Source of the DNA: Pseudoduganella lutea
Lineage (GTDB): Bacteria > Pseudomonadota > Gammaproteobacteria > Burkholderiales > Burkholderiaceae_D
DNA: 64,000 bases
Assembly: GCF_004209755.1 (NCBI RefSeq)
Contig: NZ_CP035913.1
Coordinates: 2,728,001-2,792,000 of the forward strand
Direction of reading: 5' to 3'
In this document: positions 1 through 64,000 of the stretch, piece after piece
How positions within the stretch are numbered: position 1 is the first letter of the stretch
Layout: every line of letters begins with the position of its first letter
Notes under the pieces: generated by a model
Told to the model about the DNA's origin: nothing
Database searches by the model: none
What the model saw: only the letters and a program-made list of their open reading frames with translations
Translations under genes and position numbers: made by a program

Positions 1-224
1 CCGAGCTGCGCATCGGGCCATACCCGCCTGCCCTGCTGGTGCCCTGCCTTGGTTTCAATGCGGCAGGCTACCGGCTGGGATACGGCGGCGGCTTCTACGA
101 CCGCACGCTGGAGAAGGAGCCGCGGCCGGCAACGGTCGGCATCGCCTACTCGTGTCTCGCCGCCGAATTCGGCAGCGACGGGCATGACATCGCGCTGGAC
201 CGCATCATCACCGAGGCCGGATGA
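1..224 (+). CDS. 5-formyltetrahydrofolate cyclo-ligase, 3' part
   Basis: Only the C-terminal part is present; the frame is open from base 3, so the gene starts outside the window. The enzyme family converts 5-formyl-THF to 5,10-methenyl-THF using ATP in the cytoplasm. The visible diagnostic motif is the glycine-rich GYGGGFYDR stretch near residues 24-32 of the fragment, which forms part of the ATP/folate site, followed by the usual VGIAY segment and a short C-terminus. It converges on metF, another folate enzyme, across a 114-bp gap that contains a repeat element. Identity rests on the motif; the symbol is left blank because the N-terminal half is not visible. Confidence 0.85.
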   Translation, partial: ELRIGPYPPALLVPCLGFNAAGYRLGYGGGFYDRTLEKEPRPATVGIAYSCLAAEFGSDGHDIALDRIITEAG

Positions 225-237
225 TTTGCTGCTTCAA

Positions 238-338
238 AAATGGCGGTCCGCCGAAGCGGGACGTACCGCGTCGACGGACCGCCCATTTTTCGAGAAACAT
301 TTCTTGGAAAATGGGGTACGTCCCCATTTTCCAGGCAA
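238..338. repeat. Dispersed inverted-repeat element, copy 1 (GACGTACC type)
   Basis: The 3' part is a perfect hairpin: an 11-bp stem (306-316 with 322-332) around the loop TACGT. The arm GGGACGTACC (258-267) is repeated inverted as GGTACGTCCC (315-324). Between the arms is a core of the form TTTCGAGAAACATTTCTTGG that recurs, with changes, at copies 2-4. The element fills the gap between two convergent genes and ends against the metF stop codon. It could serve as a bidirectional terminator or mRNA 3'-end stabiliser. That role is inferred. Confidence 0.75.
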
Positions 339-1169
339 TTATTTCACCAGGCGCTGCCACAGGGCCGTCGTCGGGGCGACCTGGTTCATGCTGTAGAAGT
401 GCAGGCCCGGGGCACCGCCGGCCAGCAACCGTTCGCACAGCGCCGTCACCACGTCGAGGCCGAAGGCCTTGATGGAGGCGGTGTCGTCGCCGAAGCTGGC
501 CAGCTTGAGCCGCACCCAGCGGGGGATCTCGGCGCCGCACATGTCGGAAAAGCGCATCAGCTGGGTGTAGTTCGTGATCGGCATGATGCCGGCCACGATG
601 GGCACGTTCACGCCCGCTTTCTGTGCCGCGTCGACGAACTGGAAGTACGCGTCGGCATTGTAGAAATATTGCGTGATCGCCGCGTCGGCGCCGGCATTCA
701 CCTTGCGCACGAACGCGTCCATATCGGATTGCGGCGATTTTGCCTGCGGGTGCACTTCGGGGTAAGCGGCCACTTCGATGTGGAACCAGTCGCCCGTTTC
801 GGCGCGGATGAACTCCACCAGCTCGTTGGCGTAGCGGAATTCACCGGCCGCGCCGTAGCCGCTGGGCAGGTCGCCGCGCAGTGCGACGACGCGCTTGATG
901 CCGTGCGACTTGTATTCGTCCAGGATCGCGCGGATCGATTCGCGCGTGCCGCCCACGCAGGACAGGTGGGGCGCGGCTTCCTCGCCGGCGCCCATGATGT
1001 CGAGCACGGTTTCCAGCGTGCCCCGCTGGGTGGTGCCGCCGGCACCGAACGTGACGGAAAAATACTTGGGATGCAGCTCGGCCAGCTTGGCGCGCGTGGC
1101 GCGCAGCTTTTCCGTGCCTTCCGCCGTCTTGGGCGGGAAGAATTCAATACTGAAATTATGGTCAGCCAT
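339..1169 (-). CDS. metF: Methylenetetrahydrofolate reductase
   Basis: 276 aa, the usual length for bacterial MetF. It reduces 5,10-methylene-THF to 5-methyl-THF with FAD and NAD(P)H, supplying the methyl group for methionine synthesis in the cytoplasm. The N-terminal SIEFFPPK segment (residues 7-14), the FSVTFGAGG segment (about 37-45) and the later VALRGDLP stretch are family hallmarks of the TIM barrel and FAD site. The start codon overlaps the stop of the upstream small membrane-protein gene by 8 nt, so the two are probably translated from one message. It is grouped with ahcY and metK, so this stretch covers much of the methyl cycle. No riboswitch is seen directly before it. Confidence 0.96.
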   Translation of the reverse strand: MADHNFSIEFFPPKTAEGTEKLRATRAKLAELHPKYFSVTFGAGGTTQRGTLETVLDIMGAGEEAAPHLSCVGGTRESIRAILDEYKSHGIKRVVALRGDLPSGYGAAGEFRYANELVEFIRAETGDWFHIEVAAYPEVHPQAKSPQSDMDAFVRKVNAGADAAITQYFYNADAYFQFVDAAQKAGVNVPIVAGIMPITNYTQLMRFSDMCGAEIPRWVRLKLASFGDDTASIKAFGLDVVTALCERLLAGGAPGLHFYSMNQVAPTTALWQRLVK

Positions 1170-1512
1170 CGGCGTCTTTCAACAACAGGGAGGAGAGGGC
1201 CCAGGAGATCACGCTGTACAGCAGTGCGCCACCGACCGCCGCCCAGAAGCTCGTCACGTTGAAGCCGTCCACGAATTGCGCCACCAGCCAGAACGTGAAA
1301 CCGTTGACGATGAAGATGAACAGGCCCAGCGACAGCACGGTCACGGGTAGGGTCAGGAGCAGCAGCAGTGGACGGATCAGCGTGTTCACCAGCCCGAGGA
1401 TGAGCGCCGCGATCAGGGCTGCGCCGACGCTCGTGACGTCGACGGAATGCATCAGGTAGGGCACTGCGAACAGTGCCAGGGCATTGATGAACCAGGTCAG
1501 GACCAGACGCAT
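1162..1512 (-). CDS. Small membrane protein, phage-holin-4-superfamily type
   Basis: 116 aa from the ATG at 1512. Longer upstream starts are unlikely because they would run into the ahcY terminator. The protein is almost entirely hydrophobic, with about four membrane segments beginning at residue 2 (RLVLTWFINALALFAVPYLM), and contains the family-like NTLIRPLL stretch in the middle. This resembles the widespread small inner-membrane proteins placed in the 'phage holin family' by name, which occur in chromosomes and are not evidence of a phage. Function is unknown. It overlaps metF by 8 nt and follows the ahcY terminator, so it likely starts its own transcript with metF. Confidence 0.8.
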   Translation of the reverse strand: MRLVLTWFINALALFAVPYLMHSVDVTSVGAALIAALILGLVNTLIRPLLLLLTLPVTVLSLGLFIFIVNGFTFWLVAQFVDGFNVTSFWAAVGGALLYSVISWALSSLLLKDADG

Positions 1513-1557
1513 GTAGCAAGCCTTTGTTGAAGCTTTTCTATAAACAGGACGCGTGCC

Positions 1558-1585
1558 AAAAAAAGGCCGGCTTCGCGCCGGCCTT
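1558..1585 (-). terminator. Rho-independent terminator of ahcY
   Basis: Read on the minus strand, a 7-bp stem GGCCGGC/GCCGGCC with a five-base loop is followed by seven T residues. It begins 8 bases after the ahcY stop codon, so ahcY transcription probably ends before the small membrane gene and metF. Confidence 0.9.
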
Positions 1586-1593
1586 CGCACTGA

Positions 1594-3009
1594 TTAGTAG
1601 CGGTAGTGTTCCGGCTTGTACGGGCCTTCGACCTTCACATTGATGTAGGCGGCCTGTTCCGGCGTCAGCTCGCTCAGCTGCGCATTCAGCTTCTTCAGTT
1701 GCAGGCGGGCGACCTTCTCATCCAGGTGCTTCGGCAGCGTGTAGACGCCGACCGGGTACTTGTCCTTGTGCTGGAACAGTTCGATCTGGGCGATCGTCTG
1801 GTTCGCGAACGACGAGCTCATCACGTACGACGGGTGGCCCGTGCCGCAACCCAGGTTCACCAGGCGGCCTTCGGCCAGCAGGATGATGCGTTTGCCGTCC
1901 GGGAAGATCACGTGATCGACTTGCGGCTTGATGTTTTCCCACTGGTATTTCTTCAGCGCGGCGACATCGATCTCGTTGTCGAAGTGGCCGATATTGCAGA
2001 CGATGGCCTGGTCCTTCATCTTGAGCATGTGCTGTTCGGTGAGGATGTGGTAGTTGCCGGTGCAGGTGACGAAGATGTCGCCGTGTTCGGCGGCGTAATC
2101 CATCGTCACGACGCGGTAGCCTTCCATGGCGGCCTGCAGTGCGCAGATCGGGTCGATCTCGGTGACCCACACCTGGGCCGACAGCGCGCGCATGGCTTGC
2201 GCCGAGCCCTTGCCCACGTCGCCATAGCCGGCGATGACGGCGATCTTGCCGGCGATCATCACGTCGGTCGCCCGCTTGATGCCGTCGACCAGCGATTCAC
2301 GGCAGCCATACAGGTTGTCGAACTTCGACTTGGTGACGGAATCGTTGACGTTGATTGCCGGGAAGGCCAGCTTGCCGTCCTTGTGCATCTGGTACAGGCG
2401 GTGCACGCCGGTCGTGGTTTCCTCGGTCACGCCCAGGATGTGCGGCAGGCGCTTCGAGTACCACGTGGCATCCTTTGCCAGGCGGGCCTTGATCGCGTTG
2501 AACAGGCAGATTTCCTCTTCCGAACCCGGGTTGTCCAGCACCGATGCATCCTTCTCGGCGCGTGCGCCCAGGTGCAGCAGCAGCGTGGCGTCGCCACCAT
2601 CGTCCAGGATCATGTTCGAATACACGCCTTCGCCCGGCCACTCGAAGATGCGGTGGGTGTAGTCCCAGTATTCATCCAGCGTTTCGCCCTTGATGGCGAA
2701 CACCGGCGTGCCGGCGGCGGCGATCGCGGCGGCGGCGTGGTCTTGCGTCGAGTAGATGTTGCACGATGCCCAGCGCACCTGCGCGCCCAGCGCTTCGAGC
2801 GTGCGGATCAGCACGGCGGTCTGGATCGTCATGTGCAGCGAACCGGTGATGCGGGCGCCCTTCAGGGGCTGTGCGGCGGCGAATTCTTCCTGGATCGCCA
2901 TCAGGCCAGGCATTTCCGTTTCAGCGATCTTGATTTCTTTTTCGCCCCATGCGGCCAGGCCGATGTCGGCAATGATGTAATCCTGAGAATCTTTGAGTAC
3001 GGCGTTCAT
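1594..3009 (-). CDS. ahcY: Adenosylhomocysteinase (SAH hydrolase)
   Basis: 471 aa. It splits S-adenosylhomocysteine into adenosine and homocysteine using bound NAD, relieving product inhibition of methyltransferases. The Rossmann NAD motif GYGDVGKG lies at about residue 260, and the C-terminus ends in the conserved KPEHYRY. The start at 3009 ([11 protein letters not shown]) was chosen because AAAGGAGG lies just upstream; the open frame continues upstream only into the riboswitch and promoter. It is preceded by an SAH riboswitch and followed by a strong terminator, so it is probably a single-gene transcript switched on when SAH accumulates. Confidence 0.98.
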
Positions 3010-3040
3010 CACGCCTCCTTTCAATGTTGAAAAAAGTTGA

Positions 3041-3107
3041 CGTGAGCGCGGTTGCAGAAGTGTCCGAGCCTGGCGGATTCGATTGATCCGTCGCAACGCT
3101 CCTCGGA
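3041..3107 (-). promoter_or_regulatory. S-adenosylhomocysteine (SAH) riboswitch
   Basis: The minus-strand leader begins CCGAGGAGCGTTGCGACGG, has GCCAGGCTCGG in the middle and ends GCAACCGCGCTCACG. All expected pairings of the SAH riboswitch class can be drawn: the closing helix GAGCG/CGCTC with GTTGC/GCAAC, an internal hairpin (GGAT/ATCC), and the pseudoknot CCGAG/CTCGG. It ends about 30 nt before the ahcY start. The known class is an ON switch, exposing the ribosome-binding site or preventing termination when SAH binds. Here no terminator stem is obvious after the aptamer, so control of translation is the more likely mechanism. Confidence 0.93.
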
Positions 3108-3115
3108 GAACAGGC

Positions 3116-3123
3116 ATTCTATA
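3116..3123 (-). promoter_or_regulatory. Probable -10 element for ahcY
   Basis: On the minus strand TATAGAAT lies about 10 bases before the first riboswitch nucleotides, where a start at the beginning of the aptamer would need it. No good -35 hexamer is seen at the right distance; that stretch is taken up by the metK-side terminator. Confidence 0.5.
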
Positions 3124-3125
3124 AC

Positions 3126-3152
3126 AAAAAACCGGATACACGATCCGGTTTT
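3126..3152 (-). terminator. Hairpin terminator between metK and ahcY
   Basis: A 10-bp stem (AAAACCGGAT with ATCCGGTTTT) encloses a 5-base loop. On the minus strand it is followed by a T run. It lies about 90 bases beyond the metK stop, after repeat copy 2, and directly before the ahcY promoter region. Confidence 0.8.
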
Positions 3153-3160
3153 GTTGCTCT

Positions 3161-3238
3161 AAAAATGGGGACGTACTCCATTTTTCAGGAAACATTGCTC
3201 AGAAAATAGGGTAAGTAGCCATTTTCCTCGCAACTTTT
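3161..3238. repeat. Dispersed inverted-repeat element, copy 2 (GACGTAC type)
   Basis: The left arm is an 8-bp hairpin AAAAATGG/CCATTTTT around GGACGTACT. It is followed by a core TTTCAGGAAACATTGCTCAGAAAA like those of copies 1, 3 and 4, then a decayed right arm (AGGGTAAGTAGCC in place of GGGTACGTCCC). It lies 3 bases beyond the metK stop codon. Confidence 0.7.
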
Positions 3239-3240
3239 CC

Positions 3241-4410
<1,170 letters not shown>

Positions 4411-4451
4411 CGCAAGCTCCTGTAAATTGTTGAGACGATGGTAATGAGACT

Positions 4452-4478
4452 GTCGCAACAACCCATACGGCTTGCGAC
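4452..4478 (-). promoter_or_regulatory. Hairpin in metK leader
   Basis: A perfect 7-bp inverted repeat GTCGCAA/TTGCGAC lies 42-68 bases before the metK start, in the divergent region between metK and the acyltransferase gene. It does not match a SAM riboswitch consensus that I know. It could be an mRNA leader structure or a protein-binding palindrome. Function is not known. Confidence 0.4.
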
Positions 4479-4599
4479 GCTTTAGCGATATTTGTATCCC
4501 GCCTCGCAAGTTGTCTGTTAACTCGGCGGTTACTGCTGACGTGGTATTTTACGCTTCTTCAAAAATTTTTGCGCAGGCACACTTCTTTTTTTCGAGTTC

Positions 4600-5454
4600 A
4601 TGCTGTTACGAATTTTCCGTTTCTTTTCAATATTCTCCTTGCCCGCCCTGCATGCGCTGGGCAGCGTACTGGGCTGGCTGGTCTACCTGTTGACGCCGTC
4701 CTATCGCCGCCGCATGCGCGACAACATGGCCCGCGCCGGCTATGCGGGACACCTGCGCCAGGCCATTGCGGAAGCTGGCAAGGCGGTGGCCGAGCTGCCC
4801 TTCGTGTGGCTGGCTTCCGAGGAACGCATCGCCCGCCGCGTGTTCCTGAAGAACTACGAACTGGTCGAGGAACACCTGCGCGCCGGGCGGGGCATCGTGT
4901 TTCTCACGCCACACCTGGGCTGCTTTGAAATCACGGCGCAGCGCGTCTCGCACGATACCGAGCTGATGGTCATGTACCGGCCGCCGAAGCAGGCGGCCAT
5001 GAAGCCGCTGGTGGAAGTGGCGCGGGCGCGCGGCCAGATGGTGCTGGCGCCGGCCAACCTGTCCGGCGTGCGGATGCTGGCCAAGTTCCTGAAGTCCGGC
5101 AAGCCGATCGGCATCCTGCCGGACCAGGTGCCACAGGAAGGCGAAGGCGTGTGGGCCGATTTCTTCGGCCGGCCCGCCTACACGATGACCTTGCCGGCCA
5201 AGATGGCGAAACTGGGCGGCGATGCGCCGGTGCTGCTGACGTATGCCGAACGCCTGCCGCGCGGGCGGGGCTTCCTGATCCACTTCGTGCCGTTCCCCGG
5301 CTCGCTGGAAGGCGACAATGCGCAGCAGGCACGCGCCATCAATGCGGCGATGGAACAGTTGATCGCCGGCTGCCCGTCCCAGTATTACTGGAGCTACAAC
5401 CGCTACAAGGTACCGCCCGGCACCGTGGCCCCCACCGTGGTGGAGGCGGCATGA
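4600..5454 (+). CDS. Lysophospholipid/lipid A acyltransferase (LpxL/HtrB family), first copy
   Basis: 284 aa. Family members transfer fatty acyl chains to lipid A precursors at the inner face of the inner membrane. A hydrophobic N-terminal anchor (about residues 1-31) precedes the catalytic HX4(D/E) motif, here H105-LGCF-E110. Later come MYRPPKQ and the region around GILPDQVPQEGEG, typical of the family substrate site. The stop overlaps the next gene's start as ATGA, so the two acyltransferases are translationally coupled, and the second is likewise coupled to dapF. Which copy adds which chain cannot be read from sequence. Confidence 0.9.
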   Translation: MLLRIFRFFSIFSLPALHALGSVLGWLVYLLTPSYRRRMRDNMARAGYAGHLRQAIAEAGKAVAELPFVWLASEERIARRVFLKNYELVEEHLRAGRGIVFLTPHLGCFEITAQRVSHDTELMVMYRPPKQAAMKPLVEVARARGQMVLAPANLSGVRMLAKFLKSGKPIGILPDQVPQEGEGVWADFFGRPAYTMTLPAKMAKLGGDAPVLLTYAERLPRGRGFLIHFVPFPGSLEGDNAQQARAINAAMEQLIAGCPSQYYWSYNRYKVPPGTVAPTVVEAA

Positions 5455-6347
5455 AGCTGCTGCTTGGTTTCATGTGGCTGCTGCACTGGCTGCCACTGCC
5501 GGTGCTGGGCCGTTTCGGCACGGCGGTGGGCAGCCTGCTGTTCGTGATCATGGGCCCGCGCCGCGAAATCGCACTGGTCAACCTGCGCCTGGCGATGCCG
5601 GAATTGACGGAAGACCAGCGCCGCGACCTGGCGCGCCGGCACTTCCAGGCCTATTCGCGCAGCGTGTTCGAACGGGCCATCCTGTGGTGGGCATCGGAAG
5701 CGCGCCTGAAACGGCTGATCCGGATCGAGACGAGCGCGGGCATGCCACCCGGCCAGATCCCGGTGGCCGCGATGACGGAAAAACCGACAATCCTGCTGTG
5801 CCCGCACTTCGTGTGCCTGGACGTCGGCGGCGCCGCGATCGCGATGGAAGCCTCCGCCTCGTCGATGTACGTCACGCAGAAGAACGCCACGTTCGATGCG
5901 GTGCTGCGCGCCGGGCGAGCAAGGTTCAAGCCCGTCAAGCTGTTCACGCGGCAAGACGGGATCAAGCCGATCCTGCGCGCACTGCGCGACCGCCTGCCCT
6001 ACTTCATGCTGCCGGACATGGATTTCGGCGAGAAGGATGCGGAGTTCGTGCCCTTCTTCGGCGTGCCGGCCGCCACGCTGACGGCCACGGCGCGCATCGC
6101 CGCCACCACGGGCGCGCAGGTCATGCCGGTGATTGCGACTTTTTTGCCAAATTATCAAGGTTGGCGCGTCAAGTTCTACCCGGTGTGGGACAATTATCCT
6201 GGTACCGACATGGTTGCCGCCACGCGCCGCATGAACGAGTTCATCGAGGAACGCGTGCGCGAGGCGCCAGCGGAATATTTCTGGACCCACAAGCGCTATA
6301 AAACCCGCCCCAACGGCGAACCGTCCTTCTATTCAAACAAGCGATGA
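5451..6347 (+). CDS. Lipid A biosynthesis lauroyl-type acyltransferase, second copy
   Basis: 298 aa, starting at the ATG inside the ATGA overlap with the preceding acyltransferase. It has a membrane-anchor N-terminus (about 1-34), the [18 protein letters not shown] segment typical of LpxL proteins, and the catalytic motif H119-FVCL-D124. The region [21 protein letters not shown] and the C-terminal [11 protein letters not shown] stretch are also conserved in the family. It looks closer to canonical LpxL than the first copy. The stop overlaps the dapF start by 4 nt. Confidence 0.92.
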
Positions 6348-7207
6348 AACTCAAATTCACCAAGATGCATGGCGCCGGCAACGACTTCGTCGTGATCGAT
6401 GCCATCAACCAGCAGATCGACTTCACTCCCGCGCAGTGGAAGGCGCTGGCAGACCGCCGCTTCGGCGTTGGCGCGGACCAGTTGCTGGTGGTCGAGAAAT
6501 CGACCAACCCCAGCTGCGACTTCCGCTACCGCATCTTCAACAACGACGGTGGCGAAGTGGAACAGTGCGGCAATGGCGCACGTGCCTTCGCGAAATTCGT
6601 GGCCGAAAAAGGCTTGACCGAGCGCCGCAGCATCGCCGTGGAAACGATGTCCGGCATTATCGCGCCGCGCCTGGAAGAGGATGGCAGCGTGACGGTGGAC
6701 ATGGGTGCCCCCGTGTTCGATCCAGCCCTCGTGCCATTCGACACGGAAGGTTTGCAGGGCCAGCCGGAAGGCAGCGACACGCTGTGGCCGCTGGTGCTGG
6801 AACTGGCGGGTGAAAAGGAAACCGTGCCCGTCTCCGTGCTGTCGATGGGCAACCCGCATGCGGTGCAGGTCGTGCCGGACGTGGACACGGCGCCCGTTGA
6901 ACTGACCGGCCCGCTGATCGAGCATCATGCCCACTTCCCCAACCGCGTCAACGCCGGCTTCATGCAGCCCGTGAGCCGCAACCATATCCGCTTGCGCGTG
7001 TTCGAACGGGGCGCCGGTGAAACGCTGGCCTGCGGTACCGGTGCCTGCGCGGCCGTCGTGGCCGGCATCCGCCGCGGCTTGCTCGACTCGCCCGTGCGCG
7101 TGGATGCGCGGGGCGGCGAACTGTCGATTGCCTGGGCTGGCGAAGGCGAACCCGTTTACCTGACCGGCCCCGCCGTGACCGTGTTCGAAGGCGAAATCAC
7201 GGTCTGA
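6344..7207 (+). CDS. dapF: Diaminopimelate epimerase
   Basis: 287 aa. It interconverts LL- and meso-diaminopimelate for lysine and peptidoglycan synthesis, without a cofactor. The two catalytic cysteines are visible in duplicated motifs: C75 in QCGNGARAF and C230 in ACGTGACAA. The N-terminal [11 protein letters not shown] is the family signature. Translation is probably coupled to the upstream acyltransferase (ATGA). In many relatives dapF is directly followed by DUF484 and xerC; here a Sel1-repeat gene and a porin lie between. Confidence 0.98.
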
Positions 7208-7217
7208 ACACACCAGG

Positions 7218-8681
7218 TCAGGCGGCCAGCCGTGCGCGGCCGCCCGCGACACCAGCCTCGACCGACTGCAACCACGTCTTGAAGCGGTACAGCCGCTGCC
7301 GGTAATTGCCTTCCAGGTGACCGTCGACGTGCTCGAATTGCCGCGCGATACGGTCCAGCGCCTGGCGCTGACGGGCATTTTCCACCAGCACCAGCCGGCG
7401 CCGGCCGCGGCCATAACTGGCACGGATGTCCACGACGAGGCAATGCCCCTCATCGGCCGCCTTCACGTCCAGCAACAGCGCCTCCGCGCGCGTCAGCCCG
7501 AACAGCGCGGCCAGTTCGATCCGGGCCGCCAGCAATGGCTGGTTGCTCGCCAGTTCCCGGGTCAGCAATGGCAACAGCGACACTGCCCAGCCGGTGCCAT
7601 CCGGTGCCGGCGCAATGCGCGCCAGCACCTCGGCAGCCTGGTCGCAGTGCTGCGCCGCCGCTTTCTGCAGCCAGTAAGCGGCCTTGACATCATTGCTGTC
7701 GCAGCTGCGGCGCATGCGCCATGCCTGCAAGCCGCATTCGAGTTGCGCGCCGCCATGGCCCAGCGCCGCCGCCCGCTCCAGGCAGGCTTGCGCCTCGCCC
7801 ACGCAGCGTTGCGAGAATTCCGGTTTCACATAGATGCGCGACAGCGCGAACCAGGCATCGGCCAGGCCCTGTTCGCCCGCCAGCGTGAGCCAGCGCACGG
7901 CCCGCTTGAAGCTGGCCGGACAGCCGTGCGGCAGCCGCACCCCTTCCGCATCGATACGCGCCAGAGACAGGCCCAGCGCCAGTTGTGCACGGCGGTCGCC
8001 CGCCGTGGCGGCCAGTTCGCGCATCCGCTGTACTTCGTCGCCATCGGCGCCGGGCGTGCCGGCCAGCGCCTCGGCGCAGCGTGCCAGCAGGGCTGCGTCC
8101 GCGGCAGAGCCCGCCCATGCGGCGCAATCGGCCGGTGCCCGTGCAAGCAGCGCGCGCGCCAGGGGCAGTGCTTCGGCAAGGGGGACGGCTGCCTCGTGCA
8201 GCGTGGGTTCGACACTGCCGCGCCCTGGCTGCGCGACGGCTGCTTGCGCCGGCTCCGGCGCGGCAAGGCGCAGGCGAGCCAGCAGCACGCCTGCCTCGCC
8301 GGAACCGGCCCGTGCCGCCGCCTCGAGCGCACGCCGGGCGCGCTGGCACAAGCCCGGCTGGGTAATAACCGGTTCCTGCAGCAACAGCTGGGCAAGCGTG
8401 AGCGTGGCCTGCACGATGCCCGCATCGCTGGCGCGCGCATACCAGTCCAGTAATGAGGCCCGATGGTGGCTTGCATATTGCCATGCGATGTGGCGGCCGA
8501 TCAGCAACCAAGCCTCGTCGATGCCGGCCGCGGCGGCCCGCGCCAGCCAGTGCAGTGCGGTCGGCGGGCTGCATGGCAGGCCGGCGCCGCCGGCGAGATA
8601 CAGTTTGCCCAGTTTCAGCTGGCAAGCGGCGTCACCCGCTCGCGCACCCCTGATCACTGCCAGCTCTTCACGATTGGCCAT
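7218..8681 (-). CDS. Sel1/TPR-type repeat protein, function unknown
   Basis: 487 aa, no signal peptide, so probably cytoplasmic. The N-terminal half shows successive helical repeats of Sel1 type, such as GARAGDAACQLKLGKLYLAGG, ALHWLARAAAAGIDEAWLLIG and YARASDAGIVQATLTLAQLLL. Another group in the middle and C-terminal half includes ALGLSLARI, RWLTLAGEQGLADAWFALSRIY and YWLQKAAAQHCDQAAEVLARIA. Such repeats usually mediate protein contacts. GGAG lies just before the ATG. It converges on dapF with only 10 bases between stops. The C-terminal 100 residues are not repeats; they are arginine-rich and not recognised. Confidence 0.75.
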   Translation of the reverse strand: MANREELAVIRGARAGDAACQLKLGKLYLAGGAGLPCSPPTALHWLARAAAAGIDEAWLLIGRHIAWQYASHHRASLLDWYARASDAGIVQATLTLAQLLLQEPVITQPGLCQRARRALEAAARAGSGEAGVLLARLRLAAPEPAQAAVAQPGRGSVEPTLHEAAVPLAEALPLARALLARAPADCAAWAGSAADAALLARCAEALAGTPGADGDEVQRMRELAATAGDRRAQLALGLSLARIDAEGVRLPHGCPASFKRAVRWLTLAGEQGLADAWFALSRIYVKPEFSQRCVGEAQACLERAAALGHGGAQLECGLQAWRMRRSCDSNDVKAAYWLQKAAAQHCDQAAEVLARIAPAPDGTGWAVSLLPLLTRELASNQPLLAARIELAALFGLTRAEALLLDVKAADEGHCLVVDIRASYGRGRRRLVLVENARQRQALDRIARQFEHVDGHLEGNYRQRLYRFKTWLQSVEAGVAGGRARLAA

Positions 8682-9111
8682 GCGGTCTCCAGAAAGCTGC
8701 GCTATCCGCGAAAACAGGCCAGGCCGGTTTTCGTCTTCGTGCGCATTTTTTCGTTATGAAGTAACGGCGCAACTGAACAGTTTAGACACTGGACTGTTGC
8801 GCTTGCCCGACAAGGATGACTCCGCTTGATCTTGCGCAAACGTGGTCAACCAGCGCTGCGGCTACGCTAATGTGGATACCTTACCAATGAAAGGATTCCA
8901 TGACGTGGATAAACAAATGGCACCGTAAAACTACCGTTTTATAAATACAACAAGAATCCCGTGTTTTTCCGCTTTCAACCAAGTCTCGTGCCGCCAATCG
9001 ACCAATCTGGCGATCTCGACGGCAACACGATCTAAGGTGCACCTGTCCAGTTTCACAAGCATTCACCGCTGGCTTCTTGAACCCATCAATTCAGAACAGA
9101 GGGAACGACAA
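8682..9111. other. Divergent intergenic region between Sel1-repeat gene and porin
   Basis: About 430 bases without a convincing gene. It is noticeably more AT-rich than its surroundings towards the porin. A possible plus-strand promoter is ATGGCA (8917-8922), 17 bases, TATAAA (8940-8945), which would leave a leader of about 160 nt before the porin start. A GAGGGA ribosome-binding site lies about 8 bases before the porin ATG. A long leader would suit small-RNA control, as is common for porins, but no specific site is identified. Confidence 0.4.
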
Positions 9112-10167
9112 ATGAAGAAACCCTTGGTTGCCCTGGCCCTGACCGCCGCTTTCGGCAGCGCGGCCGCCCAGTCTTCCGTGACCATCTACGGCACCATCGA
9201 CGCAGGCATTCAGCGCACCACCCACGCGCCCAACGATGCAACGCAGGTGACCCGGCGCGATAACAACAAGCTGGGCTTTCGTGGTGTCGAAGATCTCGGC
9301 AATGGCCTGAAAGCGCTGTTTCAGCTGGAAATTCGCTACGACCCCGATACCGGCGCCCTTGAAAACAATGTGCGCCCCCTGTTCCAGGGCCAGAGCCGCG
9401 TCGGCCTGCAGGGCGCGTTCGGTACCGTCCGCATCGGTCGCGGGCTGACCGCCTACCAGGAATCCTCGGTCGCGTTCGAACCGTGGTCCGGCTTGCCCAA
9501 CGTGGCCGGCTACCAGACCGACCTGCACGTGGCCGGCTACACGAGCGATCCGCTGAGCGTGGCCGGCAATTCGGCGAACCGCTTCTCGAACGCCGTGTTC
9601 TACAACACCCCGGTCATGAACGGCTTCCAGGTCAACGTGTCGGTGGCCACCAAGGAAGGCAACAATAGTCCGGCCGTCATCGGCAAGGGTACCGCCGCCG
9701 CGCCGCAATATGCCGCCAATGCCCAGGCATCGGCCAACCCCTATTCCGTCAGCGCCACGTACACCAACGGCCCGTTTGCCGCGATGCTGGGCGCCGAGCG
9801 CAACGCCATCGAAACGAAGATGTGGTCGGTCGCGGCGTCGTACAAGCCGGTACCCGACCTGAAACTGATGGCCTCCTACCAGCGCCAGGACCAGGGTCAC
9901 ACGCAGTGGATCAACGAGAATATCCGCGCCTGGGTACTGGGCGCCAATTACACGGTCGGCCCGAACAAGTTCATTGCCGGCTATGGCCAGAAAGACCCGG
10001 ATGGCGTGATCAAGACCAAGCAGGCTTCCGTCGGCTATGAGTACAGCCTGTCGCCACGGACTTACCTGTATGTCGACCTGTCCGTCAAGAAGACGCCGTT
10101 CGTCGTGACCGCCACCAACGATGTCACGCGCAAGCATTACGCGCTGGGCGTGCACCACAATTTCTAA
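9112..10167 (+). CDS. Outer-membrane porin, Gram-negative porin family (Burkholderiales type)
   Basis: 351 aa including a signal peptide of about 20 residues (MKKPLVALALTAAFGSAAA, cut before QSSVTIYG). The mature protein begins SSVTIYGTIDAGI, the standard first beta-strand of this porin family, followed by NKLGFRGVEDLGNGLKALFQLE. It ends in YALGVHHNF, with a terminal phenylalanine for BAM-dependent assembly. The ATG at 9112 is chosen over the upstream frame because it gives a clean signal peptide and has a ribosome-binding site. It is likely a general diffusion pore, monocistronic, and followed by a strong terminator. Confidence 0.95.
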   Translation: MKKPLVALALTAAFGSAAAQSSVTIYGTIDAGIQRTTHAPNDATQVTRRDNNKLGFRGVEDLGNGLKALFQLEIRYDPDTGALENNVRPLFQGQSRVGLQGAFGTVRIGRGLTAYQESSVAFEPWSGLPNVAGYQTDLHVAGYTSDPLSVAGNSANRFSNAVFYNTPVMNGFQVNVSVATKEGNNSPAVIGKGTAAAPQYAANAQASANPYSVSATYTNGPFAAMLGAERNAIETKMWSVAASYKPVPDLKLMASYQRQDQGHTQWINENIRAWVLGANYTVGPNKFIAGYGQKDPDGVIKTKQASVGYEYSLSPRTYLYVDLSVKKTPFVVTATNDVTRKHYALGVHHNF

Positions 10168-10192
10168 GTTCGTCAGCAGAGTGCGAGGGAGA

Positions 10193-10228
10193 AGCGCTCC
10201 GGGGCAGTTTTCCGGAGCGCTCTTTTTT
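10193..10228 (+). terminator. Rho-independent terminator after porin
   Basis: A 10-bp stem AGCGCTCCGG/CCGGAGCGCT with a 9-base loop is followed by C and six T residues, 25 bases after the porin stop. Confidence 0.93.
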
Positions 10229-10276
10229 ACTGGCCCGTCGGGTAGAATGTTGCTTGCTTTTTTTAAAGTGACAACA

Positions 10277-10948
10277 ATGACCGCTATCCTGGATTCCTCG
10301 GCTGTCGCGCAATACCTGACAGACCATCCCCATTTCTTTGAAGAACATGCAGGCCTGCTGGGCGACGTCCGGTTGTCCAGCCCGCTGACCGGCCGCGCCG
10401 TGTCGCTGCAGGAACGCCAGATGGAAGTCATGCGCGAGCGATACAAGGCGCTGGAATTGCGCCTGGCCGAACTGAACCGGCATGCGCAGGAAAACCAGGC
10501 CATCGCCAACCGCTTCCATGGCTGGAACCAGGCGCTGCTGCGCGAGCGGGACGTGGCGGCCTTGCCGCGGGCCGTGACCGAAGGGCTGAAGAAGGAATTC
10601 AACGTACCGGCGGCCACGCTGCGCCTGTTCGGCGTGGCGCCGGCCCATGCCGACGAATGGTTTGCCGCTGGGGTATCGGACGATGCGCGCCTGTTCGCCA
10701 ACGGCCTGCTCACGCCCTACTGCGGCAGCAACAACGATTTCGAAGCCGTGCGCTGGCTCGACGATGCGGGCTCGATCAAGTCCGCCGTCATCGTGGCACT
10801 GCGCCAGCCGGGCTCCAAGGGGCCGGCATTCGGCCTGCTGATCATGGGTTCGCCCGACGCGGAACGCTTCACGTCGCTGATGGCCACCGATTTCCTGGTG
10901 CACATCGGTGAAACCGCCAGCGTGGCGCTGGCACCGCTGCTGGCCTGA
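10277..10948 (+). CDS. DUF484 family protein
   Basis: 223 aa from the ATG at 10277. The upstream open frame overlaps the porin end and terminator and is rejected. The N-terminus (VAQYLTDHPHFFEEHAGLL) is the standard DUF484 opening. A helical, probably coiled-coil segment (about 50-85, MEVMRERYKALELRLAELNRHAQ) precedes a GAF-like C-terminal domain ending FLVHIGETASVALAPLL. The biochemical role is unknown. The family is usually found next to xerC, as here, where xerC starts 2 bases after this stop. Confidence 0.88.
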   Translation: MTAILDSSAVAQYLTDHPHFFEEHAGLLGDVRLSSPLTGRAVSLQERQMEVMRERYKALELRLAELNRHAQENQAIANRFHGWNQALLRERDVAALPRAVTEGLKKEFNVPAATLRLFGVAPAHADEWFAAGVSDDARLFANGLLTPYCGSNNDFEAVRWLDDAGSIKSAVIVALRQPGSKGPAFGLLIMGSPDAERFTSLMATDFLVHIGETASVALAPLLA

Positions 10949-10950
10949 CC

Positions 10951-11910
10951 ATGACAGCCCCGGGCGGCAAGGCTGGCTGGCCTGCTTCCTGGCTGCGGCA
11001 CCTGGCCACGCAGCGCAAGCTGTCGGCACGCACGGTCGATGCTTATGGCCGCGACGTGGCCGAGCTGGCCGCACTCTCCGGCGACCAGGAATGGACCGCC
11101 ATTTCGCATGCGGACATCCGCCGCTTCACGGCCAGGCTGCATGCCGGCGGCCAGGAACCGCGATCGATCGCCCGCAAGCTCTCCGCCTGGCGTGGCTTTT
11201 TCGACTGGCTGGCCGAACAGACCGCACTGGCCGCCAATCCCGTCGAGGGCGTGCGCGCACCGAAACGCGCCAAACTGCTGCCGAAAGCCCTGTCGGTCGA
11301 CGATGCGGTACAACTGGTGTCCACCCCTGCGCGTCCCGCATCGGCACCTGTTCCCGCTGAACTGTGCAACAGCGCCATGTTCGAACTGCTGTATTCCAGC
11401 GGCTTGCGGGTCTCGGAATTATGCGGGCTCGACCTGCAGTTCAGGAAAGCGGAAGGCCACGCCGCCGCTTCGGCAGGATGGCTCGAGCGCGACAATGCCG
11501 AAGTCGTCGTGACCGGCAAGGGCAACAAGATGCGCCGCGTGCCGGTCGGCAAGGCCGCGCTGGCGGCGATCGATGCCTGGCTGCACGTGCGCCCGGTGCC
11601 GGCCGACGGCAGTGCCGCGCTGTTCGTGAGCGAGCGCGGCAGCAGAATGTCGCCACGCGTGGTGCAAATGCGCCTGAAGCGGCATGCGCTTGCCACCGGC
11701 GCACCGATGCATGTGCACCCGCACATGCTGCGCCATTCGTTTGCCTCGCACGTGCTGCAATCGTCCGGCGACCTGCGCGCCGTGCAGGAAATGCTGGGAC
11801 ACGCCAGCATTACATCCACCCAGGTCTATACCGCGCTGGATTTCCAGCACCTGGCCGAGGTGTACGACAAGACCCATCCCCGTGCAAAAACCGACAAGGG
11901 AACAAGCTGA
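10951..11910 (+). CDS. xerC: Tyrosine recombinase XerC
   Basis: 319 aa. With XerD it resolves chromosome dimers at dif during division. The N-terminal SAM-like domain includes LSARTVDAYGRDVAEL. The catalytic domain shows R in SSGLRVSELCGL, K in TGKGNKMR, the HPHMLRHSFASH box and GHASITSTQVYT with the nucleophilic tyrosine. It lies in the conserved DUF484-xerC pair with no integrase-like neighbours, so this is the housekeeping enzyme and not a mobile-element integrase. XerC is chosen over XerD from context. Confidence 0.93.
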   Translation: MTAPGGKAGWPASWLRHLATQRKLSARTVDAYGRDVAELAALSGDQEWTAISHADIRRFTARLHAGGQEPRSIARKLSAWRGFFDWLAEQTALAANPVEGVRAPKRAKLLPKALSVDDAVQLVSTPARPASAPVPAELCNSAMFELLYSSGLRVSELCGLDLQFRKAEGHAAASAGWLERDNAEVVVTGKGNKMRRVPVGKAALAAIDAWLHVRPVPADGSAALFVSERGSRMSPRVVQMRLKRHALATGAPMHVHPHMLRHSFASHVLQSSGDLRAVQEMLGHASITSTQVYTALDFQHLAEVYDKTHPRAKTDKGTS

Positions 11911-12010
11911 TACACATCAATTGTGCGATTGGACAGGGCAATTGGAATTCCGGCATAATCGATCGATTCTCATTTTGGCAACCCGTTTTATCAACGGCCG
12001 CTGCACCGAT

Positions 12011-12070
12011 TCGGCAAAGAATCAGTAAGACTCAGTAAGATCCCGCAAGATTCCGCAAGACTCCGCAACG
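12011..12070 (+). repeat. Six near-identical 10-bp tandem repeats
   Basis: Six consecutive 10-base units: TCGGCAAAGA, ATCAGTAAGA, CTCAGTAAGA, TCCCGCAAGA, TTCCGCAAGA, CTCCGCAACG. The array ends 14 bases before the first ATG of the GTPase gene. The period equals one turn of DNA. The units do not resemble the Zur palindrome. The array could be a slippage product or a phased protein-binding array. Confidence 0.8.
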
Positions 12071-12084
12071 ATTTGGCAACTGAC

Positions 12085-13143
12085 ATGGCAATGATTCCGA
12101 CTACCATCCTGACCGGCTTCCTTGGCGCCGGCAAAACCACGCTGTTGAACCGCATCCTGCGCGAACAGCACGGCATGCGCATCGCCGTGATCGAGAACGA
12201 ATTTGGCCAGGAAAACATCGACAACGAAATCCTCGTGCAGGAAAGCCGCGAGCAGATCGTCGAAATGAACAACGGCTGCATCTGCTGTACCGTGCGTGGC
12301 GACCTGATCATCGGCCTGTCGGACCTGGCGAAGAAGCGCGCCGCCGGCGAGATCGCGTTCGACCGCGTCGTCATCGAAACGACCGGCCTGGCCAATCCCG
12401 GCCCTGTCGCGCAAACGTTCTTCATCGACGAGGAAGTGGGCAGCCATTACATGCTCGATGCGATCGTGACCGTGGTCGATGCCCGCCATGCGATGCAACA
12501 GCTCGATGCCAATGAGGAAGCGCAGCGCCAGGTGGGCTTCGCGGACAAGATCCTGCTGTCGAAAACCGACCTGGTCGATGCCGCCGCGATCGGGGAACTG
12601 ACGGCGCGCCTGAAGCGGATCAACCCGCGCGCGCCGATCGGCCGCTCGGATTTCGGCAACGCGCCGATTACCGAGGTGCTGGACCTGAAAGGTTTCAACC
12701 TGAACGAGAAACTGGAGATCGATCCGGATTTCCTGGCTGCCGAAGAGCACGATCATGATCATGACCACCATGATCACGACCACGAGCATGGCGAGCACTG
12801 CGACCACCCGAGCCATGCGCATGGCCACGGACACGGGCATCATACGGACGAGATTTCCGCCTTTGCCTTCAAGAGCGAGCGCCCGTTCGATTCGGCGAAG
12901 CTCGACGAATTCCTGGGTGGGCTCGTGAATGTGTATGGTCCTCGCATGTTGCGCTACAAAGGCGTATTGTGGATGCAGGGTGCCGAGCGCAAGGTTGTTT
13001 TCCAGGGCGTGCACCAGTTGATGGGCAGCGATCTGGGCGCCAAGTGGGGCGAAAATGATGTGCGCGGCAGCAAGATGGTGTTTATCGGCAAAAATCTACC
13101 GAAAGACATCTTTATTCGCGGTTTGGAACAATGTCTGGTATAA
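12085..13143 (+). CDS. COG0523 (CobW/ZNG1-type) GTPase, probable zinc metallochaperone
   Basis: 352 aa from ATG 12085; ATG 12091 is an equally possible start. The Walker A motif GFLGAGKTTLLN is near the N-terminus, and NNGCICCTVRGDL contains the CXCC metal-binding motif that defines the family. A long histidine-rich stretch lies at about residues 219-255, just before the C-terminal CobW domain (AFAFKSERPFDSAKLDEFL). The family delivers metal, often zinc, at the cost of GTP. The neighbour is a DksA without a zinc-binding cysteine set, which fits a zinc-economy theme. No Zur operator was found by eye; six 10-bp repeats precede the gene. Confidence 0.88.
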   Translation: MAMIPTTILTGFLGAGKTTLLNRILREQHGMRIAVIENEFGQENIDNEILVQESREQIVEMNNGCICCTVRGDLIIGLSDLAKKRAAGEIAFDRVVIETTGLANPGPVAQTFFIDEEVGSHYMLDAIVTVVDARHAMQQLDANEEAQRQVGFADKILLSKTDLVDAAAIGELTARLKRINPRAPIGRSDFGNAPITEVLDLKGFNLNEKLEIDPDFLAAEEHDHDHDHHDHDHEHGEHCDHPSHAHGHGHGHHTDEISAFAFKSERPFDSAKLDEFLGGLVNVYGPRMLRYKGVLWMQGAERKVVFQGVHQLMGSDLGAKWGENDVRGSKMVFIGKNLPKDIFIRGLEQCLV

Positions 13144-13301
13144 ACTAACCCGGTTTTTGTGGGGCCGCGTCCGGTCCAGGCCAAGCGGCCACCCGGCTGG
13201 AATTTGAAAAACTCTGTCGTATCGAAGGTAAGCGAAGTCATGACCAAAACAAATAAGACCCCGCGGAAGCGCCTATCCTCACCGATGAAGAAATCCTCGC
13301 G

Positions 13302-13679
13302 ATGAGCGACAAGGACTACATGAATCCGGCGCAGCAGGCGTTCTTCAAGGCCAAGTTGCAGGCCCTTGAAAAGGAATTGCTGAAAAATGCCGGCGAAACC
13401 ACGGAACACCTGCGTGAAACCGTGCTGGTGCCCGATCCGGCGGACCGCGCCACGATCGAAGAAGAGCATGCACTGGAACTGCGCACCCGCGATCGCGAAC
13501 GCAAGCTGCTGAAGAAAGTACAGCAATCGATCGTTGCGATCGACAGTGGCGAATATGGCTGGTGCGAAGAAACCGGCGAGCCGATCGGCATTCCCCGCCT
13601 GATCGCCCGCCCGACGGCCACGCTGTCGCTGGAAGCGCAGCAGCGGCGCGAGCTGAAACAGAAACTGTACGGCGACTGA
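13302..13679 (+). CDS. dksA: RNA polymerase-binding protein DksA, single-cysteine type, apparent N-terminal frameshift
   Basis: The intact frame from ATG 13302 gives 125 aa. DksA binds the RNA polymerase secondary channel and works with ppGpp. The core is clear: YMNPAQQAFF, VPDPADRATIEEEHALELRTRDRERKL (coiled coil with the tip DPADRA) and GEYGWCEETGEPIGIPRL. Of the four zinc-finger cysteines only one remains (WCEET); the others are T, S and A. The same frame is open upstream to 13257 and reads EAPILTDEEILA, but has no start codon. A good start (ATG 13240, MTKTNKT) lies in another frame; adding one C to the C4 run at 13259-13262 joins them into a 146-aa protein. The break may be a sequencing error. 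Confidence 0.9.
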   Translation: MSDKDYMNPAQQAFFKAKLQALEKELLKNAGETTEHLRETVLVPDPADRATIEEEHALELRTRDRERKLLKKVQQSIVAIDSGEYGWCEETGEPIGIPRLIARPTATLSLEAQQRRELKQKLYGD

Positions 13680-13695
13680 CCCGCCCTCTTCCCAT

Positions 13696-13723
13696 AAAAA
13701 AGCATGCCGTGGCATGCTTTTTT
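13696..13723 (+). terminator. Bidirectional terminator after dksA
   Basis: The 13-bp inverted repeat AAAAAAGCATGCC/GGCATGCTTTTTT has a 2-base centre and a T run. It starts 16 bases after the dksA stop. Confidence 0.9.
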
Positions 13724-13819
13724 GTTGCCTGTCTTATTTGCTGTCTTATTCTCTGCGTGATTTCCAGCCCTGCTTCTGCCGTATTGGGCTCGTGCTTACC
13801 GCTCGGCTACACTAGCAAG

Positions 13820-15121
13820 ATGGGACTCTTTTCCCTCTTCCGTAAAGATAAACCGATCGTCGACGATGACGAGGTCTATGCCCGCCTGGCCGCCGACAGC
13901 GCACTACAGCGCCAGGACGCCGCATCGACGCCGCCCGTCGACCTGGACCTGCAGCGCGATATTGCCCGCGCCACCATCCTGAAGATCGATGCGATCGAGG
14001 CCGCCATGGCGGCCGACATGTTCGACGAACCGGCATTTCGCCGCCCGCCGCGCCGCGCTGCCGCGCCGGCCGCCACGGATGTGTCCAATGGCCCCGTGAC
14101 CGAGCTGCTGGACGACGACGAACTCCCGGCCGAAGCGGCCGCCGCTGAACGCGCGCCGGTGGTCGAGGAAGCGGCAATCCTGTATGCCAATGGCCAGCCG
14201 GACGAAGCCTGCCAACTGCTGGCCGGCGCCGTGGGCGCGCGCCCTGCAACCGACCGCACCGCCTGGTGGATGCTGTTCGACCTGTATGGCGCGTTGCACC
14301 GCCAGGAGGCGTTCGACAGCCTGTCGATCGACTACGCCAGCACGTTTGAAACGTCGCCGCCGCCGTGGAACCCGGTGTTGCCGGACACCATCCATTCCTA
14401 CAGCGGCTTCGCGCCAACCGTGGCACTCGCCGGCGTGCTGGACGAAAACGCTGCCGCGCAGATCGACCGGATTCGGGTTGCCGCCGACGGCGCCGCCGTG
14501 CTGCGGCTGGATTTTTCCCGGGTGACCAGTGTCGAACCCGGTGGCTGCGCGCTGCTGCACGACGCCCTGCGCACGGTGCGGCAACGCGAACTCATGCTGG
14601 CAGGCGCGGAAGAGTTGCTGGCGCAAGTGCGTTCCATCATCGACGTGGGCCGGCGCGACGAAGGCGAAGCGCCATGGCTGCTGATGCTGGAACTGCTGCG
14701 CCTGCTGAACCGTGAAAAGGCGTTCGAAGAAGCCAGCATGGATTACTGCGTGACGTTCGAGGTATCGCCGCCGTCCTTCACGCCGCCCGGCAAGGTCGCC
14801 AGCACGCCGCGGCAAGTGGCGGGCCCGGCAACGGACCGCTACCTGCTGCCCCATGTAATCGAGGGCGATGCCGGCGAAGTGTGGTCCAGCATCCGTGCCC
14901 ATGCCGAACATGCGTTCGCGCAAGGCACCTCGCTCGTGTTCGACTGCTCGCGACTGGTACGGATCGACTACGCGGCGGCCGGGCACCTGTTCGCGCTGCT
15001 CCAGCAGTTGGCCGGCCCCGGCAACCGGATCGATTTCCGCGAGCTGAACCATTTGGTCGCGGCATTGTTCCGGCTGCTGGGTTATGCCGACGTGGCGCGG
15101 TTGTTCCCGCACCGTTACTGA
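13820..15121 (+). CDS. Two-STAS-domain protein with internal duplication, function unknown
   Basis: 433 aa from ATG 13820; the longer frame overlaps dksA and its terminator. After a charged, disordered N-terminus (about 1-110) the protein repeats a two-part unit. Helical segment 1 (about 114-184) has the motif HRQEAFDSLSIDYASTFETS and helical segment 2 (about 265-325) has NREKAFEEASMDYCVTFEVS. Each is followed by a STAS-like domain (about 192-265, with LRLDFSRVTSVEPGGCALL, and about 340-433, with LVFDCSRLVRIDYAAAGHLF). STAS domains bind partner proteins or ligands in anti-sigma and lipid-transport systems. No signal peptide. TTGGGC-17/18-TACACT lies directly before the ATG, but no ribosome-binding site is evident. 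Role unknown. Confidence 0.75.
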   Translation: MGLFSLFRKDKPIVDDDEVYARLAADSALQRQDAASTPPVDLDLQRDIARATILKIDAIEAAMAADMFDEPAFRRPPRRAAAPAATDVSNGPVTELLDDDELPAEAAAAERAPVVEEAAILYANGQPDEACQLLAGAVGARPATDRTAWWMLFDLYGALHRQEAFDSLSIDYASTFETSPPPWNPVLPDTIHSYSGFAPTVALAGVLDENAAAQIDRIRVAADGAAVLRLDFSRVTSVEPGGCALLHDALRTVRQRELMLAGAEELLAQVRSIIDVGRRDEGEAPWLLMLELLRLLNREKAFEEASMDYCVTFEVSPPSFTPPGKVASTPRQVAGPATDRYLLPHVIEGDAGEVWSSIRAHAEHAFAQGTSLVFDCSRLVRIDYAAAGHLFALLQQLAGPGNRIDFRELNHLVAALFRLLGYADVARLFPHRY

Positions 15122-15156
15122 ATATCCTGCCACAGCACCGCCGAGAATTTATCCTA

Positions 15157-15185
15157 CTTGCAATTTTCTGGTGGAGTCCCCATTT
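15157..15185 (+). promoter_or_regulatory. Sigma-32 (heat-shock) promoter for hslVU
   Basis: CTTGCAA (15157-15163), 14 bases, then CCCCATTT (15178-15185). This fits the RpoH consensus CTTGAAA-N13-17-CCCCATNT with one mismatch. It lies 30 bases before the hslV ATG, where a heat-shock protease operon would be expected to have it. Confidence 0.85.
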
Positions 15186-15214
15186 TTGCGGCTGGCGTAT
15201 TATTTGAGGCAATT

Positions 15215-15751
15215 ATGGAACAATTTCACGGCACTACCATCCTCTCCGTCCGGCGCGGCAACCAGGTTGCCCTGGGTGGCGACGGTCAGGTAACGCTGGG
15301 CAATATCGTCATGAAGGGCTCGGCCCGCAAGGTGCGCAAACTGTACCAGGGCAAGGTCCTGTGCGGCTTTGCCGGCGGTACCGCCGATGCCTTCACGCTG
15401 CTGGACCGCTTCGAAGCCAAGCTGGAGAAACACCAGGGCAACCTGCTGCGCGCCTCGGTCGAGATGGCCAAGGATTGGCGCACCGACCGCGTGCTGCGCC
15501 GGCTCGAAGCGATGCTGCTCGTGGCCGATGCGCAATCCACGCTGATCATCACCGGCAATGGCGACGTGCTGGAGCCGGAAGACGGCATCGGCGCGATCGG
15601 TTCCGGCGGCGTCTATGCGCAGTCAGCCGCCAAGGCACTGTTCGAGAATACCGAAATGGCGCCCGCCGAGATCGTGAAAAAATCGCTGACGATCGCGGGC
15701 GAACTGTGTATTTACACGAACCTGTCGCACATCATCGAAACGCTGGATTAA
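15215..15751 (+). CDS. hslV: ATP-dependent protease subunit HslV
   Basis: 178 aa. This is the peptidase core of the HslVU (ClpQY) protease, a dodecamer in the cytoplasm. The catalytic threonine is T7, in [11 protein letters not shown], so six residues (MEQFHG) must be removed, unlike E. coli HslV where the threonine follows Met1. [11 protein letters not shown] and [16 protein letters not shown] are family signatures. The ATG at 15215 is chosen because it sits 30 bases behind the sigma-32 promoter; the frame upstream includes that promoter. hslU follows after 9 bases. Confidence 0.97.
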
Positions 15752-15760
15752 GGCAAAAAC

Positions 15761-17095
15761 ATGAATATGACCCCGCAGGAAATCGTCGGCGAACTGGACA
15801 AGCACGTCGTTGGCCAGGGCAAGGCCAAGAAAGCCGTGGCGATCGCGCTGCGCAACCGCTGGCGCCGGCAGCAGGTCGAGGAACCTCTGCGCCATGAAAT
15901 CACGCCAAAGAACATCCTGATGATCGGCCCGACCGGTGTCGGCAAGACCGAGATCGCGCGCCGGCTGGCCAAGCTGGCCGATGCCCCGTTCATCAAGGTG
16001 GAAGCCACCAAGTTCACGGAGGTGGGTTACGTGGGCCGCGACGTGGACACGATCATCCGCGACCTGATCGACATCGGCATCAAGCAGACGCGCCAGGCCG
16101 AGATGATCAAGGTACGCGCCCGTGCCGAGGATGCGGCGGAAGACCGCGTGCTCGACATCCTGCTGCCGCCGCCGCGCGACTTCGGGTTCTCGGCGAGCAA
16201 CGACGCGCCGGCCGAGAAGGACACCACGCGTCAGACGTTCCGCAAGCGCCTGCGCCAGGGCGAACTCGACGACAAGGAAATCGAGATCGAACTGGCCGAG
16301 CAGGGGCCGCAGATGGAAATCATGGCGCCGCCCGGCATGGAAGAGATGACGGAGCAGATCAAGTCGATGTTTGCCGGCGTGGGCGGTAATCGCAAGAAAG
16401 CCCGCAAGATCAAGATCCGCGAAGCGATGAAGCTGCTGCTCGATGAGGAAGCCGCCAAGCTCGTCAACGAGGACGAGATGAAGCAGAAGGCAATCCAGAA
16501 CGTGGAGCAGAACGGCATCGTGTTCCTGGACGAGATCGACAAGATCGCGTCGCGCTCCGAATCGGGTAGTGCCGACGTGTCGCGCGCCGGCGTGCAGCGC
16601 GACCTGCTGCCGCTCGTCGAAGGCACCACGGTGAACACGAAGTACGGCATGATCAAGACGGACCACATCCTGTTCATCGCATCGGGCGCCTTCCACCTGG
16701 CCAAGCCATCGGACCTGATCCCGGAACTGCAGGGCCGCTTCCCGATCCGCGTGGAACTGGAATCGCTGTCGATCGCCGATTTCGAGCGTATTCTCACCAG
16801 TACCGACGCTTGCCTGACACTGCAGTATGCGGCGCTGCTGGCCACGGAAGGCGTGACACTGGAGTTCGCGCCGGACGGCATCACGCGGCTGGCCGAGATT
16901 GCGTTCCAGGTCAACGAGCGCACCGAGAACATCGGTGCCCGCCGCCTGTACACGGTGATGGAAAAGCTGCTGGAAGAGATCTCGTTCTCGGCCTCCGATG
17001 CGGGCGACAAGCACATTGTCATCGATGCAGACTACGTGAACCAGCGGCTGGAAGCGCTGTCCGTCAACGAAGACCTGTCGCGCTACGTACTGTAA
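15761..17095 (+). CDS. hslU: HslVU protease ATPase subunit HslU
   Basis: 444 aa, normal length. This AAA+ unfoldase feeds substrates to HslV. The N-terminus [19 protein letters not shown] is standard. Walker A is GPTGVGKT (56-63), Walker B is [12 protein letters not shown], and the C-terminus ends in LSRYVL, the tail that docks into HslV. The intermediate (I) domain spans about residues 110-245. A second ATG two codons in is also possible. It is the second gene of the heat-shock operon. Confidence 0.98.
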
Positions 17096-17112
17096 CGAGC
17101 GTCAATCGAGCA

Positions 17113-17316
17113 ATGGCAAACAAGGCACTGGCAACCCGGCAAAAGATGCGGCTCCGCGTGGAGCCGTCACAGGCTTACACGAAGCCCCGCAACCCGTTCG
17201 CCGCGCTGGCAAAGGCGCGCGCGGCGGGACCGCACGAGCGTAGCAAGTCCGCCGAACGCCAGGCCGCCAAGGTGGCCATTGCCAAGGCAAAGCTGAAGCC
17301 TGACCCGGACGAATAG
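17113..17316 (+). CDS. Small basic protein, unknown function
   Basis: 67 aa, rich in Lys, Arg and Ala (MANKALATRQKMRLRVEP at the N-terminus and AKVAIAKAKLKPDPDE at the end), with no membrane segment or cysteine. It starts 17 bases after hslU and could be read on the same heat-shock message. The base composition by codon position looks like that of coding neighbours. It is not recognised; nucleic-acid binding is conceivable from charge alone. The ribosome-binding site is weak. Confidence 0.55.
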   Translation: MANKALATRQKMRLRVEPSQAYTKPRNPFAALAKARAAGPHERSKSAERQAAKVAIAKAKLKPDPDE

Positions 17317-17333
17317 CACCGGTACATGAAGCA

Positions 17334-17412
17334 AAAACTGGGGACGTACCGGATCGCCGGACCGCCCGGTTTCCAGGAAATTTCTTGGAAACCAGGGTAC
17401 GTCCCCAGTTTT
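17334..17412. repeat. Dispersed inverted-repeat element, copy 3 (GACGTACC type, best preserved arms)
   Basis: The two ends form a perfect 17-base inverted repeat: AAAACTGGGGACGTACC (17334-17350) and GGTACGTCCCCAGTTTT (17396-17412). The interior holds CGGACCGCCC, also found in copy 1, and the shared core TTTCCAGGAAATTTCTTGG. The right end runs into the gspC stop codon, so the element supplies part of the TAA. It lies between convergent genes. Confidence 0.85.
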
Positions 17413-17998
17413 ATTGGGAGGTAACGGGTCGCTGCACAGGGCCCGTCTGCACTGGCGCGGGTTGGCCGGGTTGGCCGACGGGCGTACCGGCTGGTGGCGT
17501 CACCAGTGGCGTCGGGGATGGCGTGGGTGGCGGCGGCGCGGCGCGGTTCACGGGGGGCAGCGGTGCGGCGGTGGTGGACGACATGCCGCTGTCCGGCAGC
17601 AGGTCGAGCCGCTTCTGCACGCCGCCGTCCAGCAGTGTCACGTGGCGCGGCTGCACGTCCTGCACGGTGACGCCGGGCTCCACTTCCTTGCCGACCGGGT
17701 AGGCTTTCGGCGTATCGCCGCTCGTGGCGATGATCGCCACGCTGCCCCGGCCGTCGCGGGAGGCCACCACGCCGCGCAATTCATAGGTGCTGGCAGTGGG
17801 GGCGGCAGTGGCCTGGCCACCGAACAGCCCCAGTGCAGCGTCGACCGGTGGCGGCGGTGTTTCCTGCACCGGTACCACGGCGATCGGCCGCTGCTGCGGC
17901 TTGAACAATTGCAGCCCCCAGTAGGCGGTGGACGCGGTCAGCGCCACCACGGCGGCCAGGGTGGCAAGGGTTGGAAGGTGATGCGGCAAACGGTTCAT
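17411..17998 (-). CDS. gspC: Type II secretion system protein GspC
   Basis: 195 aa. GspC links the inner-membrane platform to the secretin. One N-terminal membrane helix (about 11-31, ATLAAVVALTASTAYWGLQLF) precedes a periplasmic HR domain (about 65-140) with the typical YELRGVVASRDG, VGKEVEPGVTVQDVQPRHVTLL pattern. A proline-rich tail (about 145-195) takes the place of a PDZ or coiled-coil domain, so this is the short form. It is the last gene of the operon on this strand, 24 bases after gspF. In many systems gspC is first, so its place here is a variant. Confidence 0.85.
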   Translation of the reverse strand: MNRLPHHLPTLATLAAVVALTASTAYWGLQLFKPQQRPIAVVPVQETPPPPVDAALGLFGGQATAAPTASTYELRGVVASRDGRGSVAIIATSGDTPKAYPVGKEVEPGVTVQDVQPRHVTLLDGGVQKRLDLLPDSGMSSTTAAPLPPVNRAAPPPPTPSPTPLVTPPAGTPVGQPGQPAPVQTGPVQRPVTSQ

Positions 17999-18022
17999 TG
18001 AAACTCCGGATAATTCAGTCGA

Positions 18023-19243
18023 TCAGCGCACCAGCTGGTTGATCTCGATGATTGGCATCAGCACGGCCAGCACGATCAGCAGCACGACCACACCCATGGC
18101 CAGGATCAGTGCCGGCTCCAGCAGCCCGGCGATCGTCAGCGTGCGGCGCTCCAGGTCCGCTTCCTGCGCCGCGGCGGCACGCTCCAGCATCGCCGGCAGC
18201 TCGCCGGTGATTTCGCCGGCGCGGATCATGTGGATCAGCATCGGCGGAAAGTGCTTTTGCGCCGACAGTGCGCGTGCCAGGCTCACGCCTTCGCGCACCG
18301 CGTCGCTGGCCTCTTCCACCAGTTGGCGCATGGCCACGTTCGACAGCGTATCGCGGCTCGTTTCCAGCGCGCGCAGGATCGGCACGCCGGAGCCGGTGGT
18401 GATCGCCAGCGTGCTGGCAAAGCGCGACGTGTTCAGGCTGCGCTCGAACTTGCCGTACAGCGGCGCGGTCAGCAGCCATGTGTGCCAGCGCGTCTTCAGC
18501 GCGATGTTCTGCAGCGCGCGGCGCCACGCGAACCAGCCGCCGATCAGCAATACCAGCACGACCAGCCCGTAGTTGCGCACGAAGTCCGACACGGCCAGCA
18601 TGATCACCGTGAGCAGCGGCAGCTTCTGCTTGGTATTGGAGAAGACCGACACGATCTGCGGCACCACGTAGGTGAGCAGGAAGATCACGATCGCGAACGC
18701 CACCACCGTGACGATCGCCGGATAGGTGAACGCCAGCCGCACCTTCTGCACGAGCGCGTTGCGGCGCTCGATGTAGTCGGCCAGCCGCGACAGCACCCGC
18801 GAGAGCTGGCCGATCTGCTCGCCGGAGGCCACGAGCGCGCGGTAGATTTCGGCGAAGTCGCGCGGATGGCGCTTGAGCACGTCGGACAGTGCGGCGCCGC
18901 CGATCACTTCGGAACGGATCGATGCGATCAGGTCGCGCACATACGGGCGCTCGGCCTGTTCCAGCAGCGCGGTGAACGCCTGTTCCAGCGGCAGGCCGGC
19001 TTCCAGCAGGCTGGCCATCTGGCGCGTGAACAGCGCCAGCTCCGTCGTCGACAGCTTTTCGCCCAGCCCGCGGCGCGTCGACGCGCCGCTGGCATCGACC
19101 TGCGCCACGATGGTATCGACCTTGATCGGTACGAGTCCCTTGGCGCGCAGGTCGGCGCGCGCGGCGCGCGGGCTGTCCGCGTTGACGACGCCTTTCTTCG
19201 TGGCGCCGCCCGCGTCGACGGCTTCATAACGGAATGCCGGCAT
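18023..19243 (-). CDS. gspF: Type II secretion system inner-membrane protein GspF
   Basis: 406 aa, normal length. This is the polytopic platform protein of the secretion machine. The N-terminus MPAFRYEAVDAGGATKKGVV is typical. Two T2SSF cytoplasmic domains are seen, one starting at LFTRQMASLLEAGLPLEQAF (about 72-91) and one at RFASTLAITTGSGVPILRAL (about 274). Membrane segments lie at about 170-195, 215-240 and 375-400. It is co-transcribed with gspE upstream (37-base gap). Confidence 0.96.
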   Translation of the reverse strand: MPAFRYEAVDAGGATKKGVVNADSPRAARADLRAKGLVPIKVDTIVAQVDASGASTRRGLGEKLSTTELALFTRQMASLLEAGLPLEQAFTALLEQAERPYVRDLIASIRSEVIGGAALSDVLKRHPRDFAEIYRALVASGEQIGQLSRVLSRLADYIERRNALVQKVRLAFTYPAIVTVVAFAIVIFLLTYVVPQIVSVFSNTKQKLPLLTVIMLAVSDFVRNYGLVVLVLLIGGWFAWRRALQNIALKTRWHTWLLTAPLYGKFERSLNTSRFASTLAITTGSGVPILRALETSRDTLSNVAMRQLVEEASDAVREGVSLARALSAQKHFPPMLIHMIRAGEITGELPAMLERAAAAQEADLERRTLTIAGLLEPALILAMGVVVLLIVLAVLMPIIEINQLVR

Positions 19244-19280
19244 TCAGTTCATCCTCAAGGTGTTCAGCCTGTTCAACCTG

Positions 19281-20699
19281 TTAATCCTTGGCGACGCGCA
19301 GCAGCTCGGCCAGCGTCGTGGTGCCGTTCGCGAGCCAGCGCTCGCCATCGTCGCGCATCGTCGTCATGCCGTCCGCCAGCGCCGTGTCCTTGATCACCGC
19401 CTCGGAAGAGCGATCGTGGATCTGCGCGCGGATCCGGTCCGTCGTCTGCAGCAGTTCATAGATGCCCACGCGGCCCTGGTAGCCCGTCTGGCCGCAGGCG
19501 TCGCAGCCGACCGCATGCCATTGCTGCCCGTCGAACGATTTGCATTCGCCGCACAGCTTGCGCACGAGCCGCTGCGCCAGCACGCCCAGCAGCGACGACG
19601 ACAGCAGGAAGGGTTCGATCCCCATGTCCAGCAGGCGCGTGACGGCGGACGCCGAATCGTTGGTGTGCAGGGTTGCCAGTACCAGGTGACCCGTCAGCGA
19701 TGCCTGCACGGCGATCTGCGCCGTTTCCAGGTCGCGGATCTCGCCGATCATGATCACGTCCGGGTCCTGCCGCAGGATTGCCCGCAGCGCCTTGGCGAAC
19801 GTCATGTCGATGCGCGCGTTCACCTGCGTCTGTCCCACGCCGGCCAGGTCGTATTCGATCGGGTCTTCAACGGTGAGAATGTTCGTGGTGGTCGAGTTCA
19901 ACAACGACAGCGCCGCATACAGCGTCGTCGTCTTGCCGGAACCGGTCGGGCCCGTGACCAGCACGATGCCGTGCGGCTGCGCCAGCAAGCCGTTGAACCG
20001 GGCCAGCATCGGCTCGCTCATCCCCAAGTGCTGCAAGTCCAGGCGCCCCGCTTCCTTGTCCAGCAGGCGCAGCACGGCGCGTTCGCCGTGACCGGTCGGC
20101 AGCGTGGACACGCGCACGTCCACCGGCTTGCCGCCCACGCGCAGGGTGATGCGGCCATCCTGCGGCAGGCGCTTCTCGGCGATGTCCAGCTGCGCCATGA
20201 TCTTGATCCGCGAGATCAGCGAGCCGTGGATCGCCTTGCGCGGCTTGACGATGTCGCGCAACGCGCCGTCGACACGGAAGCGCACCACGGAAATCTGCTC
20301 GAACGGTTCCACGTGGATGTCCGACGCGCCATCGCGCAGCGCCTGCGTCAGCAGCGCGTTGATCATGCGGATCACGGGCGCATCGTCGGAGGATTCCAGC
20401 AGGTCTTCGATGGCCGGCACGTCCTGCAGCAGCCGGGTCAGGTCGAGGTCGGCGTCGAATTCGTCCGCCACCTGCGACACGTCGCCGCCGCCGCCCGCGT
20501 AAGCCGCGGCGATCGCTTCCTCGAGCTGGGCGCGCGGCACGGGTTTCAGCTGGATGCGGCCGAAGCGGCGCGACACCTCGGCGATCGCGGAAGGCGCGGT
20601 GGCGTTCGAGACCAGCACCTCGACCGTGCCATCGCGCTCGCCGCCTTTCGCCAGCACGAGGAAGTCGCGGGCGAAGGCGTAGGGAAGAAGATTATCCAT
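19281..20699 (-). CDS. gspE: Type II secretion system ATPase GspE
   Basis: 472 aa. This is the cytoplasmic hexameric ATPase that drives pseudopilus assembly. Walker A is VTGPTGSGKTTTLYAAL; ILTVEDPIEYD (Asp box), MIGEIRDLETAQIAVQASLTGH (Walker B and His box) and the zinc-binding pair CGEC...CDACGQTGYQGR are all present. The N-terminal domain (about 1-100) is the GspL-binding part. It is followed on the operon by gspF. Confidence 0.97.
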   Translation of the reverse strand: MDNLLPYAFARDFLVLAKGGERDGTVEVLVSNATAPSAIAEVSRRFGRIQLKPVPRAQLEEAIAAAYAGGGGDVSQVADEFDADLDLTRLLQDVPAIEDLLESSDDAPVIRMINALLTQALRDGASDIHVEPFEQISVVRFRVDGALRDIVKPRKAIHGSLISRIKIMAQLDIAEKRLPQDGRITLRVGGKPVDVRVSTLPTGHGERAVLRLLDKEAGRLDLQHLGMSEPMLARFNGLLAQPHGIVLVTGPTGSGKTTTLYAALSLLNSTTTNILTVEDPIEYDLAGVGQTQVNARIDMTFAKALRAILRQDPDVIMIGEIRDLETAQIAVQASLTGHLVLATLHTNDSASAVTRLLDMGIEPFLLSSSLLGVLAQRLVRKLCGECKSFDGQQWHAVGCDACGQTGYQGRVGIYELLQTTDRIRAQIHDRSSEAVIKDTALADGMTTMRDDGERWLANGTTTLAELLRVAKD

Positions 20700-20726
20700 G
20701 ATGCTGCCTGTTCAGATGGGTGAGCA

Positions 20727-22916
20727 TCACTGCTGCGGCGTTGTTTGCTGCGGCGTTGGCGGCACCGGCTGGGCCGCTCCCGGCGCCCCCGCCGGCACGG
20801 GCGCGGCCGGTACGGGTGCCGCCACTGTCGGCGAGCCGACCGGCACGCCATTGTTCAGTACCGGCAGTTGCGGCCCGCCCAGCTGGCGCATCAGGATCGT
20901 GTCGCTCGGCTTGAACTCGGCGCCGGACGCGCGCATGTAGTCGTAGCGGTCCGCGGCCAGGCTCATGCTCTGCTCCTTGTTGCGGATGACGACCGGGCGC
21001 AGGAATACCATCAGGTTGGTTTTCTTGCGCGCCCGCGTGTTGTACTTGAACAGGTTCCCCAGCACCGGGATATCGCCCAGGCCGCGAATTTTCTCCACGC
21101 CGTCGGATGCCGTGTCCTCGATCAGGCCACCGAGCACGATGATCTGGCCATCGTCGGCGATCACGTTGTTCTCGATGACGCGCGTATTGAGCGTGATGCC
21201 GGCCGTGGCGGACAGCGACGACTGGTCCACCGACGACGATTCGTTGTAGATCGCCAGCTTGATCGTGCCGCCCTCGGAAATCTGCGGCTTCACCTTCAGC
21301 GTCAGGCCCACGTCCTTGCGGTCGATGGTCTGGAACGGGTTGGTATTGGTGCCGGAAGTCGTGGTGAACTGGCCGGTCAGGATCGGCACGTTCTGCCCCA
21401 CGCGGATGGTGGCCACTTCATTGTCCAGCGTGATCATGTTCGGCGTCGACAGGATGTTGCCGTTGCCGGTCGTTTCCAGCGTGTGCGCCACGGCGCCCAG
21501 GCCGAACTTGCCGTCCGCCAGCTGCTTGAAGATGCCGATCGTCAGGCCGTTGCTGGGGGCACTGGCGCCGTTGTACACGTTGACCAGGTTGTTGCCGCCG
21601 CTGGAGAACGACTGCAGGCCGCCGATCCGGTAGGTACTGTCGCTGTTGCCGGAAGCGCCCACCCACTGCACGCCGAACTCGGACGCCTTGTCGAGCGACA
21701 CCTCGACGATCAGCGCCTCGATGTACACCTGGGCGCGGCGCACGTCGAGCTGGTCGATCACGGCGCGCAGGTTGCGGTAGATCGCTTCGGGCGCGGTGAT
21801 GATCAGCGTGTTGGTCGACGCGTCGGCCTGGATGAAGCCAGCCGAGCCGCCCGCGGTGCCTTGTTGCGTGCCGCTGCGGTTCGATGACAGCAGCGGATTC
21901 GTCGGCCCGGCATTCGTCGTCGACGTGCCGGTCTGGCCGATCGTGTTGTTGGCCCCGGTCTGCATCGTGGCCTGGTTGTTCAGCGCATTCCCGGACGTGC
22001 CGCCGGTGGCCGGCGCTTCGCCCGACATCACGGCGCGCAGCGTTTCGGCCAGCTGCGTGGCATCGGCGTTCTTCAGGTACACCACGTGCACGTTGCCCGA
22101 CTGCGAGGTCGGCATGTCCAGCTTGGCGATCAGGGAACGGGCCAGGTTGGCGCGCGCCACCGATGGCGCGCGCAGCACCAGCGAATTGGTGCGCGGATCG
22201 GCCAGCACGGACATCTGCCCGCCGCCATCGCCGCCCTTGCCCGGTTCCATCAGCTTGTTGATCATCGAGGCGATGTCGCTGGCGATCGCGTTGCGCACGG
22301 GGATCACGTCCATGTCCGCCGAAGCCGGTGTATCCATCGCCGCGATGATCTTCGACAGCCGCTTCAGGTTGTCCGCATAGTCGGTGATCACCAGCGTGTT
22401 GTTGCCAGGGTTCGCGTTGATCGTGTTGTTCGTGGAAATCAGCGGTCGCAGCACGCCGACGAGGTTCGCCGCCGATTCATGATTGAGCTGGAAGACCTGG
22501 GTGGCTACCTGGTCGCCCTTCGGTGCGACCTGTCCTTTCACGATCGTGGGCGTGGCCTGCAGCTTTGCTTCCGCTTCGGGCACCACCTTCGCAAAGCCGT
22601 CGCCACTGACGATCGCGTAGCCCTGCAGACGCAGTGCGGACGTCAGCAGTGCAAAGGCCTGGGACTTGCTGATCGATTTCTCCGATACGAGCGTGATCGT
22701 GCCTTTTACGCGAGGATCGATCAGGAACGTGATATTGGTGTAATGCCCTACCGCCTTGATGACGGATTCGATATCGGCACCGACGAAGTTCAGCGCGGCT
22801 TCATCCTGCGGCGCCGCCCAGGCCGGCCCCATGGAAGAGGACAGCACGCAGCACAGCAGCGCGCCGGCGGACAGGCGCCGCAGCGCGGGAAGTTGGTATT
22901 TGCTTGCAGTTTTCAT
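20727..22916 (-). CDS. gspD: Type II secretion system secretin GspD
   Basis: 729 aa. This is the outer-membrane channel of the type II system. A signal peptide of about 34 residues ends at GPAWA. The N0 domain follows (LNFVGADIESVIKAVGHYTNITFLIDP), then three N-type repeats (about 120-400, with a Ser/Gly/Asn-rich linker at about 300-350). The secretin domain (about 425-640) includes VPILTGQFTTTSGTNTNPFQ and RDVGLTLKVKPQISEGG. The C-terminal 60 residues are Pro/Ala-rich. The start overlaps the gspN stop by one base (TAATG). Confidence 0.97.
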   Translation of the reverse strand: MKTASKYQLPALRRLSAGALLCCVLSSSMGPAWAAPQDEAALNFVGADIESVIKAVGHYTNITFLIDPRVKGTITLVSEKSISKSQAFALLTSALRLQGYAIVSGDGFAKVVPEAEAKLQATPTIVKGQVAPKGDQVATQVFQLNHESAANLVGVLRPLISTNNTINANPGNNTLVITDYADNLKRLSKIIAAMDTPASADMDVIPVRNAIASDIASMINKLMEPGKGGDGGGQMSVLADPRTNSLVLRAPSVARANLARSLIAKLDMPTSQSGNVHVVYLKNADATQLAETLRAVMSGEAPATGGTSGNALNNQATMQTGANNTIGQTGTSTTNAGPTNPLLSSNRSGTQQGTAGGSAGFIQADASTNTLIITAPEAIYRNLRAVIDQLDVRRAQVYIEALIVEVSLDKASEFGVQWVGASGNSDSTYRIGGLQSFSSGGNNLVNVYNGASAPSNGLTIGIFKQLADGKFGLGAVAHTLETTGNGNILSTPNMITLDNEVATIRVGQNVPILTGQFTTTSGTNTNPFQTIDRKDVGLTLKVKPQISEGGTIKLAIYNESSSVDQSSLSATAGITLNTRVIENNVIADDGQIIVLGGLIEDTASDGVEKIRGLGDIPVLGNLFKYNTRARKKTNLMVFLRPVVIRNKEQSMSLAADRYDYMRASGAEFKPSDTILMRQLGGPQLPVLNNGVPVGSPTVAAPVPAAPVPAGAPGAAQPVPPTPQQTTPQQ

Positions 22917-23689
22917 TATCTGAACTCGAGTGCGATGATGTTTTTGCCGCCGATATTGCGGCGCTGGCCCAGCAGGTTGAGCAGGTTGCCCAGGGTGTCT
23001 TCATAGCCGGCGGCCGCTTCGGCCTGGCCGGAAAATTGCAACCGGCCGTTGCGCAGCTGGCCGCTGCCGGTCAGCAGCAGCGGCCCTTTCACGGATGTCA
23101 GCGCGACGGCGGCCTGCTGGCCCTTCCAGTCCAGCGCCAGCTGGTAGCTGCCCAATGGCCGGATCGGCGCCAGGCGCGACGACATGTCGCCCATCTGCAG
23201 CGTGGTGACGCCGTTGACCAGGAAGGCCTTGTTTTCCAGCGCGAGCGCCAGCGACGTCCACGCCAGTTGCAGCCGGCCGGACAGCGCGAGCGTGTTCAGC
23301 GGCGCCCCCAGGCCGGCCAAGCCATCGGCCGGCAACTTCAGCGCGGCAGGGCTCAGTTGCCAGGCGCGCCAGCTGCCCGTGAAGTTGACGGGTTGCGTCA
23401 GCGCTTCCGGATTGTCCAGTTCCATGCGCACGCTGCCCAGCAGCGACAGCGGCGACAGCTTCCAGGCGAAGCGCCCCGGCAGCAGCGGCGTCACGGCGCT
23501 GTTGCCGCTGGCGGCACCGCCGACGAAGGCCGAGCCGCGCCACAGCGTGCCTTGCGCATCGCCCAGCGTGAGCCGCCCGCCGGTCTGCTTTTCCACCAGC
23601 GCGGCCACCCAGCTCGCCGGGAAGAAGACGAGCAGCGTGAAGACCGCGGTGATGGCGATCGCCAGCAGCCACAGGAAGGTGCGCTTCAT
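22916..23689 (-). CDS. gspN: Type II secretion system protein GspN
   Basis: 257 aa. It has one N-terminal membrane helix (about 5-28), then a periplasmic domain with the GspN-type opening KQTGGRLTLGDAQGTLWRGSAFV and several beta-rich segments ending NIIALEFR. GspN is an accessory component not found in all type II systems. The start overlaps the gspM stop by 4 nt and the stop overlaps the gspD start by one nt, so translation is probably coupled. Confidence 0.87.
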   Translation of the reverse strand: MKRTFLWLLAIAITAVFTLLVFFPASWVAALVEKQTGGRLTLGDAQGTLWRGSAFVGGAASGNSAVTPLLPGRFAWKLSPLSLLGSVRMELDNPEALTQPVNFTGSWRAWQLSPAALKLPADGLAGLGAPLNTLALSGRLQLAWTSLALALENKAFLVNGVTTLQMGDMSSRLAPIRPLGSYQLALDWKGQQAAVALTSVKGPLLLTGSGQLRNGRLQFSGQAEAAAGYEDTLGNLLNLLGQRRNIGGKNIIALEFR

Positions 23690-24216
23690 CGGCTGCCCGC
23701 TTCCTGGCGCAGCGTCAGCGTGGCGTCGACGAGGCCCGCGCTGTCTTCCTTGCCGCCCGGCGTGCCGATCTTAGCTTCCTGCACCGCCAGCCGTTCTTCG
23801 CGCCGCGCGGCATCGAGCCACGTGACGAGGCCGGCGAACTGCACGCCCTTGAAGTCCACTTTCACGTAGTCGCCGGTCACGGCAAGGTTTTGCGGATCCA
23901 GGCCGCGCGCCGCCAGCGTCGCGTTCAGCCGGTCGCGCGACAGCGGCTGCACCTGTGCCGGCGCCTGCGCCCCCAACTGCGCTGCCTGCGCGGCCAGTGC
24001 CTGCATCTCCGCCGTTTGCTGGCGCAGTGCCGGCAGTTCCTTGCGCAGCCGTTCACGGCCCGTCAGCGCCGGGTCGACCAGGATCGCATACACCAGCGCC
24101 AGGCCGACGACGATGCTGCCGGCCGTGAGAAAGCGGCGTTCCTGTTCCGTGCGTGCGCTCCAGAATCCCGCGGCCGATGCGCGAAGGCCGGCAAGTCCAT
24201 TTCTTACATCGCTCAC
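23686..24216 (-). CDS. gspM: Type II secretion system protein GspM
   Basis: 176 aa from the GTG at 24216, chosen because GGGAGG lies 7 bases upstream and GTGA overlaps the gspL stop; the frame is also open upstream to 24243. GspM is a bitopic inner-membrane protein that partners GspL. It has one membrane helix (about 34-52, GSIVVGLALVYAILV), a coiled-coil stretch (about 60-90, LPALRQQTAEMQALAAQAAQLG) and a small ferredoxin-like periplasmic domain. Confidence 0.88.
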   Translation of the reverse strand: MSDVRNGLAGLRASAAGFWSARTEQERRFLTAGSIVVGLALVYAILVDPALTGRERLRKELPALRQQTAEMQALAAQAAQLGAQAPAQVQPLSRDRLNATLAARGLDPQNLAVTGDYVKVDFKGVQFAGLVTWLDAARREERLAVQEAKIGTPGGKEDSAGLVDATLTLRQEAGSR

Positions 24217-25442
24217 GATTTGCCTCCCGCACGCAGTTCCCATGTTCCCGCGCCCGTTTCCGTCAACGTCAATCCCCGTGGCGCCAGTTGCGCCTGCACC
24301 TGCACCAGGGCGCCCCCATCCACGCTGCCCGGCTTCAACCGCACGATGAGGGCGCGTTCGCGGTACTCGAGGCCGGCCACGACATCGCGCCGTGGCAGCC
24401 CTCCGAGCGCCTCGCCGAATGCGGCGGCAAGCGCCGTGAAGTCATCGCTGCCCATTTCGCCGCTGCCCGCCTTGGCGCGGGCGAGATTCCCGCGCAGCTG
24501 CGCGGCCGGATCGAGCACCACCTTTTCATTCGGGTAGGCGGCGCGGAAGATCTGCACCATCGACTGGCGCAATCCTTCGGCCTCGCGTTTCATGCGCAGC
24601 CATTCCACGTTCAGCGCCACGATATTGACCAGCACCGCCACCAGCGCCAGCCGCAGCGGCCAGCGCCACTGCTTCCAGGCCTGCGCCCGGGCGCCGCTCG
24701 CCGCGCCAAGGCCAGCGGCCAGGTCGAGCTGCACGGCCTTGCTGGCCGCGATGCGGTGCGCCCAGTGATCCTCTTCCAGCGTGATACCCGTGACAGTGGG
24801 CAGCAGCGATTCATAGTGCGCGCGCTGGGCAGCCGGCACGTACAGCGTGACGGGTGCCTCGCCGGCCAGGGCGCGCAGCACCTCCAGCGCCGCATCGGGC
24901 TGCGCCGGCAAAGCCAGGCCAATCCCTTCGTAAGGGCCGGTACGCAATGTCAGCTCCATGCCGCCTTCGTCGTTGGCGAGCAATGCGGACACGCCGCCGG
25001 CTGCCAGCGGCAGGCACAGTTGGGCCGGCAGCGCGGACACGGTGCGAGCGCCCTGCTGCACGAGCGCCTTGACCAGCACATCCAGCCAGGCGCGCTGCAC
25101 CACCGCCACCGTGCGTTCGCTGCCGCCGGGCTGCGCCGGGCCGAGCGCGAACACGCAGTCGGCCGGATCGCCCAGCAATTGTTCCTCGACGAGGTTGGGG
25201 ATCGCCGCCTTCAGGCGGCTGCCGGTCAACGGCGGCACGGCAGCGCGCAGCAGCGTCACGTCGGCCGCCGCCAACAGCAGCACCACCTTGCGGCTTGCCG
25301 CCACCAGGTCGCCCAGCTTGCCCAGCGCGCCGGCGCCCTGCTGCAGCACGTTGCCGCCGTCGCCCACCTGCGCATAGGCGCAGGCGGCGCCGATGTCGGC
25401 CGCGGCGGCGCGGGCCGGGTAGTTTATGTAGAGAGTCGTCAA
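24213..25442 (-). CDS. gspL: Type II secretion system protein GspL
   Basis: 409 aa. Its cytoplasmic actin-like domain (about 1-235) binds GspE; the segment LTGSRLKAAIPNLVEEQLLGD is typical. A membrane helix follows (about 255-280, WPLRLALVAVLVNIVALNVEWL) and then a periplasmic ferredoxin-like domain. It starts 15 bases after the gspK stop and overlaps gspM by 4 nt. Confidence 0.92.
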   Translation of the reverse strand: MTTLYINYPARAAAADIGAACAYAQVGDGGNVLQQGAGALGKLGDLVAASRKVVLLLAAADVTLLRAAVPPLTGSRLKAAIPNLVEEQLLGDPADCVFALGPAQPGGSERTVAVVQRAWLDVLVKALVQQGARTVSALPAQLCLPLAAGGVSALLANDEGGMELTLRTGPYEGIGLALPAQPDAALEVLRALAGEAPVTLYVPAAQRAHYESLLPTVTGITLEEDHWAHRIAASKAVQLDLAAGLGAASGARAQAWKQWRWPLRLALVAVLVNIVALNVEWLRMKREAEGLRQSMVQIFRAAYPNEKVVLDPAAQLRGNLARAKAGSGEMGSDDFTALAAAFGEALGGLPRRDVVAGLEYRERALIVRLKPGSVDGGALVQVQAQLAPRGLTLTETGAGTWELRAGGKS

Positions 25443-25457
25443 AACGGTTTGCTTTCC

Positions 25458-26384
25458 TTAGATTTCCCGGATCCACTTCACAGTGGTCCGCGCTCCCTGG
25501 GCCGGCGGCAGCCGATAAATCAGTGCCCACGATTCCATGGCGGCCCGGTCCAGCCTTACTTGGCTCAGCACGAGGAAATAGTTGCTGTGCACGCTGACAA
25601 TCCCCGGCGGTACCGGGTTCTGCAACATGCCGGTAAATTCACTGATGTCATTGAACGGCTTGCGCTTGCGCGATGCGACCACCGACTGGGCCTGGGACAG
25701 CGACATGCCTTCGTCGATGGCGGCAAGCACTTCGGCGGGTGCCGTGTTCACGTTGATCCCGGTCGCTTCAGGCAGCACGACCACGAAGTCACGCAGCCGC
25801 TCGACGGCCGCTTGCGGAAAGCCCACGGCGAGCAAATCCTCCACGCGCTGGAATGCCAGCGGTGCATTGCCGTTTCCGGCTTGCCCCGCCACCTTGGACC
25901 TCATCGCATACTCTGCCGCGGCCCGCGCGAGGCCGGCATCGAGCTGCAGCACAGTCAGCAGCTGCGCAAAGACCTTCACTTCAGGGTCTATGACCGCCTT
26001 GACGCCAGCCAGGTTGGTCAGATTGTAACGCGACTGCGCATCGTAGATCTGCCCCTGCAAGGTGGCATCGTAATCCTCGCCCTCGACCCGCTCGCGCTCC
26101 ACGTACTGGTCCAGCCGCGTTTCCGCCAGCGGTGTGGCCCACACGCCGTCGGCCCGGGTGAAGTTCGGGTAATCCAGGCCGTCCTGCCGCAGGATCAGCC
26201 GCGCCCAGTCGAGCGCGCCACGCAGGATCCAGCGTGTCTGCAGGTGCAGCCGCTGGTTTTCCACGGAACGCACCTGCACCTGCTGCTGCCAGAACAGGCT
26301 GGCCACGATCGTGACCGCCAGCGTCGTCAACAGCAGTGCGGTGACGACGGCGACGCCGCGCTGGCGCTGCAGGCCGCGCATCAT
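25458..26384 (-). CDS. gspK: Type II secretion system minor pseudopilin GspK
   Basis: 308 aa from ATG 26384, which overlaps the gspJ stop (ATGA). The prepilin N-terminus QRQRG-VAVVTALLLTTLAVTIVASL shows the peptidase site after Gly and, typically for GspK, no Glu at +5. The large globular domain has LTNLAGVKAVIDPEVKVFAQLL and the helix-hairpin-helix-like GINVNTAPAEVLAAI. GspK caps the pseudopilus tip with GspI and GspJ. Confidence 0.93.
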   Translation of the reverse strand: MMRGLQRQRGVAVVTALLLTTLAVTIVASLFWQQQVQVRSVENQRLHLQTRWILRGALDWARLILRQDGLDYPNFTRADGVWATPLAETRLDQYVERERVEGEDYDATLQGQIYDAQSRYNLTNLAGVKAVIDPEVKVFAQLLTVLQLDAGLARAAAEYAMRSKVAGQAGNGNAPLAFQRVEDLLAVGFPQAAVERLRDFVVVLPEATGINVNTAPAEVLAAIDEGMSLSQAQSVVASRKRKPFNDISEFTGMLQNPVPPGIVSVHSNYFLVLSQVRLDRAAMESWALIYRLPPAQGARTTVKWIREI

Positions 26385-26977
26385 GTATCCCCCAGCAGCA
26401 GCACCTTCACCATCGGATTCGGCTCGCGCATCAATTGCAGCGACATTTCCAGGCCATCCGGCTCGTTCACGGCGCCGCCGGTACTGTTCTGCGGCGCGGT
26501 CCAGGCACCGTTCACCCATAGGCGCACGCCCATGCCGGACACGCCGGCATGCAGGGCCACGCCCTGCACCGGGTCGGCGTCGGAGACCGCGGCCTGCCAC
26601 AGCGCATCAAGCTGCACGAGATCGCGCGTGGCGGCCGATTCGCGCCGTGCCAGCACGCCGTCGCGCAGGCGATAGCTGACCACCACCAGTTGCGTGGGGC
26701 CCTGGTCGGGTGCATGGGTGCGCACGAAGATCAGCCGCAGGTTGTCGGCCACCAGGTTTTGCCGCTGCCCGATCACGTCCTTGCGGGCCAGCTGTTCCAG
26801 GTCGTTCTGCAATTGCGCGAAGGCGAGCTGGACGCCGCGCGTGTGTTCCATCTGCTGCGTCAGCGAGACGCGCGAACGCAGGATGCTGTCCAGCCCTCGC
26901 CAGCCCAGCACGGCCACAATGGCCAGGATGGTGATCGCCACCAGCAGTTCGATGAGAGTGAAACCGCGCTGTTTCAT
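26381..26977 (-). CDS. gspJ: Type II secretion system minor pseudopilin GspJ
   Basis: 198 aa from ATG 26977, which overlaps the gspI stop (ATGA). The N-terminus MKQRG-FTLIELLVAITILAI carries the prepilin peptidase site and the Glu at +5. The rest is the GspJ beta-domain, including LAQRDVIGQRQNLV-like and DGLEMSLQLM segments. It forms the tip complex with GspI and GspK. Confidence 0.93.
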   Translation of the reverse strand: MKQRGFTLIELLVAITILAIVAVLGWRGLDSILRSRVSLTQQMEHTRGVQLAFAQLQNDLEQLARKDVIGQRQNLVADNLRLIFVRTHAPDQGPTQLVVVSYRLRDGVLARRESAATRDLVQLDALWQAAVSDADPVQGVALHAGVSGMGVRLWVNGAWTAPQNSTGGAVNEPDGLEMSLQLMREPNPMVKVLLLGDT

Positions 26978-27357
26978 CGTTCCTTCAGCACCAGTTGTAC
27001 CAGCTTGATGATGCGGCGCTGCGGCCTGGCCGCGTCGTACACGGACACTTCCACGCGCCGCAGCAGCGGGTTCGGCGAGATGATCACTTCTTCCTCGCAC
27101 TGCAGTTGCAGGTCGCCCTGCGGACACGCGAACGATGTCTTGCCGACCGATGGGAACACCTTGCCCAGGCGGATCTGCACCAGGCGGTTCTCGGCCGACC
27201 AGGTGGCCATCATCGTCGTGCGCAGGCCTTCGCTGTTGCGGGTCAGGCTGCCGATCGCCTGCAATGCGGCGACCAGCGCGGTGCCGACGATGAACAGGGC
27301 CACGAGCACTTCCAGCAGCGTGAAACCCGCCTGCTTCCCGTTTGCGGAACGCTTCAT
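26974..27357 (-). CDS. gspI: Type II secretion system minor pseudopilin GspI
   Basis: 127 aa. The start is ATG 27357, one base after the gspH stop. The prepilin site is in GKQAG-FTLLEVLVALFIVGTAL, and TWSAENRLVQIRL is the standard GspI motif. A short C-terminal domain ends KLVQLVLKER. It overlaps gspJ by 4 nt. Confidence 0.93.
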   Translation of the reverse strand: MKRSANGKQAGFTLLEVLVALFIVGTALVAALQAIGSLTRNSEGLRTTMMATWSAENRLVQIRLGKVFPSVGKTSFACPQGDLQLQCEEEVIISPNPLLRRVEVSVYDAARPQRRIIKLVQLVLKER

Positions 27358-27358
27358 G

Positions 27359-27817
27359 TCACTCAACCGTGAAATGGCCGATGCCATCGGCCCGCACCGC
27401 GGTGCGCACATCGCCATGGGCCAGCGTGAGCACGAACGGCTTGTCGACCGGCTCGCGGCCGAACACGATGCGCATTGGCGCACCGGGAAGATTGGTGGAG
27501 GGATCGAGCAGCAGGGTCATCGGGGTACGCTTGAATTCGCGTTCGCGCAGCATGTCGTCTTGCGGCAGCGTCTTCCATTCGCGCCCTTCGCGCACCAGAA
27601 AGCGGTAGCCCTGCGCGCCCGCTTCGAATGCGATCGGCCGGTTGCGCACGATCGCCTCGTCGCGCGCCAGTTGCAGCAGTAAGGCCACGCGCTGTGCCTC
27701 CTGTTGCATTGCCTGGCGCCCGCTCGGTGCCACGTTCATCGTGACCAGGCCCAGCGTGAGGCCAATGATGACCAGCACCACCAGCAGCTCGATCAGGGTA
27801 AAGCCGCGCTGGCGCAT
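27359..27817 (-). CDS. gspH: Type II secretion system minor pseudopilin GspH
   Basis: 152 aa. The N-terminus MRQRG-FTLIELLVVLVIIGL has the peptidase site and Glu +5. The LLLQLARDEAIVRNRPIAF segment is typical of GspH/FimT proteins. It lies 15 bases after gspG and one base before gspI. Confidence 0.93.
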   Translation of the reverse strand: MRQRGFTLIELLVVLVIIGLTLGLVTMNVAPSGRQAMQQEAQRVALLLQLARDEAIVRNRPIAFEAGAQGYRFLVREGREWKTLPQDDMLREREFKRTPMTLLLDPSTNLPGAPMRIVFGREPVDKPFVLTLAHGDVRTAVRADGIGHFTVE

Positions 27818-27832
27818 CCTGCGGCCCGGGAC

Positions 27833-28276
27833 TTAGTTTTCCCAGGAGCCGATGTCGGCATCCTCGCCGGTACCGCCCGGCTGGCCGTCGGCGCCGGTCG
27901 AGAACACGTCCACCTCGCCCTTGATGCCGGGCGACAGGTACTGGTACTGGAAGCCCCATGGATCCTTCGGCATCTTTTCCAGGTAGCCGCCTTCCTTCCA
28001 GCCGTTGGCGGCCGGACCGGACGTGGGCTTCACCAGCAGCGCCTGCAGGCCCTGCTCGGTGGTCGGGTACCGGGTGTTATCAAGTTTATACAGTTTCAAC
28101 GATTGCATGATCGTGGCGATGTCGACCTTCGCCGCGGCGACCTTCGATTCGCCGGTGCGCGACAGCAGCTTCGGCACCACGAGCGCGGCCAGCACGCCCA
28201 TGATGACGACGACCACCATGATTTCGATGAGGGTGAAACCACGCGCGCGGCGCGTGAGATGGAGACCTTTTTTCAT
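27833..28276 (-). CDS. gspG: Type II secretion system major pseudopilin GspG
   Basis: 147 aa. This is the main building block of the pseudopilus. The peptidase site is in RRARG-FTLIEIMVVVVIMGV; LYKLDNTRYPTTEQGLQALLVKP and DPWGFQYQYLSPG are hallmarks of the major pseudopilin and its calcium-binding loop region. It is the first gene of the twelve-gene operon. TATACT lies about 40 bases upstream on this strand (28314-28319), but no convincing -35 was found. Confidence 0.97.
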   Translation of the reverse strand: MKKGLHLTRRARGFTLIEIMVVVVIMGVLAALVVPKLLSRTGESKVAAAKVDIATIMQSLKLYKLDNTRYPTTEQGLQALLVKPTSGPAANGWKEGGYLEKMPKDPWGFQYQYLSPGIKGEVDVFSTGADGQPGGTGEDADIGSWEN

Positions 28277-28371
28277 GAAGCTTCAGGGTGACGATGAAAA
28301 TGCAGAGTGCGGAAGTATAAGCCTGAATTGCTACACGACGGTGAAAAAGGACGTAAAGAGAAGTTACTGGA

Positions 28372-28436
28372 GAACCGGTGACAGGCACCATTTTCCAGGA
28401 AATGTTCCAGGAAAACCGGTGTCTGTCACCGGTTTT
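28372..28436. repeat. Dispersed inverted-repeat element, copy 4 (GTGACAGGC type)
   Basis: The right half is a perfect 10-bp hairpin AAAACCGGTG/CACCGGTTTT with loop TCTGT (28412-28436). The left arm AACCGGTGACAGGCACC (from 28373) is its inverted partner. Between them is the core TTTTCCAGGAAATGTTCCAGG, shared with copies 1-3 although the arms carry a different word. It lies 25 bases beyond the moeB-like stop and before the gsp operon, and could terminate transcription into it. Confidence 0.8.
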
Positions 28437-28460
28437 GTCAGCGGTTCCGGCTTTACCGGC

Positions 28461-29207
28461 TTATTGGCCGCAGACCGGGCAGCCGCCGGCGCGGCCCACG
28501 CCGATGCTGCTCCACTCCATGCGCAGGCCGTCGAGCAGCAGCAGCCGGCCGGCCAGCGAGGTGCCGATGCCCATCACGATCTTCAATGCCTCGGCCGCCT
28601 GCATCGCACCGACGACACCCACCAGCGGCGCGAACACGCCCATCGTCGAACACGCCACGTCCTCGAAGGCCTGGTCCTGCGGGAACAGGCACGAGTAGCA
28701 TGGCGCACCGTCGTGGCGCGGATCGAAGACGCTGACCTGGCCGTCGAAGCGGATCACGGCGCCGGAAACGAGCGGCACGCGCGCTGCCACGCAGGCGCGG
28801 TTGACCGCGTGGCGGGTCGCGAAGTTGTCGGTGCAGTCGAGGACCACGTCGCTTGCCGCCGCCAGTTCGGCAAGGCGGGCATCGTCGACGCGTTCGACCA
28901 GCGCGGTCACCTGCACGTCCGGGTTGATCGCGGCAACCGACTCCCGCGCCGACAGCGCCTTGGGTTGGCCGACGCGGGCTGTGGTATGGGCGATCTGGCG
29001 CTGCAGGTTCGTGAGATCGACATCGTCGTCGTCGACGATGGTCAGGTGGCCGACACCGGCCGAGGCAAGATACAGCACCGCCGGCGAACCGAGGCCGCCG
29101 GCACCGATGACGAGCACGCGTGCGGACAAAAGTTTCTGCTGCCCCTCGATGCCGATCTCGTCGAGGAGGATATGCCGCGAATAGCGCAGCAGCTGCTGGT
29201 CGTTCAT
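28461..29207 (-). CDS. MoeB/ThiF-type sulfur-carrier adenylyltransferase
   Basis: 248 aa from ATG 29207 (MNDQQLLRYSRHILLDEIG), chosen because AAGG lies just upstream and it matches the family N-terminus; ATGs at 29219 and 29231 are also open. The enzyme activates the C-terminus of a small sulfur-carrier protein (MoaD or ThiS) with ATP. The nucleotide site VIGAGGLGSP, the NLQRQ motif with its conserved Arg, LDCTDNFATR and the zinc cysteines CYSC...CPVC are visible. No moa or thi partner is nearby, so MoeB and ThiF cannot be told apart. It begins 28 bases after the S41 peptidase gene. Confidence 0.92.
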   Translation of the reverse strand: MNDQQLLRYSRHILLDEIGIEGQQKLLSARVLVIGAGGLGSPAVLYLASAGVGHLTIVDDDDVDLTNLQRQIAHTTARVGQPKALSARESVAAINPDVQVTALVERVDDARLAELAAASDVVLDCTDNFATRHAVNRACVAARVPLVSGAVIRFDGQVSVFDPRHDGAPCYSCLFPQDQAFEDVACSTMGVFAPLVGVVGAMQAAEALKIVMGIGTSLAGRLLLLDGLRMEWSSIGVGRAGGCPVCGQ

Positions 29208-29235
29208 GCCTTCGCTCATGTGCTCGTTCATGTGC

Positions 29236-30723
29236 TTACTTCACCTGCGAGGGCGGCGCCTTTTTATCTTCCGGCTTGACCACGTCCGTCTTCGTCTCCG
29301 GCTTGACGAGGATTTCCCCGGCGCGTTTTTCCGCCGGCGTATCGGCCTTGGCCAGCTTTACCGGCAAGCCCTTGAAGTGGTTCAGCGCCTGGGCCAGCTG
29401 GAAATCGTCCTTGCTGCCGAATTCGACGGGCTTCTGGCTTTTCGCCAGTGCCAGGATGCGCTGCTCTTCTTCCAGCTCGTCATGGCGCACCGGGCGGCTT
29501 TCCTTGTCGTCGCCGGACAGGTGTTTTTCCAGGTCGGCTTCGCGCAGGCGCAGGCTGTTCAAGCCGTCGCCTTCGGGTGTTTCATCCACGTGCACGTCCG
29601 GTTCGATGCCCTTGGCCTGGATCGCCCGGCCTTTCGGCGTGTAGTAGCGCGCGGTCGTCAGCTTGACGGCCGTATCGGCGGTCAACTGGCGCAGGGTCTG
29701 CACCGAGCCCTTGCCGAACGTGGTGCTGCCCATCACGATGGCGCGCTTGTAATCCTGCAGCGCACCGGCCACGATCTCGGAAGCGGAAGCCGAGCCGGCA
29801 TTGACGAGCACCACCAGCGGCACCGTCTTCACGGCCGCGGGCAGCTTCGCCAGCGGATCGCCCGGGTGGCGACCGGCATAGTATTCCGGCCGCGCGTAGA
29901 ACGTCTGCTTGGAATCGGCCAGCTGGCCATTGGTGGAAACGACCACGGAATCCTTCGGCAGGAACGCGGCCGATACGCCGATCGCGCCCGGCACCACGCC
30001 GCCCGGGTCGTTGCGCAGGTCGAGCACGATGCCCTTGATGTCCGGGTTTTTCTCGTACAGGCTTGACAGCTTCTTGACCATCTCGTCAAGCGTGGGTTCC
30101 TGGAACTGCGAGATGCGCAGCCACACGTAGCCCGGTTCCACCACCTTCGCCTTCACGCTCTGCACGCGGATCTCCTCGCGCACGATCGGCACGATGAGCG
30201 GCTTGTCGTCGCCCTTGCGCGAAATCGTCAGCACGACCTTGGTGCGCGGCTCGCCGCGCATCTTCTTGATCGACTCATCCAGCGACAGGCCTTTCAATGG
30301 CACGTTGTCGATGCGGGTGATCAGGTCGCCGGAGCGGATACCGGCCTTGAACGCGGGCGTATCCTCGATCGGCGATACCACCTTCACGTAGCCATCCTCG
30401 GTGGAGACTTCGATGCCGATGCCGACGAACTTGCCCTGCACCGACTCGCGCATTTCGCGGAATGCCTTTTCATCCAGGTACACCGAGTGCGGATCGAGCG
30501 ACGACACCATGCCGGCGATCGCTTCCTGCAACAGCTTCTTGTCGTCGACGTTTTCCACGTAATCGGTCTTGATCAGGCCGAACACGTCCGACAACTGGCG
30601 CAGCTCTTCCAGCGGCAACGGGGCGTCGATCCGCTGGGCGAGCGCGGAAAAGTTCATGGAGGCGGCAACGCCGGCCACCATGCCCAGGCCGATCAGGCCA
30701 ATACTCTTGAGTTTCTTACCCAT
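29236..30723 (-). CDS. S41 family C-terminal processing peptidase
   Basis: 495 aa from ATG 30723. The protein is exported: an N-terminal hydrophobic segment (about 6-27) serves as signal or anchor. The PDZ domain spans about 100-180 (GKFVGIGIEVSTEDGYVKVVSP, AGIRSGDLITRIDN). The catalytic region has GSASASEIVAGAL with the Ser and TFGKGSVQT with the Lys of the Ser/Lys dyad. The C-terminal 100 residues are charged and low-complexity. It sits directly downstream of an EnvC-like gene, a common arrangement (envC-ctpA). Such peptidases tune murein hydrolases and other envelope proteins. Confidence 0.94.
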   Translation of the reverse strand: MGKKLKSIGLIGLGMVAGVAASMNFSALAQRIDAPLPLEELRQLSDVFGLIKTDYVENVDDKKLLQEAIAGMVSSLDPHSVYLDEKAFREMRESVQGKFVGIGIEVSTEDGYVKVVSPIEDTPAFKAGIRSGDLITRIDNVPLKGLSLDESIKKMRGEPRTKVVLTISRKGDDKPLIVPIVREEIRVQSVKAKVVEPGYVWLRISQFQEPTLDEMVKKLSSLYEKNPDIKGIVLDLRNDPGGVVPGAIGVSAAFLPKDSVVVSTNGQLADSKQTFYARPEYYAGRHPGDPLAKLPAAVKTVPLVVLVNAGSASASEIVAGALQDYKRAIVMGSTTFGKGSVQTLRQLTADTAVKLTTARYYTPKGRAIQAKGIEPDVHVDETPEGDGLNSLRLREADLEKHLSGDDKESRPVRHDELEEEQRILALAKSQKPVEFGSKDDFQLAQALNHFKGLPVKLAKADTPAEKRAGEILVKPETKTDVVKPEDKKAPPSQVK

Positions 30724-30774
30724 TGATTTCCACTGAGGATGTTCCACTGAGGTGCGACGGCGAGGCGGCGGTAT

Positions 30775-30850
30775 CAGGTGCCAGGTGCCAGGTGCCAGGG
30801 GCGCTTCCCTGGCACCCCGCCCGGAAAGGGCGCCTGTCACCGGGTTTGTC
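30775..30850. repeat. Dispersed repeat, copy 5, with a heptamer run
   Basis: Three tandem CAGGTGC heptamers (30775-30795) lead into a perfect 10-bp hairpin GGTGCCAGGG/CCCTGGCACC (30791-30800 with 30807-30816). GGCGCCTGTCACCGGGTTT follows, which in reverse reads GGTGACAGGCGCC and matches the arm word of copy 4. The shared TTTCCAGGAAA core is not clear. It lies between the EnvC-like stop and the S41 start. Confidence 0.6.
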
Positions 30851-30884
30851 CGAAGTTTTGTCAGAACTTTTGCCAGAACCTTGG

Positions 30885-32372
30885 TTAAAACTTCACCCAC
30901 CCGGCAGGGTCGAACGCCCGGCCCTGGTGGCGCAGCTCGAAGTATAAACCCGATTCCTCGTTGCCACCGCTGTTGCCGGCGGCGGCGATGACGTCGCCGC
31001 CCTTGACCACGTCGCCCACACGCTTGAGCAGCGACTGGTTATTGCCGTAGATGCTCATGTACTGGCCGCCATGGTCGACGATGATCAGGTTGCCGAAACC
31101 GCGCAACCAATCGGCAAACACGACGCGGCCCTGGGCGACGCTGCGGATTTCCGCGCCTTCGCCGGCCAGGATGAAGACCCCCTTCCAGCTCGGACCGTCG
31201 CCCCGCTTGCTGCCGAAGCGCGCGGCCACGCGGCCCCCTACCGGGGCGCGCATCTGCCCTTTCAGGCTGGCGAACGCCCCCGCCGGTGCCGCTGGCGCCA
31301 GTGCGACCTCGGACGGTCGTGCGGCGGCTTCCTCGCGCGGTTCCGGCTTCACGGGCTCGCGCTGCGCGATCTTCGGTTCCGGTTTCGGTTCGGGCTTTTG
31401 CACGACCTTCGGTTCCCTGTCCTGTGCGTCCTTTTGCGCCTGGCGCTGTTCCCGGCTTTCCCGCGCCAGCCGCTCGCGCTCGGCCTTGGCCTTTGCCGCG
31501 GCGAGCGCCCGTGCTTCCGCTTCGGCCTTGGCTTTCGCCGCACGCTGCGCCGCCAGCCGTTCCTGGCGGGCCTTTTCGGCCGCGGCAGCGCGCGCCTGTT
31601 CCTCGATCAGCTTGTTCAGCCGGGTCACCAGTGCGCCCATGCGCTGTTCGTCGCGCTCGATGCGGCCCACTTCCTTGCGCTGCGTATCGAGTTTCTGCGA
31701 CAGGCTGGCCACCAGCGCGGCGTGCTTCGTCTTCTGTTGTTCCAGCAGCGCTTTCTGCTGGCGTTCCTCGTCGGCGATCTCCACCAGCTCGTCGCGGGCG
31801 TTCTGCGCCTCGGCCTGGTTGGTTTCCACCGCCGCGAGGTTGGTGCGCAGCGATTCGATCAGCGCGGCCTGGGCCTGCGACACGTAGGACATCAGTTGCA
31901 GGTCGCGGTTGATGCGGTTCGGGTTGTCGCCCGAAAGCAGTAGCTTGATCCGGTCTTCGTTGCCGGCCACGTACTGCTCGCGCAACAGCTTCGCCAGCTG
32001 TCCTTTCTGGCTGGCGATGGTGCCGGCCAGCCGCTCGCGTTCGGTGGACAGCTCGGTAATCTTCGCCGTGGTGGCTTCGGTTTCGGCCGCCAGTTCGCGC
32101 AACTGGCGGTTGGCATTCGAGATCGCCTGTTCGGATTCGGCCAGCGTGTCGGCGGCATCCTCGCGCGCGCTTTCGGTCTGGCCGATATCGCGCTTCAGGG
32201 CATTGAGTTTTTGCTGCAGTGCGGCGCGCTCCACCTCGGCGGCGGCCTTCTGCTTGCTGCGGTTGGTCTGTTTGGCTGCGGCGAGGGCATCGCCCCCGCC
32301 GAAGGCCAGCGCCGCGGCTACGCCCAGCGCGGCAAACAAAGCGCGGGCGCGCTGCGAACGGTTGAGTGACAT
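30885..32372 (-). CDS. EnvC-like murein hydrolase activator (LytM/M23 domain)
   Basis: 495 aa with a signal peptide of about 31 residues. A long coiled coil (about 40-270, many Glu/Lys/Gln heptads) is followed by an Ala/Lys/Arg-rich and Pro/Glu-rich linker (about 265-355) and a C-terminal LytM domain (about 370-495). The domain lacks the metal ligands of active M23 peptidases: where HxH would be it has DHGGQYMSIYGNN, as EnvC does. It is therefore an activator of amidases in septum splitting, not an enzyme. It is followed by the S41 peptidase gene and preceded by gpmA with a 6-base gap. Confidence 0.9.
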   Translation of the reverse strand: MSLNRSQRARALFAALGVAAALAFGGGDALAAAKQTNRSKQKAAAEVERAALQQKLNALKRDIGQTESAREDAADTLAESEQAISNANRQLRELAAETEATTAKITELSTERERLAGTIASQKGQLAKLLREQYVAGNEDRIKLLLSGDNPNRINRDLQLMSYVSQAQAALIESLRTNLAAVETNQAEAQNARDELVEIADEERQQKALLEQQKTKHAALVASLSQKLDTQRKEVGRIERDEQRMGALVTRLNKLIEEQARAAAAEKARQERLAAQRAAKAKAEAEARALAAAKAKAERERLARESREQRQAQKDAQDREPKVVQKPEPKPEPKIAQREPVKPEPREEAAARPSEVALAPAAPAGAFASLKGQMRAPVGGRVAARFGSKRGDGPSWKGVFILAGEGAEIRSVAQGRVVFADWLRGFGNLIIVDHGGQYMSIYGNNQSLLKRVGDVVKGGDVIAAAGNSGGNEESGLYFELRHQGRAFDPAGWVKF

Positions 32373-32378
32373 CGAACG

Positions 32379-33125
32379 TTACTTGGCCTTGCCCTGGTTG
32401 GCCACGGCTGCCTGCGCGGCGGCGATCGCGGCGGGGTCGCCCAGGTAGTAGTGGCGGATCGGCTTCAGGTCGGCATCCAGTTCATACACAAGCGGCTGGC
32501 CGTTCGGGATGTTCAGGCCAACGATTTCCTCGTCGCTGATATTGTCCAGCATCTTGATCAGCGCGCGCAGGCTGTTGCCATGGGCCGAGATCAGGATCTT
32601 GCGGCCAGCCTTGATGGCGGGAGCGATTTCCTCGTTCCAGGCCGGCAACACGCGCGCCACCGTGTCCTTCAGGCATTCGGTCAGCGGGATCTGTTCCTTT
32701 GCCAGGCCGGCATAGCGCGGATCGTTGAAGGATGCGCGGTCGTCGCCCTCTTCCAGCGCGGGTGGCGGAATGTCATAGCTGCGGCGCCAGACCAATACCT
32801 GCTTGTCGCCGAACTTGGCGGCCGTTTCACCCTTGTCCAGTCCCTGCAGGGCGCCGTAGTGGCGCTCGTTCAGGCGCCAGTCGTTCTTGACCGGCAGGTA
32901 CATCAGGTCCATTTCATCGAGCGTCAGCCACAGCGTGCGGATGGCGCGCTTCAGCACGGAGGTGTAGCACAGGTCGAACGTATAGCCTTCGTTCTTCAGT
33001 ACTTCGCCGGCGGCCTTCGCTTCCTTCACGCCTTTTTCGGTCAGGTCCACGTCGGTCCAGCCGGTGAAACGGTTCTCGAGATTCCACGTGGACTCGCCAT
33101 GACGCATGAAAACAATTTTATACAT
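32379..33125 (-). CDS. gpmA: 2,3-bisphosphoglycerate-dependent phosphoglycerate mutase
   Basis: 248 aa, normal length. It interconverts 3- and 2-phosphoglycerate in glycolysis. The phosphohistidine motif is [10 protein letters not shown] (RHG at 8-10); [14 protein letters not shown] and [17 protein letters not shown] carry the remaining active-site residues. It is divergent from the rhodanese gene and 6 bases ahead of the EnvC-like gene. Confidence 0.98.
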
Positions 33126-33189
33126 AGGGCAATCTTCTTCTGGGGGGATGGGGAAATCGTCGGCCGGAGCCGTTGTTCGTCTTCTATTT

Positions 33190-33195
33190 TATAAT
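33190..33195 (+). promoter_or_regulatory. Probable -10 element for rhodanese-grxC
   Basis: A consensus TATAAT lies 31 bases before the GTG start of the rhodanese gene, in the 101-base divergent region with gpmA. No -35 of good match stands at 16-18 bases. Confidence 0.55.
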
Positions 33196-33226
33196 GCGCG
33201 GATTGACTTCAACCATTGGAAGCTAA

Positions 33227-33628
33227 GTGAAATTCATCCTCGACCATATCTTTCTCGTTGGCATTGCCGTGTTGTCGGGTGGCGCCTTGCTGTGGCCAGC
33301 GCTGACGCAACGGGGCAAAAAAGCGAGCCCGCAACAGGTTACGCTGTTGATAAACCGGTCCAAGGCCACCATTGTGGACGTACGCGATGCCGCGGCCTTC
33401 GGCGCGGGCCACCTGCCGGATGCACGGAATATTCCGCTGGGCGAACTGGCCAAGCGCAGTGGCGAGCTGGAAAAATTCAAGAACAGGACGGCCGTGGTCG
33501 TCTGCCAAAAAGGGACGCGGGCCAGTGGTGCCGCAAAGATTCTGGAAAAGGCGGGGTTCGCCGATGTGGTCGTCCTGGACGGCGGCATCGAAGCGTGGAA
33601 AACCCAGGGTTTGCCAATCACCAAATAA
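33227..33628 (+). CDS. Membrane-anchored rhodanese-like sulfurtransferase
   Basis: 133 aa from a GTG start with GGAAG upstream. One N-terminal membrane helix (about 5-26) is followed by a single rhodanese domain (about 38-130). The active cysteine is C93 in CQKGTRAS; TIVDVRDAAAFGAGHLPDARNIP is the typical CH2A-like motif. The domain probably faces the cytoplasm or the periplasm depending on the anchor; this is not resolved. It is followed by grxC after 15 bases, a common thiol-related pair in betaproteobacteria. Confidence 0.9.
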   Translation: MKFILDHIFLVGIAVLSGGALLWPALTQRGKKASPQQVTLLINRSKATIVDVRDAAAFGAGHLPDARNIPLGELAKRSGELEKFKNRTAVVVCQKGTRASGAAKILEKAGFADVVVLDGGIEAWKTQGLPITK

Positions 33629-33643
33629 AGGAAGGATACCGCC

Positions 33644-33904
33644 ATGACCGCTCAAGTAACCATGTACACCACCGCCATCTGCCCTTATTGCATTCGCGCC
33701 GAGCGGCTGCTGGAAAGCAAGGGCATCAAGAATATCGACAAGATCCGTGTCGACCTCGATCCGGCCCAGCGCCAGGTGATGATGCAGAAAACCGGGCGGC
33801 GCACGGTGCCGCAGATTTATGTCGGCGACACCCACGTTGGCGGCTTCGACGATCTGTATGCGCTGGACCAGGCCGGCCGCCTGGATCCGCTACTGAATGG
33901 CTAG
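33644..33904 (+). CDS. grxC: Glutaredoxin 3
   Basis: 86 aa. It is a cytoplasmic glutathione-dependent disulfide reductase. The active site is C13-PY-C16; RRTVPQIYVGDTHVGGFDDL carries the cis-proline and the glutathione-binding residues. It lies between the rhodanese gene and secB, as in many relatives. Confidence 0.97.
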   Translation: MTAQVTMYTTAICPYCIRAERLLESKGIKNIDKIRVDLDPAQRQVMMQKTGRRTVPQIYVGDTHVGGFDDLYALDQAGRLDPLLNG

Positions 33905-34037
33905 TTTAAGAAAATGACGGCGCTGGGCAAAAAAAGGCTGGCAGGCATATTTGTTTTGCTACAATTGCCCACGCGTTTGATCCAGGCCATCCTGGGCGGG
34001 CGACATAATCATCTGTCCAATTCAATGAAAGCGTTCC

Positions 34038-34514
34038 ATGTCTGACGAAAACCTGCAACCCGTATTCCAAATCCAACGCGTCTACCTGAAAGACATGTCG
34101 CTGGAACAGCCGAATTCCCCAGGCATCTTCCTGGAACAGCAAGCCCCGTCGATCGAAGTGGCCCTGGATGTCGGCGCCGTACCCCTGCAGGAAGGCATCT
34201 TCGAATCCACGGTGACGATCACCGTGACCGCCAAGGTGGCCGACAAGGTGGCGTTCCTGGTAGAAGGCAAGCAGGCAGGCATTTTCGAAGCACGCAATAT
34301 CCCGGCCGAACAGCTCGATCCGCTGCTGGGCATCGGCTGCCCGAACATCGTGTACCCGTATCTGCGCGCCAACATCGCCGACCTGATCACCCGCGCCGGC
34401 TTCCCGCCAGTGCACCTGGCCGAGATCAACTTCGAAGTGTTCTACCAGCAGCGCCTGCAGGCAATCGCCGAACAGCAAGCCAAGGCTGGCGAAGGCACGA
34501 ACACCGTTCAGTAA
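34038..34514 (+). CDS. secB: Protein-export chaperone SecB
   Basis: 158 aa. It is a cytoplasmic tetrameric chaperone that passes unfolded preproteins to Sec[39 protein letters not shown] and [19 protein letters not shown] are family signatures. A 133-base gap with TACAAT (33960-33965) separates it from grxC. After the stop a modest AAAGGCC/GGCCTTT hairpin (about 34570-34590) has a poor T run. Confidence 0.98.
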
Positions 34515-34616
34515 TCCGGCTGAACAGGAGCGGCCGGGATGATTTCCCGCCGCCGCTTCCCCGTAAATCAAAGGCCCATCGTGGCCTTTGATCATTTTGG
34601 ACGAAAGTTTTTTGCA

Positions 34617-35060
34617 ATGAGTATTACGCGCTTGATAATTGGTTCCGCCTGGTTGCTGGCGAGCGCCGCCAGCTGGGCTGCCGATTTCAAGTCGGTTGGC
34701 GCGGCGCCCGCCGTGCTGTACGACGCGCCTTCCACGAAGGGCGTCAAGCTGTTCATCGTGCCGCGCGGCGCGCCGCTGGAAATCGTGCTTACCTACGGCG
34801 ACTGGGTCAAGGTGCGCGACGTTTCCGGCGAGCTGGCCTGGACGCCGGCGCGCGGCCTTTCTTCCCGCCGCAATGTCATCGTGCGCGCGCCGAACGTGAA
34901 AGTGCGCACAGCCGAGGACGATGCGTCGGCCGTGGTCTTCACGGCCGACAAGGGCGTGCTGCTGGAGCTGGGAGAACCCGGCGCGAACGGCTGGGTCAAG
35001 GTCCGCCATCGCGACGGCCCAGCGGGCTACGTGCGCAGTAGCGATATCTGGGGTAACTGA
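34617..35060 (+). CDS. Exported SH3-domain protein
   Basis: 147 aa with a signal peptide of about 21 residues (SAWLLASAASWA). Two bacterial SH3-like units follow: about 25-80 (VLYDAPSTKGVKLFIVPRGAPLEIVLTYGDWVKVRD) and about 88-147 (VKVRTAEDDASAVVFTADKGVLLELGE). Such proteins are thought to bind cell-wall material in the periplasm. The gene stands between secB and gpsA and ends one base before the gpsA ATG, so they are probably read together. Confidence 0.87.
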   Translation: MSITRLIIGSAWLLASAASWAADFKSVGAAPAVLYDAPSTKGVKLFIVPRGAPLEIVLTYGDWVKVRDVSGELAWTPARGLSSRRNVIVRAPNVKVRTAEDDASAVVFTADKGVLLELGEPGANGWVKVRHRDGPAGYVRSSDIWGN

Positions 35061-35061
35061 C

Positions 35062-36111
35062 ATGCAAGAGAATCAACCGAGCCGGCGCCGTATCACTGTA
35101 CTGGGCGCCGGGGCCTGGGGCACGGCCGTCGCCATCGCGGTGGCCGCGCGCCATGACGTGGTGCTGTGGGGCCGCAATGCCGACGCCATGGCGCAGATCG
35201 CCACGGCCCGCGACAACACCCACTACCTGCCCGGCTTTCCTTTCCCACCCGCGCTGCGCGTAACGGCCGATTTCGACGAGGCAGTGGCCCACACCATGCG
35301 CGATGCCGGTGGCCATGATGGCCTGCTGATCGCGGCCACGCCCGTGGCCGGCCTGCGGCCGCTGCTGCACAGCCTGAAGGGCCGGCCCATCCCGAACCTG
35401 GTCTGGCTGTGCAAGGGCTTCGAATATGAAACGGGGCTGCTCCCGCATCAGATTTTCCGCGATGTCCTGGGCGACGCCGTTCCCGGCGGCGCCTTGTCCG
35501 GCCCCTCGTTCGCGCAGGAAGTGGCGCGCGGCCTGCCGTGCGCGTTGACCATTGCCTCCACGTCCGCCGCGCTGCGCGACTGCGTGGTGGCCGCGGTGCA
35601 TGGCGGCACGATGCGGGTGTATTCCAGTGACGACCTGATCGGCGTGGAAGTCGGCGGCGCCGTGAAGAACGTGATGGCGATCGCCACCGGCTGCGCCGAT
35701 GGCATGGGCCTGGGCCTGAACGCCCGCGCCGCCCTGATCACGCGTGGCCTGGCCGAAGTGACCCGCCTGGGCACGACACTGGGCGGCAATATCGAAACGT
35801 TCATGGGCCTGACCGGCATGGGCGACCTGATCCTCACGTGCACGGGCGACCTGTCGCGTAACCGCCGCGTGGGCCTGGGCCTGGCGCAAGGCAAGGCACT
35901 GGACACGATCGTGGCCGAGCTGGGCCACGTGGCCGAAGGCGTGCCATGCGCCAAGGCCGTGCGCGAACTCGCGGCCCGGCTGGGCGTCGACATGCCGCTC
36001 ACGAACGGCGTGGCATCGATGCTGTTCGATGGCGTGAAGCCGGACGTGCTGGTGGCCCGGATGCTGGCACGCGATCCCCGCGATGAGACACTCACGCCCG
36101 CTTCCAAGTAA
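35062..36111 (+). CDS. gpsA: Glycerol-3-phosphate dehydrogenase [NAD(P)+]
   Basis: 349 aa. It makes sn-glycerol-3-phosphate for phospholipid synthesis. The dinucleotide site is VLGAGAWGTAVA (N-terminal); LVWLCKGFEYETG, LSGPSFAQEVARGLP, GGAVKNVMAIATG with the catalytic Lys and the C-terminal EGVPCAKAV are all as expected. ATG 35062 is chosen; the longer frame overlaps the SH3 gene. Confidence 0.97.
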   Translation: MQENQPSRRRITVLGAGAWGTAVAIAVAARHDVVLWGRNADAMAQIATARDNTHYLPGFPFPPALRVTADFDEAVAHTMRDAGGHDGLLIAATPVAGLRPLLHSLKGRPIPNLVWLCKGFEYETGLLPHQIFRDVLGDAVPGGALSGPSFAQEVARGLPCALTIASTSAALRDCVVAAVHGGTMRVYSSDDLIGVEVGGAVKNVMAIATGCADGMGLGLNARAALITRGLAEVTRLGTTLGGNIETFMGLTGMGDLILTCTGDLSRNRRVGLGLAQGKALDTIVAELGHVAEGVPCAKAVRELAARLGVDMPLTNGVASMLFDGVKPDVLVARMLARDPRDETLTPASK

Positions 36112-36185
36112 GGTTTGATCCAATCGCAGTCGTTCGTTGAACGACGTGGATAGACTTGACGGGTCCGCTTGCCCGTTTGTCATCC

Positions 36186-36596
36186 ATGCCCACGCGATTC
36201 TCCACCACACGTGCCAATTTCTCGGCACGCAGCCTGTTTGCCTTCCTGTGCGTCGGCGGCGCGTCCACGGCCGCGCACTACCTGGTGATGCTGCTGCTGA
36301 TGCGCGCCGGCCTGCCGGCCGTTAGCGCTTCGGGCATCGGCTTCGTGCTCAGCGCGTTGCTGAACTACCTGCTGAACGAGCAAGTCACCTTTCACAGCCA
36401 TGAACAGCGCCGTGTGACCGCGCCGCGTTTCGCGGTCGCCGCCGCCAGCGGCCTGCTGCTGAACCACCTGCTGCTGACCGCGCTGTTGCGCGCGGGGCTG
36501 CCCACGCTACCTGCCCAACTGCTCACCACCATGGGAGTCATCGTATGGAACTATTGCATCCATGGCGCCTGGACTTTTCGACGCAACCGGAACTGA
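36186..36596 (+). CDS. GtrA family membrane protein
   Basis: 136 aa from ATG 36186; a TTG start at 36156 is less likely. Four hydrophobic segments are seen (about 12-35, 40-58, 78-95, 105-125). FLCVGGASTAAHYLVMLLLM and LLNYLLNEQVTFHS are typical. GtrA proteins are thought to help flip bactoprenol-linked sugars made by the partner GT2 enzyme, which is the next gene and overlaps this one by 52 bases in another frame. Confidence 0.88.
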   Translation: MPTRFSTTRANFSARSLFAFLCVGGASTAAHYLVMLLLMRAGLPAVSASGIGFVLSALLNYLLNEQVTFHSHEQRRVTAPRFAVAAASGLLLNHLLLTALLRAGLPTLPAQLLTTMGVIVWNYCIHGAWTFRRNRN

Positions 36597-37579
36597 AGCC
36601 GGTGCCCGTCGTCAGCCTCGTGCTGCCGTGCTTTAACGAGCAGGAAGTGCTGCCGGAAACCACGCGCCGGCTGGTGGCGCTGCTGGCCCGGCTCGAAGCC
36701 GAAGGCAAGGCCGCACCGGGCAGCGCGATCTACTACGTGGACGATGGCAGCAGCGACGGCACATGGCGCCTGGTGTCGGAATACGCGGCGGCGTTCCCGA
36801 CCGTCTGCGGCATCAAGCTGAGCCGCAATCGCGGCCACCAGAACGCGTTGCTGTGCGGCTTGCTCACGGCACCGGGCGAAGTGCTCGTGAGCCTCGATGC
36901 CGACCTGCAGGACGACCTTGAGGCGATCCCGCGCATGCTCGACGCCCACCGCGCCGGCAGCGAGATCGTGTATGCCGTGCGCCATTGCCGCAACGCCGAC
37001 AGTGTATTCAAGCGCACGAGCGCCGAAGGCTACTACCGGCTCCTGTCCTTCCTCGGCGTGCAGGTGCTGTTCAACCATGCCGACTTCCGGCTGATGAGCC
37101 GGCGCGCGATCGAAAGCCTGCGCGGCTACGAGGAAACCCACCTGTTCCTGCGCGGCCTGATTCCGCAGCTCGGGTATCGCACATCCGTCGTGGAGTTCGA
37201 ACGGGCCCCGCGCTTTGCCGGCGAATCGAAATACCCGCTGCGCAAGATGCTGTCGCTGGCATGGCAGGGCGTGACGTCGTCTACGGCCTATCCGCTGCGC
37301 CTGATTACAGGCGCGGGCGCGCTGGTGTCGCTGGGCAGCCTGCTGTTGTCGGCCTGGGCACTGGGCATCCGCATGTTTACCGACCAGGCGGTGCCGGGCT
37401 GGGCTTCGGTCGTCATCCCGATGTACCTGCTGGGCGGAGTGCAGCTGCTGAGCCTTGGCATCATCGGCGAGTACCTCGCGAAGGTGTACGAATCGACGAA
37501 GAAACGGCCGCGCTTCCATGTCGAGGCCGTTTGTGGCAGCAAGCTTGGCACCGGCTTCTGCGGCAAGGACCAGCCATGA
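36545..37579 (+). CDS. Family 2 glycosyltransferase, DPM1/GtrB/ArnC-like
   Basis: 344 aa. Enzymes of this type put a sugar from a nucleotide donor onto a polyprenyl phosphate. The GT-A domain has SLVLPCFNEQEVL, YYVDDGSSDGTW, LSRNRGHQNALLCGL and SLDADLQDDLEAIP (DXD). Two membrane helices near the C-terminus (about 240-265 and 275-300) anchor it. The start at 36545 gives a 52-base overlap with the GtrA gene; no later ATG keeps the whole domain. It ends in an ATGA overlap with a 50-codon frame. Confidence 0.93.
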   Translation: MELLHPWRLDFSTQPELKPVPVVSLVLPCFNEQEVLPETTRRLVALLARLEAEGKAAPGSAIYYVDDGSSDGTWRLVSEYAAAFPTVCGIKLSRNRGHQNALLCGLLTAPGEVLVSLDADLQDDLEAIPRMLDAHRAGSEIVYAVRHCRNADSVFKRTSAEGYYRLLSFLGVQVLFNHADFRLMSRRAIESLRGYEETHLFLRGLIPQLGYRTSVVEFERAPRFAGESKYPLRKMLSLAWQGVTSSTAYPLRLITGAGALVSLGSLLLSAWALGIRMFTDQAVPGWASVVIPMYLLGGVQLLSLGIIGEYLAKVYESTKKRPRFHVEAVCGSKLGTGFCGKDQP

Positions 37580-37728
37580 GGCGATTGCCGGCGGCGCTGG
37601 TATCGAAGGTGCCGGCCGGCGTGTCGGCGTGTTCCGCCATGGTGTACTTTGCCTGCAGCGAAGGCATCCGCAATCACCTGGCGATGCTGTGGCAGGCGCT
37701 GCACGCAATCGTGGAGCACTTGTTCTGA
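37576..37728 (+). CDS. Possible 50-aa protein
   Basis: The frame opens in the ATGA overlap at the end of the glycosyltransferase gene (MRRLPAALVSKVPAG) and ends EHLF. It has a mildly hydrophobic middle (SACSAMVYFACSEG). The coupling position supports translation, but the sequence is not recognised and could be chance. It fills most of the gap before the next membrane gene. Confidence 0.35.
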   Translation: MRRLPAALVSKVPAGVSACSAMVYFACSEGIRNHLAMLWQALHAIVEHLF

Positions 37729-37766
37729 GCCCCATTTTGTAAGCCCCTATCCGTGAGTCCTTCTCC

Positions 37767-39590
37767 GTGAGCGCCCTTTTTTACCTGCTGCTGTGCGCAT
37801 GGGTCGCAAAGCTCGTCGCGCAGCGATTTGCCGCGGAGCGCCATCTCGTGGCCATCGCCGTGTTCTTCGGCGCGTTGTTCCTGCCTTTCCACTTGCTGGG
37901 CATTCTGGAGCTGGTGAACGGCATGCCTTGCGCCACCGTCGGCAACGCGGCGCTGCTGTTGCTGGCGCCGGCGCTGGTCCTGCGGCTGGTGCCCGCCACC
38001 CCGGTCGCGTTCGTGCGGCCGCGCGGCCATTGGGGCTTGCTGCCCTGGCTGACGCTGGCCGTTTTCCTGCTGGCCGGCCTAATGCTGGCCGCCGGCCGGC
38101 CCCAGGGCTACGAGGTGATGGCCTACCACCTGCCCTTGTCCGCGCACCTGCGGCAAACGCACTCGCTGATGGCATGGGACGGCAACTTCCCCCATACCTT
38201 TCCGGCCAACGCAAGCGTGCTGTGGGCCGTGCTGCTCGATGCATTGCCGGAATGGCTCGTCTCAAGCGCGAACCTGGCGTTGCTGGTGCCGCTTGCGCTG
38301 GCGGTCGGCATGCTGTGCCGGCTGGCCGATGCCGACCGCAAAGCTACGCTGTATGCCTGCTGCGGCATGGTGGGCGTGCCGATGATCGCCTTCTCGTCGG
38401 TGGAGCTGGGCGCCGATATCGGCGGCATCGCCTTCTCGACGCTGGCGATGTGTTTCGTGCTGTCGCCGCTGCGCCCGGCCATGGCCATGACGCTGGCGGG
38501 ACTTTGCGCCGGCCTGGCTTTCGGCTTTAAGAGCCTGCACCTGCTCAGCGCCGTGGCCATCGGCCTCGTTGCCTGCGCGCGCGGCGGCGGTTTGGCCGGC
38601 GTATTACGCAATGCTGCCCTATTTGGCGGGGTAGCATTGCTGTGCGGCGGCTTCTGGATGCTGCGCAATGCCGTCCTGTTCGGCAATCCGCTGCACCCGG
38701 TCGGCGTGCCACTGGTCGGCGCCTGGTTCGGCTGGCTGCCGTCCGCCGATTTCGATCCGTCATTGCGCCGGTCCACCGAGCACGAATGGGTGAACAGCGC
38801 CTGGCAATGGCTCGTGTATCCCTGGACGGAACCACAGCGTCACGGCCAGAACTTCAAGCACAGCTCGGGCTTGGGCGCCTTCGTTGCCGCGGCCATTCCC
38901 GGCACGGCGGTCGCCCTCGCTGCCGCCGTGGCGCGCGATGGCCTGCGGCGCCATGCCGTGCGGTTGTCGCTGCTGTTCGCCGTACTGTTTATCGTGACAG
39001 CCTGGTGGCTGCTGGGCGACCGGCAGCCGCGCTACATGCTTGCCGCTCTGCCGCTGGCGATGCCGCTGCTGGCGTGGGCCGTCACGCAGGCCGCAGGCCC
39101 ATGGCGGCGCATGTTCGACATCGGCCTGGCGCTGTGCATCGTGGCGATGCTGGGCGTGTTCCTGTCGCGGCAGGTGCTGCAGTTCGGCGACCGCATCGTG
39201 CTGTCGCAACAGACCACCCGCCCGTCGTTCTACGAATATCCGGCAGCGGTGGATGCGCTGCCGGCCAACGCCACCATCCTGAACACGGCCGATCGCAGCT
39301 GGCACTATCCGCTGTTCGGCGCCCGTTTATCGAACCGCGTGATCAGCATGCCGGAAGCCCGGCGCATACTGGCATTGCCGCCCAGCCTGACTGCCCCGGG
39401 CAACGTGCCATTACGTTCCGCCACCTTGCGCGCAGCCGGCGTGACGCACGTGTTCATGGCCGGCGCCACGGTGATGCCGGACGCCTGCATGCAGCTGGAA
39501 GAAGTGGCGCGGCTGGACCGCAATCCCGTCAACGGGATGCGGCTCGGCAGCCCGCGCTTGCTGTATGCGGTGCGTTTCGTATGCCGCTAA
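37767..39590 (+). CDS. Polytopic membrane protein, probable GT-C type glycosyltransferase
   Basis: 607 aa from a GTG start. About 11-13 membrane segments are spread from residue 2 to about 470, followed by a soluble C-terminal part (about 480-607). The large loop after the third membrane pair contains GYEVMAYHLPLSAHLRQ and HTFPANASVLW, in the position of the first periplasmic catalytic loop of GT39/ArnT-like enzymes, though no firm DE/ED motif is seen. The neighbours (GtrA, GT2) suggest it uses a polyprenyl-linked sugar to modify a surface molecule. This function is inferred from context and topology. Confidence 0.7.
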   Translation: MSALFYLLLCAWVAKLVAQRFAAERHLVAIAVFFGALFLPFHLLGILELVNGMPCATVGNAALLLLAPALVLRLVPATPVAFVRPRGHWGLLPWLTLAVFLLAGLMLAAGRPQGYEVMAYHLPLSAHLRQTHSLMAWDGNFPHTFPANASVLWAVLLDALPEWLVSSANLALLVPLALAVGMLCRLADADRKATLYACCGMVGVPMIAFSSVELGADIGGIAFSTLAMCFVLSPLRPAMAMTLAGLCAGLAFGFKSLHLLSAVAIGLVACARGGGLAGVLRNAALFGGVALLCGGFWMLRNAVLFGNPLHPVGVPLVGAWFGWLPSADFDPSLRRSTEHEWVNSAWQWLVYPWTEPQRHGQNFKHSSGLGAFVAAAIPGTAVALAAAVARDGLRRHAVRLSLLFAVLFIVTAWWLLGDRQPRYMLAALPLAMPLLAWAVTQAAGPWRRMFDIGLALCIVAMLGVFLSRQVLQFGDRIVLSQQTTRPSFYEYPAAVDALPANATILNTADRSWHYPLFGARLSNRVISMPEARRILALPPSLTAPGNVPLRSATLRAAGVTHVFMAGATVMPDACMQLEEVARLDRNPVNGMRLGSPRLLYAVRFVCR

Positions 39591-39619
39591 GCCGTGTACC
39601 CGTCGCGTTCGAACGCCCG

Positions 39620-39949
39620 TTAGCTCTTCAGTACGATCGTCAGCAGCGCCACCGAATCGGCGACTGCCTTCAAGGCATGCGGCGTTGCGCCAGCCAGGTA
39701 CAGCATCTCGCCGCCATGCAGCGTGGACGTGCGGCCATGCGCATCGATGGCGATTTCGCCGGACAGGCATTGCAGCGTGACTTCGCCTTTTACCCAGTGT
39801 TCGGGCATGGTCTTCCCGGCGGGCAGCACGAGACGGATCAGTTCGATCTCGTCGGTCTTGGCCAGCGCGATCGATGAAAATTGCGAGCCATCCTCACCGC
39901 TGCGCTGCAATGCGATGACTTGGCCGGATGATGCGTGTTGCAGAGCCAT
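39620..39949 (-). CDS. Small cupin-domain protein
   Basis: 109 aa from ATG 39949, with GGGAG upstream. The cupin barrel is visible: MPEHWVKGEVTLQCLSGEIAI (motif 1, with a reduced set of metal ligands) and GEMLYLAGATPHALKAVADS (motif 2). Ligand and role are not known; single-domain cupins of this size can bind small molecules or metals. It converges on the preceding membrane-protein gene. Confidence 0.8.
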   Translation of the reverse strand: MALQHASSGQVIALQRSGEDGSQFSSIALAKTDEIELIRLVLPAGKTMPEHWVKGEVTLQCLSGEIAIDAHGRTSTLHGGEMLYLAGATPHALKAVADSVALLTIVLKS

Positions 39950-40023
39950 AAGCACTCCCGTATGTGAACGTTGTGCTCATCTTAGCAAACCGGCACGGGA
40001 TGCCGCGCTGCATTGAACCGGAG

Positions 40024-41373
40024 TCAGGTGCCCGCTGGCGGCGCCAGCGCCGCGGCCTGCTCCTTATTCAAGGCGCCGCATGACACCAGCGCCTCGATAT
40101 CCCTGGTCCGTCCCCACAGCGACTGCGTCGACGATTGCGCCAGCACGTCGCGCCAGCGCGCTTCTTCGGCGGCCGCGTCGGTGTCAGGCACGGCGTCCCG
40201 CGTCACCGTATGCTTGACCGAGGACAGCGTGAATGGCGAGCGCGTTTCCTTGACGGCATAGGCCACCCGCTCTTTCAGCAGTTGCTCCATGCGCCCCGCC
40301 GCGGCCGTCATCCGTTCCGGTGCCGGCGCGCCACTCCCGTGGAGTTGCAGGATTTCCTTGGCCGTTGCCAGTTCGGGAATGATGAAGTCCTTGAGCAGGA
40401 AGTAATAGCGCACCTGGGCCACGACGGCCGCCGCGCCGGCGCGCGTCATCGCAGTGTTGTCTGCAGCTGGTTTGCCCGCCGCGCAACCGTCCTTCATCGA
40501 CTGCACCACCGCGCTGTCGAATGCATGCGCGGCCGAGGTCACCGCCGCCGTCTCGCGCACGTCTTCGCGGAAGATGGCCAGCAGCCGTTCCAGTTCGATC
40601 TTGGCCTGCGCATCGAATCCGGAACGGTGTTTTTCCACCTTTTTCGACAGCGCGGCAAGCTGCGCCGTGGCAGGATCCCGGCAGGTTTCGGCCAGTTCGT
40701 GGCTGAACGTGAAGACATTTTTTGCCAGCAGCGCCTGGCATTGCTGATACGTTTCGTTCAGTTCATCCAGGTTCGCGGCAATATTGCCGACATTGACCGT
40801 CGGGTCCTTCGGCTTGGCGTTGGATGCATCGATGGCGTTCTTGCCGAGGAAGAGCGAGCCGACACCGCCGGCCACGACGATGAGCGCGGCGGCAAGCAGG
40901 ACCAGCTTGAACTTTGAAGAGGATTTCACCTCATGGCCATAAAAGGCCCGCTGCACTTTCGGCTGCTGCCCGATGTGCGTGGCGATGCTTTGCCAGCCCC
41001 ACACCATAATCGATGACTGGCCGGCCGCTGTCCGGCTGGCGGTCAGTTCGGCCGCATAAGCCTGGACGGCGGCATCGTCCGCCCCGGCCGCCAGCAGCAC
41101 GAATTCATCGACCTTATTTGGAAAGCCTGCCGCTTCCGCTAGCGCGGCGTCGATATCCGTTTTCGCCAGTGGCTGGCCGTAACGCTCGGTCCGCCCCTCG
41201 AAGCGCAACGCGATCGCCCGGCCGTCCGGCGTGGTCGCCCATGCATCCACACCATTTTTCCGCTGGCCCGCGCTGCCCCAGCGGCGGAAGCGGGTTTTGT
41301 AGACTTCGGAGGCCAGCGCAGTGGACAGGCGCTCGAAATCCTGCCAGTTCGATGGGCGGGTGGGTAATGTCAT
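40024..41373 (-). CDS. Membrane-anchored protein with degenerate restriction-endonuclease-like N-terminal domain
   Basis: 449 aa from ATG 41373 (GGAG upstream). The N-terminal domain (about 1-135) starts NWQDFERLSTALASEVYKTRFRR and has GSAGQRKNGVDAW, then KTDIDAALAEAAGFPNKVDEFVLLAAGADD and MVWGWQSIATHI. This is the pattern of PDDEXK-type domains found in defence-related proteins (WxDFExL...GxxGQxQxGVD...QCK...). The usual Q-C-K after the GVD strand is replaced here by RFE, so catalysis is unlikely. One membrane helix (about 153-175) is followed by a mostly helical domain (about 190-440) with no recognised family. No defence partner genes lie next to it. Confidence 0.6.
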   Translation of the reverse strand: MTLPTRPSNWQDFERLSTALASEVYKTRFRRWGSAGQRKNGVDAWATTPDGRAIALRFEGRTERYGQPLAKTDIDAALAEAAGFPNKVDEFVLLAAGADDAAVQAYAAELTASRTAAGQSSIMVWGWQSIATHIGQQPKVQRAFYGHEVKSSSKFKLVLLAAALIVVAGGVGSLFLGKNAIDASNAKPKDPTVNVGNIAANLDELNETYQQCQALLAKNVFTFSHELAETCRDPATAQLAALSKKVEKHRSGFDAQAKIELERLLAIFREDVRETAAVTSAAHAFDSAVVQSMKDGCAAGKPAADNTAMTRAGAAAVVAQVRYYFLLKDFIIPELATAKEILQLHGSGAPAPERMTAAAGRMEQLLKERVAYAVKETRSPFTLSSVKHTVTRDAVPDTDAAAEEARWRDVLAQSSTQSLWGRTRDIEALVSCGALNKEQAAALAPPAGT

Positions 41374-41547
41374 GGAAAACTCCGGTGGGCCGGCCCGGCC
41401 TTCACATGCCCCCTTTACTGCTGGGGACATGGATGCCGGCAGCGCGATTCGCGAAAGGCTGCGATCTTAGCAGGCTGGCGAATTGGCTGTCGTGGAATGC
41501 ATCGGAGTGCCGCGGTCCCCAGCGCCGGTCGATCAACAAATTCAATC

Positions 41548-41572
41548 AAAAAAAAGCGGCCCGCAGGCCGCC
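41548..41572 (-). terminator. Rho-independent terminator of TonB receptor gene
   Basis: On the minus strand a 6-bp stem GCGGCC/GGCCGC with a 4-base loop is followed by eight T residues. It starts about 60 bases after the TonB receptor stop. Confidence 0.88.
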
Positions 41573-41630
41573 AAAGCGAGAACGGGCAAGGCGTCCTTGG
41601 TACGCCAGGCCCGGGGACTTCTCGATGGTT

Positions 41631-44117
41631 TCAGAAGCGGTACATGACCGAAGCTTCCCACGTGCGGCCGAACAGTGGCCGGGCATTGATCGGGCCGCTG
41701 CCGCCGGTGGTCAGGCGCGAATTGCCTTCGGTGAGGCCCAGTTCGTTGTTCAGGTTGCTGCCATTGACGCGGAACTCGATCTTCTCGCCCAGCCGGTACA
41801 CGGCGCCCAGGTCGAACGTCTTGTAGGATGGCAGGTACTGCAGGTTGGCCTGGTCGGCCCAGCGTTCGCCGATGTACGTGTAGGTGCCATACAGGCGCAG
41901 CTCGTTGTCGCCCATCGGGATCCTGTAGGACGGGGTGAAACGGCCCTGCAGTTTCGGTTGCCGCTGAACGCGCTTGCCGGCCGTTGCCGGATTGTCCTTG
42001 TATTCCGAATCCTGCCAGTTGCCCGTCAGGGTCAGTGTCAGGTCGCGCACCGGCCGCACGGCCAGTTCGAACTCCACGCCTTGCCCTTTCGATCCGCTGA
42101 CGGTATTGAGGATCGTGCCGTCGGCCAGGATCTGCTGGAAGGCGATCCCGTCGAAGTCGGTGCGGAAATAATTGACATAGGCGCTGTACAGCGGCGAAGC
42201 GGTCTTGAAGCCCACCTCGAACTGTTCGATCGTTGGCGTGGGAAGCAGGCCGCGGTCGTCGACCTTGGCTTGCGTGCCGGCGTTGCGCAAATCATCGAAA
42301 GCGATGAAGGTATGGCCGCGGTTGGCGCGGGCAAACACGCTCGCATCGCGCGACAGCTTGAAGTTGCCGCCGATCGTGAACGAGGTGGCGGAGTCGGTGC
42401 GGCTCAATGCCGTGTTCGAACTGGTCGGCATCGAGGTGCCGTTGTTGTACACGGTCAGCGGGTTGTTGTCCGTATCGCCGGTCACAAGGTTCGACACCGT
42501 CGCATCGAGCTTTTGCCGTTCGCGACGGATGCCGCCATCGACCTTGATGCGGTCGTTGATCTTCCATTCGTTGGCGATGAACAGCGCGGTGTTGCTGCCG
42601 TCGTAGGAAGCCACCGGCGCGTAGTTGACCGGCCCTTCCTTGCCGCCGTTGGATACGACGATACCGTTGTTGAGGCGCACGTCGATCAACCGGGCATTGG
42701 GCACGGCCGTCATCAGGTGACTGTTGCCCAGGTACCAGACGTCATCCGACGAGTAGTTGGCAAAGTAGCCGCCGATCGTCACCGTGTTGTCTTTCATCCA
42801 CTCGCGGCTGACGCGGATTTCGTCGGTGGCCGATTGCAGCTGTTTTTCCACGGCCCACAGGCCGGCCTGCACCACCTGCTGCGTGTCGGCGACAGGCGTG
42901 CCGTCCAGGTAAGTGGCGGTTGCCGCGGTGGCGGTGCTGCCCGTGACGGCATTGCGATAGGAGGACAGCGCAGTGGCGTTGTACGCCCCCATCGACAGCG
43001 GGTTGTTCCCGGTGAACATGGCGATCGTATTCAGGTCACCGTCGAAGTAATTGAACTTGTTCGACACGTTCCAGCCGCCGACCGTTTGCGCGAAGTCGAT
43101 GCCGAACACGGTGGATTTCAGGCCGCGGCCATCGCCCAGGTCGTAGTTCAAGGTGCGCCCAGGGCCCGCCTCGACGGTAAAGCGGCGCATTTCGCCGCTC
43201 ATCAGGGTTCCCGTCAGCGGGTCGAAGCCCGGGAACTCCGAAATGGTGCGCCCTTCGTTCGACGAAATCAGCGGCACGCCCGTATAGAACGCGTTCTTGT
43301 CATCGGTGCGGCGGGCGTAGAACGTGACTTCGCCATTGTCGAGCTTGCGGGTCAGCGTGGCCGTCAGCTGTGTGCCCTTGTCGGCCGGGAAGCCGGCATC
43401 GCGCACACCATTCGTATTGCGGTAGAAGCCGCCGATGGTGCCGTACCAGTTGTCGGCGATCTTGCCGCCGTAGAACACGTCGACGCGGCGCAGTTCGCCC
43501 GTGCCGGTCGAGAAGCGGATCGAGCCTTCCGGCGTATCGCTGCCTTTCTTCAGGATGAAGTTCATCGTCGCGCCAGGCTGGCCATTCGAGAAGATCGTGC
43601 TGGGACCGCCACGCAGCACTTCCACCCGCTCCACCGTGTCGTCGAGCCGGAACGCGGACGAACCTTCAAAGAACGACAGCGTCGGTACCGGATAGATGGG
43701 GTTGCCCATCAGCTGCACGGAAACGAATGGCGAATCCGAGCCCGACGGGAAACCACGCACTTCGATGTTGGCGCCCGACTGGCCGCCCGTGGCTTCCGCA
43801 TACACGCCCGGCACCAGCTTCAGGATGTCGGCCGTGCTGCTGGGTGCGGCCTGCCTGAGCTGTTCCTCGGTCGCGGTGGTGATCGAAAACGCCGAATCCA
43901 GCTTGCGCACGCCGCCAGTGGCGACACCAGTCACCACGACCTGCTGCAGTTCGGCCTGCACTGCGGCGCCGCCTTCTTGGGCAGCATTACCGGAGGCGCC
44001 GGAAACGTCTTGCGTGGCGGCCGGTGCGACCGCTTCCTGCGGCGCGGCGGCGCGCACCTGGCCCGTCAGCGCAAGGATGGCAAGGGAAATCGAGGACAGC
44101 AGGAACCTGTTGTTCAT
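41631..44117 (-). CDS. TonB-dependent outer-membrane receptor (locus A)
   Basis: 828 aa from ATG 44117, with a signal peptide of about 23 residues (SLAILALTGQVRAAA). A short Ala/Gly linker leads to the plug domain from about residue 57 (LQQVVVTGVATGG, DILKLVPGVYAEATGG, VRGFPSG, VERVEVLRGGPSTIFSNGQPG). The 22-strand barrel follows and ends VMYRF with a terminal Phe. It imports a ligand using TonB energy. Divergence from a LacI regulator and the GH65 cluster suggests an alpha-glucoside or oligosaccharide ligand and not iron. Paired palindromes overlap its promoter, so LacI repression is likely. Confidence 0.93.
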   Translation of the reverse strand: MNNRFLLSSISLAILALTGQVRAAAPQEAVAPAATQDVSGASGNAAQEGGAAVQAELQQVVVTGVATGGVRKLDSAFSITTATEEQLRQAAPSSTADILKLVPGVYAEATGGQSGANIEVRGFPSGSDSPFVSVQLMGNPIYPVPTLSFFEGSSAFRLDDTVERVEVLRGGPSTIFSNGQPGATMNFILKKGSDTPEGSIRFSTGTGELRRVDVFYGGKIADNWYGTIGGFYRNTNGVRDAGFPADKGTQLTATLTRKLDNGEVTFYARRTDDKNAFYTGVPLISSNEGRTISEFPGFDPLTGTLMSGEMRRFTVEAGPGRTLNYDLGDGRGLKSTVFGIDFAQTVGGWNVSNKFNYFDGDLNTIAMFTGNNPLSMGAYNATALSSYRNAVTGSTATAATATYLDGTPVADTQQVVQAGLWAVEKQLQSATDEIRVSREWMKDNTVTIGGYFANYSSDDVWYLGNSHLMTAVPNARLIDVRLNNGIVVSNGGKEGPVNYAPVASYDGSNTALFIANEWKINDRIKVDGGIRRERQKLDATVSNLVTGDTDNNPLTVYNNGTSMPTSSNTALSRTDSATSFTIGGNFKLSRDASVFARANRGHTFIAFDDLRNAGTQAKVDDRGLLPTPTIEQFEVGFKTASPLYSAYVNYFRTDFDGIAFQQILADGTILNTVSGSKGQGVEFELAVRPVRDLTLTLTGNWQDSEYKDNPATAGKRVQRQPKLQGRFTPSYRIPMGDNELRLYGTYTYIGERWADQANLQYLPSYKTFDLGAVYRLGEKIEFRVNGSNLNNELGLTEGNSRLTTGGSGPINARPLFGRTWEASVMYRF

Positions 44118-44196
44118 GGCAGTTTTGCTTTCATTTGTGAATTGTCGTCTCCGGACAATGCGCCCCGATGGCGCCGCCGCTGGTCTGTGTGACAAC

Positions 44197-44226
44197 ATTG
44201 AAACGCACAAATGACATCGATGTCAA
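44197..44226 (-). promoter_or_regulatory. Promoter of locus A TonB receptor
   Basis: On the minus strand TTGACA (44226-44221, perfect -35) is followed after 18 bases by TTCAAT (44202-44197). The -35 lies inside the palindrome at 44212-44225. Confidence 0.6.
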
Positions 44227-44246
44227 TGAAAATGCTATCGATGTCA
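44212..44246. promoter_or_regulatory. Paired LacI-type operators between TonB receptor and LacI gene
   Basis: TGACATCGATGTCA (44212-44225) is a perfect 14-base palindrome with the central CG usual for LacI-family operators. TGCTATCGATGTCA (44233-44246) is a near copy. The centres are 21 bases apart, two helical turns, so two dimers could bind on one face. The likely ligand is the LacI protein encoded immediately to the right. Confidence 0.75.
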
Positions 44247-44307
44247 TTTTGCGTGACAATAGTGTTGGATCTGTCATAATGGCCTCCAACTTTTTTCAGG
44301 ACACCCG

Positions 44308-45300
44308 ATGCCCGCCGCAAAACCCGACTCTGGACTGACGATGGAAGACCTGGCCCAACTGGCGGGCGTTTCCAAGATCACCGTGTCGCGGGCGTTGCGC
44401 AACAGCCCGCTGGTAACGGAAGCCACCCGCGAAAAGGTGCGCCGTATTGCCGAGGAACAGGGTTACCGTTTCAATGTGAGTGCTCGCAACTTGCGCATGG
44501 GCCGCTCATATTCGGTGGCGGTCGTGGTGGAAATGACGCCCGCCAAAGGCCGCCCAATGTCCGATCCCTATCCTTTGGAACTGCTGGGCGGCATCACCCA
44601 GGAACTGACCACGGCGGGCTACAGCGTGGTACTGACCTCGAAGCAATTGCTCGACACGGCGCCGGTGCGGGGCGCGGACGGCCTGATCCTGCTGGGGCAA
44701 GGCTCGCATGGCGAAGCAGTGACAGCGTTGAAGAAGGCCGGCCTTCCCCTGGTGGTGTGGGGCGCGCCGGAACCCGGGTCGGATACGGTCGTGGTCGGCA
44801 GCGACAACCGCAAGGGCGGTATCAGCGCGGCGCACCGCTTCCTCGAACTGGGCCGCAAGAAATTGGTCTTCCTGGGCGACGTCGATCATGCCGAAGTACA
44901 GGAACGGTGCGCCGGCTTCATCGAAGCGATCGGTAGCCAGGGCAGCGTGCACATCATGCGTCCCAAGGCCTTTACCTTCGAGGCCGGGTTCGATTGCATT
45001 TCAGCGTTGCTGAAGAAAAAAAGCCATGGGTTCGATGGCGTGTTCGCCGCCAGCGACCTGCTGGCGATGGGCGCCATCCGCGCACTGGCCGAGAAAAACC
45101 TGCACGTGCCGGAAATCGTTTCCGTCATCGGCTACGACGACACGCCCGGCGCGGCCAGCTTCGTGCCGCCGCTGACATCGGTACACCAGTACCTGCGCGA
45201 CGGCGGCGTGCTGCTGGCGAAGAAAATGCTGGACCTGATCAACGGCCAGCCTGCCACATCCGAAATGCTGTCCACCATGCTCATGGTGCGGCAAACCTGA
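44308..45300 (+). CDS. LacI-family transcriptional regulator (locus A, first)
   Basis: 330 aa. The N-terminal helix-turn-helix (about 10-60) reads MEDLAQLAGVSKITVSRALRN, with the hinge helix at SARNLRMG. The periplasmic-binding-protein-like domain has DGLILLGQGSHGE, LPLVVWGAPEP, FDGVFAASDLLAMGAIRAL and VIGYDDTPGAASFVPPLTSV. It is divergent from the TonB receptor and just ahead of GH65. CATAAT at 44274-44279 with GTGACA 16 bases upstream could be its promoter. It most likely represses locus A and is released by a sugar from that pathway. Confidence 0.93.
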   Translation: MPAAKPDSGLTMEDLAQLAGVSKITVSRALRNSPLVTEATREKVRRIAEEQGYRFNVSARNLRMGRSYSVAVVVEMTPAKGRPMSDPYPLELLGGITQELTTAGYSVVLTSKQLLDTAPVRGADGLILLGQGSHGEAVTALKKAGLPLVVWGAPEPGSDTVVVGSDNRKGGISAAHRFLELGRKKLVFLGDVDHAEVQERCAGFIEAIGSQGSVHIMRPKAFTFEAGFDCISALLKKKSHGFDGVFAASDLLAMGAIRALAEKNLHVPEIVSVIGYDDTPGAASFVPPLTSVHQYLRDGGVLLAKKMLDLINGQPATSEMLSTMLMVRQT

Positions 45301-45342
45301 CCTCCCTGTGCAACAGCCTGCGGGCTGCTGTTACCCATTATC

Positions 45343-45354
45343 CAAACCGGTTTG
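45343..45354. promoter_or_regulatory. 12-base palindrome in GH65 leader
   Basis: CAAACCGGTTTG is a perfect palindrome with central CCGG, directly before the GAAGGAG ribosome-binding site of the GH65 gene. The form suits a LacI-family operator and differs from the paired sites at 44212-44246. The second LacI gene (49724) is a candidate binder. A chance palindrome of this length cannot be ruled out. Confidence 0.4.
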
Positions 45355-45365
45355 AAGGAGACAAG

Positions 45366-47714
45366 ATGCAAGTCCGGAACCATCGCTTCCCCCCTGATCC
45401 GTGGTGCCTGCGCGAGGACGCGCCGGATGCCGCCAGCCATTTCCTGAATGAGACCTTGTTCGCGCTCGGCAATGGCTACATCGGCGTGCGCGGCACGGCG
45501 GAAGAAGGCTGGAGCGGGCCGGCCGGCACGTCGCGCGACGGCACCTACCTGAACGGCTTCCACGAATCCGAACCGATCCACTATCCGGAGACGGCCTTCG
45601 CGCTGGCGAAAACCAACCAGTTCATGCTGAATGTGCCGAATGCCAAGGGCATCGCCATCTGGATCGATGACGGGAATGCGTCTTCCGGGGAACGTTTCGA
45701 CCCGCTGCAAGGCACGCTCGGGACCTACCGGCGCTCGCTGGACCTGCGCCACGGCGTGCTGGAACGCACGCTGACCTGGACGGCCCCATCTGGCCGTTCG
45801 ATCGCGCTACGCAGCCGCCGGCTCGTGTGCCTCGACAACCGGCACCTGCTGGCGCTGGAAGTGGAAGTCACGCCGCTGAATTTTTCCGGCACGGTGCGCT
45901 TCGTCTCGTCGCTCGATGGCGCGGTGCGGAACCTGGAAGCGGGCGACGACCCCAGGATCGGGTCGGCCGTCTCAGGCGCATCGCTGCAATTGCTGTCCGC
46001 GGAACAGGAAGGCGATTTCAGCGCACTGGTGCAGCGCACCCGCAATAGTGGCTTCACACTGGTGAGCGCCACGCTGACCGAGGTCGCCGACCGGCCAGCG
46101 GTGCAGGCGCAATGCCGCCGCGACGACCTGCGGCTCGAGCAGACGTACGCGATACCGGTGGCGCAGGGCGAGAAGGCCGCCGTGCGCAAGTACGCGTGCT
46201 ACCACACGTCGCGCGACTATCCCGAGACCGAACTGATGCCGCGCAGCCGCGACCTGCTCGATGCGGCCAGGGCCGAAGGCTTCGATGCGCTGGTGGTCCG
46301 CCAGGCCGCGTACCTTGCCGGCTTCTGGCAGCAGGCCGACGTGGAAATCGATGGCGACGACCTGCTGCAGCAAGGCATCCGCTTCAACCAGTACCACCTG
46401 CTGCAATCGGTGGGCCGCGACGGCAAGACCAATATCTCCGCCAAGGGCGTGACGGGCGAAGGCTACGAAGGCCACTATTTCTGGGACACGGAAATCTACA
46501 TCTTCCCCTTCTTCCTGTACAACAAGCCGGAGATCGCCCGTGCCTTGCTGGAGTACCGGTGGGCCGGGCTGGAATCGGCACGCCGCCGCGCCCGCCAGAT
46601 GTCGCATGCGAAAGGCGCACTGTACCCATGGCGCACCATCGCCGGCGAGGAATGTTCGGCCTACTTCCCGGCCGGTACGGCGCAGTACCACATCAATGCC
46701 GACATCGCGTATTCGATCCGCCAGTACCTCGATGCGACGGGCGACGACGCCTGGCTGCGGGCGCACGGTGCCGAGATCGTGATGGAAACGGCGCGCATCT
46801 GGACCGGCATCGGCAGTTACGACCGCCAAGGCAGGTTCGTCATCAACGAGGTGACGGGGCCGGACGAATACACGGCCCTCGTCAACAACAACTACTACAC
46901 CAACGCGATGGCCCAGGCCCACCTGGAATTCGCCGCCGCCATCGCGGCACGGCTCGCCAGCGAATTCCCGGAAGACCATGCCCGCATCGCGCAGTCGATG
47001 TCGCTCGATCCAGCCGAACCGGAAGAATGGGCCAATGCCGCGCGGCTGATGCGCCTGCCCTACGACGCCGAACTGCGGATCCACGAGCAGGACGACAGCT
47101 TCCTGTCGAAGAAGCCGTGGGACTTCGCCAATACGCCTGCGGAAAACTACCCATTGCTGCTGAACTACCACCCGATGGTGATCTACCGCCACCAGGTCTG
47201 CAAGCAGGCCGACGTGGTGCTGGCGCTGCTGCTGCTGTCCTCCCGTTTCGAACTGGACGACAAGCGGCGCGACTTCGATTACTACGAAGCGGTGACCACG
47301 CACGACTCGTCGCTGTCGTCGTGCATCTTCTCGATCGTTGCCGCCGAGGTCGGGTACGCCGGCAAGGCCTACGACTACTTCATGGAAACGGCCCGCCTCG
47401 ACCTGGATGACACGCACGGCAACACCTGCCACGGGGTGCACACGGCTGCCATGGCCGGCACCTGGCTCGGCGTGGCATACGGCTTCGGTGGCATGCGCAC
47501 CGACGGCGGCAGCCTGCGCTTCGCCCCCACCCTGCCGGCGCAGTGGCAGGGCTATCGCTTCCGCATCCAGCTGCGCGGCTGCCTGCTGGAGGTGGGCGTG
47601 AACGTCGCCGGCACGACATACCGTCTGGCGCGGGGCGACGCGCTGCGGTTCACCCACCATGGCAGGCCGGTCGAGCTGACCGCTGCCCAACCCGAACACC
47701 AGGAGGCCGCATGA
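45366..47714 (+). CDS. Glycoside hydrolase family 65 disaccharide phosphorylase
   Basis: 782 aa from ATG 45366 (GAAGGAGAC upstream). GH65 phosphorylases cleave alpha-linked disaccharides with phosphate, inverting the anomer to give beta-glucose-1-phosphate. The N-terminal beta-sandwich has ETLFALGNGYIGVRGTAEEG. The (alpha/alpha)6 barrel has GYEGHYFWDTEIYIFPF, the general acid E495 in NEVTGPDEYTALVNNNYYTN and the phosphate-side HDSSLSSCIFSIVAAEVG. The member could act on maltose, trehalose, kojibiose or nigerose; sequence by eye does not decide. There is no signal peptide, so it is cytoplasmic. pgmB follows in an ATGA overlap and confirms the beta-G1P route. Confidence 0.93.
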   Translation: MQVRNHRFPPDPWCLREDAPDAASHFLNETLFALGNGYIGVRGTAEEGWSGPAGTSRDGTYLNGFHESEPIHYPETAFALAKTNQFMLNVPNAKGIAIWIDDGNASSGERFDPLQGTLGTYRRSLDLRHGVLERTLTWTAPSGRSIALRSRRLVCLDNRHLLALEVEVTPLNFSGTVRFVSSLDGAVRNLEAGDDPRIGSAVSGASLQLLSAEQEGDFSALVQRTRNSGFTLVSATLTEVADRPAVQAQCRRDDLRLEQTYAIPVAQGEKAAVRKYACYHTSRDYPETELMPRSRDLLDAARAEGFDALVVRQAAYLAGFWQQADVEIDGDDLLQQGIRFNQYHLLQSVGRDGKTNISAKGVTGEGYEGHYFWDTEIYIFPFFLYNKPEIARALLEYRWAGLESARRRARQMSHAKGALYPWRTIAGEECSAYFPAGTAQYHINADIAYSIRQYLDATGDDAWLRAHGAEIVMETARIWTGIGSYDRQGRFVINEVTGPDEYTALVNNNYYTNAMAQAHLEFAAAIAARLASEFPEDHARIAQSMSLDPAEPEEWANAARLMRLPYDAELRIHEQDDSFLSKKPWDFANTPAENYPLLLNYHPMVIYRHQVCKQADVVLALLLLSSRFELDDKRRDFDYYEAVTTHDSSLSSCIFSIVAAEVGYAGKAYDYFMETARLDLDDTHGNTCHGVHTAAMAGTWLGVAYGFGGMRTDGGSLRFAPTLPAQWQGYRFRIQLRGCLLEVGVNVAGTTYRLARGDALRFTHHGRPVELTAAQPEHQEAA

Positions 47715-48370
47715 ACGACAGCACCAGGCGCAGCATGAAGGATTTCAAGGCTGTGATCTTCGACCTCGATGGCGTGATCACCGATACCGCCCGCTACCAC
47801 TACCTGGCCTGGAAGCGCCTGGCCGAAGCGGAGGGCGTGCATTTCGACGAGGCGTTCAACGAGCACTTGAAGGGCATCGACCGGATGGGGTCGCTCGAAC
47901 TGATCCTGGCCTCGTCCCCGCGCAGCTATACCGATGCGCAAAAGCTGGCGCTGGCCACGGCGAAGAACGAACATTACAAGGAACTGATCGCCACGATGAC
48001 GCCGGCCGACCTGCTGCCTGGTGCCGTCGACGCGCTCGATGCCTGCCGCGCGGCCGGCCTGAAGATCGGCCTGGCTTCCGTGAGCCGCAACGCCTTCACG
48101 GTGCTGGACAGCCTCGGCATCACCGGCAAGTTCGACTATGTGGTGGATGCCGGCACGATTGCTCGCGGCAAGCCGGATCCGGAGATTTTCCTGAAGGCGG
48201 CGCACGAGCTGGGCGTGCCGCCCGCAGACTGCTTTGGCGTCGAGGATGCGGTGGCCGGCGTGGCGTCGATCAAGGCGGCAGGCATGTACGCGATCGGTGT
48301 CGGCGATCCCCGCGTGTTGGCGCAGGCCGACGTGGTGATCCCGGACCTGGCGGCGTTTGCGCTGGACTGA
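47711..48370 (+). CDS. pgmB: Beta-phosphoglucomutase
   Basis: 219 aa, HAD superfamily. It converts beta-glucose-1-phosphate to glucose-6-phosphate. The nucleophile motif is FDLDGVITDTARYHYLAWKRL; SVSRNA carries motif II, GKPDPEIFL motif III and GVEDAVAGV motif IV. The start lies in the ATGA overlap with GH65, so both are translated together and form a complete phosphorolysis route. Confidence 0.95.
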   Translation: MNDSTRRSMKDFKAVIFDLDGVITDTARYHYLAWKRLAEAEGVHFDEAFNEHLKGIDRMGSLELILASSPRSYTDAQKLALATAKNEHYKELIATMTPADLLPGAVDALDACRAAGLKIGLASVSRNAFTVLDSLGITGKFDYVVDAGTIARGKPDPEIFLKAAHELGVPPADCFGVEDAVAGVASIKAAGMYAIGVGDPRVLAQADVVIPDLAAFALD

Positions 48371-48406
48371 CCCCATAAAAACAATCAAACGTTGGGAGGA
48401 GACACC

Positions 48407-49684
48407 ATGCAACGCCGCCGTATCCTGTTCATCCTGTTCCTGATTTACTTCGTGTTCGCCATCCTGCTCAACAGCGTGGGCACCGTCATTCTTCAGGTTA
48501 TCAACAACTATGGCGTCGGCAAGTCCGCTGCCAGCGTGCTGGAAGGTTTCAAGGACCTGCCGATCGCGATCGTGTCGTTCCTGGTGGCCTCGTTCCTGCC
48601 GCGCCTGGGCTACAAGCGTGCGATGCTCGCCGGTCTGGCGATCGTCACCGGCGCGTGCCTGGCCATGCCGCTGGTGCCGGGCTTTGCCACCGCCAAGGTG
48701 CTGTTCCTGTGCGTGGGTGTGGCGTTCGCGCTGGTCAAGGTGTCCGTCTATTCGACGCTGGGGTTGATCGCCCGCAGCCGCAAGGAGCATGCCGGCATCA
48801 TGAACACGCTGGAAGGCTTCTTCATGGTGGGGGTGCTGTGCGCCTACTGGGTATTCAGTTTCTTCATCGATTCGGCGGATCCGCGCTCGCAGGGCTGGCT
48901 GAACGTCTACTGGCCGCTGGCCGCACTGTGCGCCCTGACCTTCGTGCTGCTGGCCGGCACGCACTTCGACGAACGGCTGGCGGTGGTGCCGGCGGAGCGC
49001 ACGCTGGCACAGGATTTCACCGCCATGCTGAAGCTGTTCTTCAAGCCGCTGGTGTGCATCTTCGTGGTCACCGCTTTCCTGTACGTGCTGATCGAGCAGA
49101 GCGTGGGCACCTGGCTGCCCACGTTCAATAACGAAATCCTGCACCTGCCGGCGGCGATGAGCGTGCAGGTCACCAGCATCTTCGCCGCCTGCCTGGCGAT
49201 CGGCCGCCTCTCGGCCGGCGTGGTACTGCGCAAGCTGCACTGGTACCCCGTGATGAACGGCTGCCTGCTCGGCATGGGTGCCGTGGTGCTGGTGGCGCTG
49301 CCGCTGACCCACGGCACGGTTCCCGAAGCCGGCATCACCTGGTTCACGGCACCGGCGGCCACGTTCCTGTTCCCGCTGATCGGCCTATTCATGGCGCCCA
49401 TCTACCCGGGCATCAATTCGGTGATGTTGAGCTCCCTGCCGCAGCACCAGCATGCGCCGATGACGGGGCTGCTGGTGATCTTTTCTGCACTGGGCGGCAC
49501 CACGGGATCGTTGATCACGGGCTACGTGTTCGGCGCGTTCAGCGGCCATTTCGCGTTTTACCTGACACTGGTGCCGATCGCTGTGGTGCTGGTGATGCTG
49601 TTCTTCTTCCGGCGCGCGGTGGAGGGCGCCGCCGGCGGCGACGGTGCCGGGGCCTCCGCTATAATCGGCGGCCAGCCGCACTGA
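48407..49684 (+). CDS. MFS transporter, probable sugar importer (locus A)
   Basis: 425 aa from ATG 48407, with GGGAGGAG upstream. Twelve membrane helices are evident, with the central cytoplasmic loop at about 185-215. LGYKRAMLAGLAIV after helix 2 and LIARSRKEHAGIMNTLEGFFMVG are recognisable. By place in the operon it brings the disaccharide across the inner membrane after uptake by the TonB receptor. The substrate is inferred only from the neighbours. Confidence 0.85.
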   Translation: MQRRRILFILFLIYFVFAILLNSVGTVILQVINNYGVGKSAASVLEGFKDLPIAIVSFLVASFLPRLGYKRAMLAGLAIVTGACLAMPLVPGFATAKVLFLCVGVAFALVKVSVYSTLGLIARSRKEHAGIMNTLEGFFMVGVLCAYWVFSFFIDSADPRSQGWLNVYWPLAALCALTFVLLAGTHFDERLAVVPAERTLAQDFTAMLKLFFKPLVCIFVVTAFLYVLIEQSVGTWLPTFNNEILHLPAAMSVQVTSIFAACLAIGRLSAGVVLRKLHWYPVMNGCLLGMGAVVLVALPLTHGTVPEAGITWFTAPAATFLFPLIGLFMAPIYPGINSVMLSSLPQHQHAPMTGLLVIFSALGGTTGSLITGYVFGAFSGHFAFYLTLVPIAVVLVMLFFFRRAVEGAAGGDGAGASAIIGGQPH

Positions 49685-49723
49685 ATCCATCGCGCTCCGT
49701 CTCCTTCCCTGCCGCCCGCCTGC

Positions 49724-50734
49724 ATGAACCTGAAAGCCCTGGCCGACACGCTCGGCATGTCGAAGACCACCGTCAGCCGCGCCTTGAACGGTTACCCGGA
49801 AGTGTCGGAAGCCACGCGCGAGCGCGTGCGGGCCGCGGCGGCCGCCAGCGGTTATAAGGCCAACCCGGTGGCGCGCCACCTGGCCGTGGGCCGCAGCAAT
49901 GTGCTGGGCATCCTTTACCCGCTGCTGCCGGCCGACCTGGGCGACCCGATGTTCCTCGACGTGGTGGGCGGCATTTCCGCCGCGCTGGAAGCAGCTGGCA
50001 TGAACTTCATCATCGCTCCAGTATCGCCGTCGAATGAACTGCCCTCGTACCAGCAGATGGTGCGCGGGCAGCGCGTGGACGGGCTGATCGTCAGCCGCAC
50101 GCTGGTGGACGATCCGCGCATCGACTACCTGATGGAAGCGGGATTCCCCTTCGTTGCGCATGGCCGCACCGGCGTCAGCGACCGCCATGCGTGGTTCGAC
50201 TACGACAACGCGGCCGGCATCCGCCTGGCGCTCGATGCATTGCTGGCCAATGGCCATCGCCGTATTGCCTTGCTTGGCTCACCGCTGACATTGAATTTTG
50301 CGCGGCAGCGGCGGGACAGCTTTATCCATTGCCTGACCTATGCCGGACTGGCGGCCGATCCGCGGTTGTTGATTGAATCGGCGATCGACCGGCGCAGCGG
50401 CTACCAGGCCATGCAGCAATTGCTGGCCGAAGCGGAGCGCCCGACGGCGGTGATCGTCGATAACCACTTGTCCGGCGTGGGCGCGGTGCGCGCGCTGCTC
50501 GATGCGGGCGTCGGAATCGGCAGCGACATGTCGCTCGTGGTATGGGGACGGATGGCCGATGCGCTGGCCGGGCTGGACGTGGCAACGATCGACCAGCCCG
50601 ATGCGCGCGCCGCCGGCGCCCGGATGGGGGCGATGCTGCTGGCGTTGCTTGAAGGAGCGCCGGCCGCATCGCTGCAGGAGTTGTGGCAGCCAGTGCTGTT
50701 GCCCGGAGCGTCGGTGGGCCGCTGCGCCGGTTGA
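49724..50734 (+). CDS. LacI-family transcriptional regulator (locus A, second)
   Basis: 336 aa. The HTH is MNLKALADTLGMSKTTVSRALNGYPEVSEATRERV, at the very N-terminus, and ARHLAVGRSNVLGILYPLL marks the hinge and linker. The effector domain includes DGLIVSRTLVDDPRIDYL, HAWFDYDNAAGIRLAL and PTAVIVDNHLSGVGAVRAL. It is the last gene of the plus-strand run after the transporter, with a 39-base gap. It may regulate the GH65-pgmB-MFS genes (see the palindrome at 45343). Confidence 0.92.
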   Translation: MNLKALADTLGMSKTTVSRALNGYPEVSEATRERVRAAAAASGYKANPVARHLAVGRSNVLGILYPLLPADLGDPMFLDVVGGISAALEAAGMNFIIAPVSPSNELPSYQQMVRGQRVDGLIVSRTLVDDPRIDYLMEAGFPFVAHGRTGVSDRHAWFDYDNAAGIRLALDALLANGHRRIALLGSPLTLNFARQRRDSFIHCLTYAGLAADPRLLIESAIDRRSGYQAMQQLLAEAERPTAVIVDNHLSGVGAVRALLDAGVGIGSDMSLVVWGRMADALAGLDVATIDQPDARAAGARMGAMLLALLEGAPAASLQELWQPVLLPGASVGRCAG

Positions 50735-50867
50735 TGGGCAGGCACCAGGCGTGGCGAACCCATGCCGTCGCGGGATTCCCGGGATTGGCGAGGACCTGCT
50801 CCGACAAGTGGCGCCTGGAGGGACGGCAAGCGCAGAAGACTGGAAGCGGAAGAACCGGCGCGCAAAA

Positions 50868-50904
50868 AGCAAAAAGCCCGGCCATGCAGCCTGGGCTTTT
50901 TGCT
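50868..50904 (+). terminator. Bidirectional terminator after second LacI gene
   Basis: A perfect 12-bp inverted repeat AGCAAAAAGCCC/GGGCTTTTTGCT with a 13-base centre and a T-rich tail. It separates the two carbohydrate loci. Confidence 0.8.
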
Positions 50905-51000
50905 TTTAATACCGGCGGCATCGCCCTGTGGCAGCCGAACCCGCACAGCGCCTCGTAGCGTGCCGGAATACCACGCTTTCGCCGCCGGCGAAGGAAGCCC

Positions 51001-51033
51001 TTGCATACCCAGAAAAGGAAAGGTATCGTTCCC
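51001..51033 (+). promoter_or_regulatory. Promoter-operator module, site 1 (PL8 gene)
   Basis: TTGCAT (51001-51006), 17 bases, TATCGT (51024-51029) inside GGTATCGTTCCC (51022-51033). The half-site GGGAACGAT in reverse recurs at 54247, 58635 and 58781. The same TTGCAT-17-TATCGTTCCC arrangement is seen at site 3, so promoter and operator appear to be a conserved unit. Confidence 0.65.
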
Positions 51034-51190
51034 ATTCACTTTATGTTCTCTGATCTTTTTGATGATGAAACGGTCTGCCAGGCATGGGTGCGTCGATAAC
51101 GAAACCTGTCAGGACCGGCTTGAAGCGTCAGCGTCGCTGGCGCACGGTCCGGTGGCGGGAGGCAGTTCAACATCCACTTGAGGAGCACAC

Positions 51191-54136
51191 ATGTTCTTGA
51201 AGAAACGAGGTTTGGGCACGCTGGCACTTTGCATGACCCTGTTTGCCGCCATGCATGCACCCGCCGTGCATGCCGATGAGTTCGACACGTTGCGCGCCAA
51301 GTGGCAGACGCGTGCCAATGGCGGCAGCGTCAACGTGGCCGATGCCGATGTCGCCAGGCAGATCACCGCGGATACAGGGAATGCGCAGGCCAGCTGGAAT
51401 ACACTGATCACCAGCGCCAGCCGCACGTCGCTGTGGCCGGACTTGAGCGACTGGACCAAGTCCTCCACCATCACCGGCAGCTATTCGCGACTCGCCGTCA
51501 TGGCGGCCGCCTGGGCTTCGCCGCATTCTTCGCTCTATCACAATGCCGCGCTGGGAACGGACATCGTGGCCGGACTCGACTGGCTCACCCAGAACTACTA
51601 CCGGGCCGCGCTGGCAACTGCGTACGACAACTGGTGGGACTGGCAGATCGGCACGCCGCTGGCGCTCAACAATGCCGCCGTCGCCGTCTATCCATTGCTG
51701 ACGCCCACGCAGGTCAGCGCGTACATGGCCGCCATCGACCGTTTCGTGCCGGACCCCACACTGCGTACCAGTGCCAACGGCAAACTGTCCAGCACCGCCG
51801 AAACGGGCGCCAATCGCCTCGACAAGGCGCTCGTGGTCGTATTGCGGGGCATTCTCGCCAAGTCCGCCACCAAGATCGCCCAGGGCCGCGATGCCATCAG
51901 TCAAACCCTGCCTTACGTGACCAGCGGCGATGGTTTCTACGTGGATGGCTCGTTCATACAGCATGAGGACATTGCCTACATCGGCAGCTATGGCCCGGTG
52001 CTGCTGTCCGATATCGCCCGGCTGTTCTACATCCTCAACGGCTCGACGTGGAGCGTGACCGATCCCAATGCCGGCAATGCATACGCATGGGCCATGGAGG
52101 CATTCCGCCCGTTTATCTACGATGGCGCCATGATGGATTCGGTGCGCGGTCGCGCGATCGCGCGCCAGTTCGGCGACGATCACCGCAATGGCCGCGCCGT
52201 CATCGGTTCCATGGCGGAGCTGGCGCAGAGCCTGCCGGCCAGCCAGGCGGCCGAACTGAAAACCGTACTCAAAGGGTGGATGCAACGCGACACCAGCTTC
52301 GGCACGTCCTATTTCACGCCGACGCCGACCGCCACGCCGGGCGTGCTGGCCGGCGTCCCCGTCTACCAGATCGGCTTACTGAAAAGTATCCTCGCCGACG
52401 GTGCCATCGCGCCAGCCGAGGAGCCGGTGGGCACCCATGTCTTTGCGTCGAGCGATCGCGTCGTCCAACGCGAAGACGGCCACGCCTACGTGCTGAGCCT
52501 TTTCTCCAACCGCATCTCCGCCTTCGAGTACGGCAATGGCGAAAACACCAGGGCGTGGTGGACCGGCGTGGGCATGAGCTACCTGTACAACGGCGACTTG
52601 ACCCAGTACACCGGCAACTTCTGGCCGACCATCGATGCGCGGCGCCTGCCGGGAACCACCACCGACCACAGCGGCAGCAGCACGCTGACCGCCTGGGCCA
52701 GCAATCGCAATACCCGCAACATGGTCGGCGGCGCCGAACTGGCAGGACGCTACGCTGCCGTGGCATTCGACTTCGCCACCGCCAACGTGACCGGTTCGAC
52801 GCTGACCGGAAAAAAAGCCTGGTTCCTGTTCGGCGACCGGATCGTCGCTGCCGGAGCCGGCATCGCCAGCACGGGCGGCGCCAACGTGGAAACCATCGTG
52901 GAGAATCGCAAGCTGAACGCCGCTGGCGACAATGGCTTGACGGTCAATGGCGCGGTGAAATCCGCCAGCGCCGGCTGGAGCGAAACCATGGGGAGCGTGA
53001 AGTGGGCCCATCTTGCCAGCAGCGTCGCCGGCAGCGACATCGGCTATTACTTTCCCACCATGCCTTCGGTGACCGGCCTGCGCGAAACGCGCACCGGTGC
53101 GTGGAGCGACATCAACACCACTGCCAGCGCCGACCCGGTCTCGAACACCTTCCTCAGCCTGGCGCTGCAGCACGGCACCGATCCAACGGCAGGCTCCTAC
53201 AGCTACGTGGTCCTGCCCAACCGCAGCGCAGCGGCAACCGCTGCCTACGCGGCGGCACCCACGGTCGCGGTGCTCGAACGGTCGACCAGCGCCATCGCGG
53301 TCGCCGACAGCGCCCTCGGGCTGACTGGCGCCGTGTTCTGGAACGATGCCACGAAGTCCGTCAGCCAGGGAGGCAAGATCCTGCTGACCAGCGATCGCAA
53401 GGCCGCGGTGGTGATGCAGCAGACCGGCACCGACCTGGAGGTCAGTGTTGCCGATCCCACCCAGGCCAATACCGGTGTCATCAACATCGAAATCAACCGG
53501 AGCGCATCGGCACTGACCAGTGCGGACGCGGCGGTGACGGTAGTGCAGTTGAGCCCCACCATCAAGCTGGCGGTCAGCACCGGCGCCGCGGCCGGCAAAT
53601 CGTTCACGGCGCGCTTCGCCCTGCACACGGTCCATAGCCTGCCGCCCGCCGCGGATGCCTATGTTCGTGACGGTACCTATGCGACGACCAACTACGGCAG
53701 CACGAACAGCCTGGTACTGAAGAAAGATACATCCAACTACCATCGCAAGGCCTTCGTCCGGTTCGACCTGTCGGCCATCACGGGCACACTGGACAGCGCC
53801 AGTCTCATGCTGACCACTTCCTCGATCGGCCAGAGCACGTCCATGACGACCAATCTGCTGCTGGCCAGCAGCGCGAGCTGGTCCGAAGCCACGCTGAACT
53901 GGACCAACGCGCCGGCCGCCGGTGCGCTGCTTGGCAGCTGGACAGCACCGGCTGCCCAGGAACCGGTCACGGTCGACGTCACGAATGCGGTCAGCGCCGC
54001 GCTGCAGGGCAACCGTCAGCTGTCCCTCGTACTGGAACTGGCCAGCAGCTATGGCGCCAACGGCTGGATCGAGTACGCCAGCAAGGAAAACGGCACCGCC
54101 ATTTTCCGTCCGCAACTGGTCATCAGGACGCGCTAG
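51191..54136 (+). CDS. Secreted polysaccharide lyase family 8 enzyme with C-terminal DNRLRE/CBM96-like domain
   Basis: 981 aa with a signal peptide of about 28 residues (MTLFAAMHAPAVHA). PL8 lyases (hyaluronate, chondroitin AC, xanthan lyases) eliminate across uronic-acid linkages. The catalytic set is visible: N147 in NWWDWQIGTP, H258 and Y267 in FIQHEDIAYIGSYG, and R321 in SVRGRAIARQ; the spacings H to Y (9) and H to R (63) match characterised enzymes. The alpha/alpha toroid covers about 30-370 and the beta-sandwich about 400-800. The final about 170 residues (from DAYVRDGTYATTNYGSTNSL) resemble the DNRLRE/CBM96 domain, likely for binding substrate or the cell surface. The substrate is not resolved. 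An operator-like site lies in its promoter. Confidence 0.93.
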   Translation: MFLKKRGLGTLALCMTLFAAMHAPAVHADEFDTLRAKWQTRANGGSVNVADADVARQITADTGNAQASWNTLITSASRTSLWPDLSDWTKSSTITGSYSRLAVMAAAWASPHSSLYHNAALGTDIVAGLDWLTQNYYRAALATAYDNWWDWQIGTPLALNNAAVAVYPLLTPTQVSAYMAAIDRFVPDPTLRTSANGKLSSTAETGANRLDKALVVVLRGILAKSATKIAQGRDAISQTLPYVTSGDGFYVDGSFIQHEDIAYIGSYGPVLLSDIARLFYILNGSTWSVTDPNAGNAYAWAMEAFRPFIYDGAMMDSVRGRAIARQFGDDHRNGRAVIGSMAELAQSLPASQAAELKTVLKGWMQRDTSFGTSYFTPTPTATPGVLAGVPVYQIGLLKSILADGAIAPAEEPVGTHVFASSDRVVQREDGHAYVLSLFSNRISAFEYGNGENTRAWWTGVGMSYLYNGDLTQYTGNFWPTIDARRLPGTTTDHSGSSTLTAWASNRNTRNMVGGAELAGRYAAVAFDFATANVTGSTLTGKKAWFLFGDRIVAAGAGIASTGGANVETIVENRKLNAAGDNGLTVNGAVKSASAGWSETMGSVKWAHLASSVAGSDIGYYFPTMPSVTGLRETRTGAWSDINTTASADPVSNTFLSLALQHGTDPTAGSYSYVVLPNRSAAATAAYAAAPTVAVLERSTSAIAVADSALGLTGAVFWNDATKSVSQGGKILLTSDRKAAVVMQQTGTDLEVSVADPTQANTGVINIEINRSASALTSADAAVTVVQLSPTIKLAVSTGAAAGKSFTARFALHTVHSLPPAADAYVRDGTYATTNYGSTNSLVLKKDTSNYHRKAFVRFDLSAITGTLDSASLMLTTSSIGQSTSMTTNLLLASSASWSEATLNWTNAPAAGALLGSWTAPAAQEPVTVDVTNAVSAALQGNRQLSLVLELASSYGANGWIEYASKENGTAIFRPQLVIRTR

Positions 54137-54246
54137 CGCGGCGCACCAGCAGGACACACCGGGCGACCTGCACGGTAGTTTTCGCTAGGCTCGAATGCTG
54201 CGCGTAGCACCACGATAAAAACCGATACCGCATTCAAACACGTTAT

Positions 54247-54258
54247 GATATCGTTCCC
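54247..54258 (+). promoter_or_regulatory. Operator site 2 (607-aa gene)
   Basis: GATATCGTTCCC, the same word as site 3 and one base from site 1. It overlaps a TATGAT (54244-54249) that could be the -10. The -35 is weaker than at sites 1 and 3. It lies 94 bases before the start of the next gene. Confidence 0.6.
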
Positions 54259-54351
54259 TTAGTTTAAATGTTACAAGCCCAAGCGCCGGACCATGCAAGC
54301 TGTCCGGCGCGACCGCCGGCATGGCCCGGCCCAAACTTTTCCGGAGAATCA

Positions 54352-56175
54352 ATGCGTCATTTGGTTGTACTGTTTGCCGCGGCCCTCCTGCAGGCCGCGC
54401 CCGCCCACGCGACCGCGCCGTTGGACAGCACCGTCGAGCAAGCCTATCCACAACTGGAATGGCTTTTCCAGAAACTGGTGGCGGAAGGGGAAAACTTCAC
54501 GCTGGGTGGCAAGGAAGCCTTCAGGACCAAGGACAAATACCTGCCGGGAAAGGTCGCTGCCGGCTTGGCCGACCTGCTGGTGCACTTGCCGCCAGACGAC
54601 CCGCGCCTGCCCGCCATGCTGCGCGATTACGCCAGGCTGGCCGATCTCACCGTCGGCATGGACAATGAAACCTGGGGCATCTACTACTACATGGGCGCCC
54701 TGCACCGGCTGAACAAGGCAGGCTTGCTGCAGCGGGCCGTGCGGCCCGACACCCTGGCGGCACTGCGCCAGCGGCTCGACTGGCGCAGCTTCGTTCGCGA
54801 GAGCGATTTCACCTTGTCCAGCCTGCCCACCAACTATTACGGCGTCGCCTTCAGCATCGCCCGGCTGCGCGCGCTGATGGGCTGGGAAGACACGCGCGCC
54901 AGCGAAGTACTGCTCGACAAAATGATGAAGCATTACGCGGCCTACTCGGGCGACTTCGGTTTCAGCGACGAAACCGATGGCCACGGGCGTTTCGACCGCT
55001 ACAGCATCCTGCTCAGCGCCGAGATTTGCGAGCGTTTCCTGGAAACAGGCATGGAGGTCCCGGCAGAACTGAAAGCGCTGCTGCGCAAGTCCGCCGACGT
55101 GGCGCTGAACAGCGCCAGCGCTGACGGCACCGGCTTCACCATGGGCCGCAGCCTGGGGCCCTACGGCGAGACGGCGATGCTGGAAATCCTGTCGACCGCT
55201 GCTTACCTCGGCGTGCTCAGCGCCGAAGAAAAGGAATACGCCTATGCCTATTCCGCCCGCATCGCCGAGCGGTACATGCGCTTCTGGTACCAGCCGGAAC
55301 TGCGCTCGGTCGACCTGTGGGGCGGTGGACGCCGCACCGATGCCTACCGCGGCAACTACCGTATCCTGGGCGAGAATTTTTCGCTGCTGCATCAGCTGAT
55401 CGTCACCAGCGACCTGTGGTCGCGCGCCGGCATGGCGGGCCGTGCTCCGCGCGAGGACCTGGCCCAGTGGCTGCAACGGGCCCGCCCGAAGTTCAGCCTG
55501 ACGCGTTTCGCCCAGGGCCGGTACGACCGCGCGCTGGCCACGTGGCGTGACGGGGACCACGTGTTCAGCCTGTCGATGGTCAATGGCGGGCCCGGCATGC
55601 ATGCCCACAGCCCGTATTACCCGCTATCCTTCTCCCACAGCATCGTGTCAGGAATCGCCGATAGCGGCGCGGCGCGGCCGCAACTGCTGCCGAAGTTCAC
55701 GTTGGCCGATGGCAGCGAACTGATCGCCACGGCCTTCATCCAGGACATCCAGGCGCGCGCCAGCGGCGCCGGGCAGATCGTCAGCTACCGCCAGGACGCC
55801 CTGACACGCCTCGGTCAGGACCTGCCGCAGAAGGATCCCCGCATCCGCGTCGACACGGAATACGCCTTGATGCCGGGAGCCATTACCCGCACCGACCGCT
55901 ACACGGCCGTCGTACCCGTGGAGGTGGCCGACGTGACGCTGGAGTTCGCGTCATTTTCAAGGGGCGCCACCGCTGCCGGCACAGCGATCGGTTTTGCCGA
56001 AGGCACCGTGCGCAGCTTCGACGTGAAAGGCCTCGCATCCTGCCAGGCGCTTCCCGCGGGGGACAGCCCGGACTATCGGGCCCCATATGGGCAGATGCAT
56101 ACCGTGGTCCGGTGCGCCAGCGGCGCCATCAGCCTGCGCGAGCCGCTCGTGGTGAGCTGGACCATCCGTTACTGA
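54352..56175 (+). CDS. Secreted protein of unrecognised family, possible polysaccharide lyase or hydrolase
   Basis: 607 aa from ATG 54352 (CCGGAGAATCA upstream), with a signal peptide of about 19 residues. The first about 370 residues look helical, with repeated hydrophobic helices, GMDNETWGIYYYMGALHRL, LPTNYYGVAFSIARLRALMG, GHGRFDRYSILLSAEICERF and FTMGRSLGPYGETAMLEIL, suggesting an alpha/alpha toroid. The last about 200 residues are beta-rich and start with SLSMVNGGPGMHAHSPYYPL. This layout is shared by several polysaccharide lyase families, but I cannot assign one. Its own operator-like site and position between PL8 and GH105 argue for a role in the same pathway. Confidence 0.7.
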   Translation: MRHLVVLFAAALLQAAPAHATAPLDSTVEQAYPQLEWLFQKLVAEGENFTLGGKEAFRTKDKYLPGKVAAGLADLLVHLPPDDPRLPAMLRDYARLADLTVGMDNETWGIYYYMGALHRLNKAGLLQRAVRPDTLAALRQRLDWRSFVRESDFTLSSLPTNYYGVAFSIARLRALMGWEDTRASEVLLDKMMKHYAAYSGDFGFSDETDGHGRFDRYSILLSAEICERFLETGMEVPAELKALLRKSADVALNSASADGTGFTMGRSLGPYGETAMLEILSTAAYLGVLSAEEKEYAYAYSARIAERYMRFWYQPELRSVDLWGGGRRTDAYRGNYRILGENFSLLHQLIVTSDLWSRAGMAGRAPREDLAQWLQRARPKFSLTRFAQGRYDRALATWRDGDHVFSLSMVNGGPGMHAHSPYYPLSFSHSIVSGIADSGAARPQLLPKFTLADGSELIATAFIQDIQARASGAGQIVSYRQDALTRLGQDLPQKDPRIRVDTEYALMPGAITRTDRYTAVVPVEVADVTLEFASFSRGATAAGTAIGFAEGTVRSFDVKGLASCQALPAGDSPDYRAPYGQMHTVVRCASGAISLREPLVVSWTIRY

Positions 56176-56203
56176 TTTCAAACCAACCCAAGGACTCCAC
56201 ACG

Positions 56204-57367
56204 ATGACGACGAATCCCTTGCGGCTGTGTGCCGCGCTGCTGTTGGCTTTCCCCATGGTGGCCGTGCCGGCCGGCACGGCGCTTGCCGCCGCGCCGGCCC
56301 CTGCATCGCACACGGCCCAGCCCGCGCCCGAGGCAACGCAGGCGGCTGTGATCGAGATCATGCAGCGGGCAGCCGACTGGCAGCTCGGCCACCCCAGCGC
56401 GCACCCGCCGACCGACTGGACGCAAGGCGCCGGTTATGCCGGCATGATGGCGCTGGCCGGCATTTCCGACGACCCGCGCTACCGTGAAGCGATGCGCCGG
56501 ATGGGCGAACAGAACGGCTGGAAGCTGGGGCCCTACCGCTATTTCGCGGATGACCATATCGTCGGGCAGACGTACGCCGAGTTGTACCTGCAGTTCCGCG
56601 ATCCGGCGATGATCGCGCCCATGCGCGCGCAGTTCGACGGCATCCTGGCCGAACCCCGCGAAGGTTCGCTGCGCTTCGATGCGCCGGGCGCGTTGCAGCG
56701 CTGGGTGTGGTGCGACGCGCTCTTCATGGCGCCGCCCACATGGGCGCGCCTGACGGCCGCCACCGGTGACCCGCGCTACCTGGAACTGGCGATCGCGCAC
56801 TGGTGGCGCACTGCCGACTTCCTGTATGACCCCGAGGAGCGGCTGTTCTTCCGCGACAGCACGTACTTTGCCAAGCGCGAACCGAATGGCCGCAAGGTGT
56901 TCTGGAGCCGCGGCAACGGCTGGGTCATGGGCGGCCTGGTGCGCATGATGCAGTACATCCCGCCGGCCCATCCCGCACGCCCCCGCTTCGAACGCCAATT
57001 CAAGGACATGGCCCAGCGGCTGCTGGCCCTTCAGCACGCCGATGGCACATGGCGCACCAGCCTGCTGGACCCCGATAGCTATCCGCTCAAGGAAACCAGC
57101 GGCACGGCGCTGACCACCTATGCGCTGGCGTGGGGCGTCAACGAAGGCTTGCTCGAGCGCTCGGTGTTCGCTCCCGCCGTGAAGCGGGCCTGGGCCGGGC
57201 TGACGGCCAGCGTGCAGGCCGACGGCAAACTGACCGATGTGCAACCGGCTGGCCAGGATCCGCGCGCGTTCGATCCCCAGGGCACGGAAGTGTTCGGTGT
57301 TGGCGCATTCCTGCTGGCCGGCAGCGAGGTGTACCGGATGGCCCCGGGCAAGGCCAAACCGCTTTGA
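56204..57367 (+). CDS. Glycoside hydrolase family 105/88-like unsaturated uronyl hydrolase
   Basis: 387 aa with a signal peptide of about 29 residues (up to AGTALAAA). These enzymes remove the unsaturated uronic acid left at the non-reducing end by a lyase, by hydration of the double bond. The conserved acidic residues are in RYFADDHIVGQTYAELY (D116/D117) and RWVWCDALFMAPPTW (D171); FWSRGNGWVMGGLVRMM and ETSGTALTTYALAWGVNEG are also family marks. The signal peptide places it in the periplasm or outside. It is 28 bases after the 607-aa gene, so probably co-transcribed with it. The stop converges on the LacI gene 10 bases away. Confidence 0.92.
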   Translation: MTTNPLRLCAALLLAFPMVAVPAGTALAAAPAPASHTAQPAPEATQAAVIEIMQRAADWQLGHPSAHPPTDWTQGAGYAGMMALAGISDDPRYREAMRRMGEQNGWKLGPYRYFADDHIVGQTYAELYLQFRDPAMIAPMRAQFDGILAEPREGSLRFDAPGALQRWVWCDALFMAPPTWARLTAATGDPRYLELAIAHWWRTADFLYDPEERLFFRDSTYFAKREPNGRKVFWSRGNGWVMGGLVRMMQYIPPAHPARPRFERQFKDMAQRLLALQHADGTWRTSLLDPDSYPLKETSGTALTTYALAWGVNEGLLERSVFAPAVKRAWAGLTASVQADGKLTDVQPAGQDPRAFDPQGTEVFGVGAFLLAGSEVYRMAPGKAKPL

Positions 57368-57377
57368 TTCAACCGCC

Positions 57378-58460
57378 CTAGGCGGCCGACTTGCGCGGCC
57401 GGCGCGCCCGTTCCTTGCCGGGCGTCGCGACGTCGGGCGGCGCCGTGGACGCGCGGATAACGAGTTCGCCGGGAAACGTCATGCGCTGTCGCTTGCCCGG
57501 TTCATTGTGGATACGGCGGATCAGCTCGCCGACGGCCGCGCGCGCCATCTCGGGGGCTGGATGGCGCAGGGTCGTCAAACCCGGTTGCAGCATGCCGGCG
57601 CCCGCCATGTCGTCGAAGCCGACAAGGGACAGCTGGTCGGGCAGCTTCAGGCCGGCCTCGCGCGCCGCGCGCATGCAACCGATCGCCATGGCATCGTTGG
57701 CGGCGAAGATCGCCGTCGGGCGGTCGGGCTGCGCCAGCAGCAAGCGCGCGGCCTCGAAACCGGTATGTTCATTGAATTCACCCTGCCCGACCAGGCGCTC
57801 GTCGGCCACGATACCCGCCTGTTCCAATGCCAGGCGGTAGCCACGCTCGCGCTCCGCACTCTGCCCGGAATAAGGCGTGCCACGAATAAAGCCGATACGG
57901 CGATGGCCGAGATCGATCAGGTGCGTGACCGCGTCACGCGAACAATTGACGTTATCGCCGATCACGACCGGGAGCGAGGTCTCCCTGGCGCAGTAGTTCA
58001 CCAGCACGACCGGTGTGTCGCTCTTTTCCAGCGTCTGCAAATAGGGTTCGGTCATGCGCGGCGTGACGAACACGAGGCCATCCCAAAGGCTGTCCAGCAG
58101 CTCGCTGATGCGCTTGCCGCCATCGACATCGAGTTCGCCGAAGGTGTTGTAGATCAGCAGGTCCATGTGATGTTCGTGCACCACGGCACCCATCTCGGCG
58201 ACGAACTCGTTGATCACGGTCGAGGTCATGTCGGTAACGACGAAGCCGACGACATTGGTGCGTCCGCTCTTCCGCATGCGCGCCGCGGCATCCGGGGAAT
58301 AGCCGAGCGAAGCAGCCGCCTCGAGCACCTTCGCCTTTACCTCTTCCGCCACATAGCCGGCACCACTGAACGCGCGCGAAGCCGTCATGGTGGAGACCCC
58401 GGCGGCCTCGGCGACGTCGACCAGCGTGGTGCCCATTTTACCCATCCATTCTTTTGTCAT
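57378..58460 (-). CDS. LacI/GntR-type transcriptional regulator (locus B)
   Basis: 360 aa. The HTH is TLVDVAEAAGVSTMTASRAFSGAGYV (about 12-37), followed by ARMRKSGRTNVVGFVV. The effector domain has DGLVFVTPRMTEPYL, PVVLVNYCARE, IFAANDAMAIGCMRAAREAG and LVGFDDMAGAGMLQPGLTTLRHP. The STMTASR helix is like the gluconate-repressor branch. A basic tail (ERARRPRKSAA) ends the protein. It is the only regulator in locus B and the best candidate for the four GGGAACGAT sites, two of which lie upstream of it, so self-regulation is probable. Confidence 0.93.
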   Translation of the reverse strand: MTKEWMGKMGTTLVDVAEAAGVSTMTASRAFSGAGYVAEEVKAKVLEAAASLGYSPDAAARMRKSGRTNVVGFVVTDMTSTVINEFVAEMGAVVHEHHMDLLIYNTFGELDVDGGKRISELLDSLWDGLVFVTPRMTEPYLQTLEKSDTPVVLVNYCARETSLPVVIGDNVNCSRDAVTHLIDLGHRRIGFIRGTPYSGQSAERERGYRLALEQAGIVADERLVGQGEFNEHTGFEAARLLLAQPDRPTAIFAANDAMAIGCMRAAREAGLKLPDQLSLVGFDDMAGAGMLQPGLTTLRHPAPEMARAAVGELIRRIHNEPGKRQRMTFPGELVIRASTAPPDVATPGKERARRPRKSAA

Positions 58461-58613
58461 CAGTGTCGTTCTCGATATGCGCGATCAGCGGTCGACAGGA
58501 TTATCCCATGCCCGCCATGCGGCAGCGCTTCCTGCCGCCACGGCGCGAACCGCTGCCGCGGTGTGTCGTTCTCCTCCGATGCGCCAGCCGAACATCCTCG
58601 CGGCACAAACATG

Positions 58614-58646
58614 TTGCATGCTCTATTACAAACTGATATCGTTCCC
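58614..58646 (+). promoter_or_regulatory. Promoter-operator module, site 3 (toward TonB receptor)
   Basis: TTGCAT (58614-58619), 17 bases, TATCGT (58637-58642) within GATATCGTTCCC (58635-58646). Spacing and words equal those of site 1. It would start transcription toward the TonB receptor gene with a leader of about 250 nt. Confidence 0.65.
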
Positions 58647-58780
58647 ACATCGTGATCAGAAGCATTGCCAACGCCGCAAGCCCGTGATTTCCGCATCGCA
58701 GAACTGCAAACGGCGGCGTGGCACGTCCATGGCAATAAGCTGGACAAGGCAGTATCCGCTGGTAGCACGCGGCATGAAAT

Positions 58781-58792
58781 GGGAACGATCCC
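58781..58792 (-). promoter_or_regulatory. Operator site 4 (toward LacI gene)
   Basis: GGGAACGATCCC on the plus strand; read on the minus strand, GGGATCGTTCCC. It has the most symmetric form of the four (GGGA..TCCC around a central CG). On the minus strand the flanks CAGAAAAAG and CATTTCA resemble those of site 1 (CAGAAAAGG and CATTCA). Confidence 0.6.
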
Positions 58793-58898
58793 TTTTTCTG
58801 CCTGTGCATTGAACTGACATTCTTTGCCTGCCTGGAAGCACGCCTGGCCTGGGCAAGCGGGATAGTCGAATACTTTCGAAAAATGACTGGAGAAGTCG

Positions 58899-61331
58899 AT
58901 GCGCATTCCCTGTAACGAGCAGCATGCAGTCTCCCTCCGCCCGGCCGCCATGGCGGTGGCGCTGGCCATGACCGCCCTGGCCACTGGCAACACGTGGGCC
59001 GACCAGGCACCGCCCGCGACCACCGCGCCGGACGATGGCACCCGACTGGAAACCGTGATCGTGACCGCCAACAAGCGGGCCCAGAACCTGCAGGACGTGC
59101 CCGCCGCCGTCAGCGTGCTGAACGACGCCTCCTTGCAACGCAACAATGTGCGTGACCTGTCCGACCTGCCTTCGCTGTCGCCCGCCTTGACGATCAACTA
59201 CGGCAGCCAGCCGGCCAACAACTCCATCAACATGCGTGGCATCGGTACTTACTCCCTGGGTATCGGCGTGGAGGCGGACGTGTCCGTCATCATCGATGAC
59301 ATCCCCGTCGGCATGCAGGCCAACGCCTTCAAGGACCTGGCGGACGTGCACCGCATCGAAGTGCTGAAAGGGCCGCAGAGCACGCTGCTTGGCAAGAGCT
59401 CGATCGCCGGCGCCATCAACATCACGACGAAGCCGATCGAAAGCAACTGGCGCACCCGCACCAGCACCCTCGCGACCAGCGACCACGAGTGGCGCGTCAG
59501 CGCTGCCACGTCCGGCGCCATCAGCGATACCGTGCGGGTACGGCTGGCGGCCAGCCGCACCGGCTTCCCCGGCGTCGTCAAGAACCTGACGGATGGCAAG
59601 GATCTCAACGGTTCCTACAACACGACGGTTTCGGCAAAACTGGCATGGACCCCGCTCGATAACCTGGAAATCGTTCTGTCCCCCCACGCCAACCGCAGCA
59701 ATGCCAACTGCTGCCTGTCGCCTTACACCTCGATGACGCCCGGCGGCCTGTACCAGAACATCGCCCAGTTGCCGGCATCCCAGGTGCTGGCCGGCATTCC
59801 GATCGGTCCGGGCAATGTTGCAGTGCGCACGGACTACCCCGCCGGCGGCAGGGGGCGCGATGCGGGCAGCGGCCTGAAGGTCGCCTACACGTTCGCCGAC
59901 GATTCGCCGCTGGCGGGCCACATGCTCAGCTCCATCACTTCGTACCAGTCCTACCGGATGGACGACTTCCAGGATGTCGACGGGCTGGACGCGGACACGC
60001 TGCGCTACACCCTCCTCAACGGCCGGCCAAGCGGCTTCACCGGGGGCCAGTACCAGGCCGGCTTCTTCGAGGTGAAGTCGCGCACGCAGGAATTGCGCCT
60101 GACCTCGCCGGACACGGGCAAGCTCCGCTACGTCGCGGGCCTTTGGTACGGCGACAACCGGCTGGAGCGGGAACTGAAGAAGTCGCCCGTCGGGCCCATT
60201 GCTTCGTGGTACAACGCCCACGCCCGCAACACCAGCTATGCCCTGTTCGGCCAATCCTCGTGGGAATTCGCCAGCAGGACCAGCCTCATCACTGGTCTGC
60301 GGCTGAACCGGGAAGATACCGGCTACGACTTCACGCGGTTCGCGCCGCCACCAGCCGGTACCCGCACGCCGATCGATTACCTGGCCAAGAAGGACAGCAA
60401 TCGCGACGTGACGGGAAAGATCGGCGTGGAACACCACGTCGATCCGGACACGATGGTGTACGGCTTGTTTTCCACTGGCCACAAAGGCGTCGCCTATGAC
60501 TTGACCAGCAGCCTGACCGCGGCGATCGCCGCCCACCAGCCGGTACCGGCGGAAACGGCGAAGAACATGGAACTCGGTGCCAAGCTCTCGCTGCTGGACA
60601 ACCGTGCCATGCTGAACCTGGCCATCTTTCGCACCAACTTCAAGGGCTTCCAGCAATCGGCCGGGTTCATCGATCCCGATGGCCAGTACCGCACGACACT
60701 GCACAGCATCGGCGGGCTGCGCACCAGCGGCGTGGAAGTCGATGCGACCTGGCGCGCCAGCCGGGAACTGACGGTGAATGGGGCGTTCGCGTTCACCCGC
60801 GCCATCATCACGGCATTCGAGAACGGCCCCTGCTACAGCGTGCCAAGCGCGGATGGATTATCCGCGGTCCCTGGCGGCAATTGCGCCCCCAATCCCCGCT
60901 ACAACAACACCAACGTGGCGGACCTGCGGGGAAAGACCCTGCCCAACGCGCCGAAAATAAAACTCAACCTGGGCGCGCAATACGACCTGCCGCTGCCTGC
61001 GCGCCGCTTCGATGCCTTCTTCACGGCGGCCTACCGGTGGCAGAGCGCAACGCAGTTCAGCCTGAACCAGGACCCCGCCAACATCCAGGGCGCCTATGGC
61101 ATCGTCAACCTCGGCATGGGCCTGAAAGACAGGAAGGATGCCTACAAACTCAGTTTCATGGTGAACAACCTGCTCGACAAGAGCTATGCCAGCGGCCTGG
61201 CGAATGCGGTCGGCAGCACCTGGAGCGTCAAGGCGCCGAACGCATCGCCACACCTGGTGAACTACACCACGTGGACCCCGGCACGCGACTACCAGCGCTA
61301 CTTCACCGTGCGCCTGGACGCCACCTTCTGA
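58899..61331 (+). CDS. TonB-dependent outer-membrane receptor (locus B)
   Basis: 810 aa with a signal peptide of about 35 residues (AMAVALAMTALATGNTWA). The plug begins LETVIVTANKRAQNLQDVPAAVSVL, as in the Caulobacter/Sphingomonas-type receptors, with NNSINMRGIGTYSLGIGVE and HRIEVLKGPQSTLLGKSSIAGAI. The barrel ends YFTVRLDATF. The DUF2264 gene follows 58 bases after its stop. It is expected to take up the oligosaccharides released by the PL8 enzyme. Its control region carries operator sites 3 and 4. Confidence 0.94.
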   Translation: MRIPCNEQHAVSLRPAAMAVALAMTALATGNTWADQAPPATTAPDDGTRLETVIVTANKRAQNLQDVPAAVSVLNDASLQRNNVRDLSDLPSLSPALTINYGSQPANNSINMRGIGTYSLGIGVEADVSVIIDDIPVGMQANAFKDLADVHRIEVLKGPQSTLLGKSSIAGAINITTKPIESNWRTRTSTLATSDHEWRVSAATSGAISDTVRVRLAASRTGFPGVVKNLTDGKDLNGSYNTTVSAKLAWTPLDNLEIVLSPHANRSNANCCLSPYTSMTPGGLYQNIAQLPASQVLAGIPIGPGNVAVRTDYPAGGRGRDAGSGLKVAYTFADDSPLAGHMLSSITSYQSYRMDDFQDVDGLDADTLRYTLLNGRPSGFTGGQYQAGFFEVKSRTQELRLTSPDTGKLRYVAGLWYGDNRLERELKKSPVGPIASWYNAHARNTSYALFGQSSWEFASRTSLITGLRLNREDTGYDFTRFAPPPAGTRTPIDYLAKKDSNRDVTGKIGVEHHVDPDTMVYGLFSTGHKGVAYDLTSSLTAAIAAHQPVPAETAKNMELGAKLSLLDNRAMLNLAIFRTNFKGFQQSAGFIDPDGQYRTTLHSIGGLRTSGVEVDATWRASRELTVNGAFAFTRAIITAFENGPCYSVPSADGLSAVPGGNCAPNPRYNNTNVADLRGKTLPNAPKIKLNLGAQYDLPLPARRFDAFFTAAYRWQSATQFSLNQDPANIQGAYGIVNLGMGLKDRKDAYKLSFMVNNLLDKSYASGLANAVGSTWSVKAPNASPHLVNYTTWTPARDYQRYFTVRLDATF

Positions 61332-61389
61332 TCCGCGGTCCGGTGCGGCCGGCGGCCGCACTGCATCCAGCCCATGGAAAGGTCATTGC

Positions 61390-62640
61390 ATGAAACGTCG
61401 AAGGTTCATCGGCAGACTTGCCGCGATGGGCGGCCTGGTTGCCGGCCGCGACCAGCTGGCGGCCGCGGCCCCGCCAACGGGCGATGCGCGCGCCTATATG
61501 GTCGACCTGCTGGTGCGCATGGCAATGCCGGTGCTGCGGGCGATGGCGAAGGGACAATTGCAAAAGACCTTCCCCGTCGAGCTCAGTCCGGTCTGGCGTG
61601 GCGCCGACAGCAGGCTGTGCTACCTGGAGTGTTTCGGTCGCCTGCTGGCTGGCATCGCCCCATGGCTGGCATTGCCGGACAGCGACAGCGAAGAAGGCCG
61701 GTTGCGCCGGCAGATGCGTGAACTCGCCCTGCAAGGCATTGCACAGGGCGTCGATCCCGCGAGCCCGGACTACCTGGCATGGCGCGCCGGCAACCAGGTG
61801 CTCGTGGACTCCTCCTACCTGACGAATGCCTTGCTGCGGGCCCCTGCCGCGCTATGGGAACCGCTGAGCGCCCGGACCAAGCGGCTGCTCGTGGCCGAGA
61901 TACGCGGAGCCCGCCGTTTCCAGCCGCCGTACAACAACTGGCTGCTGTTTGCCGCGATGAACGAAGTGTGGCTGGCCTCGGTTGGCGAGGACGGCGACAT
62001 CGTACGGCTCGGCACGGGCGTGAAGAAAACCAGCGAGTGGTATGCGGGCGATGGCTGGATCAAGGATGGCGAAGCGTTCCACTTCGATTACTACAACTCC
62101 TATGTGATGTGGCCAATGCAGCTGGAGATCCTGGAACAGATGACCACGCTCGGCCTCGCTGTCTACCGCGACAATCCGGCGAGCATGCTCGCCCTGACAT
62201 TGCAGCGCACGCAGCGCTATTGCGAGCACCTGGAACGCCTCGTCTCACCCGAAGGCACTTTTCCGGTGATCGGCCGCTCGCTGACCTACCGGACCGCGGC
62301 CTTCCAGCCGCTGGCCCTACTGGCCTGGCGCAAGCAGCTGCCCGCATCGCTGCCGGAAGGCCAGGTGCGCGCGGCCCTGCATGCGGTGCACCGAACCATC
62401 TGGACGAACCCGAGCAACTTCACCGCCGACGGCTTCCTGACCCTGGGCTTTGCCGGCCACAACCCGGGTCTCGCGGACTGGTATTCGAACAATGGCAGCA
62501 CCTACATCGCCTCGACCGCGCTGCTGGCGCTGGGCTTGCCACCGACCGATACCTACTGGACCACCGCTGCGCTGGCGTGGACGCAGAAAAAGGCCTTTGC
62601 AAATGCGCCTTTCCCCCGCGATTACGCGGTGGACTATTAA
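61390..62640 (+). CDS. DUF2264-like exported protein, possible GH154-type beta-glucuronidase
   Basis: 416 aa. The N-terminus MKRRRFIGRLAAMGG has a twin-arginine-like export signal (RRRFIG, then a hydrophobic stretch to about residue 27). The body is helical, with LAWRAGNQVLVDSSYLTNALLRAP, YNNWLLFAAMNEVWLA, WYAGDGWIKDGEAFHFDYYNSYVMWPMQLEIL and GFAGHNPGLADWYSNNGSTYIASTALLALGLP, all characteristic of DUF2264 proteins. Some members of this family have been classed as GH154 with beta-glucuronidase activity. A uronate-related role fits PL8 and GH105 nearby. The exact reaction is inferred. Confidence 0.82.
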   Translation: MKRRRFIGRLAAMGGLVAGRDQLAAAAPPTGDARAYMVDLLVRMAMPVLRAMAKGQLQKTFPVELSPVWRGADSRLCYLECFGRLLAGIAPWLALPDSDSEEGRLRRQMRELALQGIAQGVDPASPDYLAWRAGNQVLVDSSYLTNALLRAPAALWEPLSARTKRLLVAEIRGARRFQPPYNNWLLFAAMNEVWLASVGEDGDIVRLGTGVKKTSEWYAGDGWIKDGEAFHFDYYNSYVMWPMQLEILEQMTTLGLAVYRDNPASMLALTLQRTQRYCEHLERLVSPEGTFPVIGRSLTYRTAAFQPLALLAWRKQLPASLPEGQVRAALHAVHRTIWTNPSNFTADGFLTLGFAGHNPGLADWYSNNGSTYIASTALLALGLPPTDTYWTTAALAWTQKKAFANAPFPRDYAVDY

Positions 62641-62693
62641 GGCCAACGCGACCTTCGCACGCACATCATCCCTCTTCGATCCGGCCACCTGCC

Positions 62694-64000
62694 ATGTCCT
62701 CTTCCATCTCCAGTCCTGTCTCAAGCCCCGTCTCGAGCCCGATCTCCCGCTACACGGTCTACCAGCTGGCCGTCGCCGGCATGGGGGCCTCCTGTACGGC
62801 ATCGATGTCGGCATCATCGCCGGCGCCCTTCCCTACCTCGAAGCGACCGCCTCCACCCAATGGCACCTGAATGCCCAGCAGCTTTCCTTCATCGTCGCCG
62901 CGGTCCTGCTGGGCAGCGTGCTGTCGTCGCTGCTGGCCGGAGCGATTGCCGATCTCTGGGGGCGCCGCGCCGCACTGCTGCTCGCTGGCGCACTGTTTTG
63001 CGCCAGCATTCCCGTCATTGCCATGGCCAGCGGCTACATTCCTCTGCTGTTGGGCCGCCTGCTGCAGGGCATCAGCGGCGGCTTGATCGGCGTGGTCGCG
63101 CCGCTGTACCTGGCCGAATGCCTGTCACCGCAATGGCGCGGGCGCGGCACGGCGCTGTTCCAGTTGCTGCTGACCCTCGGCCTGGTAGCGGCAGCGCTGG
63201 TCGGCCTGTTCTATGCCCAGCAAGTGGAGGATGCCGCGCGGCACAGTGGCGCGGCAGCCCTGCTGGCCCTCAAGGACGACGCCTGGCGCAGCATTTTCTG
63301 GTGTTGCCTGCCGCCCGGCCTCGCCTTCACGTTCGGTGTGCTGAAGCTGGGCGAATCGCCCCGCTGGCTGGCCAGGCGGGGCCGGCGCGACGAAGCCCGC
63401 ACGGTGCTGCTGCGCAGCCGCTCGCCGGCCCAGGCCGACAGTGAGCTGGCCGACATCGACCGCGCACAGGCCATGGCGGCTGCACCCTCGGCGCCGGGTG
63501 CGCGCCGGCAGGACAGCCTGTTGAGCCGCCGTTACAGCTACCCCTTCCTGCTGGCCTGCCTGATCCTGGCCTGCAACCAGGCCACCGGCATCAACTCGAT
63601 CCTGGCGTATGCCGTCACCATCCTGAACCAGGCGGGCCTGCCCGGCGCGATGGCCAATCTCGGCGACGTGGCCATCAAGACGCTGAATGCCGTGATGACC
63701 GTGGTGGCCCTGGTGCTGGTGGACCGGAAGGGCCGCCGATTCCTGCTGATGCTGGGCAGCAGCGGCATCGCCATCTCGCTGATGCTGGCAGGGCTGTTGT
63801 TCCAGACCGCCGAACGCGGCGGCAGCGACGTGCGCGCCGCCCTGCAAATGCGCGCGGACCATGACGGGCTGACGCTGGCCCTGACCCCGGCCAGCCTGCA
63901 TGCGCTGGGAGCGCCCGCACTGGACGACCGTGCAGTCACCTTGAATGTGGCCTACTCCTACGGCGGCTTCAGCAATGTCCAGGCGCTGCGCATCGAGCGT
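62694..64000 (+). CDS. MFS sugar porter, 3' incomplete, with apparent frameshift near the N-terminus
   Basis: The frame from ATG 62694 (MSSSISSPVSSPVSSPIS, then RYTVYQLAVAGMG) leaves the expected protein at 62787. The rest, from LYGIDVGIIAGALPYLEA at 62792, is in another frame and stays open to the window end. Adding one G to the G5 run at 62783-62787 gives the continuous AGMGGLLYGIDVG, the first helix of sugar porters. The later ADLWGRRAALL, GESPRWLARRGR and CNQATGINSILAYA are sugar-porter signatures. A long loop after about residue 370 (RAALQMRADHDGLTLALTP) looks like a periplasmic insertion. It is probably the inner-membrane importer of locus B. Either a sequencing error or a pseudogene. 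Confidence 0.8.

Follow-up and report, generated by a model that had tools for sequence, protein, structure and literature searches.

The stretch of DNA analysed here, further called the window, comprises 64 kb of the genome of Pseudoduganella lutea, a bacterium of the Massilia group. By direct reading, the genes and four operator-like sites described in the original prediction were found in the order and at the coordinates given there, and the view that they form a uronate-polysaccharide utilization locus is supported. The first gene (51191..54136, + strand) encodes a PL8 protein of 981 aa with Lyase_8 domains, a CBM96/DNRLRE domain and, judged by eye, an N-terminal signal peptide. On the same strand, it is followed by the gene of a 607-aa protein (54352..56175), which also has a signal peptide by eye and is a candidate new polysaccharide lyase, and by the gene of a GH88/GH105-type unsaturated uronyl hydrolase (56204..57367). 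With 28 bp between them, the 607-aa gene and the hydrolase gene are probably part of one operon. A LacI-family regulator with the recognition helix STMTASR, the probable repressor of the locus, is encoded on the - strand (57378..58460). Back on the + strand are the genes of a TonB-dependent receptor of 810 aa (58899..61331), a DUF2264 protein of the former family GH154, predicted to be a β-glucuronate dehydratase (61390..62640), and an MFS-type sugar porter, which starts at about 62694 and continues beyond the window end at 64000. The first codons of the porter gene and its remainder are in different frames, with the break in a G-run near 62780; the gene may be broken or the sequence may contain an error at this point.

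The original prediction placed a single LacI gene at this locus. This needs correction, as a second LacI gene, encoding a protein 58.6% identical to the window LacI, follows the porter and begins about 0.6 kb beyond the window end, in the region L014 that also contains the remainder of the porter gene. Upstream of the PL8 gene (44994-50734), genes of a GH65-type phosphorylase and a phosphoglucomutase-like protein (both by eye), an MFS transporter and another LacI (both Pfam-checked) apparently constitute a separate disaccharide operon. Altogether, the genes from PL8 to the porter are a real regulon-type locus, probably functional and similar in kind to loci already known.

Kinship with a chondroitin-type locus

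The same genome contains a paralogous locus at 786-806 kb (L169 and L052), in which relatives of AgaS, a ROK kinase, KbaZ, AgaR and NagA are present together with a porter. Identity to the window proteins is 61% for the TonB receptor, 58% for LacI and 41 and 56% for two PL8 proteins, and an enzyme of the GH88+DUF4861 type is 66% identical to the window hydrolase. The sequence GATAACGWTAYC has five copies in the genome, four of which are located in this paralogous locus, before the TonB, LacI, GH88 and PL8 genes. The same GalNAc genes are carried by the loci of two relatives (L161 and L162); among the L161 proteins, KbaZ scores above its NCBIfam cut-off, AgaR and NagA just under theirs, and AgaS and the kinase well under. 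Since GalNAc catabolism adjoins PL8 and GH88 in these loci, they would be directed at chondroitin-type glycosaminoglycans. In a tree, the PL8 proteins of the GalNAc-linked loci belong to a clade to which the window PL8 is sister (99/98). Because of this kinship, the window locus looks like a remodelled duplicate of a chondroitin-type locus, lacking the GalNAc genes and with the DUF2264 protein and the 607-aa protein as additions. The glycosaminoglycan option of the original prediction thereby gains support, both from the GalNAc gene neighbourhoods and from the sister relation of the PL8 proteins.

The window PL8 protein matches Lyase_8_N, Lyase_8 and Lyase_8_C above cut-off (291, 232 and 53 bits, respectively). 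A His and a Tyr residue take part in catalysis by PL8 enzymes. Both are kept in the window protein, as H258 and Y267 in a QHxxxxYxGxYG stretch (aligned with 1j0m and 6f2p), and their role is listed in Table 4 of PMC12088678. PL8 is also encoded at another place in this genome (L053; G000:C1:284001-304000), together with a GH35 β-galactosidase, a TonB receptor 64% identical to that of the window and a weak GH88-like gene. Near the PL8 genes of three relatives, phospholipase C type genes were noticed (L155:14168-16228, L160:16328-18367 and L165:7980-10130; that of L160 Pfam-checked, the others by eye).

For the DUF2264 protein, the description as a family of unknown function can be replaced, as this is the former GH154, two published members of which are glucuronate dehydratases. 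One of them, BcGDH, dehydrates saturated non-reducing glucuronate, which can then be removed by GH88, and the founding member BT_3677 has dehydratase activity as well, according to the relevant parts of PMC12269599. The window protein matches PF10022 above cut-off (358 bits). All ten residues for which BcGDH Ala variants are inactive are conserved (E74, R78, N176, N177, W178, F181, Y229, R285, Y289 and Y354, counted by hand in a printed alignment), and PDB chains named β-D-glucuronate dehydratase are matched with an E-value of about 1e-104. The nearest solved relative, 8oi4 (4.5e-133), has been deposited as a β-galactosidase; in the same parts of PMC12269599, it is argued that the whole former GH154 family consists of dehydratases, the galactosidase-named one included. 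By homology to BcGDH, the window protein is a predicted β-glucuronate dehydratase. The hydrolase of the locus matches Glyco_hydro_88 above cut-off (268 bits), with as best PDB match 4ce7, an unsaturated 3S-rhamnoglycuronyl hydrolase (2.6e-69).

The 607-aa protein and its family

The 607-aa protein gave no Pfam or NCBIfam match at E≤0.001, and its best PDB sequence match, a glucoamylase, has an E-value of 0.14. When 21 aligned relatives were compared with Pfam, three single hits were obtained, with E-values of 0.23 or worse and no lyase among them. That the family is an unassigned one, as originally predicted, is thus confirmed by matching to Pfam, NCBIfam and PDB sequences, although it may have been named before in other collections. 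A family profile, with an effective depth of only 2.1, showed no similarity to heparinase-type and PL8 sets. Two structural models of moderate and low confidence (pLDDT 67.6 and pTM 0.68; pLDDT 61.3 and pTM 0.47) predict an α/α toroid followed by an antiparallel β-sheet, as in heparinase-type lyases, with a match over most of the chain. The models match PL12, PL35, PL33 and PL8 lyases, with low Foldseek TM-scores. The assignment of PDB chains to these families partly follows PMC12088678 and the entry titles. The invariant residues N161 and Y217 are 56 positions apart, compared to 54 for the Asn/Tyr pairs of PL35 and PL12; another invariant pair, N105 and Y162, has a similar spacing. The β-domain of the family has no invariant His, unlike in PL12, PL17 and PL35. 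A search with a viral fold library led nowhere, with four matches at E≤0.001 (two unnamed, AMV238 and the baculovirus protein ODV-E66). By its predicted fold, the 607-aa protein looks like a candidate polysaccharide lyase.

Members of the family are found in Oxalobacteraceae, a few other Burkholderiales and on one Asticcacaulis plasmid. Sixteen of the 24 relatives with a match were examined at 19-20 kb, and 24 loci were tallied, the window included and L012 left out, the contig of which is as long as that of L064; one of the loci (L010) ends 0.2 kb past the gene. The most frequent neighbours are a TonB receptor and a short-chain dehydrogenase (SDR), each in 19 loci, followed by a LacI of the family's own type (15, including the window, where it is the other LacI that matches, at 33%), GH88+DUF4861 (14, with the window hydrolase counted), GH2 and GH3 (13 each), CHMI (9) and glucarate dehydratase (4). 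Glucarate dehydratase and a GH3 protein of the BglX type pass their NCBIfam cut-offs, GH2 is nearest to β-glucuronidase, below the cut-off, and the best NCBIfam hit of the SDR is another sugar dehydrogenase, also below the cut-off. We take this SDR to be uronate-dehydrogenase-like. PL8 and DUF2264 each occur in one of the 24 loci, i.e., the window itself. The suggestion that the combination with an unassigned family may be new hence stands as far as the family is concerned, and the combination is confined to the window among these loci.

In five loci, a further lyase is encoded: PF05426 proteins in L009, L011, L051 and, twice, in L071, and a PF14099 protein in L062. The one of L009 best matches chains such as 7wxj and 7fhu. 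The idea that none of its loci has a lyase besides the 607-aa protein was therefore rejected. Twelve loci are of the GH2/GH3 type (L056-L061 and L065-L070). A tblastn search of these with three PF05426 probes, one PF14099, one PL8 and one heparinase-type probe gave no relative, and for 19 proteins of L058 and L069, none of the Pfam families listed (25 of 41) is a lyase family. GH88 is present in all 12 of these loci, and seven of the 12 genomes hold PL8 elsewhere. Activity on poly-glucuronate is known for PL20, PL38 and some PL5 enzymes. A glucuronan-like substrate would fit the neighbourhoods of the 607-aa gene; PMC5477187 is a genome note on a cellouronate lyase. As a separate observation, the TonB receptor gene of one of these loci (L067:15884-17303) matches only in three pieces and looks broken.

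Palindromes are located near the 607-aa gene in several loci, i.e., AGTTAAACGTTTAACT in L009, L010, L011 and L062, and AGGTAAACGTTTACCT in L051. In a tree, the window copy groups with those of L051 and L055 (90/95). Because of this grouping, the window copy is best seen as a gene that moved into a PL8 locus, where it would have come under a PL8-type operator.

Operator-like sites and LacI regulators

Four operator-like sites are present at the locus. The first (51020..51036, - strand, AATGGGAACGATACCTT; core 51022-51033, GGTATCGTTCCC) lies 154 bp before PL8, the second (54245..54261, - strand, TAAGGGAACGATATCAT; core 54247-54258, GATATCGTTCCC) 90 bp before the 607-aa gene, the third (58633..58649, - strand, TGTGGGAACGATATCAG; core 58635-58646, again GATATCGTTCCC) 172 bp before LacI and the fourth (58778..58794, + strand, AATGGGAACGATCCCTT; core 58781-58792, GGGAACGATCCC) 104 bp before the TonB receptor. 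The 9-mer GGGAACGAT that underlies them is not specific by itself. It has 68 exact matches in the single-contig genome of 7,504,849 bases (the reversed pattern 6), and with at most one mismatch it is not enriched in the whole window (18 occurrences vs 13.6 expected). Within 11.6 kb, four copies are found where 0.105 are expected (Poisson P about 5e-6, a post hoc value). The 12-mer GGGAACGATMYC, which consists of the 9-mer and three more bases, has nine exact copies in the genome, four of which are at the window locus between called genes, a count that is equally post hoc. Of the other five copies, four are in frames that are coding-like by composition, the one at 7,377,548 being the exception. 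A bare open-frame test did not separate the window sites from the other GGGAACGATMYC copies, as two window sites are within long antisense frames. In the genome-wide motif scan that had been proposed as a check, the bare 9-mer is thus unspecific, and GGGAACGATMYC has four of its nine copies at the locus.

A matrix was made of 14 sites of other PL8 loci, picked by hand from hits of a window-derived matrix in L052, L160, L161, L163 and L166, so that this test is only partly independent; it does not include the hits in L154, L156, L159, L162, L164 and L165, nor duplicates on the opposite strand. In the 64 kb, this matrix ranks the site at 58633 first (21.0), that at 54245 second (19.3) and that at 51020 third (16.2), and the site at 58778, the weakest, scores only 10.9. 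In a background of 167 kb of the same genome, two positions score 16.9-17.3, which makes a score like that of 51020 rare, not unique. A score of 25.8 is reached by GAGAACGATATC at genome position 2792540, before the second LacI gene. None of the four window sites pairs at seven of eight positions (by hand, four or five of seven), and L052 and L154 hold sites that pair at seven or eight of eight. Mixed half-sites are discussed in part of PMC2978694.

A cluster of four exact GGGAACGAT copies in 6.6 kb elsewhere in the genome (L013; G000:C1:2507445-2514042) lies in very long open frames of GGxGND repeats and is a codon effect; as coding repeats of this kind, the cluster at 2.507-2.514 Mb was rejected as a second regulon member. 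In the second 607-aa locus of the genome, ATTGGAAACGATACCAA (L051:4517-4533), close to the window motif, precedes a weak GH88-like gene, and a search of 20 kb of L051 gave no LacI relative. A promoter scan led nowhere (one found, 1.9 expected).

In a tree, the window LacI groups with those of L014, L052, L166, L161 and L162 (82/90). In LacI proteins, residues AA-15/16 go with operator bases NT-5/4 and AA-20 with NT-6, as stated in the part of PMC2978694 on this code. At AA-15/16, the window LacI has TM, the neighbouring LacI RM and those of L052, L161, L162 and L166 VM. Each of the four window sites has one half with GG at NT-5/4, where AT prevails in the VM loci. In three of these sites, the other half (GATATC or GGTATC) resembles the VM loci in having T at NT-4, and the fourth site has GG in both halves. 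A clean switch between GGGAAC and GATAAC was toned down to a matter of degree, since the VM and paralogous loci also hold GNGAAC halves (GAGAAC, GCGAAC and GTGAAC). This pattern of residues and bases, with binding itself putative, fits local regulation and partial divergence. The LacI protein has the HTH and sugar-binding domains, and CG-centred sites are located before the regulator and its neighbouring units, as in a local regulon. The idea of one shared regulator site accordingly holds for the set of sites before transcription units, with related sites in the paralogous locus, and fails in its assumption of a single regulator.

Proposed working, alternatives and known systems

The explanation that is considered the probable one, with considerable room for doubt, is that of a TonB-type utilization locus for a glucuronate-containing glycan, controlled by LacI, duplicated from a chondroitin-type locus and remodelled to combine lyase, dehydratase and hydrolase. 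The PL8 enzyme, by its family, and the 607-aa protein, by its predicted fold and neighbours, would cut the polymer by β-elimination, leaving 4,5-unsaturated uronate ends that the GH88/GH105-type hydrolase would take off. By homology to BcGDH, the DUF2264 dehydratase would convert saturated glucuronate ends into unsaturated ones, upon which the same hydrolase could continue. The TonB receptor and the sugar porter, judged by family, would import oligosaccharides and the remaining sugar. LacI, perhaps together with the second paralogue, would keep all units repressed via GGGAACGATAYC-type operators and would be released by a sugar product. With its sequence, the 607-aa protein would found an unclassed family of uronate lyases, its gene having been taken from a different, glucuronan-like locus of which LacI and operator were left behind. 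As substrate, hyaluronan or unsulfated chondroitin is suggested by the kinship of PL8 and a glucuronan-like glycan by the 607-aa family; xanthan is less likely. Counted against this explanation are the moderate and low confidence of the models of the 607-aa protein, its low Foldseek TM-scores, the negative profile comparison and the lack of an invariant β-domain His, the other lyases in five loci and the PL8 elsewhere in seven genomes, the name β-galactosidase of 8oi4, the weak site at 58778, the partly dependent training sites of the matrix, the poor palindromes, the GNGAAC halves in paralogous loci and the possibly broken porter.

The unlikely alternative that the 607-aa protein has a lyase fold without lyase activity, being a uronate C5-epimerase, a binding protein or a non-catalytic relative, would leave the cutting to PL8. 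Dermatan sulfate epimerase indeed has the same fold; yet GH88, which by family needs unsaturated uronides, occurs in each of the 12 GH2/GH3-type loci without another lyase by tblastn, although the seven genomes with a PL8 elsewhere lessen the weight of this point, and the Pfam families listed for L058 and L069 and the near-equal Asn/Tyr spacing of PL35 and PL12 are counted against this alternative too. Degradation of xanthan or a xanthan-like polysaccharide, in which PL8 would be a xanthan lyase and the hydrolase would remove side-chain unsaturated glucuronate, has quite a small chance. It is favored by the best PDB matches of the window PL8, which are xanthan lyases (659 and 603 bits vs 393 for the Streptomyces chondroitin AC lyase). 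However, a GalNAc-linked PL8 of a relative also best matches a xanthan lyase (547 bits), so these matches do not discriminate, and xanthan as substrate on the strength of the best hit was rejected. Moreover, the window PL8 is the sister of a clade with GalNAc-linked PL8 proteins, and no endoglucanase or α-mannosidase domain was found among the locus proteins scanned. It is very unlikely that the sites are operators of a LacI protein encoded elsewhere in the genome, or chance repeats, with the local LacI not in control. The commonness of the bare 9-mer, the poor palindromes, the weak fourth site and the similar site GGAAACGATACC in the second 607-aa locus, where it precedes the weak GH88-like gene, would agree with this; against it, a single locus of 12 kb has four of the nine exact 12-mers, all of them outside called genes and each in front of a transcription unit, related sites are placed alike in the paralogous locus, a fifth site precedes the neighbouring LacI paralogue and three sites top the matrix scan.

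Within the preferred explanation of a remodelled, LacI-controlled locus, a more detailed joint reading was given somewhat less than an even chance. According to this reading, the 607-aa protein represents a new lyase family for glucuronan-like or GlcA-rich glycans that was captured into the duplicated locus, lost its ancestral TAAACGTTTA-type operator and gained that of the new regulator, with LacI and operator changing together. A comparably tentative part is that the operator gained has one GGGAAC half and a GATATC or GGTATC half in three of the four sites, with changes at the LacI positions of the recognition code. Equally open to doubt is that the two LacI paralogues could form a heterodimer that recognizes the two different halves.

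The closest described counterpart is PUL25 of Bacteroides caccae for chondroitin, which combines PL35, GH88, the GH154-type dehydratase BcGDH and GH109, according to the part of PMC12269599 on this locus. Like PUL25, the window pairs a lyase with a GH88/GH105-type unsaturated uronyl hydrolase and a dehydratase of DUF2264 (former GH154), in which the active site is conserved. Unlike PUL25, it has TonB and LacI instead of SusC/D, PL8 and the 607-aa protein instead of PL35, and neither GH109 nor sulfatase among the locus proteins scanned. A dehydratase that feeds a GH105-type hydrolase is also known from ulvan degradation, by P29_PDnc and GH105 (PMC8511951, in part), and the best match of the window hydrolase is 4ce7; P29_PDnc is unrelated in sequence to BcGDH, as noted in PMC12269599. 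For Massilia, no polysaccharide utilization locus with a polysaccharide lyase was found in the literature searched, and the titles and abstract openings on Massilia and chondroitin name none.

The GalNAc-linked loci (L169 with L052, L161 and L162) resemble the window in their related PL8, GH88/GH105-type enzyme, TonB receptor, LacI and porter, and in related sites at matching places. They differ by the AgaS, ROK kinase, KbaZ, AgaR and NagA relatives and mostly GATAAC half-sites, whereas the window locus has the 607-aa gene, DUF2264, the second LacI gene and GGGAAC half-sites. The 607-aa protein shares the predicted toroid and antiparallel β-sheet fold with PL12, PL33, PL35, PL8, PL15, PL17 and PL39, and differs from these by the lack of a PDB sequence match, of heparinase-type or PL8 profile similarity and of an invariant β-domain His. 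What goes beyond the routine is this unclassed lyase-fold family and a duplicated locus in which regulator, operators and enzyme set changed together. If the family consists of lyases, a function could be given to a set of Massilia-type loci for which the searches yielded no other lyase, and the heparinase-type fold would include a new sequence family. As the operators of the two paralogous loci are related but not the same, this genome would offer a natural test of the divergence of a duplicated repressor and its operators, and the window locus would add a betaproteobacterial example of the cycle of dehydratase and unsaturated-uronyl hydrolase that was described recently.
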